From a virus, in the IMG/VR virus record IMGVR_UViG_3300027712_000108, positions 1 to 28,870 of that record: a DNA stretch of 28,870 nucleotides. One strand, given 5' to 3'. The notes under the pieces were generated by a model. The model was given only the letters and a program-made list of their open reading frames with translations, made no database searches and was not told where the DNA came from. Shown here in pieces: positions 1-28,870 of the stretch (position 1 is the stretch's first letter; each line of letters opens with the position of its first letter). Position numbers and translations under genes: made by a program.

Positions 1-255
1 GTATTTCAAGACAAGTTTGATTGGATGCAGGAATACTATCCTGGTATTCGGGTCAACTTTGGTCCTTACAGTACGGACAAATGGCGCCACTGTAAACCAG
101 GTGATATCTTGGTAGATGACCGTGCAGATAACTGTGCCCAATGGCAGGCCGCAGGTGGCCATGCAGTACGTGTCACTGGGAATTATGATCTAGCCCTGGC
201 CGAGCTGGAAATCCTGTTCAATCACTTGCTTGCAAAGAAGGATACAGGTAATTGA
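1..255 (+). CDS. HAD-superfamily 5'-nucleotidase-like protein, C-terminal part
   Basis: The frame is open from the window edge, so the start lies outside; about 84 residues are visible. The segment GDILVDDRADNCAQWQAAGG matches the C-terminal motif of HAD phosphatases of the deoxyribonucleotidase type, where a pair of acidic residues (here Asp-Asp) binds the catalytic magnesium and is followed by a conserved W-x-AAGG. Known members dephosphorylate nucleoside monophosphates; that role is inferred. The last 38 bases overlap the end of the convergent GNAT gene. Confidence 0.7.
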   Translation, partial: VFQDKFDWMQEYYPGIRVNFGPYSTDKWRHCKPGDILVDDRADNCAQWQAAGGHAVRVTGNYDLALAELEILFNHLLAKKDTGN

Positions 256-679
256 CTGTGTCGGAATTGACTCTAAATATCTCAGCACCATTGCGCAAGT
301 GAAATACTCGGGCCATGTCAGTGGTGGGACTTAGAGTCACAAACTCAGATACTGTGGGTCTATTGTTAGTGATCCAATCACGGGCAGCAGTAATCAATCT
401 GCGTCCCGCACCAGACTGATAACTCCATATGGTGTAGAACACAGCCACATGCGGCAGAATATCAGGCTGTTGAGCCAATTCCACAACAGTGGATGGTATT
501 AGGTTTCTATAGGCACAACACACAGCAGCAGCAGGCTGATCTGAATCATCTAATAGAACAAATATTTCCGAGCTGTCACTGACTCGAAATTCAAGGGGAA
601 TCTCTGGGCGTACAGGATCGTCAGAGATTAATCGGCACAAGGGATCTAGTGAATCTGTTATAATGTGTAGGCGGGGCAT
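218..679 (-). CDS. GNAT-family N-acetyltransferase-like protein
   Basis: A 153-aa protein. GAGRRL at residues 90-95 resembles the acetyl-CoA pyrophosphate-binding loop of motif A in GNAT enzymes. It is followed by an amphipathic helix, then FVTLSP (113-118) and FHLRNGA, typical of the C-terminal half of the fold. The substrate cannot be predicted. The start lies behind only a weak GGAA ribosome site. A possible promoter (TTGTTT, 17 bp, TATAAT) lies about 50 bases upstream. It ends inside the convergent HAD gene. Confidence 0.7.
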   Translation of the reverse strand: MPRLHIITDSLDPLCRLISDDPVRPEIPLEFRVSDSSEIFVLLDDSDQPAAAVCCAYRNLIPSTVVELAQQPDILPHVAVFYTIWSYQSGAGRRLITAARDWITNNRPTVSEFVTLSPTTDMARVFHLRNGAEIFRVNSDTVNYLYPSLQASD

Positions 680-727
680 GGTGGCGGTTCCAGGTAGAAG
701 TGAGCATATCCGTACTTATCTATAAAC

Positions 728-756
728 ATGATTATATACTGAGATTATGGCGGAAA
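728..756 (-). promoter_or_regulatory. possible sigma70-like promoter for the GNAT gene
   Basis: On the minus strand TTGTTT, a 17-bp spacer and a TATAAT -10 box about 50 bases upstream of the GNAT start. The -35 box is poor compared with the cassette promoters further right, so this is tentative. Confidence 0.35.
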
Positions 757-880
757 CAAGAGCCAACCCCGCGCGAAGCGCACAGCGGTAAAAATATTTT
801 TTCAAAACTATTATCTACATATATAATTCTAAACACAACGCAGACCCGGCACTCTACACACTCTACACACACTAGATGAA

Positions 881-921
881 ACAGGATAGAACACACATGA
901 TACAAGTGTATCCTATCCTGT
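881..921. terminator. nested inverted repeat downstream of the small membrane-protein gene
   Basis: Outer arms ACAGGATAG (881-889) and CTATCCTGT (913-921) are perfect complements. An inner pair GATAC/GTATC closes a 4-base loop, leaving one 9-base bulge. It sits just after the minus-strand gene 968-1213. No U tract follows, so it may be a processing or regulatory structure rather than a terminator. Confidence 0.45.
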
Positions 922-967
922 CAACCCGGCAGCAGCTGATGTAATATCAGACTGATCTAGCGGGTTC

Positions 968-1213
968 TTACCATGTCACAGCTTGATTGGTGATCTTGCG
1001 CAATAAGGTGTTGATCGCTGCTAGAGCCAACATTTGTAGTGATGGATCTACCACATAGCCCCACTTGATCTGTGCAGCAACAGCCACAGCAGCAACTACG
1101 TTGGTCCAGAATGTCTTACTGGCCCAGATTGACTTGTGTGTTACTACACTGACTACAGCTTCTGAAATGGCAGCATCTAACGCTGGATTTGCATTGTTAT
1201 TGATATCGGTCAT
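968..1213 (-). CDS. small membrane protein (holin-like candidate)
   Basis: An 81-aa protein with a charged N-terminus, one clear hydrophobic segment at about residues 36-49 (FWTNVVAAVAVAAQI) and a second amphipathic helix at 59-72. The pattern 'K-x-FW-x-N ... PSLQ ... A-I-N-x-LLR' recalls small phage membrane proteins often found near lysis genes, but here the SleB gene is 26 kb away, so holin is only one possibility. The ribosome site GGAG lies about 8 bases before the ATG. Hairpins flank it on both sides. Confidence 0.65.
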   Translation of the reverse strand: MTDINNNANPALDAAISEAVVSVVTHKSIWASKTFWTNVVAAVAVAAQIKWGYVVDPSLQMLALAAINTLLRKITNQAVTW

Positions 1214-1593
1214 GATGAATTTCTCCTATTATGTATATATTCACGGTGTAGACGACTTTTCTACACACAGTGTATTTACTCTATCGACATAGTGAATATA
1301 CAGTGCCGGAGTGAGAGGTCTACAGAGCAGACCTAAAAATTTGCTGCGCAAAATTTTTAATTCTCAAAACGCAGGGACCGAGGAGTATACGCAGGCTAAA
1401 AAAATGTGCAGTAATTTACGCAAGGTAGTCAGATAAATCTACCAGGCCGTTTTAATCTAAGTCACCTTTTTTTAGGGTGGATTTGAAGAATTTGAAGGAT
1501 TTGAAAACTTTTGAAAAGAAATTCCATTGCTTGCTTGTGCTGTAGGGGGCTGCTGTTGCAACAGCACATGGCCACCCCCCACCCCCATCACCC
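1214..1593. other. non-coding spacer with hairpins and short tandem repeats
   Basis: No supported gene. It holds a 7-bp hairpin (GTGTAGA 1246-1252, TCTACAC 1260-1266), an A/T hairpin at 1334-1359, a weaker GGTAG/CTACC pair near 1428-1446, and three imperfect 9-10 base repeats of ATTTGAAGA around 1479-1507. A C-rich tract lies at 1570-1600. ORFs predicted across it are out-of-frame shadows of the gene to the right. Confidence 0.5.
1334..1359. terminator. bidirectional terminator-like A/T hairpin
   Basis: TAAAAATTTGC and GCAAAATTTTTA pair around a 3-base loop with one bulged A, giving an A-tract/U-tract stem in either direction. It lies downstream of the AAA+ operon on the minus strand. Confidence 0.45.
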
Positions 1594-1881
1594 TCACCGA
1601 TCCAGGAACTCTTCTTCAAGTGCCGTGATGGGGGGTGCCAGTTCCGAGTCACCGTACACATCAAAGCCTTCCAAGATCAAGAGTTCAATGGCTTCTTGGA
1701 ACAGTTGCTCCACTTCACGTATACGGTCTGCTTGGCGTGTATCCCGCCTACGTGTACGTCCGCTGCCCGCCCGATAAACCACAGCATGGTGCTCCCTACA
1801 GTAGCTAGAGCCTGGTTGTGCCTCGGCAGTGCAGCCCCCACCTGAGCCAATGTAGGTGCATGTTGTGATTGTGTTACTCAT
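1594..1881 (-). CDS. small Cys/His protein, possible zinc ribbon, unknown function
   Basis: A 95-aa protein. Cys8, Cys17, Cys28 and His31/His32 in the first third could form a metal site (C-x8-C-x10-C-x2-H). An arginine-rich stretch (RTRRRDTR) and a leucine-rich helix ending in an acidic tail follow. The start codon overlaps the end of the upstream membrane-protein gene by 8 bases, so it is the last gene of the AAA+ operon and probably translationally coupled. I do not recognise a named family. Confidence 0.65.
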   Translation of the reverse strand: MSNTITTCTYIGSGGGCTAEAQPGSSYCREHHAVVYRAGSGRTRRRDTRQADRIREVEQLFQEAIELLILEGFDVYGDSELAPPITALEEEFLDR

Positions 1882-2131
1882 TCTCTTCTTCTCGTTGTGC
1901 TTGGCGTACCAAGTTCATGACATCGTTGCGTTGAGCTTCAGTCATGACAGTCATCATCTCAATACCTGTGGCCACGCCCAGTTCCACTCCATGTCTAGTG
2001 GCCAAGTAGTTGCTGACCCAGAACAAGGAGATCACACAGACGAATGCCCAGTGATCCCACTCAATGCCTGCTGCCAGCATGACCATGCACAGGGCCGCAG
2101 CCACTGCTATTCGCTGTACAGTGTCCATCAT
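1874..2131 (-). CDS. small two-helix membrane protein
   Basis: An 85-aa protein with two predicted membrane helices at about residues 7-22 and 27-43, then a soluble, charged C-terminal helix. The ATG at 2131 overlaps the stop codon of the AAA+ ATPase in an ATGA arrangement, favouring this start over an upstream in-frame TTG at 2146. Co-transcription with the ATPase and the Cys/His protein suggests a shared process, but nothing identifies it. Confidence 0.65.
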   Translation of the reverse strand: MMDTVQRIAVAAALCMVMLAAGIEWDHWAFVCVISLFWVSNYLATRHGVELGVATGIEMMTVMTEAQRNDVMNLVRQAQREEENE

Positions 2132-3003
2132 ACACGTTTCATGCAAGTGGTTCTAGCCATAGCAGTCCAAGTGGAGGGGAATCGTTTACGCAGGTCAGCC
2201 AGTTTCAACACCATGCGCAGGCTCAGTTCACGCAGGCGATCCTGGTTAGCCACCACATAGTTGACCAGTTCTTCAGCCACCACAGCAGGCTCAGTAAAGT
2301 CATAGCGGTCCAGCATGCCATCGCCCACGATCTGTCGGATACGCAGGATCTTCTCACGTGGTGTATCCATCTGCAGATCAATGTAGTGACAACGGCTCTC
2401 CAGGGCATCCAAGTGACTGCGCAGTTTCTTACTGCGAACATGTTCAAACTTGATGTTGGTGATAAAGATCGCAGCACCTTTGAACTCAAAGCGATCTGGA
2501 ATGCCTTCCGACCGCAGGATACGGCTGTCAGTGTTCCAAGAGATAAAGCGTCGCTCACTGCTATCCAAAGCACCTTTAAGAGTGTTCAGGCTCTGTTCTT
2601 CGTGCAAGATGTCATCGCAGTCGTCAAACACAACCACATTGCCAGCTGCGGAGAACTCATACAGTTTGGCATAAAGACCGATTGAGCTCATAGCGCCTTT
2701 GACCACTTCAAACTTGGGTTTACGGTCGGCCAAGACATCAAACAGGCCGTCCTTTTGCAGTACTGCTTCAACGCCAAAGCTCTTGCCCACGCCTGGGGGA
2801 CCTGACACGATCATGGCGCGGATATCGCCTGAGCGCACTGCCTTGGTCATCTCGTCCAGGATCTCAAAGCGTTCGCGGAGTCGTGCAATGATCTCCTCGT
2901 CTGATTCCAGAGCCACAGCAGCTTCGGTTCGTCGAATTGCTTCCTGATCAAACTCAAGAACGTTATCTACCTTGCTGGGTTTCATGCTAGCTCGTGTTGC
3001 CAT
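2128..3003 (-). CDS. AAA+ ATPase
   Basis: A 291-aa ATPase. Walker A is GPPGVGKS at residues 68-75 and Walker B is VVVFDDCDD at 123-131. A sensor-1-like strand (AAIFITNIKF) and arginine-rich helices suited to arginine-finger and sensor-2 roles follow. The roughly 60-residue N-terminal helical segment may be an adaptor. The frame stays open further upstream, but the ATG at 3003 is chosen because a TTGACA/TATAAT promoter and an AAGGA ribosome site sit directly before it. First gene of an operon with two small genes. The partner or substrate is unknown; a remodelling role in replication or host takeover is a guess. Confidence 0.88.
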   Translation of the reverse strand: MATRASMKPSKVDNVLEFDQEAIRRTEAAVALESDEEIIARLRERFEILDEMTKAVRSGDIRAMIVSGPPGVGKSFGVEAVLQKDGLFDVLADRKPKFEVVKGAMSSIGLYAKLYEFSAAGNVVVFDDCDDILHEEQSLNTLKGALDSSERRFISWNTDSRILRSEGIPDRFEFKGAAIFITNIKFEHVRSKKLRSHLDALESRCHYIDLQMDTPREKILRIRQIVGDGMLDRYDFTEPAVVAEELVNYVVANQDRLRELSLRMVLKLADLRKRFPSTWTAMARTTCMKRV

Positions 3004-3033
3004 CGTGTATTCCTTTGTTGCAGTTAAAACAGT

Positions 3034-3062
3034 ATTATAACACGATAGGGCACTGTTGTCAA
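3034..3062 (-). promoter_or_regulatory. sigma70-type promoter of the AAA+ operon
   Basis: -35 TTGACA (3062-3057), 17-bp spacer, -10 TATAAT (3039-3034). The leader is about 25 bases and ends in AAGGA. Confidence 0.85.
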
Positions 3063-3079
3063 GTGCCCTATCCCATTCA

Positions 3080-3427
3080 TTAGTCCATTCGGCTACCTGC
3101 GTAGGCTGTGAAGCCTGCTGCCTTGAACACCTCAGCTGCCGCATAGGCGCCGGCTTCCAGAATGCCAATGCTTTGAACGCCCAGTTTGCTGGGGTTCCAC
3201 AGGCAGTAGGCGCCAGTGTAGTCCTTGCGCACACCTGCCGCAATCAGTGCTCGGCCCAGCTTGGAGTTGGCACGGATCTTGTTGCCCTGGTAGTCGTACA
3301 CGTTGACCCAGGCAAAGCCACATGCGTCACGGTCACCGTATTGGGCCAGGGCTCGCTTTGCGGCTTCTTGGGCAGTGGTCATTGCCGCGTTTACGATAGT
3401 TTCTACTTGAGTTGCTGTGAGTTCCAT
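3080..3427 (-). CDS. conserved phage protein of unknown function, paralogue A1
   Basis: A 115-aa soluble protein. It shares 'YGDRDACGFAWV', 'WNPSKLGVQSI', 'LEAGA' and the C-terminus GSRMD with the product of 5927-6268, so the two are paralogues. The ATG at 3427 follows AAGGAGC and a consensus promoter; a longer frame upstream runs through the promoter and is discarded. Its upstream neighbour (3466-3645) also has a paralogue beside the second copy, so a gene pair was duplicated. No catalytic motif is recognised. Confidence 0.8.
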   Translation of the reverse strand: MELTATQVETIVNAAMTTAQEAAKRALAQYGDRDACGFAWVNVYDYQGNKIRANSKLGRALIAAGVRKDYTGAYCLWNPSKLGVQSIGILEAGAYAAAEVFKAAGFTAYAGSRMD

Positions 3428-3456
3428 ATCTAGCTCCTTAGTGTGTGTAAGCATGT

Positions 3457-3485
3457 ATTATAACCTCAAACTGTCTCTTTGTCAA
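3457..3485 (-). promoter_or_regulatory. sigma70-type promoter for paralogue A1
   Basis: -35 TTGACA (3485-3480), 17-bp spacer, -10 TATAAT (3462-3457), then the common leader CTTACACACACTAAGGAGC. The promoter lies inside the last codons of the gene to its right. Confidence 0.88.
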
Positions 3486-3645
3486 GCTCTTTTTGAACTG
3501 TTTCATGACAAGCATTCAGCACCAGCATGGCGATCTGATAGGCCTGTGCTCGTTCCTGTCGGTTGCTGAAGCTTTCAATACGAGCAAACACCTGGCTCAG
3601 TGTCTCTGTTACGAACAAGTCTGACTTGGGGATGGGATTGTGCAT
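3466..3645 (-). CDS. 59-aa protein of unknown function, paralogue B1 (MxNPIP family)
   Basis: A short ORF starting MHNPIPKSDLFV and ending ELDKETV. The 'M-x-NPIP' start, the central helix and 'MLVLNACHETV' match the product of 5672-5857 ('MMTMNLCNDLV'), so they are paralogues. It has its own promoter and an AAGGAGC ribosome site. Its last codons contain the -35 element of the next promoter (TTGACA reads as Leu-Asp across the frame), so gene and promoter overlap. Helical, soluble; function unknown. Confidence 0.75.
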   Translation of the reverse strand: MHNPIPKSDLFVTETLSQVFARIESFSNRQERAQAYQIAMLVLNACHETVQKELDKETV

Positions 3646-3671
3646 GGTAGCTCCTTGTTGTGTAAGTGTGT

Positions 3672-3700
3672 ATTATAACTTCAAATTTGGGCACTGTCAA
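3672..3700 (-). promoter_or_regulatory. sigma70-type promoter for paralogue B1
   Basis: -35 TTGACA (3700-3695), 17-bp spacer, -10 TATAAT (3677-3672). Overlaps the 3' end of the gene to its right. Confidence 0.87.
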
Positions 3701-4007
3701 GTCGTACAATGATGCCTTGTTGCGTAGAAACAACACCATAGCCCTGTTGTTCAAACAGTTCAATCACCTGTTTAGACATGCGGTCTCTAGCGCGAGCTCC
3801 CTCTACCTTGACAGCAATGAACTTCTTGCGATAGTTGATGTAGAGACTGTGGTAAGAGAATGCCGAATCCAGCAGATCTCTCACGCTCAGAGCTCGACGG
3901 ATCTGTTCCTGTGTGTAGAGACTCTTGTTGTTGCTGTTACGACGTTGAGCGTCCAAGACTGCGGCTAGTGCAAAGCCGCCTGCTCGTTTAGTGTCTAGTT
4001 CTTTCAT
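3681..4007 (-). CDS. 108-aa hypothetical phage protein
   Basis: A basic N-terminal half rich in Arg/Asn/Gln and a C-terminal alpha/beta segment (KQVIELFEQQGYGVVSTQQGIIVRL) with the helix-turn-strand look of a small nucleic-acid-binding or regulatory fold. No family recognised. The ATG follows AAGGAGC. Single-gene unit; its 3' end carries the promoter of the next gene. Confidence 0.7.
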   Translation of the reverse strand: MKELDTKRAGGFALAAVLDAQRRNSNNKSLYTQEQIRRALSVRDLLDSAFSYHSLYINYRKKFIAVKVEGARARDRMSKQVIELFEQQGYGVVSTQQGIIVRLDSAQI

Positions 4008-4033
4008 ACAGTGCTCCTTGTTGCGATGTGTGT

Positions 4034-4062
4034 ATTATAGCACCGTTTGAAAGCACTGTCAA
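4034..4062 (-). promoter_or_regulatory. sigma70-type promoter for the 108-aa gene
   Basis: -35 TTGACA (4062-4057), 17-bp spacer, -10 TATAAT (4039-4034). The stop codon TGA of the gene to the right is embedded in this -35 box. Confidence 0.87.
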
Positions 4063-4283
4063 CCAGGTTCTTTCATCTTGGTCACAGTGGCCTTGAACAA
4101 GAGGCCGAACAAGAACTGTAGACCCCAGGCCTGTAGCCAAGTGACTTCTCGAACGCCATCAACAGCGCCCACCAAGCAACCGTTCCACAGCATCATCACA
4201 GGCCAGCTCAGCAGGAAGGATAGGAACAGCAGGGTAGCGATCAAGCCCACGATTACGCCAACAGCTTCGATGAGGTTTTTCAT
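4059..4283 (-). CDS. small membrane protein, unknown function
   Basis: A 74-aa protein with a long hydrophobic stretch at residues 7-32 and a second at 49-64 (TWLQAWGLQFLFGLLFK). The 'WNG ... TWLQAWGL ... LLFK' layout is common among small phage membrane proteins of unknown role. Fourth and last gene of the unit driven from 4721-4749. Its ribosome site is AAGGA, and its stop TGA lies within the next -35 box. Confidence 0.75.
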   Translation of the reverse strand: MKNLIEAVGVIVGLIATLLFLSFLLSWPVMMLWNGCLVGAVDGVREVTWLQAWGLQFLFGLLFKATVTKMKEPG

Positions 4284-4292
4284 TTTGATTCC

Positions 4293-4511
4293 TTACAGTC
4301 GGAATTGAGATAGGACGCTTTGGGCTTCTTCGACCTGGGTGACCTCATCAGCAAAGGCCAAGACCATCATATGGATCAAGGTGCGGCACTCAACTCGATC
4401 TTCCTTGGGCAGGGTGGCAATGAATGCCTGCACAGCCGCATACTCTTCCAATCTCCACATGATGTCGCAGAGTGCTCGTTGTTTGGGGTTCAGTCCGGTG
4501 ATAGTGATCAT
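4293..4511 (-). CDS. 72-aa soluble protein, unknown function
   Basis: Helical throughout with alternating acidic and hydrophobic residues. The ribosome site AAGGAG lies inside the end of the upstream 27-aa gene, whose TAA stop overlaps this ATG (TAATG). Translational coupling to the micro-membrane peptide is therefore likely. No recognised family. Confidence 0.75.
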   Translation of the reverse strand: MITITGLNPKQRALCDIMWRLEEYAAVQAFIATLPKEDRVECRTLIHMMVLAFADEVTQVEEAQSVLSQFRL

Positions 4512-4594
4512 TAAAACTCTCCTTTGAGGATCAGTGCCAAGCCCATTACAATAATGGGTAACAGTACAATGGCCAGGTTAATCAGTGCTTGCAT
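4511..4594 (-). CDS. 27-aa single-pass membrane peptide
   Basis: The peptide is almost entirely one hydrophobic helix (LINLAIVLLPIIVMGLALIL) with a short charged tail KGEF. AAGGAGC precedes the ATG by 6 bases. The TAA stop overlaps the ATG of the next gene. Perfect packing between two genes and a good ribosome site support it as real. Role unknown; host membrane interference or a small regulatory peptide are options. Confidence 0.65.
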   Translation of the reverse strand: MQALINLAIVLLPIIVMGLALILKGEF

Positions 4595-4604
4595 CTTGTG
4601 CTCC

Positions 4605-4694
4605 TTAGACCAAAGCGATTACAAACAGACTCACAGAGATCGCAACCCAAACGATTGCGCCACTCTCTACCAAATCGTTAAACACCTGTTTCAT
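4605..4694 (-). CDS. 29-aa single-pass membrane peptide
   Basis: A charged N-terminus (MKQVFNDLVESG) followed by one hydrophobic helix (AIVWVAISVSLFVIALV). First gene of a four-gene unit, directly behind a consensus promoter and AAGGAGC. Its TAA stop is part of TCTAAGGAGC, the ribosome site of the following 27-aa peptide, so the two small membrane genes are packed head to tail. Confidence 0.65.
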   Translation of the reverse strand: MKQVFNDLVESGAIVWVAISVSLFVIALV

Positions 4695-4720
4695 ATCATG
4701 CTCCTTGTTGCGATGTGTGT

Positions 4721-4749
4721 ATTATAACAGGGTTCTTACACCCTGTCAA
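4721..4749 (-). promoter_or_regulatory. sigma70-type promoter of the four-gene micro-membrane unit
   Basis: -35 TTGACA (4749-4744), 17-bp spacer, -10 TATAAT (4726-4721). The spacer matches the promoter at 15258-15286 at all but one base. The TGA stop of the gene to the right lies inside the -35 box. Confidence 0.88.
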
Positions 4750-5138
4750 CCTCGCAGTTCGTGTCCCAGGCTCACTGACTCAGAATAGTAGCCATTGCTC
4801 TCACCCAACCAACGCACATCCACATAGCCCTTACGAGTAGCGAACTTGTAGAAGGTAAAGGTATAGGACTCGGTGTACTCGTCCTCAAAGTCTGCAGGCA
4901 CAGAGCCCTCAACTTCTTCAGCGATCAGGAGTGGTTCACCTACCAAGTCCTCCAGGTCACCCACGATGTCGTTGATGTCCACTGACTCGCAGCAATCCTG
5001 GTAGTGGAAGAACACGAATCGCTCAGTGTCGTTTTCAAACACCAGCTCGCCACTACCCACTCCACCCGAGACGCGAGTGAACACCTTGCCAACCATGTCT
5101 TCGATCCGTGCTTCTGATTTGTAATCCATGTATCCCAT
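4746..5138 (-). CDS. DUF7448-like protein of unknown function
   Basis: A 130-aa protein. 'FFHYQDCCESVDINDIVGDLEDLVG' (first 14 residues being the most diagnostic) and 'ESNGYYSESVS' near the end match the phage and bacterial family I know as DUF7448; the assignment is from memory of the motif. Two adjacent cysteines and an acidic middle are typical. The ATG at 5138 follows AAGGAGC; an earlier in-frame start lies in the promoter and is rejected. Confidence 0.78.
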   Translation of the reverse strand: MGYMDYKSEARIEDMVGKVFTRVSGGVGSGELVFENDTERFVFFHYQDCCESVDINDIVGDLEDLVGEPLLIAEEVEGSVPADFEDEYTESYTFTFYKFATRKGYVDVRWLGESNGYYSESVSLGHELRG

Positions 5139-5165
5139 CTCATGCTCCTTAGTGTGTATGAGTGT

Positions 5166-5194
5166 ATTATAACTGGGTTTAGCCAATCAGTCAA
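5166..5194 (-). promoter_or_regulatory. sigma70-type promoter for the DUF7448-like gene
   Basis: -35 TTGACT (5194-5189), 17-bp spacer, -10 TATAAT (5171-5166). The -35 sequence encodes the last Val-Asp of the gene to the right. Confidence 0.85.
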
Positions 5195-5387
5195 CCTTTT
5201 GGAAAGTCCGGCCTTTTAGGTCTAGTACCAAGGGCTTGGCAAACCGCTGCACAGGACCAGTGCCAAAGGCACTGTAGGCTATGGCTTTGGCCGTGCGCTC
5301 TGTGCCCTTGTACTCGGCAAACACATAGATGTGGTTGGGGCTCAGTGCGCCCTCCCAGGCAGTGGTCTCTAGCATGATCTCCATCAT
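5187..5387 (-). CDS. 66-aa hypothetical phage protein
   Basis: Contains 'NHIYVFAEYKGTERTAKAIAY' (first 20 residues given as a landmark only) and ends 'FAKPLVLDLKGRTFQKVD', a signature of small phage proteins of unknown role. Its start overlaps the stop of 5384-5605 by four bases (ATGA), so the two are coupled. Confidence 0.72.
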   Translation of the reverse strand: MMEIMLETTAWEGALSPNHIYVFAEYKGTERTAKAIAYSAFGTGPVQRFAKPLVLDLKGRTFQKVD

Positions 5388-5605
5388 GCTGCCTTCAGGA
5401 TCGCCATGAGCTGGTTGTTGATCATGTCCATCTCGCTCCGCTCCACGTAGAAGTCAGTGGTTGGATCGTAGTAGGCACCTTCCTTGGGATCGTAATACAG
5501 AACACGACCTGAGAAGTTGAACGGACCTTCCAAGCCCTTGCGTGGACCGTATTTGACACGCATCATGTCCATCTCATCCCGACCAGCGATTACCTTGTAG
5601 CCCAT
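5384..5605 (-). CDS. 73-aa hypothetical phage protein
   Basis: Starts MGYKVIAGRDEMDMMRVKYG and is rich in Tyr and Asp (YYDPKEGAYYDPTTDFY). The ATG follows the common AAGGAGC leader. First gene of a two-gene unit. No recognised domain. Confidence 0.75.
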   Translation of the reverse strand: MGYKVIAGRDEMDMMRVKYGPRKGLEGPFNFSGRVLYYDPKEGAYYDPTTDFYVERSEMDMINNQLMAILKAA

Positions 5606-5636
5606 AGTGTGCTCCTTAGTGTGTTGCAATGCTAGT

Positions 5637-5665
5637 ATTATATGTTCAAACCATGTCGGTGTCAA
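5637..5665 (-). promoter_or_regulatory. sigma70-type promoter for the 73-aa/66-aa pair
   Basis: -35 TTGACA (5665-5660), 17-bp spacer, -10 TATAAT (5642-5637). The leader matches that of the promoter at 6300-6328. Confidence 0.86.
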
Positions 5666-5671
5666 GCTGAT

Positions 5672-5857
5672 TCAGCAGGCAAACACACCTTCCGCGTGTG
5701 CTTTCTCCACCAAGTCATTGCAGAGGTTCATGGTCATCATCATGACCACCATGGCCACTCTGAGGTCACTGCCCGTGAACTGGCTCACGTATTCCTGCAG
5801 GGCGTCCAAGCTGTCTGGGGTGGCGAACATGCCGTTACGTGGGATGGGGTTCTTCAT
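5672..5857 (-). CDS. 61-aa protein, paralogue B2 (MxNPIP family)
   Basis: Begins MKNPIPRNGMFAT and is helical with a run of methionines (VVMMMTMNLCNDLV). It is the paralogue of 3466-3645. It follows its own promoter and a GGAGC ribosome site. Next to it lies paralogue A2, mirroring the A1/B1 neighbours but with the order reversed along the transcript direction. Function unknown. Confidence 0.75.
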   Translation of the reverse strand: MKNPIPRNGMFATPDSLDALQEYVSQFTGSDLRVAMVVMMMTMNLCNDLVEKAHAEGVFAC

Positions 5858-5884
5858 ATCAGCTCCTAGTGTGTGTAAGCCATT

Positions 5885-5913
5885 ATTATAAGGCCAAATC
5901 AATGACCTGTCAA
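5885..5913 (-). promoter_or_regulatory. sigma70-type promoter for paralogue B2
   Basis: -35 TTGACA (5913-5908), 17-bp spacer, -10 TATAAT (5890-5885). Identical through box, spacer and flanks to the promoter at 6300-6328. Confidence 0.88.
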
Positions 5914-5926
5914 CTCATCGGGTCTT

Positions 5927-6268
5927 TCAGTCCATGCGTGAACCAGTGTAAATCTTCACCTCAGGAAAGCGAGCGCGGAAGTAGTCGCGGAATGCATCTG
6001 CACCTTCCTCCAAGGCCGAGATGCTCTGTGTACCGCTCTTAGCAGGATTCCACAGTTGGAGTCCGCCGGTGTAGCTCTTGGAAAAGCCTGCCTCGCACAG
6101 AGCTTTGCCTTCTTTGCTATTGCTGCGAACGCCGTGGATGGTGACCCAAGCAAAGCCGCAAGCATCGCGATCACCATGCGCAGTAAGGAAGGCCTGTGTG
6201 GCGCGGTGTGCCTCGCTCATGCCCTCTGCCACTGCACTGATGATCTGCTCTTTAGTAAAACCCTTCAT
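5927..6268 (-). CDS. conserved phage protein, paralogue A2
   Basis: A 113-aa paralogue of 3080-3427, sharing 'HGDRDACGFAWV', 'WNPAKSGTQSI' and the terminal GSRMD; the N-terminus diverges (MKGFTKEQIISAVAEGM). The conserved Asp-Ala-Cys-Gly and Trp-Asn-Pro patches are the likely functional core. The ATG at 6268 sits behind AAGGAGC. Confidence 0.8.
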   Translation of the reverse strand: MKGFTKEQIISAVAEGMSEAHRATQAFLTAHGDRDACGFAWVTIHGVRSNSKEGKALCEAGFSKSYTGGLQLWNPAKSGTQSISALEEGADAFRDYFRARFPEVKIYTGSRMD

Positions 6269-6299
6269 GCTCTGCTCCTTAGTGTGTTGCAATGCTAGT

Positions 6300-6328
6300 A
6301 TTATAAGGCCAAATCAATGACCTGTCAA
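6300..6328 (-). promoter_or_regulatory. sigma70-type promoter for paralogue A2
   Basis: -35 TTGACA (6328-6323), 17-bp spacer, -10 TATAAT (6305-6300). Twin of 5885-5913. Confidence 0.88.
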
Positions 6329-6340
6329 CTCATTGGGTCT

Positions 6341-6685
6341 TTACCAAGCTTCTGCGGTGATGTCGTAGCCCTGTTCACGCCGGCTCTCAACCCAGGCATC
6401 GAACTCTGCGCAGTGATCATCACCGTTGTTGCGTGTCTCAGTGCCCACAGGTTCGCGCTCACGGAACATGTCGTCATCAGCATAGACATCCACTTCATAG
6501 TCTTCATTGACTTCTAGGATCCAGTCGCGGTAGGCCAGGACGGGATCAGCCTGGGCCATGAGCTGCCGAGTCACAGGTGTAGGAGTCTGCCACACACCTT
6601 CGAAGTATTGTTCTTGTGTTTCCTTCCGACCAGTCCGGATCACTTGGATTTCACGAGTGGCTAGGAAGTGAATGTTGGTGCTCAT
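6341..6685 (-). CDS. 114-aa conserved phage protein of unknown function
   Basis: Starts MSTNIHFLATREIQVIRTG and carries 'VYADDDMFREREPVGTE' and 'HCAEFDAWV', a pattern I associate with widespread phage proteins without assigned function. Very acidic. AAGGAGC precedes the ATG and overlaps the end of the upstream 27-aa membrane peptide, so the two form one unit. Confidence 0.78.
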   Translation of the reverse strand: MSTNIHFLATREIQVIRTGRKETQEQYFEGVWQTPTPVTRQLMAQADPVLAYRDWILEVNEDYEVDVYADDDMFREREPVGTETRNNGDDHCAEFDAWVESRREQGYDITAEAW

Positions 6686-6695
6686 ATCCTGCTCC

Positions 6696-6779
6696 TTAGA
6701 TCTTAGTGAGAATCCAAATCTTGGCAGCCAGGATCACCAGGATCACTGCCAGGGTTGCCATACATTGAAAGTCTGTCAT
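6696..6779 (-). CDS. 27-aa single-pass membrane peptide
   Basis: MTDFQC followed by one hydrophobic helix (MATLAVILVILAAKIWILT) and a C-terminal Lys-Ile. It is preceded by AAGGAGC and a consensus promoter; its TAA stop is part of the ribosome site of 6341-6685. Third such micro-membrane gene in the window; the helices are not obviously homologous in sequence. Confidence 0.62.
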   Translation of the reverse strand: MTDFQCMATLAVILVILAAKIWILTKI

Positions 6780-6805
6780 GATATGCTCCTTGTTGCGATA
6801 AGTGT

Positions 6806-6834
6806 ATTATACGTCCTTTTGGGCTAGTTGTCAA
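6806..6834 (-). promoter_or_regulatory. sigma70-type promoter for the peptide/114-aa unit
   Basis: -35 TTGACA (6834-6829), 17-bp spacer, -10 TATAAT (6811-6806). The stop codon of the gene to the right lies in the -35 box. Confidence 0.87.
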
Positions 6835-7205
6835 GCCTGTTTACGGAAATATCCGTAAGGCAGGCCCACTGTCCAGCACAGGAACTCGTCGTCCCCGTTG
6901 GTGCCTTCTGCCTCGTGGATCCAACGCAGTGCCATAGCACGATCCCGAGCACCGCAGGCCATGATGCTCTGCACCCGCATCTCAAAGTCCATTTCGGCCT
7001 TGAACTCGTTCTCTTTGCGAATGGCCGCTTCGCGCTCAATGACCTCGCCCAGGATTTTGAACTCTGCCTCAAAGTCCGCCTCAGTCATAGCTTCGAGGTT
7101 CATGTGGCGTGGACGGATACCGTAGGCATCCTTGTACATATCCCAGTACTGGCACTGCATCTGCTCCAGTACGGTCATCTCTTCCCAAGTCTTGAATGCT
7201 TCCAT
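6831..7205 (-). CDS. 124-aa conserved phage protein of unknown function
   Basis: Contains 'YKDAYGIRPRHMN', a long Glu/Ala/Arg helix with coiled-coil character (about residues 45-85) and 'ALRWIHEAEG', ending 'GLPYGYFRKQA'. This combination recurs in phage accessory proteins; no function is known to me. Behind AGGAGC and its own promoter. Confidence 0.78.
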   Translation of the reverse strand: MEAFKTWEEMTVLEQMQCQYWDMYKDAYGIRPRHMNLEAMTEADFEAEFKILGEVIEREAAIRKENEFKAEMDFEMRVQSIMACGARDRAMALRWIHEAEGTNGDDEFLCWTVGLPYGYFRKQA

Positions 7206-7239
7206 CTTGTGCTCCTAGTGTGTTGCTGTCTATGTGTGT

Positions 7240-7268
7240 ATTATACGGCTTTTTGAACAACCTGTCAA
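7240..7268 (-). promoter_or_regulatory. sigma70-type promoter for the 124-aa gene
   Basis: -35 TTGACA (7268-7263), 17-bp spacer, -10 TATAAT (7245-7240). Confidence 0.87.
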
Positions 7269-7277
7269 CCTGTAGGG

Positions 7278-7556
7278 TTATTCCAGTTCGTACTGGTCGT
7301 CGTACCAGGTGTCGTTGGTCTGGCGTGCTTCATACTCAGCATCACGTTGGTCCAGGATGCGATTGATCTCGCCTGTTCCCGACTCTACAAGGATATGCTC
7401 CCGCACCTCACCAAACACCTTGAAGGGCTTGTCTACCTTCACAGTGTGTTGCACTTGGCCACCGTATTTGACACGGCTTTCCAGCACTAGGCCGCTGTAG
7501 ACGAACAGTCCCATGTAGATGCCATTGATTCGTTTGCCTTCCAAGTTCCATTGCAT
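7278..7556 (-). CDS. 92-aa conserved phage protein, beta-rich
   Basis: The segment 'GIYMGLFVYSGLVLESRVKY' followed by 'GGQVQHTVKVDKPFKVFGEVRE' gives a series of short beta strands, like a small barrel, then an acidic helical tail. The 'ESRVKYGG-x-VQHTV' signature occurs in many phages without known role. AAGGAGC before the ATG. Confidence 0.77.
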   Translation of the reverse strand: MQWNLEGKRINGIYMGLFVYSGLVLESRVKYGGQVQHTVKVDKPFKVFGEVREHILVESGTGEINRILDQRDAEYEARQTNDTWYDDQYELE

Positions 7557-7583
7557 CTTGTGCTCCTTAGTGTCTATGTGTGT

Positions 7584-7612
7584 ATTATAACGCCAGATCA
7601 GCGTATTGTCAA
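7584..7612 (-). promoter_or_regulatory. sigma70-type promoter for the 92-aa gene
   Basis: -35 TTGACA (7612-7607), 17-bp spacer, -10 TATAAT (7589-7584). The -35 box is read as Leu-Thr in the upstream gene. Confidence 0.87.
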
Positions 7613-7795
7613 CCGCTTGAGCAAGTCAGTGATCTCAGGCTTGTTCATCATGTCGTCAAATGCCTGCTTGGGATCGTACCATTCGCCGGTCTTGCGATCC
7701 ATAATCATCTGAGCTTGCTGAGTCATCTCTGCGGCTGTGATTGGCTTTGCAGTATACTCTTTGCCGCCTTCGATGTGTGTGCTCTTGTCCATCAT
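7598..7795 (-). CDS. 65-aa hypothetical protein
   Basis: A soluble, helical protein with 'MIMDRKTGEWYDPKQAFDDMM'-like charge pattern. AAGGAGC lies just before the ATG at 7795. Its last codons run through the -35 box of the next promoter (…LeuThrIleArg stop), so the 3' end doubles as regulatory DNA. No known family. Confidence 0.7.
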   Translation of the reverse strand: MMDKSTHIEGGKEYTAKPITAAEMTQQAQMIMDRKTGEWYDPKQAFDDMMNKPEITDLLKRLTIR

Positions 7796-7819
7796 CTGCT
7801 CCTTAGTGTCTATGTGTGT

Positions 7820-7848
7820 ATTATAGCAAGGTTCTTGAGTCTTGTCAA
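7820..7848 (-). promoter_or_regulatory. sigma70-type promoter for the 65-aa gene
   Basis: -35 TTGACA (7848-7843), 17-bp spacer, -10 TATAAT (7825-7820). Confidence 0.87.
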
Positions 7849-7865
7849 CCTGTTTCTGGCAAAGA

Positions 7866-8074
7866 TTTAACCGCTGTTCTAGCCGTGATCTTGTTGGGGA
7901 TAGGGTCTAGCATTGCTCTAGATCCGATCGTTCACTGTAGACGGTTTAAAGCGCCGCTAGATCAAGATGAACCCCACGTGCTTCACAGCAGGCGGGGTTC
8001 TGGGGGTTTGCCCGGCACACTACCTCCGGGACTTGTGTCCAGTACGCGACTGCTGGACGGTTGGAGCGTTCTTT
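7866..8074 (-). ncRNA. structured non-coding region: long 3' UTR or small RNA
   Basis: About 210 bases with no ORF between the HTH gene and the next promoter. Complementary pairs in order: 8037-8042/8053-8058 (GTCCAG/CTGGAC), 8011-8015/8026-8030 (CCCGG/CCGGG), 7969-7975/7994-8000 (GAACCCC/GGGGTTC, with an inner TGCT/AGCA), 7904-7910/7918-7924 (GGTCTAG/CTAGATC-C), enclosed by 7866-7873/7942-7950 (TTTAACCG/CGGTTTAAA, one bulge). No dedicated promoter is visible, so it would be part of or processed from the HTH transcript. Strand is inferred from transcription direction. Confidence 0.45.
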
Positions 8075-8320
8075 TTAACCAAAGATTGCAGCACGGCTAC
8101 CAGTCACATCACGTGAGCTGATTGTGTAGGCTGTGCGGCCTTCGGTGTTGACAGTACGGTTCACCTTCAAACCGGCACTGCGCAATTCTGTCATTCGAGC
8201 ACGAATGTTCTTGATACCGTAAGTGGCTTTGGCCTGGCGTGCGCTGATTGCACGGCCTGTTCCACGTAGGTGCTGTTCCAAGAACTCATTCTGTGTTGTC
8301 TTCAATTTTACGAAACTCAT
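8075..8320 (-). CDS. helix-turn-helix DNA-binding protein
   Basis: An 81-aa protein. Residues 24-50 (AISARQAKATYGIKNIRARM and the helix after it) form a helix-turn-helix followed by a beta-wing-like 'VNRTVNTEGRTAYTI', like the small phage HTH proteins with 'A..RFGI..L.ARI.DLR'. It could regulate the cassette promoters, but no operator is proven. Promoter at 8360-8388 and AAGGA ribosome site. Followed by an unusually long structured 3' region. Confidence 0.78.
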   Translation of the reverse strand: MSFVKLKTTQNEFLEQHLRGTGRAISARQAKATYGIKNIRARMTELRSAGLKVNRTVNTEGRTAYTISSRDVTGSRAAIFG

Positions 8321-8359
8321 GTTGTTTTCCTTATGTTATACTGCAAGCAGTTAATAACT

Positions 8360-8388
8360 AGTTTACAGTTCTAACATCAGGAAGTCAA
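8360..8388 (-). promoter_or_regulatory. sigma70-type promoter for the HTH gene
   Basis: -35 TTGACT (8388-8383), 17-bp spacer, -10 TAAACT (8365-8360). Weaker -10 than the other cassette promoters and a longer, different leader, suggesting separate control. Confidence 0.6.
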
Positions 8389-8603
8389 CCTTTAATTTGC
8401 CCAAACTCTTTATTGGTGTAATAGTCAATCAGTCTACGTTGGATCATGGTCAGGAGGTCACCACTGGCATCATCTGAAATAAACCTTACAGGGCAATGTC
8501 CCCAGGTACGATCACGTTGAAAGTCAGCAAACCATTGTCTATGGTCCTGATTGGCAGCGTCAAACACTGTCCATTGACGACCAATGAAGTTTAATCGGCT
8601 CAT
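8385..8603 (-). CDS. 72-aa hypothetical protein
   Basis: Aromatic-rich N-terminal half (RQWTVFDAANQDHRQWFADF) and a helical C-terminal half. The ATG overlaps the stop of 8600-8743 by four bases (ATGA), so it is coupled to it. Third gene of the unit started at 9297-9325. No recognised family. Confidence 0.65.
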   Translation of the reverse strand: MSRLNFIGRQWTVFDAANQDHRQWFADFQRDRTWGHCPVRFISDDASGDLLTMIQRRLIDYYTNKEFGQIKG

Positions 8604-8743
8604 TCTGCTGGTCTAGTTGGTGCAGGTACACTTTCCAAGGCTTCTAGGATAGCCTGGGCGTTTTCTTCCGGCACGTTGACTTCACTCACTGTGATACCGT
8701 GTGTAGCCAATTGTTCTTTGATCTGTTCTACTATGGTTGCCAT
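8600..8743 (-). CDS. 47-aa hypothetical protein
   Basis: MATIVEQIKEQLATHGITVS… , a short acidic helical protein ending APTRPAE. AAGGAAA lies 6 bases before the ATG. Its stop overlaps the start of 8385-8603. Middle gene of a three-gene unit; function unknown. Confidence 0.65.
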   Translation of the reverse strand: MATIVEQIKEQLATHGITVSEVNVPEENAQAILEALESVPAPTRPAE

Positions 8744-8809
8744 TGTTGTTTCCTTTTTTTATATAGTTTTAGAGGACTTATTGGCACTGCCTCTGAATAC
8801 CCCGCTGGA

Positions 8810-9241
8810 TTAGAACGGTGCGTCGTCCAGTGCAGCCAGTTCGGCTTCAATCTGAGCCTTGCTCTTTGTGCTTACCGGAGCCTTCTTGGCCTTGATGGTA
8901 TCAAGAGTGATAGCAGCCTTGGTCTTGGCAGGAGGAGCCTTCTTGGGCTTCTTGGCTTCTTTCTTGGGAGCGTCACGATTGCCTGCTTTGGGCTGTGCGG
9001 TGCGCTTTTCAACTTCTGCTTCCAATGCGGCACGCACTTCTTTGTTGCCATTGTCGAAATCAATCTTCAACAGGAACGCTACAGCGTCTGCTTTGGTCAT
9101 TGCTTCTTTCAACTCAATCATGTCAATGTCGGAACTGCCGGTTTTGGCAAGGACCTTGACACGCATCAGGTCGTTAGCGAAACGAGCCTTCATAACACCA
9201 TCTTTACGGCTTACACCTGCAAACTTAAACATCTTATCCAT
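8810..9241 (-). CDS. 143-aa phage protein with Lys/Ala/Pro-rich linker and SSB-like acidic tip
   Basis: The N-terminal ~75 residues (MDKMFKFAGVSRKDGVMKAR … MTKADAVAFLLKIDFDNGN) form a conserved phage domain of unknown role. Residues ~85-125 are a basic Lys/Pro/Ala linker. The C-terminus is ALDDAPF, which resembles the acidic Pro-Phe tip by which bacterial single-strand DNA-binding proteins recruit partners. A DNA-associated role is inferred from linker plus tip. ATG 9241 is preferred over 9247 because it has better spacing from AAGGA. Confidence 0.75.
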   Translation of the reverse strand: MDKMFKFAGVSRKDGVMKARFANDLMRVKVLAKTGSSDIDMIELKEAMTKADAVAFLLKIDFDNGNKEVRAALEAEVEKRTAQPKAGNRDAPKKEAKKPKKAPPAKTKAAITLDTIKAKKAPVSTKSKAQIEAELAALDDAPF

Positions 9242-9296
9242 TTTCATTTCCTTCTGTGTGTTGTGTATGACTTGCACTATTGCTCATCATGTGTTA

Positions 9297-9325
9297 ATTA
9301 TACAAGCCTTTTGGATACCTGTCAA
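9297..9325 (-). promoter_or_regulatory. sigma70-type promoter for the 143-aa gene unit
   Basis: -35 TTGACA (9325-9320), 17-bp spacer, -10 TATAAT (9302-9297). The TGA stop of the HTH-like gene to the right is inside the -35 box. Confidence 0.86.
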
Positions 9326-9501
9326 CCAGAATAAGGACTGTAGATCTCGTCGTCATGTTGTGAATCTGCAACACTCCAACCCTGGAGAACTCTCAATACT
9401 TCTTCGTAAGGCACGCTCAGTTGGACTGCAATGCTTTTGGCACTGAAGCCCTCAATGTACAATTGTTCAATGTCGTACATGAAATCTTTAATCTTGCTCA
9501 T
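9322..9501 (-). CDS. 59-aa helix-turn-helix-like protein
   Basis: Residues 12-40 (EQLYIEGFSAKSIAVQLSVP and the helix after it) read like a sigma-region-4/resolvase-type helix-turn-helix that recognises DNA. An acidic tail ending SPYSG follows; phage relatives I recall share both parts. It overlaps the end of 9488-9709 by 14 bases and has GAGGAGG-like ribosome site GGAGG. Last gene of a three-gene unit. DNA binding is inferred. Confidence 0.7.
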   Translation of the reverse strand: MSKIKDFMYDIEQLYIEGFSAKSIAVQLSVPYEEVLRVLQGWSVADSQHDDEIYSPYSG

Positions 9502-9709
9502 CGTAAGCCTCCTCGCCCAATTGTTCTACTGTTTCAACGACCACACCCAAGTCCAGGATGCGGGCTGTTTGATCTTCGTTGCTGACGCCTTGAAAGGCTG
9601 TACGGAATGACTGGAACTCGCTAAGGAAGTCCAGGACGTGCTCACGTTCCCAATCATCGGGAACCTCAAGCTCTTGCATCAGCTCTGTGCGTACTACTAC
9701 CTTTTTCAT
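9488..9709 (-). CDS. 73-aa acidic hypothetical protein
   Basis: MKKVVVRTELMQELEVPDDW… , soluble and strongly acidic, ending EEAYDEQD. The ATG overlaps the stop of 9706-10185 (ATGA), so a longer upstream frame is rejected. Function unknown. Confidence 0.72.
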   Translation of the reverse strand: MKKVVVRTELMQELEVPDDWEREHVLDFLSEFQSFRTAFQGVSNEDQTARILDLGVVVETVEQLGEEAYDEQD

Positions 9710-10185
9710 ACAGTTTCCTTCAAAAGTAGAGTTTCCAATTCTGTGTAATCGCCACCGTCTGTGGCCACATACCAAACAGCCTGGTCGTCAACTTGACGCA
9801 GAATGTATTCGTATTCTTCGTACTGGTGGTTTTCTCGGTAGTCAGCAAAGTCCTTGAACTTCTCAACAGACAAGCTCTCGCCGCGATCCCGTGTGTAGAA
9901 TGTAGTGTAGCCTGCTTCATGTGCGGCATCGTATGCTGCTTGAACTACTGCCTTCTTCACCGGGTCAGTCTCATTGTAAGCAGGGCTGAAGGGATGCTTC
10001 CGGCCAATGCTCTTGCCCAGCGAACTGATGCCGCCCATGTTGATCAAATCGCGCAGTAGGAACGGATCCGAATAATGTTCAAACAGGATCTTGCCATTGT
10101 GATCCAAGTAGCCATCCCAATGGCAGTAAACCTGCTCTACTGTGCCGTCTGCGTACTCAAGTGCGATAGTGCTGCGTGTTCCCAT
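9706..10185 (-). CDS. 159-aa conserved phage protein (MGTRSTIALEY family), unknown function
   Basis: Starts MGTRSTIALEYADGTVEQVY and contains 'CHWDGYLDHNGKIL', 'HYSDPF' and 'RDRGESL', a set of motifs seen in very many phage genomes without a known biochemical role. The conserved His, Trp and Asp residues could form a binding site. First gene of a three-gene unit behind GGAGC. Confidence 0.85.
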   Translation of the reverse strand: MGTRSTIALEYADGTVEQVYCHWDGYLDHNGKILFEHYSDPFLLRDLINMGGISSLGKSIGRKHPFSPAYNETDPVKKAVVQAAYDAAHEAGYTTFYTRDRGESLSVEKFKDFADYRENHQYEEYEYILRQVDDQAVWYVATDGGDYTELETLLLKETV

Positions 10186-10213
10186 TTCTTGCTCCTAGTG
10201 TGTGTAAGTGTTA

Positions 10214-10242
10214 ATTATAACAGGGTTTTATCAGTCTGTCAA
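10214..10242 (-). promoter_or_regulatory. sigma70-type promoter for the 159-aa gene unit
   Basis: -35 TTGACA (10242-10237), 17-bp spacer, -10 TATAAT (10219-10214). Confidence 0.87.
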
Positions 10243-10365
10243 CCTCTTTGTTTAGTAAGTGCTCTTATCTGCTTGCCTTCACTCCTATACATCTGCCTGA
10301 GCATTCATAGATCTCGACCGACTTCAGTCTAGAGGCACTTACTAAACAAATTTGTTGCTGTCTAT
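10243..10365 (-). ncRNA. candidate small RNA closed by a 16-bp terminal stem
   Basis: A consensus promoter at 10372-10400 points into about 120 bases with no credible ORF. GCACTTACTAAACAAA (10335-10350) and TTTGTTTAGTAAGTGC (10247-10262) are perfect complements and would close a roughly 70-base internal domain; two or three further pairs extend it past a bulged G. A 12-base palindrome AACAAATTTGTT overlaps one arm. The next gene's promoter starts directly after the stem. Small RNA is inferred; a hairpin-bearing leader of 9706-10185 is the alternative. Confidence 0.55.
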
Positions 10366-10392
10366 GTTTGTATTATAACGCACATAGACAGC
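10357..10392. promoter_or_regulatory. 11-bp inverted repeat flanking a -10 box (operator candidate)
   Basis: GCTGTCTATGT (10357-10367) and ACATAGACAGC (10382-10392) are perfect complements separated by 14 bases that contain the TATAAT box. The arms lie in the promoter spacer and at the transcription start, the expected geometry for a dimeric repressor. Confidence 0.5.
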
Positions 10393-10400
10393 CTTGTCAA
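10372..10400 (-). promoter_or_regulatory. sigma70-type promoter for the candidate small RNA
   Basis: -35 TTGACA (10400-10395), 17-bp spacer, -10 TATAAT (10377-10372). No AAGGAG leader follows, unlike its neighbours. Confidence 0.85.
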
Positions 10401-10409
10401 CCGGTATCC

Positions 10410-10550
10410 TTACCGCTTGCCGGGTTTCTGTTTGGCTTCTTGAGCAGCGATCCGGCCCGAGTAGGCCTTGCCGGCACTGTGGTTCAGGCCAGTAGCAGTG
10501 AAAGTGATCACACCGCCGGTGCTGGATGGGATTGGTTTAGGTAGGGTCAT
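10410..10550 (-). CDS. 46-aa basic protein, unknown function
   Basis: MTLPKPIPSSTGGVITFTAT… then a Lys/Arg/Gln-rich tail AAQEAKQKPGKR. The ATG follows AAGGA. The nearest consensus promoter is about 150 bases upstream, leaving a long leader with a hairpin and a tiny ORF. The basic tail suggests nucleic-acid contact; otherwise unknown. Confidence 0.65.
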   Translation of the reverse strand: MTLPKPIPSSTGGVITFTATGLNHSAGKAYSGRIAAQEAKQKPGKR

Positions 10551-10700
10551 ATCGTGTCCTTAGTGTGTATCAATTAACAAATGCGTGTTCGACGTTTTCT
10601 AGTTTGTTTGCGGGCCGCAAAACTGTCATTAACACCCGGCAACTCTAAGTTCACACCTTAGAGTGCAACAAAAAGATTCGCAGTCTTCTTGTTCATGTGT
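10551..10700 (-). promoter_or_regulatory. long 5' leader with 12-codon ORF and hairpin
   Basis: From the promoter at 10703-10731 the transcript meets ATG within a few bases (10697), reads 12 codons (MNKKTANLFVAL) and stops inside a perfect 7-bp hairpin CTCTAAG/CTTAGAG with a 7-base loop. About 100 further bases precede the gene. The arrangement resembles a leader-peptide or riboswitch-like control region; nothing identifies a ligand. Confidence 0.4.
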
Positions 10701-10702
10701 GT

Positions 10703-10731
10703 ATTATAGCAGGGATCTTAGATGTCGTCAA
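10703..10731 (-). promoter_or_regulatory. sigma70-type promoter upstream of the 46-aa gene
   Basis: -35 TTGACG (10731-10726), 17-bp spacer, -10 TATAAT (10708-10703). Confidence 0.82.
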
Positions 10732-10755
10732 CCAAAGACCCTGCAGACATCTGGG

Positions 10756-11325
10756 TTATTCAGCTTGTTCGTCCTCGTCGTCTTGGTTCTCTTCTTCCCA
10801 CTGGGCCATGTTCTCACTGATGCCAAAGTAGTCATCCAACTCTGCACCAATCAAGTCACGTACCGTGGACGAAGTGTAACCGCCGTACTCATAGCAGTCA
10901 TCGTCACCGTCCGCATACTTGCCCACAAAGGCCATGCCAGGCTCGTAGTAGAATGCTACTACCTCAAAGCCCATGGCCTCCAAACGACCATAGGCTGCAA
11001 CGGGTGGTGCCCATGCTGTATCGAAACTCAGCTGCACGGTGTTGGCATCTACTCGCTCAATGCTGTCTACACTGAAATCCCATTTGGTGCCCCACTCGGC
11101 CACATTGTGATCATACCAAGTAGAGTAACCATACTTCTCACGGTTAGCCGCTTGTTGAGCCTCTAAAGCCTCCTGCTCAGGTACGAAGCCACTCACAGTG
11201 TCAATCAGTTCTTGTGGGCAAGGGATGAACTCTTGCAGCAGGCCCTCCTGGCCTTTGATCACACGATCAATCATTGCGGGATCGCTATGGGTCAGCGTCA
11301 AACCATTAGAGCACCAATTGGGCAT
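10756..11325 (-). CDS. Api92/YubB-like protein (DUF1281 type, ferredoxin-like domain)
   Basis: A 189-aa protein starting MPNWCSNGLTLTHSDP, the hallmark of the Api92/DUF1281 family found in phages and plasmids; the fold is predicted ferredoxin-like. 'WGTKWD' and 'FDTAWAPPVAAY' are further family landmarks. The C-terminus is very acidic. The biochemical role is unknown. Second gene of a unit with 11345-11584; AAGGAGA ribosome site. Confidence 0.85.
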   Translation of the reverse strand: MPNWCSNGLTLTHSDPAMIDRVIKGQEGLLQEFIPCPQELIDTVSGFVPEQEALEAQQAANREKYGYSTWYDHNVAEWGTKWDFSVDSIERVDANTVQLSFDTAWAPPVAAYGRLEAMGFEVVAFYYEPGMAFVGKYADGDDDCYEYGGYTSSTVRDLIGAELDDYFGISENMAQWEEENQDDEDEQAE

Positions 11326-11344
11326 AATCTTCTCCTTAAGTTAA

Positions 11345-11584
11345 TTAACCTAGCACAACCACGCGGCGTGTGCCTTCGTAGTCGCCGTCTTCTTCATACA
11401 TGTCGTTCTCATCCATCAGCTTGTCCATGCTGTGGTAGGCACTGTGCTTGACCAGGCCTTCTTCTACAGAGTCAACTGTAGGGGCAACCTGTGTGCGCCA
11501 GTGATCACCGTAGCAGTAGCTGAAATGCACATCAGCTTCCTGGTCCATGTAGCCCAACTGCTCGATAAGATCTTTAACTTTCAT
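11345..11584 (-). CDS. 79-aa conserved phage protein, unknown function
   Basis: MKVKDLIEQLGYMDQEADVH followed by 'FSYCYGDHWRTQVAP' and a C-terminal strand RRVVVLG. This start and the 'YGD-x-WRT-x-VAP' motif recur in phage accessory proteins. First gene of the unit with the Api92-like gene. Confidence 0.78.
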   Translation of the reverse strand: MKVKDLIEQLGYMDQEADVHFSYCYGDHWRTQVAPTVDSVEEGLVKHSAYHSMDKLMDENDMYEEDGDYEGTRRVVVLG

Positions 11585-11610
11585 ACCAGCTCCTTAGTGT
11601 GTAAGCATGT

Positions 11611-11639
11611 ATTATAACAAGGTTCTGCTGTTCTGTCAA
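11611..11639 (-). promoter_or_regulatory. sigma70-type promoter for 79-aa/Api92-like unit
   Basis: -35 TTGACA (11639-11634), 17-bp spacer, -10 TATAAT (11616-11611). Confidence 0.88.
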
Positions 11640-11640
11640 C

Positions 11641-11877
11641 CTAGTAGTCCATAGAGACCTGGTCCGCTGTAGGGTCATACCGGACAAAGACCTTACAAGA
11701 GTCAGTGCCGCCTTCCACAGGAAAGACAGCCATGTAGCAGAACTCGTTGGCATTGGTCAGGCCTAGGAACTTGGCACTGGTGAACGTGTCCTTCTTGTAG
11801 CCGGCCTGCTGGATACCCATTGTGAGCATGGCCGCTGGCATATTGGTCAGGAGGCGGAGTTTGTCTGCTGTGATCAT
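11641..11877 (-). CDS. 78-aa conserved phage protein, unknown function
   Basis: 'KLRLLTNMPAAMLT … AGYKKDTFTSAKFLGLTNANEF' (landmarks) then a beta-rich end 'CYMAVFPVEGGTDSCKVFVRYD'. A family signature I have seen in phages without function. Second gene after 11880-12092; its ribosome site AAGGA overlaps that gene's stop. Confidence 0.76.
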   Translation of the reverse strand: MITADKLRLLTNMPAAMLTMGIQQAGYKKDTFTSAKFLGLTNANEFCYMAVFPVEGGTDSCKVFVRYDPTADQVSMDY

Positions 11878-11879
11878 GT

Positions 11880-12092
11880 TCAGTCCTTAAAGTAAACAAC
11901 AAGATTGCGAGTACCTGTGTTAAGCCAAGCATTGCCGGGCTCTACTATGCGATCAGGATGATTCATTACTTTATTAAACAGGATTTTGACACTGCGAGCG
12001 CTCTGCTCGGGCGTGGTGTATCGGCCTCTGCAGCCGCACATACATCCGGGCCGGCCACTATAAACTTTTTCTACGTTTTCCAGTGTAAACAT
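11880..12092 (-). CDS. 70-aa protein with CxCxC motif, unknown function
   Basis: Residues 10-24 'VYSGRPGCMCGCRGRY' hold Cys17, Cys19 and Cys21 flanked by Gly and Arg, suggesting a metal or nucleotide-binding loop. 'SVKILFNKVMNHPD' and a terminal strand LVVYF follow. Conserved in phages; role unknown. AAGGAGC precedes the ATG. Confidence 0.77.
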   Translation of the reverse strand: MFTLENVEKVYSGRPGCMCGCRGRYTTPEQSARSVKILFNKVMNHPDRIVEPGNAWLNTGTRNLVVYFKD

Positions 12093-12119
12093 CGTCTGCT
12101 CCTTAGTGTGTATGTGCTA

Positions 12120-12148
12120 ATTATACAATGGTTTTACCATGTTGTCAA
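12120..12148 (-). promoter_or_regulatory. sigma70-type promoter for the CxCxC protein unit
   Basis: -35 TTGACA (12148-12143), 17-bp spacer, -10 TATAAT (12125-12120). Closely similar to 15608-15636. Confidence 0.87.
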
Positions 12149-12150
12149 CC

Positions 12151-12177
12151 TGAGACCCTACAGGGCTTAGGGTCTTT
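12151..12177. terminator. GACCCTA-type hairpin between units
   Basis: AGACCCTA and TAGGGTCT pair around about 8 bases between the stop of 12183-12344 and the next promoter. Same motif recurs at other unit boundaries. Confidence 0.5.
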
Positions 12178-12182
12178 ACATA

Positions 12183-12344
12183 TCAATCAACGTAATAGTC
12201 AACTACTTGTGACAAATGTGCTACTGCAACATCTACCTCTTCAAAAACTTCTAGATCTGCTAGCAGCTGGCCGTCGCACTGCGCCTCCAGTAGTAATTCC
12301 TCAACCTGCATCAGTAGTGCTAAAATTTGCTGTTTTACTTGCAT
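12183..12344 (-). CDS. 53-aa acidic helical protein
   Basis: MQVKQQILALLMQVEELLLE … VDYYVD: leucine/valine heptad-like spacing over most of the length suggests a coiled coil. The ATG follows AAGGAGC with consensus promoter. Function unknown. Confidence 0.68.
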   Translation of the reverse strand: MQVKQQILALLMQVEELLLEAQCDGQLLADLEVFEEVDVAVAHLSQVVDYYVD

Positions 12345-12372
12345 AAGTGCTCCTTAGTGTGTGTAAGCATGT

Positions 12373-12401
12373 ATTATAACAACTTCTTAGCCCTGTGTCA
12401 A
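12373..12401 (-). promoter_or_regulatory. sigma70-type promoter for the 53-aa gene
   Basis: -35 TTGACA (12401-12396), 17-bp spacer, -10 TATAAT (12378-12373). The -35 box encodes Leu-Thr in the gene to the right. Confidence 0.87.
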
Positions 12402-12611
12402 CTTGTACAGCAAAGCCCCTGCTCCTGTCAGGGTCATTACCGCATTGGTTGCAATCAGTGCGGGCTCTCTCCAACGTATGCTGACCACGAGCCATATGGC
12501 ACCCCCTGCTAGCAGCAGCAAGGGCCCTGCAGGCTGATAACCCAAGTTGTTTACTGCTGTGCCTATGATTAATATTATAGTAGCACTCCACTTTAAAACG
12601 TTATCAAGCAT
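12387..12611 (-). CDS. small membrane protein with three hydrophobic segments
   Basis: A 74-aa protein with hydrophobic segments at about 8-24, 29-44 and 52-68 and the landmarks 'GTAVNNLGYQPAGPLLLLAG' and 'WREPALIATNAVMT', typical of a phage membrane-protein family of unknown role. The ATG at 12611 overlaps the stop of 12604-12909 by 8 bases, so a longer frame is rejected. Confidence 0.75.
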   Translation of the reverse strand: MLDNVLKWSATIILIIGTAVNNLGYQPAGPLLLLAGGAIWLVVSIRWREPALIATNAVMTLTGAGALLYKLTQG

Positions 12612-12909
12612 GAGATTTGCAAACAAATGCATTAGCACGTATCAAATTATTATCTTCAATATATTTTAATACTGCATAAAAGTGCTCACGCGGCAGTGTA
12701 TCTTGTAGCATAATACTGTCATGCAATTGTGCTGCATCTAGCGTGTCATTAAACACATGCAAAGCAGCGACATTATGCGCAATGTCATCTACATACATTT
12801 TAAACATGCTGAGATCTTTCTCATCTGCATCAAAATACGCTACAGTTTTAATAAGTGGCAACATAATTTTATTAATAGCCACTGCATGAGATTTTGTTAC
12901 TCGCGCCAT
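12604..12909 (-). CDS. 101-aa hypothetical protein
   Basis: MARVTKSHAVAINKIMLPLI… , soluble and helical, with AT-richer codons (many AAT, TTA, ATT) than neighbouring cassettes, hinting at a separate origin. First gene of a unit with the downstream membrane protein. No recognised family. Confidence 0.72.
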   Translation of the reverse strand: MARVTKSHAVAINKIMLPLIKTVAYFDADEKDLSMFKMYVDDIAHNVAALHVFNDTLDAAQLHDSIMLQDTLPREHFYAVLKYIEDNNLIRANAFVCKSHA

Positions 12910-12939
12910 TTTAGAGCTCCTTAGTGTGTGTAAGCATGT

Positions 12940-12968
12940 ATTATAACGCAAAAGGGCCCTGCTGTCAA
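12940..12968 (-). promoter_or_regulatory. sigma70-type promoter for the 101-aa gene unit
   Basis: -35 TTGACA (12968-12963), 17-bp spacer, -10 TATAAT (12945-12940). Confidence 0.87.
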
Positions 12969-12969
12969 G

Positions 12970-12996
12970 CAAAGACCCTATGCTGTGTAGGGTCTT
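12970..12996. terminator. perfect GACCCTA-type hairpin
   Basis: AAAGACCCTA and TAGGGTCTTT are perfect 10-base complements around a 7-base loop, between the stop of 12997-13251 and the next promoter. Confidence 0.6.
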
Positions 12997-13251
12997 TTAA
13001 ACTAGCACGATGCGATCTGTACGCATCACTTCACGCACGATTGCAAGTGTGCGCTGAACAGCCACTTGACGTTTGGCAGACGAGTCTAGCATACTGGCAA
13101 CATCGCCGGAAGCATACACTGCATTCTGCGCAGTGACAACAATGTCGCCGTGCTTGTTGCGACGACTGGTGTCAAAAGTAGCTAGAATGCGAACAGTGTT
13201 GAGACGCTTGTTTTCAAAAACTTTAGCATAAGCAGTGCAGTCAGTAAACAT
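12997..13251 (-). CDS. 84-aa hypothetical protein
   Basis: MFTDCTAYAKVFENKRLNTV followed by 'RILATFDTSRRNKHGDIVV' and a helical end. A basic, beta-then-alpha layout; no family recognised. AAGGAGC leader and own promoter. Confidence 0.72.
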   Translation of the reverse strand: MFTDCTAYAKVFENKRLNTVRILATFDTSRRNKHGDIVVTAQNAVYASGDVASMLDSSAKRQVAVQRTLAIVREVMRTDRIVLV

Positions 13252-13279
13252 ATCAGCTCCTTAGTGTGTGTAAGCATGT

Positions 13280-13308
13280 ATTATAACGCACTTCCCACAC
13301 TGTGTCAA
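13280..13308 (-). promoter_or_regulatory. sigma70-type promoter for the 84-aa gene
   Basis: -35 TTGACA (13308-13303), 17-bp spacer, -10 TATAAT (13285-13280). Confidence 0.87.
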
Positions 13309-13332
13309 CCTATACCCCTACAGGCAGTAGGG

Positions 13333-13530
13333 TTATATCTTGGGAGCGTATTTGACCACTAGAGCATTGACTTCATCGGAATGACCCAGATCCCGGAGGC
13401 GTTTGACTTCTGCCTGTATGGCTCGAGCCTCAGTCTGACCACGTGTCCAGGCCGTGTAGTCATCACTGCGGTCATAGGTCCAATCGTGGTGGGCCAACAA
13501 GGTCTTCAGTGTAGCCAATTCTGGATTCAT
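13333..13530 (-). CDS. 65-aa helical hypothetical protein
   Basis: 'LAHHDWTYDRSDDYTAWTRG' then an Arg/Glu/Leu helix. 'HDWTY-x-SDD' recalls small phage proteins that pair with proteins like the upstream gene. Second gene of the unit at 13827-13855, separated from the first by one base; ribosome site GGAG within the upstream gene's end. Confidence 0.7.
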   Translation of the reverse strand: MNPELATLKTLLAHHDWTYDRSDDYTAWTRGQTEARAIQAEVKRLRDLGHSDEVNALVVKYAPKI

Positions 13531-13531
13531 G

Positions 13532-13798
13532 TTACTCTCCAGTGTAGAATTCGTAGATCTTAACAGTGGGATCCAACTGCACCAACTGCTGAGCCACCCG
13601 GGTCAATTCCAAGTAGCGATGGCGTGTTTGAGTAGCAGACAGTTCACCATCACAGCTGAGGTTCTCGGGGCTGAGTTCACAGTCGATGAGGTCTGCCAGG
13701 CGCTGTCGACCTGCCCGAGTCTGGATCTCAAACTGTTCGCCCCGGAACATGGCGTTCCACTTGTTCTTGCGATCAATGTAGGCTTGCAATGCTTTCAT
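13532..13798 (-). CDS. 88-aa hypothetical protein
   Basis: MKALQAYIDRKNKWNAMFRG … DPTVKIYEFYTGE: mostly helical and charged. The ATG follows AAGGAGC. It overlaps nothing but abuts the next gene. Unknown function. Confidence 0.72.
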   Translation of the reverse strand: MKALQAYIDRKNKWNAMFRGEQFEIQTRAGRQRLADLIDCELSPENLSCDGELSATQTRHRYLELTRVAQQLVQLDPTVKIYEFYTGE

Positions 13799-13826
13799 AA
13801 GTGCTCCTTAGTGTGTGTAAGTGTGT

Positions 13827-13855
13827 ATTATAGCACCTTTTCAGGTGCTTGTCAA
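13827..13855 (-). promoter_or_regulatory. sigma70-type promoter for the 88-aa/65-aa unit
   Basis: -35 TTGACA (13855-13850), 17-bp spacer containing the inverted repeat GCACCT/AGGTGC, -10 TATAAT (13832-13827). Near-identical to 14078-14106. Confidence 0.88.
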
Positions 13856-13863
13856 CCGTAGGG

Positions 13864-14049
13864 TTATTTGTAGATCTCTTTGAGCAAACTAGCCTCAAGA
13901 TGCTTCCAAGTTTTGTGAAGCCGATCTGTTTTGGGCACACACCGCCAGTTGAACGAGCCCGGGTAGGTCGGCTTGCGCATCTTTTTGTCCTGCGCCTTAA
14001 AGTCTTGCTGGGCCTTGCGGCACTGTTCGATCAGTTGTTCTACAGTCAT
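13864..14049 (-). CDS. 61-aa basic hypothetical protein
   Basis: MTVEQLIEQCRKAQQDFKAQ then a Lys/Arg/Trp-rich half (KKMRKPTYPGSFNWRCVPK…). The charge suggests nucleic-acid or membrane contact; no family recognised. Own promoter and AAGGAGC. Confidence 0.7.
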   Translation of the reverse strand: MTVEQLIEQCRKAQQDFKAQDKKMRKPTYPGSFNWRCVPKTDRLHKTWKHLEASLLKEIYK

Positions 14050-14077
14050 CTCTGCTCCTTAGTGTGTGTAAGTGTGT

Positions 14078-14106
14078 ATTATAGCACCTTTTCAGGTGCC
14101 TGTCAA
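14078..14106 (-). promoter_or_regulatory. sigma70-type promoter for the 61-aa basic protein
   Basis: -35 TTGACA (14106-14101), 17-bp spacer with GCACCT/AGGTGC, -10 TATAAT (14083-14078). Twin of 13827-13855. Confidence 0.88.
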
Positions 14107-14108
14107 GT

Positions 14109-14393
14109 TCACATGCTGTGGAATCGTTCCATGCTAGGATCGTTCACAGTGCCCCGGTCTTCCCTGCGGATCTCAACTTCTGCACCAGTCAGGCAGTTCT
14201 TTACAGTGACCAGCTGACGACCATTAAAGGTGGCCACCTGCCGGATAAATGCCTTCTGCTGGCGCTTGGGCATGAGCATCAGCATCTCCTGTGCCATGCT
14301 GTTCAGGTAGCCTGCTGTGAAAGCAGCACCCTGATCTGCGTACATCTGATCCAACTCTGCTTTGAGTGCTCTCTGATTCTCTGTAGTAAACAT
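14109..14393 (-). CDS. 94-aa hypothetical protein
   Basis: MFTTENQRALKAELDQMYAD… helical N-terminal half, 'QEMLMLMPKRQQKAFIRQV' in the middle and a beta-rich 'LVTVKNCLTGAEVEIRRED' end. No family recognised. ATG chosen behind AAGGAGC; the longer frame crosses the promoter. Confidence 0.72.
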   Translation of the reverse strand: MFTTENQRALKAELDQMYADQGAAFTAGYLNSMAQEMLMLMPKRQQKAFIRQVATFNGRQLVTVKNCLTGAEVEIRREDRGTVNDPSMERFHSM

Positions 14394-14421
14394 GTCTGCT
14401 CCTTGGTGTGTGTAAGCCGTT

Positions 14422-14450
14422 ATTATAACTGGGATCCAGCGCCCTGTCAA
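14422..14450 (-). promoter_or_regulatory. sigma70-type promoter for the 94-aa gene
   Basis: -35 TTGACA (14450-14445), 17-bp spacer, -10 TATAAT (14427-14422). Confidence 0.87.
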
Positions 14451-14466
14451 CCAGAAACCCTACAGT

Positions 14467-14640
14467 CTAGTAGGTTTCTACCACATAGTAGAAGTGTTCT
14501 TCAGGATACAGGGCACGGAACTCTTCACTCTTGACGAACTCTCGCTGTTCCTTGGCATTGAAGAACACCTTGGTGAACACTCGATTCAGCTTGCCGCGTG
14601 GACTGACCGTTAAGTAAACCGATTTTGCTTTGCCTGCCAT
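14467..14640 (-). CDS. 57-aa hypothetical protein
   Basis: MAGKAKSVYLTVSPRGKLNR… ends 'YPEEHFYYVVETY'. A compact basic-then-aromatic protein with a GGAGC ribosome site and its own promoter. Its stop overlaps a hairpin (AGAAACC/GGTTTCT, 14453-14478) that precedes the next promoter. Unknown function. Confidence 0.68.
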   Translation of the reverse strand: MAGKAKSVYLTVSPRGKLNRVFTKVFFNAKEQREFVKSEEFRALYPEEHFYYVVETY

Positions 14641-14669
14641 ATCATGCGCTCCTGGTGTGTTGAGTGTCG

Positions 14670-14698
14670 ATTATACGACTAAACAGTCTCTCTGTCAA
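14670..14698 (-). promoter_or_regulatory. sigma70-type promoter for the 57-aa gene
   Basis: -35 TTGACA (14698-14693), 17-bp spacer, -10 TATAAT (14675-14670). Lies within the last codons of the gene to the right. Confidence 0.86.
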
Positions 14699-15053
14699 CC
14701 CGATCGCTCAACTCAGCGAACTTCTGCTTCAACGCATAGACCCGGGGCTTGGCTTCATTCAAAGCCTCCCAAATGCAGTCCTCGGCAACCCCGTCAGTAA
14801 GGATGTCTCGGGCGTCACTGTATAAGCATCCGCCCAAGTAGGACGAACCAAGTTCGAGTCCTTCAACCATGACGCGGACACGGAGCATAAACCAATCGTA
14901 GGTGCCGTTGTCAATCTTGCGGCAGATCTCGTCAATGTCGTGGCATGAGTCGTCGAAACTGTCCCGGGGGTGCATGTCTTCATAGGTCTTGTCCACAATT
15001 ACAGTAAAGCCATCACGCTCGTAACGAGCCAGTTCGTCGTAATAAGTCTGCAT
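14679..15053 (-). CDS. 124-aa acidic conserved phage protein
   Basis: 'MHPRDSFDDSCHDIDEICRK', 'YDWFMLRVRVMVEGLELGS' and 'DARDILTDGVAEDCI' are landmarks of a phage family with no assigned function. The Asp/Glu/Cys/His-rich first half could bind metal. The C-terminal residues VDRETV are encoded by the next promoter. Confidence 0.78.
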   Translation of the reverse strand: MQTYYDELARYERDGFTVIVDKTYEDMHPRDSFDDSCHDIDEICRKIDNGTYDWFMLRVRVMVEGLELGSSYLGGCLYSDARDILTDGVAEDCIWEALNEAKPRVYALKQKFAELSDRVDRETV

Positions 15054-15079
15054 GTCAGTTCCTTTGTTGCTAAGTCGTA

Positions 15080-15108
15080 ATTATAACTGAGTTCTACCTG
15101 ATTGTCAA
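15080..15108 (-). promoter_or_regulatory. sigma70-type promoter for the 124-aa acidic protein
   Basis: -35 TTGACA (15108-15103), 17-bp spacer, -10 TATAAT (15085-15080). Confidence 0.87.
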
Positions 15109-15251
15109 CCTGAAACCGCACACCCTGGCTCGCCCAGCGGCGCCACTGTTTGAGCCAGCATACCTTCAGCCACCATGCAGCTATCTCCGGCACTCTAAGA
15201 TTGCTCTTAGCGTGATTCGACCGGCGGTATGTGTGTGCGGTCTGCGGTTGA
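15109..15251 (-). ncRNA. candidate structured small RNA with GNRA hairpin
   Basis: The promoter at 15258-15286 reads into about 140 bases that fold neatly. ACCGCACAC (15115-15123) and GTGTGCGGT (15233-15241) form a perfect terminal stem. On the transcript CTAAGA-GCAA-TCTTAG (15210-15195) is a 6-bp hairpin with a GNRA tetraloop. CTGGCTC/GAGCCAG (15125-15131, 15152-15158) closes a third arm with an inner CAGTG/CGCTG pair. A 23-codon ORF (15105-15176, GGAG before ATG) is the competing reading. Covariation across related phages would decide. Confidence 0.55.
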
Positions 15252-15257
15252 GCCTGT

Positions 15258-15286
15258 ATTATAGCAGGGTTCTTACACCCTGTCAA
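15258..15286 (-). promoter_or_regulatory. sigma70-type promoter for the structured RNA
   Basis: -35 TTGACA (15286-15281), 17-bp spacer, -10 TATAAT (15263-15258). The spacer matches that at 4721-4749 at all but one base; the usual AAGGAGC leader is absent. Confidence 0.86.
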
Positions 15287-15288
15287 CC

Positions 15289-15579
15289 TTATGCGAACTC
15301 TGCATCCATCACAGGCGTCAACATGTTGGCAGGCACTTTCCACAAGCCCTGCGCAGTGTTCACTGTGACATACTTGATGGCAATCTTGTGCACGGTTCCC
15401 GAAACATTCCGGCCCAATCGAGTGCTGTCAAATGATACACGATCGCCAACCCGCAGAGCCCGCTTGTTCGACTCGCCCAGGCGTGCTCTAGCGAACTTGA
15501 CAGCGTCGATGATGCTGGTCAACTGATCGTTGGTGAAGTTACCTGCAAGGATCTCTGCGTTAACTGTTTGAATCGTCAT
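15289..15579 (-). CDS. 96-aa protein with SH3-like C-terminal domain
   Basis: A helical N-terminal half (FTNDQLTSIIDAVKFARARL), then 'LRVGDRVSFDSTRLGRNVSG' and 'TVHKIAIKYVTVNT', which looks like a KOW/SH3-like barrel, ending 'KVPANMLTPV'. Phage relatives with this layout are of unknown function; RNA or protein binding is plausible. AGGAG before the ATG. Confidence 0.75.
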   Translation of the reverse strand: MTIQTVNAEILAGNFTNDQLTSIIDAVKFARARLGESNKRALRVGDRVSFDSTRLGRNVSGTVHKIAIKYVTVNTAQGLWKVPANMLTPVMDAEFA

Positions 15580-15607
15580 ATCAACTCCTTAGTGTGTGTA
15601 AGCGTTA

Positions 15608-15636
15608 ATTATACAATGGTTTTACCTGATTGTCAA
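15608..15636 (-). promoter_or_regulatory. sigma70-type promoter for the SH3-like protein
   Basis: -35 TTGACA (15636-15631), 17-bp spacer, -10 TATAAT (15613-15608). Confidence 0.87.
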
Positions 15637-15649
15637 CCAAAGACCCTTT

Positions 15650-15853
15650 TCAGACCAGGGTCAAGTTCTTTGCAAAGATCTGCTGGGTCAATTCAGGTGC
15701 CTCGTACCGAGTGTCCCATCCCCAACCCCGAGCCGTGAGTTCAGGTTGCCGAGCATAATTCTCGTAGGCCCGACGAGCCTGAGCCGGAGTCTTGAACTCC
15801 CTCTCGACTACACCGCCGTCTTGGTATTCAATATAGAAGAATGCTCCGCTCAT
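15650..15853 (-). CDS. 67-aa hypothetical protein
   Basis: MSGAFFYIEYQDGGVVEREF then 'TPAQARRAYENYARQPELTA', a small alpha/beta layout. Its ribosome site AAGGAGC overlaps the stop codon of 15863-16021, so it is the second gene of that unit. A GACCC/GGGTC hairpin follows at 15640-15662, overlapping the 3' end. Confidence 0.7.
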   Translation of the reverse strand: MSGAFFYIEYQDGGVVEREFKTPAQARRAYENYARQPELTARGWGWDTRYEAPELTQQIFAKNLTLV

Positions 15854-15862
15854 GTGTGCTCC

Positions 15863-16021
15863 TTAGTATGCGATAGGGTAAATGAGTTCTGTCTGCCCAA
15901 TGTAGAACACTCGTCCCGTGCTCAGCATACGAGCAGTTCTGGTGCTCTGCTTGACATAGTCATTGCCGTTCAAGTGAAACATGCGTCCAATTCGAAAGTC
16001 TTTGAATAGCCACGATCCCAT
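15863..16021 (-). CDS. 52-aa hypothetical protein
   Basis: MGSWLFKDFRIGRMFHLNGN … VFYIGQTELIYPIAY: basic, beta-rich; conserved in my memory of phage small proteins but without function. AAGGAG precedes the ATG by 6 bases; first gene of a two-gene unit. Confidence 0.7.
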   Translation of the reverse strand: MGSWLFKDFRIGRMFHLNGNDYVKQSTRTARMLSTGRVFYIGQTELIYPIAY

Positions 16022-16047
16022 AGCGTCTCCTTTGTTGCAATGACTGT

Positions 16048-16076
16048 ATTATAACACGGAATCTTCACACTGTCAA
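16048..16076 (-). promoter_or_regulatory. sigma70-type promoter for the 52-aa/67-aa unit
   Basis: -35 TTGACA (16076-16071), 17-bp spacer, -10 TATAAT (16053-16048). The -35 box encodes Leu-Thr in the gene to the right. Confidence 0.87.
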
Positions 16077-16412
16077 GTCACCCCGAATGTCCGTGTTCAG
16101 TGCAGGGTTAATCAGTCTACGGATCTCAACTTCGCGCTTATGAGCAGCCGCTTTGCCACGTATGACTTCATGCACCAAGATCTCAATGTCATCTTTACTG
16201 TCAAGACCACGCAGGGCTTCGCAAAGTAACCAGGCCTTGTTCTCACTGTGAGCACGGTACCAGTGTTTATTAGCACGTACACGAACCGATTTCAATACAG
16301 TAGTCTCTGTCTTAGCAGTGACACCAATGTAGTTCAAACCGTTGACTACCAGTTCGTATATGATGTGATTGCGATCTTGTCGCCGCTTACGGGGTGTGTT
16401 CTTTGTGTCCAT
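16065..16412 (-). CDS. GIY-YIG nuclease-domain protein
   Basis: A 115-aa protein. Residues 18-30 (IYELVVNGLNYIG) match the GIY-YIG signature with Leu-Asn before Tyr-Ile-Gly. Arg43/Arg45 and the helix 'WLLCEALRGL' follow. Glu94 in 'AHKREVEIRRLINPALNTD' fits the catalytic Glu before the family's L-x-P-x-x-N end. Members cut DNA as homing or repair nucleases; here no extra DNA-binding domain is fused, so it is a minimal version. The ATG at 16412 coincides with the predicted transcription start, suggesting a leaderless mRNA. First gene left of the DnaA-box array. Confidence 0.75.
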   Translation of the reverse strand: MDTKNTPRKRRQDRNHIIYELVVNGLNYIGVTAKTETTVLKSVRVRANKHWYRAHSENKAWLLCEALRGLDSKDDIEILVHEVIRGKAAAHKREVEIRRLINPALNTDIRGDLTV

Positions 16413-16418
16413 GTGTGT

Positions 16419-16447
16419 ATTATATACAGGTTTTACCACTTTGTCAA
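16419..16447 (-). promoter_or_regulatory. sigma70-type promoter of the GIY-YIG gene (leaderless)
   Basis: -35 TTGACA (16447-16442), 17-bp spacer, -10 TATAAT (16424-16419). Only six bases separate the -10 box from ATG; no ribosome site fits between them. Confidence 0.82.
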
Positions 16448-16455
16448 CTCATTTT

Positions 16456-16494
16456 TGCCAGATTCTGTGTTGTATTCTCACAACAGGTCTGGCA
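16456..16494. repeat. two-part inverted repeat beside the DnaA-box array
   Basis: TGCCAGA/TCTGGCA (16456-16462, 16488-16494) encloses TGTTGT/ACAACA (16468-16473, 16480-16485) with a 6-base loop. It lies between the GIY-YIG promoter and the DnaA-box array. Confidence 0.6.
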
Positions 16495-16526
16495 CTTCAC
16501 GCCTTTGGACAAGTCTGTTGGTAAGG

Positions 16527-16688
16527 TGTGGATAACTTGTGGATTGACTGTGGATAAGTCCGGCCTGTGGATAAAGGTGTGGATATCATGTGGATATCAT
16601 GTGTATAACTCTTTGACTGTGGATATCATGTGGATATCATGTGTATAACTCTTTGACTGTGGATAACTTGTGGATAACTTGTTGACAA
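16527..16688. other. DnaA-box array, candidate replication origin or DnaA decoy
   Basis: Thirteen 9-base sites TGTGGATAA or close variants, all in one orientation, start at 16527, 16538, 16549, 16566, 16578, 16589, 16600, 16618, 16629, 16640, 16658, 16669 and 16680. Seven (16527, 16549, 16566, 16600, 16640, 16658, 16669) fit the bacterial DnaA consensus TTATNCACA on the complementary strand exactly; the rest differ by one to three bases. Spacing is 11 bp inside triplets, about one helical turn, and a perfect 40-bp unit repeats twice (16578-16617, 16618-16657). Gene direction switches across this region. Origin use is inferred. Confidence 0.75.
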
Positions 16689-16716
16689 GTCCGATCTGTG
16701 TAGTGAAAGGTTAGAT

Positions 16717-16752
16717 TTACTTTGGTATTCACCCTAAACTTACTTTGGTATT
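16717..16752. repeat. direct repeat TTACTTTGGTATT x2
   Basis: Two identical 13-base copies (16717-16729 and 16740-16752) with a 23-base period, between the DnaA-box array and the tRNA. Confidence 0.75.
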
Positions 16753-16762
16753 ACTGTGGGAA

Positions 16763-16840
<78 letters not shown>

Positions 16841-16864
16841 ACACTGCTTGCACAGCAAGTAGTT

Positions 16865-16893
16865 ATTATACACTAGATCACACTGTAGGTCAA
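16865..16893 (-). promoter_or_regulatory. sigma70-type promoter of the tRNA
   Basis: -35 TTGACC (16893-16888), 17-bp spacer, -10 TATAAT (16870-16865). Confidence 0.82.
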
Positions 16894-17196
16894 TTGGGAT
16901 ACTTGATACCCAGGATGAAAAAAGGGTCAAAAATGTGTGAAAAAACAACAGAACAGGTGGTTTTTCACCGGGTTTTCACCGGGTTTTTGGGTCCGATCGG
17001 CAGTTTCTTGGGTGGTTTTAGAGTAAAAATATTTTGAGGCACTGTGGTCGGTGGAGGCTATCGTAAAATGGTGCCACGCTGATTCACACGATTCTCATGA
17101 TTTCTTCACTGTATTCTCAGGGTTCTACCACCTTTGATCACCGTGCCTCTACTGCTGTCTTGTACACAGTAACCTCGACGGACAGCCCGCCCGTGC

Positions 17197-17322
17197 AGCG
17201 GGGTTTTGCCCCAGGGTGCTCTAGCGGGGTATTTGACCAGGCCGTTGCAGCGGGGTATTGCACCAGTGTGTGTGTAGAGTCTATGCACTGTGTTTTCTGT
17301 AATGGCAGTACAGCGGGGTATT
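17197..17322. repeat. AGCGGGGTATT repeats, 26-bp period
   Basis: AGCGGGGTATT occurs at 17223, 17249 and 17312, with AGCGGGGTTTT at 17197; the first three are exactly 26 bp apart. A 14-base match (CAGCGGGGTATTCA) recurs on the minus strand at 8807-8794. Confidence 0.75.
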
Positions 17323-17350
17323 CAAGTCGATATGTGTATATGTGTGTATA

Positions 17351-17358
17351 TGTAAATA
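17351..17358 (+). promoter_or_regulatory. T4-like late promoter (TGTAAATA)
   Basis: One base from the T4 late consensus TATAAATA; the predicted start site is three bases before the ATG at 17367. Confidence 0.5.
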
Positions 17359-17366
17359 CTGTTACC

Positions 17367-17531
17367 ATGTTACTTACATTAGAATTAACTCCGGACAATA
17401 GGGACAGGATAAGTGATTACATACAATTATGGGCATTACCAGCCAGATTGTATCATCGAGATCCCGAATACAGCGTATATCTAGTATCCTGTAATCATCT
17501 GCATGGTATTTGGTTAAGTCTATTAAGTTAG
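17367..17531 (+). CDS. 54-aa hypothetical protein
   Basis: MLLTLELTPDNRDRISDYIQ … YSVYLVSCNHLHGIWLSLLS. It sits between two late-promoter-like sequences, with its TAG stop overlapping the TATAAATA of the next gene. Almost no leader. No recognised domain. A longer frame upstream crosses repeats and is rejected. Confidence 0.5.
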   Translation: MLLTLELTPDNRDRISDYIQLWALPARLYHRDPEYSVYLVSCNHLHGIWLSLLS

Positions 17532-17539
17532 TATAAATA
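17532..17539 (+). promoter_or_regulatory. T4-like late promoter (TATAAATA, exact)
   Basis: Exact match to the T4 late consensus. The predicted +1 coincides with the A of the ATG at 17545. Confidence 0.75.
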
Positions 17540-17544
17540 TCTGT

Positions 17545-18642
17545 ATGACGTTACCTACCGGTCCTATATCTTTACTTGACTTGCAGAATGAGTTTGGCGG
17601 TACTACTCCAATATCTCTAGGTGAATACTATCGTCAGACCATGCCTGATTATTCATTCACAACCGAAGCTTTTGTAGGATATGATTTGCCTGATATTGGT
17701 TATGGATTAATTCCTGCGGATAGTACTCTAGTTCCCATTGGGCTAGATAAATTTCGCCATCAATCTCAAGCTGTATTTGACTCGGACACTACCAACGTCA
17801 ATCTGCGCAGCTGGGCAATTAGTAAAGGGTGGGATGGCAACTCGTATATTACCATCATTGTACCCTTTGATGTATTTGTCTATAGTAATGTAGCAGGCGG
17901 TGCAGCTTTAACCATCAGTGGTTCTTGGCCCAATGGAGTTACCTTGATTAATCGTGGTAATATCATGGGACAAGGAGGTGGCGGGGTCTACGGAACTGAT
18001 GGGTCCGCTGCCATATACTTAGGCACTGGTGCAGCATATGGATTGACATTTGGTGGTTCAGGTGTAAAAATAATTAATTATGGAGCTATTGCCGGTGGCG
18101 GCGGCGAAGGTGCAGGCCCCGATGGTGGTAGTGGTGCAGGTGGTGGTGGATATCCCCCCGGCCAACATTACATTTACAATTACCTATCCGGTTATGGCTA
18201 CTATACTGATGCTGGGGCAGGTGGTGCCCCTCGCTATAGTGGTGTTAGTGGCTACGGCGGCGGCGGTGGCGGCGGCCAGGCCGGAGGTGGTGGCGGCGGA
18301 TATTATAGTGGGGTTGGCGGTAATGGTGGTAGTTACACTGGTGGTGGAGGTGGTGGAAGAGTAAACTTAATAACCGTTGCCAACCCCACTGGCGGTGGCG
18401 GCGGTGGTAACTCTAATTATACAGGTAACTTTATTCAATGGTCTGGTGCAGGCGGCAGAGGTGGTAATGCAGGTGGCAACGCAATTCACCCCAGCGGCAG
18501 CGGTGGCGGCGGCGGATTTGGAGCAAATGGTGGAACTGATTACTATGGCAATGCAGGCGGACTTGGTGGCGCTGGCATTTATCGCGGGGGTTATTCTGTA
18601 ACAATAACCAATAATGGTAAAATATATGGGGCAATAGTTTAA
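17545..18642 (+). CDS. glycine-rich tail-fibre/adhesin protein
   Basis: A 365-aa protein. 'LPTGPISLLDLQNEFGGTTP' at the start is a common opening of phage tail-fibre and structural proteins. Residues ~85-140 are beta-rich ('VPFDVFVYSNVAGG … TLINRGNI'). Residues 142-345 are an extreme Gly-rich domain with blocks of up to eight Gly separated by short variable Tyr/Ser/Asn/Pro segments, then 'VTITNNGKIYGAIV'. The alternation recalls the polyglycine-II sandwich of the gp38-type receptor-binding adhesins, where the variable loops contact the host. Role inferred from composition and late promoter. Confidence 0.8.
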   Translation: MTLPTGPISLLDLQNEFGGTTPISLGEYYRQTMPDYSFTTEAFVGYDLPDIGYGLIPADSTLVPIGLDKFRHQSQAVFDSDTTNVNLRSWAISKGWDGNSYITIIVPFDVFVYSNVAGGAALTISGSWPNGVTLINRGNIMGQGGGGVYGTDGSAAIYLGTGAAYGLTFGGSGVKIINYGAIAGGGGEGAGPDGGSGAGGGGYPPGQHYIYNYLSGYGYYTDAGAGGAPRYSGVSGYGGGGGGGQAGGGGGGYYSGVGGNGGSYTGGGGGGRVNLITVANPTGGGGGGNSNYTGNFIQWSGAGGRGGNAGGNAIHPSGSGGGGGFGANGGTDYYGNAGGLGGAGIYRGGYSVTITNNGKIYGAIV

Positions 18643-18643
18643 C

Positions 18644-18940
18644 ATGAAAAAATATGCAATACGTGATTTTATCACAGGGGAATATACCTTCTACGATACA
18701 GATCAGGATATGATTACAATTCTAGCACAGCAGATAATTCACTCATACTTGAGATTAAACCACAATAGCCTTTGGGCAGTGGTAGAATTCAACGAGGATG
18801 GTAGCCAAACTTGGCGAGATGCAACTGGGAATGAGATTCCAGATCCCGTAGCCTTACGAGCACAGATGGAGGCTGAACTTGCATCTCTGCTGGCAGCATC
18901 CACATCTACTTCTACATCCACAACAATCACTGTTGAATAA
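18644..18940 (+). CDS. 98-aa fibre-associated protein, unknown function
   Basis: MKKYAIRDFITGEYTFYDTD … then 'SLWAVVEFNEDGSQTWRDAT', a helical region and a Ser/Thr-rich tail. It starts one base after the stop of the adhesin gene, so it is almost certainly co-translated and may be a fibre assembly or accessory factor; that is inferred from position only. Confidence 0.72.
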   Translation: MKKYAIRDFITGEYTFYDTDQDMITILAQQIIHSYLRLNHNSLWAVVEFNEDGSQTWRDATGNEIPDPVALRAQMEAELASLLAASTSTSTSTTITVE

Positions 18941-18950
18941 GTTTCAATAT

Positions 18951-18980
18951 TTGACATTTGGGTCATCAAGGCTGTATAAT
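18951..18980 (+). promoter_or_regulatory. sigma70-type promoter for the first GT25-like gene
   Basis: -35 TTGACA (18951-18956), 18-bp spacer, -10 TATAAT (18975-18980). The ATG at 18989 is about two bases after the predicted start, so the mRNA is close to leaderless. An early-type promoter inside a late region. Confidence 0.75.
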
Positions 18981-18988
18981 TACAGTAT

Positions 18989-19813
18989 ATGATTACTGAT
19001 ACATTTAAGTGGGCAACAGATGCTGGTCTCAATAGAGATTATAATTGGGACACCGCCATAGCCGAAACCAGGATCATTGCCATCCAGGGTAATGCAAACA
19101 GTGAAGAACAGGCTGCAAGAGCATTGAATAGCTGTCTAAGGATTGGTCAACCTAACCCTGAAGTATTTTGGGCATATGATGGCACAGATCATAAAATTAT
19201 ATACACTCCTGACCATCTTAAGAACTCCGATGCCATGTCATGGGTCAAGGTATTAGACTCTGCATTAAGTGTAACTGAAGTTGCCTGTGCCCTGAGTCAT
19301 ATAGCTCTATGGGTTCATTGCATGACTATCAATCGGCCTATAGTGATATTAGAGCACGATGCTGTAATGATCAGACCATTCAAGACCATGACACAGAATA
19401 ATTGTGTAGAATATTTAGGTCACCGGTTTGAAATACCAAATTTAATCAAGCAAACAGGTCTTGAATCTTACCCAGAGTTGGTCAATCATTATCTAGATCC
19501 AGAAAATTATCTACCTGCAGAACACAGACTGCCCATGACATCTGTAATCAATTACAATTATCTATACAGCATGGGATTACATGCCTATGCTATTGATCCA
19601 TTTATGGCACGCAGATTGTTTGCTAAGGTACTAACCGAAGGCCTGACCAATCCAGTAGACACCATAGTAGAAGTTACTGACTTTGAACTGATACAGACTG
19701 GCATCTATGCATTTCAGGGTGATAGAGCAAAGTTCAGTACCATAGCCAAGGATGACGGTACAGTCATGCAAGGGCGTAAGAACACGCACAGTGTTCCCGG
19801 GGTAAGCCAATGA
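18989..19813 (+). CDS. GT25-like glycosyltransferase
   Basis: A 274-aa protein. 'SVTEVACALSHIALW' (94-108) and 'PIVILEHDAV' (117-126) match the GT25 (LPS glycosyltransferase) core: the 'E..C..SH..LW' helix and the acidic 'LE-D-DV' strand that binds metal and sugar nucleotide; here the D-x-D form is Glu-His-Asp. Likely attaches a sugar to a phage or host glycan; the acceptor is unknown. Overlaps the next gene by four bases (ATGA). Confidence 0.78.
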   Translation: MITDTFKWATDAGLNRDYNWDTAIAETRIIAIQGNANSEEQAARALNSCLRIGQPNPEVFWAYDGTDHKIIYTPDHLKNSDAMSWVKVLDSALSVTEVACALSHIALWVHCMTINRPIVILEHDAVMIRPFKTMTQNNCVEYLGHRFEIPNLIKQTGLESYPELVNHYLDPENYLPAEHRLPMTSVINYNYLYSMGLHAYAIDPFMARRLFAKVLTEGLTNPVDTIVEVTDFELIQTGIYAFQGDRAKFSTIAKDDGTVMQGRKNTHSVPGVSQ

Positions 19814-20541
19814 AACCATTGATGCCCTTGAGTAATTATTGGAATATGTTAGAAGATCATAGTATGCTTATCAACCCTAGAAACGAAATGCAAGTCAATG
19901 GTTTGGGTTTAATTAATTCTTGGGATCATAAAATTAATGCAGTATCTGTAATACAAGGTCCGGGCTACGAAGCTGCACGGGAATCAGCCCGTGCATTAAA
20001 TTTAGATGTTGCAGAATTTGCCAGCTATAACTTTTTAACTAACCTACCCAGCTACTGTCAAGGGGTAGAACTTAAAAATCTAATCATACCCCCTGCACAT
20101 CAATCTCTAACATGGGTCAATCAAGTACGTCTAATGAATCATAGACTAGAGTATCATGAAGTTGCCAGGGTATTTGATCACATGACCATATGGCATCACT
20201 GTATGGTTCAAGGCAGGCCACATATTGTATTAGAATCCTCTGCACGGTTAGATAGTCTACCTATGGACTTCGTACCACGTAATTCCATAATAGGTCTGGA
20301 TACAGGTGGGAAACTACACGAACATAATACCAACTATAGAGTCATGCCCGGACCCTGGGCCTATGTTATTGATCAGTTCTCAGCTAAACGTATGTTCAAC
20401 AGAGTATTGGAACAAGGCATTAGAGAACCCTTGGAATTGATGTTCAGGGCCGATCAACACATGATCTTATTAAAAGATCATGCACATAGAGTTGTTAACT
20501 ATACAATACATACTAAATCATCTGGATCCTGGGCAAATTAA
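19810..20541 (+). CDS. GT25-like paralogue with altered active-site motif
   Basis: A 243-aa protein with the same layout: 'HEVARVFDHMTIWHHCMVQG' (116-135) aligns with the first protein's 'TEVACALSHIALWVHCMTIN', but the acidic strand reads 'IVLESSARL' (139-147) where the partner has 'VILEHDAV'. Loss of the His-Asp pair suggests it may not catalyse transfer and could act as a partner, or the family uses other residues. Translationally coupled to the first gene. The end 'HAHRVVNYTIHTKSSGSWAN' is its own. Confidence 0.68.
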   Translation: MKPLMPLSNYWNMLEDHSMLINPRNEMQVNGLGLINSWDHKINAVSVIQGPGYEAARESARALNLDVAEFASYNFLTNLPSYCQGVELKNLIIPPAHQSLTWVNQVRLMNHRLEYHEVARVFDHMTIWHHCMVQGRPHIVLESSARLDSLPMDFVPRNSIIGLDTGGKLHEHNTNYRVMPGPWAYVIDQFSAKRMFNRVLEQGIREPLELMFRADQHMILLKDHAHRVVNYTIHTKSSGSWAN

Positions 20542-20554
20542 AGCATCAATCTAG

Positions 20555-20562
20555 CATAAATA
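20555..20562 (+). promoter_or_regulatory. T4-like late promoter (CATAAATA)
   Basis: One base from consensus; predicted +1 lies two bases before the ATG at 20570. Confidence 0.6.
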
Positions 20563-20569
20563 AGCCTAT

Positions 20570-20866
20570 ATGACTGATCAACTCAATAATTTAGGTATTT
20601 TGTATTCTGATGGCACACAGTCCTATTCGTTAAACAGATTTGAACGAGCTATATTTGGTTATGGATTGGCCAGTGCCGGCTTCTCCGCTGTTACCAATAT
20701 TGTAACCAATACCGGTGTTGTTGGTACAGATGTTGCAGGAGTTGGTACAGCAAGAGACAGCTTGGCTGCTGCTGGTTTTGGCGGTGATCGAGCAATATTT
20801 GGATATGGTTATATATTTGATGTGGTTTCAATGACTAATCTAGTATCTCATACATTTAATATTTGA
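20570..20866 (+). CDS. short repeat protein (RAIFGYG / propeller-like tail repeat)
   Basis: A 98-aa protein with RAIFGYG at residues 26-32 and 74-80, a 48-residue repeat, and 'NTGVVGTDVAGVGTARDSLA'. The same phrase is repeated many times in long phage tail proteins thought to form beta-propeller-like domains. Only about one and a half repeats are present, so it is a truncated or minimal relative. It ends by overlapping the convergent GT9-like gene by 11 bases. Confidence 0.72.
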   Translation: MTDQLNNLGILYSDGTQSYSLNRFERAIFGYGLASAGFSAVTNIVTNTGVVGTDVAGVGTARDSLAAAGFGGDRAIFGYGYIFDVVSMTNLVSHTFNI

Positions 20867-21707
20867 TGTTGCCTAATCTAGACATGAGAATCTGAGCAGC
20901 ATTGCCCTTCTTCATCTCGGGAGGAGGGTTATCAGTTAGACTGCCCACCTGCACTCCCTCGGGGGATGACACGGGCAAGTAGGTCCATTCTTGCATGAAT
21001 ACAGGATTGCCATCAACCTTACGATTCCATTTGCGCATGAAGTATTTGTCCGCCGTGGCAGCTAGATCCAATTGATCAATCAAATTGGCAAACACACTGT
21101 CAATCAATATCACAATTTCTGCACCGTCCAACAGCTTGCACCAATCAAAGATACAATCTGTTTGTTCAGTGATTTCGATGCGCTGCAACTCAGGATCTAT
21201 TGAACTGAGATCAACATCGTAACTGAGATCGCTGGCATGATTTTGATAAACTATATAACGTGGCTGTTTGACCAGTTTGGCATACAATGCATCTTCACGA
21301 TGAGTGTTGCGTGTGATGCACTGATCCAATTGCCATTTCTTTTTAAATGCCACTCCTGTAGTGGCATACTTGTACTGATCAAACTTCATCATAGCAAATA
21401 GATCCTGATCAGTTTTCTCTGGAACGGAACTCAGGTACTGATATAGATACAGTATGTCATCCCAATCAGTGATGCCTTTTTGTTCCAACAGCTTCAAGGG
21501 CGTGTCCAAAAAGAATAGGCCCTGTGGATCAGTTACCACTGGTAGCCAATTGACCCAGGGCGCAACATCTTTGAAGCTGCTGACAAATTCTTGGCATATG
21601 GGCCAGTATATTTCATGACCTGCACTGTGGTATTCCCATGCAATAGGCAGGGCAATAACAATATCGCCCAAGCCGCGCGATTGTATAATTCCAATTTTCT
21701 TATTCAT
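20856..21707 (-). CDS. GT9-like (heptosyltransferase-type) glycosyltransferase
   Basis: A 283-aa protein. 'MNKKIGIIQSRGLGDIVIAL' resembles the opening of GT-B enzymes of the ADP-heptose transferase type (G-x-GD near the N-terminus, for acceptor binding). 'CKLLDGAEIVILIDSVFANLID' resembles the C-terminal nucleotide-sugar site. Probably modifies a glycan; donor and acceptor unknown. ATG 21707 is chosen at the conserved start; a longer frame crosses palindromes and the upstream gene. Confidence 0.68.
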   Translation of the reverse strand: MNKKIGIIQSRGLGDIVIALPIAWEYHSAGHEIYWPICQEFVSSFKDVAPWVNWLPVVTDPQGLFFLDTPLKLLEQKGITDWDDILYLYQYLSSVPEKTDQDLFAMMKFDQYKYATTGVAFKKKWQLDQCITRNTHREDALYAKLVKQPRYIVYQNHASDLSYDVDLSSIDPELQRIEITEQTDCIFDWCKLLDGAEIVILIDSVFANLIDQLDLAATADKYFMRKWNRKVDGNPVFMQEWTYLPVSSPEGVQVGSLTDNPPPEMKKGNAAQILMSRLGNIKY

Positions 21708-21749
21708 ATTAAAAATGATCGCCGTTGTTGTGATTGGCAAAGTAAATTC

Positions 21750-21771
21750 ATTACGTTCTATAGAACGTAAT
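21750..21771. repeat. perfect 22-bp palindrome
   Basis: Half-site ATTACGTTCTA joined directly to its complement; no spacer. Operator-like, 43 bases upstream of the GT9-like gene start. Confidence 0.8.
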
Positions 21772-21796
21772 AAGAGAATGAGATGCTCATTCTCTT
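21772..21796. terminator. perfect 11-bp hairpin with 3-base loop
   Basis: AAGAGAATGAG and CTCATTCTCTT pair around ATG, directly abutting the 22-bp palindrome and seven bases downstream of the 51-aa gene's stop. No U tract, so either a terminator-like stop or a processing site. Confidence 0.55.
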
Positions 21797-21802
21797 CATA
21801 GA

Positions 21803-21958
21803 TCAAGTGGGAGTAATATCTCGGTGGCTTACAATGTTGCCACGACCGTACTGTGCTTCTGCCAATTGCTTGCACTCATAATCGTTGTTGGCCTGCATCT
21901 GCAGAGTAGCAGTATTGTAGGTATTGGGCAAACGAACGATAACTTCATATAAACGCAT
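21803..21958 (-). CDS. 51-aa conserved small phage protein
   Basis: MRLYEVIVRLPNTYNTATLQ … 'NDYECKQLAEAQYGRGNIVS': small alpha/beta protein with the 'A..AQYG.GN' pattern I recall from phages; unknown role. AAGGAAAAATC ribosome region, own promoter, strong hairpin after the stop. Confidence 0.7.
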   Translation of the reverse strand: MRLYEVIVRLPNTYNTATLQMQANNDYECKQLAEAQYGRGNIVSHRDITPT

Positions 21959-22007
21959 GATTTTTCCTTGTGTGTTAATAAAATGTAGTAATCTTCACTA
22001 CCAGTAA

Positions 22008-22036
22008 ATTATACTACGAATTTGTCTTCTCGTCAA
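22008..22036 (-). promoter_or_regulatory. sigma70-type promoter for the 51-aa gene
   Basis: -35 TTGACG (22036-22031), 17-bp spacer, -10 TATAAT (22013-22008). Confidence 0.8.
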
Positions 22037-22043
22037 CTGATTT

Positions 22044-22808
22044 TTAGAAATAATGACCATTTGGTTGTTTGGGAAAATAGCACTCGTTTCGCTCTATGGG
22101 CATATCACGACGGGCCTCACAATAGAACTCTTTGCCCAGACCAATTGCTATGCTTAGAGCCACACTTTGATTGCCAATAAACTGTTCTGCCCCTGCAATA
22201 TATTCGGCCAGTTCCAACATGGTCCGAGTAGGTTGATGTGGAATCGTCCATCCGGTTGCTTGACAGAATGCCCGATGTTCTTCGGGTAAACCAACAAATA
22301 CTGATTTTTCTTCTATGCCCTGCTGTTTCCATATTCCCCACTGTGCTCCAGGTGTTGCAGGAATCCATCTAGCAGTACGATTGATCACAATGGGTCTATT
22401 GGGTACTGTTTGAGTGGTAGGAACTGTGAGCCAAGGTGTAGTGCGCAACTGATCCGATGTTGCCTGATCCAGCCCAAATACTGATGCATAGATATCCACA
22501 TAGTTGCCAGGATGTCCCACAAAAGGAACCCTAAATCTATCTAAGTTGTGTGTGATAGCAGTTGATCTATCCAATACCTGAAAGTCTGTGATATAGGACT
22601 GTGCCTGCATGAATGTCTTCATGAATTCAAAATCACCTTGTGTCATCTTTCCCTTGTGAAAAGGATTGGGTTCTGAACCATAGTAATGTTTACCTATCCA
22701 GTCAATTTGGTCAAGATGTAGATAAAACTCGCCCCCTCCAAAATGTTTTACTATGGGTAGACTATAAACCAAGTCTCCCAATGTGCCGCTGTGTTTAAAT
22801 GTTTTCAT
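22044..22808 (-). CDS. GT9-like glycosyltransferase, second copy
   Basis: A 254-aa protein starting MKTFKHSGTLGDLVYSLPIV, again the G-x-LGD motif of GT-B heptosyltransferase-like enzymes, with 'SVFVGLPEEHRAF' and 'FIGNQSVALSIAIGLGK' matching the C-terminal donor site where GN-x-S(V/G) precedes an aliphatic helix. It differs enough from 20856-21707 to act on another substrate. The ATG lies at the predicted +1 of its promoter. Confidence 0.7.
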   Translation of the reverse strand: MKTFKHSGTLGDLVYSLPIVKHFGGGEFYLHLDQIDWIGKHYYGSEPNPFHKGKMTQGDFEFMKTFMQAQSYITDFQVLDRSTAITHNLDRFRVPFVGHPGNYVDIYASVFGLDQATSDQLRTTPWLTVPTTQTVPNRPIVINRTARWIPATPGAQWGIWKQQGIEEKSVFVGLPEEHRAFCQATGWTIPHQPTRTMLELAEYIAGAEQFIGNQSVALSIAIGLGKEFYCEARRDMPIERNECYFPKQPNGHYF

Positions 22809-22814
22809 AGTTAT

Positions 22815-22843
22815 ATTATATACTAACTTATTTACAAATTCAA
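22815..22843 (-). promoter_or_regulatory. sigma70-type promoter of the second GT9-like gene (leaderless)
   Basis: -35 TTGAAT (22843-22838), 17-bp spacer, -10 TATAAT (22820-22815); six bases to the ATG. Confidence 0.65.
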
Positions 22844-22876
22844 TACCTGCTCATGGATAAATGTGGAGCAATTTAG

Positions 22877-22884
22877 TGTAAATA
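22877..22884 (+). promoter_or_regulatory. T4-like late promoter (TGTAAATA)
   Basis: One base from the late consensus; predicted leader of 14 bases with a weak AAGAGA ribosome site before 22904. Confidence 0.55.
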
Positions 22885-22903
22885 ATAGTTTAAGAGAACT
22901 CAA

Positions 22904-25900
22904 ATGGCCGTAACTACTAGCACCACTATAACATCAGTAGGATACAATGATATCCAAAGCAAGATCAATACAGTATTGAGTACCAACTATGGGTATACAG
23001 GTGTTTATAGTGTTCCTGTTACAACTGGTACTACTATCACTTCTGCACAGTGGTTTAACTTGTATGTTGATATCAATAGATGTATTGTGCATCAAACAGG
23101 AGTAAAGTTAAGTCCCACATTGATAGGCACATACAATTATTCATCAGACCAATATGAGAATGTTGTACTCACGGCTGCAACTGTTAACACACTTGATGAC
23201 TATGCAACCCAGGCCTTGGCCAATAGTACTCAAGTGGCCGCCAATCAACTGGCTGTAAATTCTGACAACGGTACTAGTACAGTTACTGCAACCTGGGGAA
23301 ATAATCGTCGTCACCGGGTACGTCACACTTGGTCAACTGCTGATTATGCCCGCTACTTTTTCAACCTAGGTGGTAATATTAGAGTTAGACTAAGTTATAC
23401 ACCAGGTAACTATTCTGGGCAAGATGCAATATGGCAGGATCTTATTGATGCTATAAATGTAAAGTTATCCACACAAGGTTACGGTCCCACTGACTTCATT
23501 ACTGGATTGCCAGTAACTCCAATTACAGAATCGTCGGGTGCTAATAGTATTACCGTAAATTTTTCTAAGATCAGTGCAACACAGACACTAACAGAAGTTG
23601 TATTATTAGATCCTGATGCTATACCATCTGATATAGACATAACCAGTACCGTAGAATATCATTACTCTATAAAATTAGACGTTGCATTGCCCGCTGGCGG
23701 CGGCGTCCCTACACCTGCGTTACCACAAACTGAAAAAGTCTTGGGTCTAGACAATACCACAGGCAGTGGACTTACGGTGACCAAAATTCTAAGTGTTACG
23801 CCAACGCCTATTACTATCACTATGCCCAGCGGAACGACTTCAACTTCACTGGTGACTATGACCAATTCGGGCAACACCGCCATGGGTATTGGTAGAATTA
23901 CAGCCAACTTACCAGCAGGGTCTGGACTAAGTTCTAAATTCTATGAAGAAAGTTGGGACACCACCAAACCGTTAACTCTAGAACCAAATCAATCTGTAAC
24001 AATGAAGATGTCATATTATAATTCAATAAGACAAGGTACATTTAATACTATCCTAGTCATAGTGGCCGATAATGACGTGGGCTTTGTTACAACACCTGTA
24101 AACATTACAGTCACTGAACCTGTATTTGATTTTACCTTCTTACCTGCTGCCATCAGTAAAACTGCCACAAATGGGTCTTTGGTGTCACAAGTTTTTAGTT
24201 ATGTGGCCAATACCACATATGATACAAATTATGCTGATCCTGTATTGACTCAGGATTATAACTATTTTACCATGACGGTTAATCGTGCAGCCCGGCAGGT
24301 TACACTTACTTTTAATCCACTGGTTAGAAAGATCAATGGAACTTATTCTGCCAGTGTATCACTAACACTAGTTGGTAATAGAACCATTACTAGAAGTATC
24401 ACATTTACAGTGACTAGAAATCTTAATGACCAATCTAGAAACCTAGGTACATGGATCAGTGCCAAGTCTGCTATCAATTCAGTAATAGGCATGAGTTACG
24501 ATATAATCGAAGGTAAACGATATATCACAATGGGTGTAGGGGTACAAGGAACACCTAGTGCAACTATATTAAGTGACGGTCTTACGCCTGTTACCGTGGA
24601 TAATTTAGGTATCACAGCTGACGATAAGTACAGCAACGGTACAGTATTGTATAAAGTTCCTACTCAATCAGCCTACTGTCAATTCTTAAATGATTATGGA
24701 GTATGGGTACGCCCCAATACAGATTATCCAACTAATATAACGCTGACAAGATATTATAAATTCACAGCACCTACTACAGGTCGCTTTTCTTGGGAATTTG
24801 CAGCAGACAATGTGGGATCATTTAATATTGATGGTGGGACGCAACTAAATGCTACCAGTAGTCTTTCTACAAGCGAAGTTGGATTGGTAACATTAGCAGC
24901 AGGCCCCCATACCATTAACCTTCAGATTCTAAATTCTAGTGGTCCAGGTAGCATTGCCATTGTAATAAAGGCACCCGATGGCACACAGGTATGGAGCACT
25001 CGCACACCAGTGCGTACTGCTGATCCCTATCCCAATTGGAGCGAAGTGTATCGAATTCCGTTACCTGGAGGCCGAGCTGTTACATATCAAAGTAATCTAT
25101 ATTGTATTAAAGATACCGCTGCGGCCAGACCAGATGATGGCAATGAAGCTGTACAATTTACTCGTTGGGGAGACTTTTTTGGCACACCTAACGGCAATAC
25201 CAGCAAATCATTATTTACTGTAGTAGATGATGGTATTGGTAATCTTGCTATAACCTTAAATGGCAAGACTGGTACTGCAACCAATACCAACAACTATGCT
25301 ACCACTAGTAATCTTCCTTATTCTTCTTACTATTATTCTACTAGAGGAACACGATATACACAATTAGAATCTACACCTATTAATGCAAATGGTGTTGTAG
25401 ATAGCACTGGCATATATACACATCAATTTACTGGATTTGATCTCAATGGTGTAGTTACTACTATTATTGCCGAATATCCAAAACCTGATCAGATACCAGT
25501 GTCTTATGTACCAACTACTGGATATACAGCTGGTCCGCGAGGCGGTGGCAACCATGCAGTGCAAGGTGGATGGACTATAAGTCTTGTCAGTTTCAATGAC
25601 GAAGGAATGATAACAACTTTTACCAATGATGTCACTGGTGAGATAGCAGAATCTTTCACACCAAGTACAGTTGCATCCGAAGCGGCTGCGGCTGCTGCTG
25701 CTAGTGAAGGTGCTGCTGCACAAGCCGCAGCCGCCGCTCAGGCAATTTCAAATGCAGTCATGGGGCAGGATCCAGCTTCATTGGGTGCTGCCGCTGCTGC
25801 CGCTGCTGCCGAAGGTACTACCACTACTGGTAATACTGCGGATAGCGGTACTACTACTGGTAATACTACGGGTGGTGGTTCTACTACTGGTGGTAACGTT

Positions 25901-26995
25901 GGTACTACCACCGGTGGTACTGTTAGTACAGGCACAGGTAGTGGGTTCAACGGCACGGCCCCGACCTGCTTTGTTAAGGGTGTGCTAGTCACACTGGCAA
26001 GTGGTGAACAAATTGCTATTGAGGATGTCAAAGTTGGTGACTTTGTACTTGGGCAAACTGGCCCTAATCAAGTTATCGCACATGATCGTCCACAACTAAT
26101 TATTCCAGATGTGCGGGATGGAACGCTATACGGATTTAATGGATCTGCTAAATTTATTACCGCTGAACACCCTGTAATGACTCGGTCTGGTTGGAAAGCA
26201 ATTGATCAAGACAATGCCAAACGCTTTGAACCGCACTTGAGCAACATATTGATAGGCAATTTGGCCATCGGCGATGAAATTTTATGCAAGGATGGCTCTT
26301 ACATAATGCTCGATAGCATTGAAAAATATGAAGATCAACCTCAACAGCAGTTATATAATCTAATGTTGGACAATGATCATACATATTATGTTAATGATCT
26401 ATTAGTTCATAATAAAGATGGCGGCGATGGCACATCCGCTGGATGTACCTGCTATCTTGCAGGGTCATCAATTGCCATGGCAGATGGCAGATTTATCAAT
26501 ATTGAAGATGTCAAGGTTGGAGATCAAGTTTTAGGAGCATTTGGAGAAATAAATGAAATTCTTGCATTGATGCATGTAAAACTTGGCAATAGAAAAATGT
26601 ATAAAATCAATCAGGAACATGATACCACCTATGAGGAAATTCACATATCTAGTGATAAGAAAATGTATTCAATAGATAATGATGCTACCTACAATGAGTA
26701 TGGTGTATATTGGAACTGCATATTAGGCGACGGCACTGAAAAAATGTTAATGAATGTGGGTGTATCTAGAGAAAGACTTCATACTCTAACTCAAGGTACT
26801 GAATTACACACTATTACTGGACCTAGAGTAGTAAATTCCTTAAACGCATATGATCTTCCATCAGATACAACACTTTATAACTTTGTATTAAATGGTAGCC
26901 ATACATTCTTTGTCAATGAATATGCTGTTTCATCATGGCCAAGGGAAGATGATTTTGAGTATGACACCTGGACACCAAAGATAACGACTATATAA
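22904..26995 (+). CDS. 1363-aa virion protein with two C-terminal Hint (intein-like) domains
   Basis: N-terminal ~900 residues are Thr/Ser/Val-rich beta structure, including a PA14-like stretch around residues 610-690 (YYKFTAPTTGRFSWEFAADN…). Residues ~924-1016 are an Ala-rich then Thr/Gly-rich linker. Hint domain 1 runs from Cys1022 (CFVKGVLVTLASGEQIAIED) with 'TAEHPVM' as its block-B His motif to 'TYYVNDLLVHN' at Asn1170, then Lys. Hint domain 2 starts at Cys1183 (CYLAGSSIAMADGRFINIED) but lacks the TAEHP motif and ends 'TFFVNEYAVSS' instead of His-Asn. Domain 1 keeps the residues for N-terminal acyl shift and Asn cyclisation but not the Cys/Ser/Thr after Asn needed for splicing, so cleavage or ligation is likelier than splicing. 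Late promoter; probably a tail or surface adhesin. Confidence 0.8.
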   Translation: MAVTTSTTITSVGYNDIQSKINTVLSTNYGYTGVYSVPVTTGTTITSAQWFNLYVDINRCIVHQTGVKLSPTLIGTYNYSSDQYENVVLTAATVNTLDDYATQALANSTQVAANQLAVNSDNGTSTVTATWGNNRRHRVRHTWSTADYARYFFNLGGNIRVRLSYTPGNYSGQDAIWQDLIDAINVKLSTQGYGPTDFITGLPVTPITESSGANSITVNFSKISATQTLTEVVLLDPDAIPSDIDITSTVEYHYSIKLDVALPAGGGVPTPALPQTEKVLGLDNTTGSGLTVTKILSVTPTPITITMPSGTTSTSLVTMTNSGNTAMGIGRITANLPAGSGLSSKFYEESWDTTKPLTLEPNQSVTMKMSYYNSIRQGTFNTILVIVADNDVGFVTTPVNITVTEPVFDFTFLPAAISKTATNGSLVSQVFSYVANTTYDTNYADPVLTQDYNYFTMTVNRAARQVTLTFNPLVRKINGTYSASVSLTLVGNRTITRSITFTVTRNLNDQSRNLGTWISAKSAINSVIGMSYDIIEGKRYITMGVGVQGTPSATILSDGLTPVTVDNLGITADDKYSNGTVLYKVPTQSAYCQFLNDYGVWVRPNTDYPTNITLTRYYKFTAPTTGRFSWEFAADNVGSFNIDGGTQLNATSSLSTSEVGLVTLAAGPHTINLQILNSSGPGSIAIVIKAPDGTQVWSTRTPVRTADPYPNWSEVYRIPLPGGRAVTYQSNLYCIKDTAAARPDDGNEAVQFTRWGDFFGTPNGNTSKSLFTVVDDGIGNLAITLNGKTGTATNTNNYATTSNLPYSSYYYSTRGTRYTQLESTPINANGVVDSTGIYTHQFTGFDLNGVVTTIIAEYPKPDQIPVSYVPTTGYTAGPRGGGNHAVQGGWTISLVSFNDEGMITTFTNDVTGEIAESFTPSTVASEAAAAAAASEGAAAQAAAAAQAISNAVMGQDPASLGAAAAAAAAEGTTTTGNTADSGTTTGNTTGGGSTTGGNVGTTTGGTVSTGTGSGFNGTAPTCFVKGVLVTLASGEQIAIEDVKVGDFVLGQTGPNQVIAHDRPQLIIPDVRDGTLYGFNGSAKFITAEHPVMTRSGWKAIDQDNAKRFEPHLSNILIGNLAIGDEILCKDGSYIMLDSIEKYEDQPQQQLYNLMLDNDHTYYVNDLLVHNKDGGDGTSAGCTCYLAGSSIAMADGRFINIEDVKVGDQVLGAFGEINEILALMHVKLGNRKMYKINQEHDTTYEEIHISSDKKMYSIDNDATYNEYGVYWNCILGDGTEKMLMNVGVSRERLHTLTQGTELHTITGPRVVNSLNAYDLPSDTTLYNFVLNGSHTFFVNEYAVSSWPREDDFEYDTWTPKITTI

Positions 26996-27019
26996 TTCCT
27001 CCAAACGCCGTTGACTTTG

Positions 27020-27054
27020 TATCAATAAAGTGCTAAAGTTGCATTTTATTGATA
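27020..27054. terminator. 14-bp hairpin after the Hint protein gene, before sleB-like gene
   Basis: TATCAATAAAGTGC (27020-27033) and GCATTTTATTGATA (27041-27054) pair with one G-U around a 7-base loop. The loop coincides with a weak -10 (TAAAGT) placed 17 bp from TTGACT (27011), so it may be operator rather than terminator. Confidence 0.5.
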
Positions 27055-27087
27055 ACTACTTAACCGCTAACGAAAAAGGAGGTCATT

Positions 27088-27666
27088 ATGACTGATATTG
27101 CGCTAGACCGGGAACAGACACCGACAGAATCTTCATCGTCCGTTCTTAAAATTATTAGCATCTTGCTAATGGTCATTGGATTGATGGGATCTGTTTCATT
27201 GCTAAATTGGGCAGTGTCTAACAAATTATCCCGAACTGAAGTAACTGAAACCGCACAGGTTACACTAGAAATAAGAGAACGCCAATTGGCATGTCTCTCT
27301 AAAAACATTTACCACGAAGCAGGTGGTGAGCCATTTGAAGGCAAAGTGGCCGTGGCACAGGTGACAATTAACAGAGCCAACAGTGGGGAATTCTCCGGAG
27401 ATATCTGTAAGGTCATTTACCAAAAGAATATAGTATATACAAAAGTGCTATGCCAGTTCTCTTGGGTATGCGATAGAGAAATTTCTTTCAAACCTGTAAA
27501 TCGGGCTAACTACACTGAGAGTGAGGCTGTGGCTAAAAAAGTTCTGCTAGAAGGGTTCACCTTACCTAGTTTGAAGAATGCTTTATACTTTCATGGGGAC
27601 TACATCAATCCCAATTGGGGTAAGAAGCCTGTGGCACATATTGGACATCATATTTTTTATAATTAA
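27088..27666 (+). CDS. SleB-type cell-wall hydrolase, signal-anchored endolysin candidate
   Basis: A 192-aa protein. Hydrophobic helix at residues 20-43 (LKIISILLMVIGLMGSVSLL…) is a signal anchor. From residue 69, 'CLSKNIYHEAGGEPFEGKVA' is the Hydrolase_2/SleB signature; Glu77 is the likely catalytic acid. 'VAQVTINRAN', 'CQFSWVCD' and 'ALYFHGDYINPNWG' complete the domain. Family members cleave peptidoglycan glycan strands. The anchored layout fits membrane-tethered endolysins. Very strong AAGGAGG ribosome site; followed nine bases later by a membrane protein. Confidence 0.88.
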   Translation: MTDIALDREQTPTESSSSVLKIISILLMVIGLMGSVSLLNWAVSNKLSRTEVTETAQVTLEIRERQLACLSKNIYHEAGGEPFEGKVAVAQVTINRANSGEFSGDICKVIYQKNIVYTKVLCQFSWVCDREISFKPVNRANYTESEAVAKKVLLEGFTLPSLKNALYFHGDYINPNWGKKPVAHIGHHIFYN

Positions 27667-27674
27667 GGATCAAA

Positions 27675-28001
27675 ATGAAAACGGTTATTCTGGAAAAAAT
27701 TGGCCATGCACCCGAAGCAGTCTACGTATTTTTACGTGATCATTTGGGCAGGATCAGCGCACATACACTGGGATGGATTACCATTATCATGCTGCACTTT
27801 GCCAGCATCCCTACACTGGTTGCAGTGCTTCTGGCTCAAAGTGACAGGCTACCACCAGTGGATCTCATGGTGTTCGTCTGGAGCGCCTTGATTACCTTGT
27901 TCTTTAAAAGTCTAATTGAACGCAACTTTTTGTATATTGCCACAATCTGCTTGGGCTTTGCTGCACAAACTTTGATCATGGGACTGATTCTCTTCAAGTG
28001 A
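27675..28001 (+). CDS. three-helix membrane protein, holin or lysis-partner candidate
   Basis: A 108-aa protein with hydrophobic segments at about 31-53, 61-78 and 86-106 and a charged N-terminal 25 residues. It follows the SleB gene in one transcript with AAGGA before the ATG. Position and topology suggest a holin, but the landmarks 'DRLPPVDLMVFVW … ERNFLYIATICLGF' belong to a phage membrane family with no proven role. Confidence 0.72.
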   Translation: MKTVILEKIGHAPEAVYVFLRDHLGRISAHTLGWITIIMLHFASIPTLVAVLLAQSDRLPPVDLMVFVWSALITLFFKSLIERNFLYIATICLGFAAQTLIMGLILFK

Positions 28002-28003
28002 TT

Positions 28004-28011
28004 GATAAATA
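28004..28011 (+). promoter_or_regulatory. T4-like late promoter (GATAAATA)
   Basis: One base from consensus; predicted +1 coincides with the ATG at 28017. Confidence 0.55.
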
Positions 28012-28016
28012 GGTGT

Positions 28017-28277
28017 ATGCGAATCTTAGAACTGCTTACTGAAAAACACTTACCTGCACCTACTGCTAGCCAATGCTCGATAGGTCGCTCCCGTCTTAGC
28101 AATGTGAGATATGGTCAGTGTGTCAGTCACGGATTACTCAAGCATGACAGCGAACATACCGATGGCACGGGACAACAAGGTGTTAAAGGTAGTGGTGTCA
28201 GACTCAAAGGCAAGAAAGCCAAAAGTGAACGCCATGGTGGCAAAGTCAAAGACTACAGCGGCCCTACAAGAAAGTAA
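28017..28277 (+). CDS. 86-aa basic Gly/Lys-rich protein
   Basis: [20 protein letters not shown] … '[20 protein letters not shown]', '[20 protein letters not shown]' and '[10 protein letters not shown]'. The His/Gly/Lys-rich tail suggests nucleic-acid binding and recurs in T4-like environmental phages. The ATG at the predicted late transcription start is chosen over 28002. It ends two bases before the IscA-like gene. Confidence 0.7.
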
Positions 28278-28279
28278 GC

Positions 28280-28609
28280 ATGGAACAAATTGAAATTACT
28301 GGATCTGCTATACTAAAAATAGCAGATATCCTAGCCGAAGAAAACAATCCCAATACCCGGATGCGTGCCTTTGTACAAGGTGGTGGCTGTTCAGGTTTCA
28401 GTTATGGATTTACGCTCGACGATACTCAAAATGATGATGATTTTGTTATCCGTAAACCTGGAATGATTCTATTGGTAGATGCAATGAGTATGCAGTATAT
28501 GCAGGGTGCTACCTTGGATTATGTTGAAGAACTCATGGGGTCACAATTTGTAATCAACAACCCCAACGCCACTACTACCTGTGGTTGCGGTAGTTCTTTT
28601 TCAGTTTAA
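28280..28609 (+). CDS. IscA/ErpA-like Fe-S cluster carrier
   Basis: A 109-aa A-type carrier. '[17 protein letters not shown]' has the first cluster Cys (Cys37) and the C-terminus '[12 protein letters not shown]' the other two (Cys101, Cys103), all three intact. Known homologues accept Fe-S clusters from IscU and pass them to target enzymes. Similar genes occur in marine T4-like phages, where they may sustain host or phage Fe-S enzymes. Two bases after the previous gene; converges with the next gene. Confidence 0.9.
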
Positions 28610-28870
28610 TCAATATCAAAGTGGGCAACAGCGTTGGCCAGCAACTCGTTATGAGTTAGTCCTATATATCTATCATCTAGTTCGTAGAACTTTTCTTTAT
28701 CGCTATCCAGGGCTTCTACGCCCAGGATTTCCATAAGTTCAACATAGGTTATTTCTTCACAGCGCAGTTGGCTAACCCAAATGCAGGTTAGGAAGCAGCA
28801 CATAAACACAACTCTATCGTCGTCTATGCCACGTTGATCGCACCATATCATGGCTTTATTGAGGTAGTGC
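28606..28870 (-). CDS. C-terminal part of a hypothetical phage protein, cut by window edge
   Basis: The frame is open through the right edge (…[20 protein letters not shown]…), so the start probably lies outside; an internal ATG at 28851 lacks a good ribosome site. Cys-rich middle and acidic end '[20 protein letters not shown]'. Its stop overlaps the stop of the IscA-like gene. Function unknown. Confidence 0.65.

Follow-up and report, generated by a model that had tools for sequence, protein, structure and literature searches.

DnaA is the near-universal initiator of bacterial replication, and its control by phages is usually discussed as a matter of proteins. In E. coli, it is an established model that chromosomal boxes titrate DnaA (PMC12371093); helical spacing matters in DnaA assembly, and oriC has been described as a mix of strong and weak DnaA sites (PMC4285127). 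For lytic phages, the open-access literature (the scope of our survey) presents DnaA boxes only as a feature of the T5 injection-stop region and as one software-predicted origin, that of a Pseudomonas phage (PMC11512268), and yielded no account of one-way phased DnaA arrays across phage families. A paper that cites Davison (2015, 2020) and Heusterspreute (1987) describes repeats and DnaA boxes as abundant in the proposed T5 injection-stop signal (PMC13250531).

The window analyzed here (the whole stretch of DNA, 28.9 kb) is an IMG/VR fragment, itself without a hallmark gene. Its array of DnaA boxes is noncoding and occupies part of a 657-bp gap, bounded by a minus-strand block (to 16439) and a plus-strand block (from 17097), i.e. 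at the strand switch named in the earlier note. The following features were distinguished:

16527–16688, plus strand: DnaA-box array, TGTGNATAA; 11 boxes with at most one mismatch, 13 boxes with at most two
16578–16617, plus strand: first copy of a 40-bp triplet unit (boxes at 16578, 16589 and 16600)
16618–16657, plus strand: second copy of the triplet unit, identical to the first (boxes at 16618, 16629 and 16640)
16419–16447, minus strand: sigma-70 promoter of the first early gene, perfect consensus TTGACA-17-TATAAT, 80 bp from the array
16065–16439, minus strand: opening gene of the early block on this strand, shared with 24 related viral loci, with no assigned function
3000–16447, minus strand: promoter-dense early-type block, about 30 consensus TTGAC-17-TATAAT promoters, about one per small ORF
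16712–16752, plus strand: AT-rich direct repeat (T/C)TTACTTTGGTATT, two copies 23 bp apart, within the window found in this gap only
16763–16840, minus strand: tRNA-Met gene with its own promoter (16893–16865)
16959–16988, plus strand: period-11 repeat GGTTTT(T)CACCG
17197–17322, plus strand: iteron-like AGCGGGGTWTT, four copies (17197, 17223, 17249 and 17312)

The array is composed of thirteen TGTGNATAA-like 9-mers on the plus strand (16527, 16538, 16549, 16566, 16578, 16589, 16600, 16618, 16629, 16640, 16658, 16669 and 16680), spaced by 11, 11, 17, 12, 11, 11, 18, 11, 11, 18, 11 and 11 bp. Seven of them are exact (16527, 16549, 16566, 16600, 16640, 16658 and 16669), four have one mismatch (TGTGGATAT) and two (16538 and 16680) have two. 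These counts bear out the 12–13 boxes claimed by the earlier note, whose description of a single orientation, 11-bp spacing within triplets, a perfect 40-bp duplication and seven exact boxes was likewise confirmed in the window. In 500 dinucleotide-preserving shuffles of the window, no 160-bp stretch held more than two exact boxes, as against the seven found here on a single strand. The same array is carried by a near-identical contig (IMGVR_UViG_3300009684_000144), which does not represent an independent phage; the array is therefore not a one-off assembly error.

The array resembles bacterial oriC clusters in its 9-mer and in its 11–12 bp helical spacing, and differs from them in its single orientation, in the absence of dnaA/dnaN neighbors and, apparently, in that of an adjacent AT-rich element. 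The phased triplet TGTGGATA-N3-TGTGGATA-N3-TGTGNATA was used as a query against bacterial and viral collections, yielding at least 119 bacterial and at least 120 viral loci, and neighboring genes were sought within the fetched DNA, up to 8 kb from each triplet locus. Among the matches listed, a DnaA match was found near 58 of 119 bacterial loci, and any origin-region gene near 64, so in bacteria the triplet pattern marks DnaA clusters. Among the viral matches listed, DnaA was found near none of the 120 loci and DnaN near two, and the viral copies are therefore not host origins; host contamination or a captured oriC was rejected on the same counts. Viral arrays tend to lie outside coding sequence: ORFs overlapped 35 of 106 of them, as against 80% of random positions (among the matches listed). 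Helical phase is kept in both phage and bacterial arrays (Rayleigh p below 1e-25; among the matches listed, the phage loci being not all independent), while a gap of 18–19 bp occurs in 19 phage cases and is absent from the bacterial set; gaps of 17–19 bp, a class to which those of the window array belong, are likewise missing from the bacterial set (again among the matches listed). These comparisons support the view that the window array consists of DnaA boxes in an oriC-grade arrangement and has a genuine DnaA-site architecture. In the viral array loci (L002–L121), terminase genes are often the immediate neighbors in IMG/VR contigs (among the matches listed).

We favor, tentatively and with slightly less than even confidence, the reading that the array is a high-affinity sink (a DNA decoy) for host DnaA, located in the control region of the early genes, and rank it above both a DnaA-assisted phage origin and control of early transcription. 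Host DnaA would bind the array cooperatively as a filament, and accumulating phage copies would drain free DnaA (with 11–13 sites per genome, 100 copies would provide more than 1,000 sites). Drained of DnaA, the host would stop initiating chromosome replication, and DnaA-repressed host genes, e.g. those of nucleotide supply, would be relieved. Lying upstream of the early promoters, with gene blocks diverging on either side, the filament would not get in the way of early transcription. A sink is favored because the boxes are mostly of the consensus, high-affinity type, unlike the strong/weak mix at oriC. On the other hand, T4-, T5- and T7-type phages degrade host DNA, and stopping oriC may therefore bring little gain.

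One parallel for such a function is E. coli datA, the DnaA titration and inactivation locus, where a DnaA-box cluster lies outside an origin, adjoined by tRNA gene(s), and is a proposed sink. The window array, also next to a tRNA gene, is unlike datA in being denser, phased, phage-borne and apparently without a conserved IHF site. IHF-like matches at the array have one mismatch each and mostly overlap boxes, those in the spacers not being kept in the relative L294, and an IHF-assisted copy of datA was rejected for these reasons. A known RNA element was also rejected, since Rfam matches in the neighborhood were to tRNA only, as was a promoter inside the array (TTGACT-16-TATCAT, 16613), since promoter-like sites are no commoner there than expected by chance.

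The array might instead be a phage origin recruiting host DnaA, where array-bound DnaA would open adjacent DNA or aid a phage iteron-binding initiator and the first rounds of replication would start. We regard this as unlikely, albeit a serious candidate. The spacing and grade of the boxes match those of clusters beside dnaA in bacterial genomes. Iteron-type plasmid origins (P1 oriR, pSC101, RK2) combine DnaA boxes with direct repeats and an AT-rich stretch, and the window may be similar: AT-rich direct repeats and the iteron-like AGCGGGGTWTT repeats cluster in the gap, which fits an origin and speaks against a sink. It is unlike these plasmid origins in having no recognized Rep-type initiator and many more boxes, all in one direction. 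The (T/C)TTACTTTGGTATT repeats, about 30 bp from the array, are also found in relatives both with and without arrays, and AGCGGGGTWTT clusters in the same region in those relatives that have copies. Cumulative GC skew, to which the earlier note had pointed as a check, is indeed lowest near 16.0–16.5 kb of the window, at the strand switch, in agreement with an origin; skew tracks gene strand in this clade, however, so the minimum is confounded by gene direction and was rejected as proof of an origin.

Several observations argue against an origin and for a sink. No clear AT-rich unwinding element or DnaA-trio is seen at the array: the 50-bp bins flanking it have an AT content of 0.48 (5') and 0.62 (3'), as compared with 0.54 overall, and no DnaA-trio-like run was found between 16200 and 17300. 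The 50-bp flanks of bacterial arrays exceed their own locus in AT by about 6%, and those of phage arrays do not (among the matches listed, with phage loci not all independent). The one-way orientation also sets the array apart from bacterial arrays in general: extra exact boxes beyond the seed triplet numbered 178 on the same strand and 29 on the opposite strand in phages, versus 258 and 350 in bacteria, among the matches listed and with the same dependence between phage loci. Both the lack of extra AT and the single direction are reasons for favoring a sink.

The gene content of related phages bears on the same question. A 280-kb relative with shared early genes, which holds a similar promoter-dense block of 20 kb, encodes a T4 gp23-type capsid protein and a T4-type terminase; these homologs uphold the earlier note's assignment to a T4-like phage and, through the shared genes, support placing the window phage, a large freshwater phage, in a clade of T4-like jumbo phages. 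Replication genes in the relatives include one for a DnaB-type helicase; the 280-kb contig also has one for a family B polymerase (PolB). That relatives encode their own helicase and polymerase counts against an origin dependent on host DnaA. Neither the window nor any of 14 related contigs, among them the 280-kb one, showed a Bac_DnaA_C domain (all of them are fragments), and a phage-encoded DnaA using its own boxes was rejected on this basis; the absence of a DnaA gene alongside the helicase and PolB of the relatives is a further reason for favoring a sink. A search for the T4 gp59 helicase loader gave no match, but the control genomes were likewise without a match, so this negative carries no weight.

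The scan of the clade covered about 200 related loci totaling 2.45 Mb, some of which overlap or are nearly identical; a cluster was defined as three or more exact boxes sharing a strand. Clusters were found in seven distinct phages: the window phage, L294, L301, L390, L443 (with the near-identical L451), L445 and L049. The earlier note had proposed a search of relatives for the same array position, and homologous or analogous arrays were thus located there in six other phages of the clade; the outcome that the note had named as refuting, an array missing from all close relatives, did not occur. All seven clusters lie at the head of the early block, 80–213 bp upstream of the first early promoter, and no same-strand cluster away from early-block heads was detected in the 2.45 Mb scanned; L049 has three further boxes in mixed orientation (5126–5160). 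The density of exact boxes is 0.51/kb in the 900 bp upstream of early-block heads and 0.07/kb elsewhere, an approximately sevenfold difference. In the window and in L294 the array is directed away from the early genes, in L301, L390 and L049 along them, L124 (three boxes) is also reversed relative to the window, and L443 and L445 have boxes in both directions. The number of boxes per relative ranges from 0 to 13 (L138 has two), and roughly 85% of early-block heads carry no cluster.

The constancy of position across the clade agrees with an origin, but the reversal in L301, L049, L390 and L124 and the lack of an array in most relatives with the same flanking genes do not. We favor a sink because the array is optional, is found in either orientation and with 0–13 boxes, yet occurs only at the early-block head. 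The same constancy also speaks against a pure sink, which could sit anywhere, and hints at a role in cis; the fixed position may, however, simply be that of the largest noncoding gap. A 19-mer, CACCCTCCACGTCCACCCC, is identical in L294 (1888), L301 (630) and L049 (11802, minus strand), where it lies between the array and the early block, and is absent from the window.

A role in cis could be exerted on transcription, a DnaA filament upstream of the first early promoter activating, repressing or insulating the early block according to the host DnaA level. DnaA is a known transcription factor, the rather steady distance between array and first early promoter (see above) fits such a role, the 3 kb next to the clusters of the seven phages contain 4–9 promoters each, and the array of phage BF23 lies near pre-early promoters. 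We nevertheless consider such control improbable: distance and orientation vary, relatives without arrays keep the same promoter layout, and every early gene already owns a perfect consensus promoter. We read the minus-strand block, unusually dense in promoters, as the early region; its promoters (window 3.0–16.5 kb) are perfect or near-perfect matches to TTGACA-17-TATAAT, every spacer being 17 bp. In some of them the ATG follows TATAAT by just 1–6 nt (window 3000–16447), which suggests leaderless starts. In L301, successive early promoters (e.g. 749–780, 1127–1160 and 1703–1735) contain ACCGGT-N4-ACCGGT palindromes within the −35/−10 spacer, with more copies upstream, and this palindrome looks like a phage operator.

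The array could also have arisen by neutral tandem expansion of an ancestral box pair and have no present function. The perfect 40-bp duplication, the highly variable box number and the absence of boxes from most relatives would be expected in this case, but the confinement to one genomic position and the independent recurrence in unrelated phages would not, and the comparison with L294 also speaks against it. The neighboring protein of L294 is about 85% identical to that of the window, and its array is clearly homologous. Of its end boxes, those aligning one-to-one with the window (units 1, 3, 4 and the last strong box) show no difference, whereas the spacers between aligned boxes match at about 3 of 14 positions (hand count). 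Neutral expansion is accordingly quite improbable. Identical boxes with diverged spacers are a reason for favoring a sink, and the window/L294 array therefore seems to be maintained by selection on the boxes, with arrays apparently gained and lost across the clade.

Beyond the clade, DNA resembling an array consensus was detected in 165 of 50,697 phage records (E up to 1), among them Demerecviridae (T5-like), Berlinvirus and other T7-like podoviruses, Lactococcus phages and gokushoviruses. Arrays were rare among plasmids, at 9 of 72,556 records (E up to 0.01, a stricter limit than that of the phage search). Klebsiella phage FBKp16 carries eight boxes, spaced by 22, 33, 21, 22, 20, 22 and 11 bp. 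The arrays of Berlinvirus phages P483, A7 and nasanit are, like that of the window, one-way and phased at 11–12 bp, but these are unrelated podoviruses and their arrays lie in the terminal repeat or at the left early end: in P483 and nasanit between the terminase gene and the first early gene, and in A7 at both genome ends, i.e. in the terminal repeat and hence twice per genome. The known origins of T7-like phages lie away from such arrays, which weakens the case for an origin. In BF23 and Kenya-K36 the boxes are located within the annotated terminal repeat, beside the pre-early genes. The placement of T5- and T7-like arrays in a terminal repeat or leading early region, doubled in A7, is a further reason for favoring a sink.

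The T5-like pre-early/injection-stop region has, like the window, DnaA boxes in a noncoding gap, there next to pre-early promoters, but its clusters comprise just 3–4 boxes, lie in a terminal repeat, belong to an unrelated phage group and have been proposed to pause DNA entry. A pause or roadblock to DNA entry, as proposed for that region, could be transferred to the window array, given that T5-like arrays lie in the first-transferred terminal repeat and that DnaA boxes occur in the proposed T5 stop signal (PMC13250531). Two-step injection is, however, specific to T5-like phages, with nothing to tie it to the T4-like group, from which the window is a 28.9-kb piece; we consider this reading very improbable.

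The presence of similar rows in some relatives and in several unrelated phages suggests repeated evolution to catch host DnaA. One-way, helically phased DnaA-box arrays by the earliest genes of unrelated lytic phages (T4-like jumbo phages, T5-like and T7-like phages and possibly microviruses) could be independently evolved DNA decoys that disarm or exploit the host initiator, a generalization we put forward as possible but rather doubtful. If the array captures DnaA, it would be a simple decoy strategy made of DNA, and if such decoys are general across phages, they would form a previously unrecognized host-takeover element of DNA rather than protein. The idea is directly testable because model coliphages (BF23/T5-like phages and Berlinviruses) carry such arrays. 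If the array is an origin instead, a T4-type phage would be borrowing the host initiator; either answer would explain a recurrent noncoding element left unmarked by genome annotation. In Gokushovirus KT264804 (L150, about 1040–1170), a DnaA-trio-like run, TAGTAGTAGTAG, lies just ahead of the DnaA-box cluster, and this combination resembles a bacterial unwinding module.

At the head of the early block, in the slot that the array takes in the window, about eleven relatives of the window phage carry a conserved noncoding element of about 170–230 nt (e.g. L125:4696–4867, plus strand); neither the window nor any relative with an array has it. The carriers of this element are:

L123, L125–L127, L129–L131, L135, L136, L348 and, weakly, L297

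RNAalifold predicted 45 pairs from eight sequences of the element, 30 of them with two-sided changes in at least one sequence, and several copies end in a terminator-like hairpin. The element had no match in Rfam and, judging from this folding model, is likely a structured RNA.

On the other side of the strand switch, the plus strand of the window encodes a 1363-aa protein (22904–26995) with Hint/intein-type domains near its C-terminus, followed by genes for a cell-wall hydrolase and an Fe-S biosynthesis-type protein.
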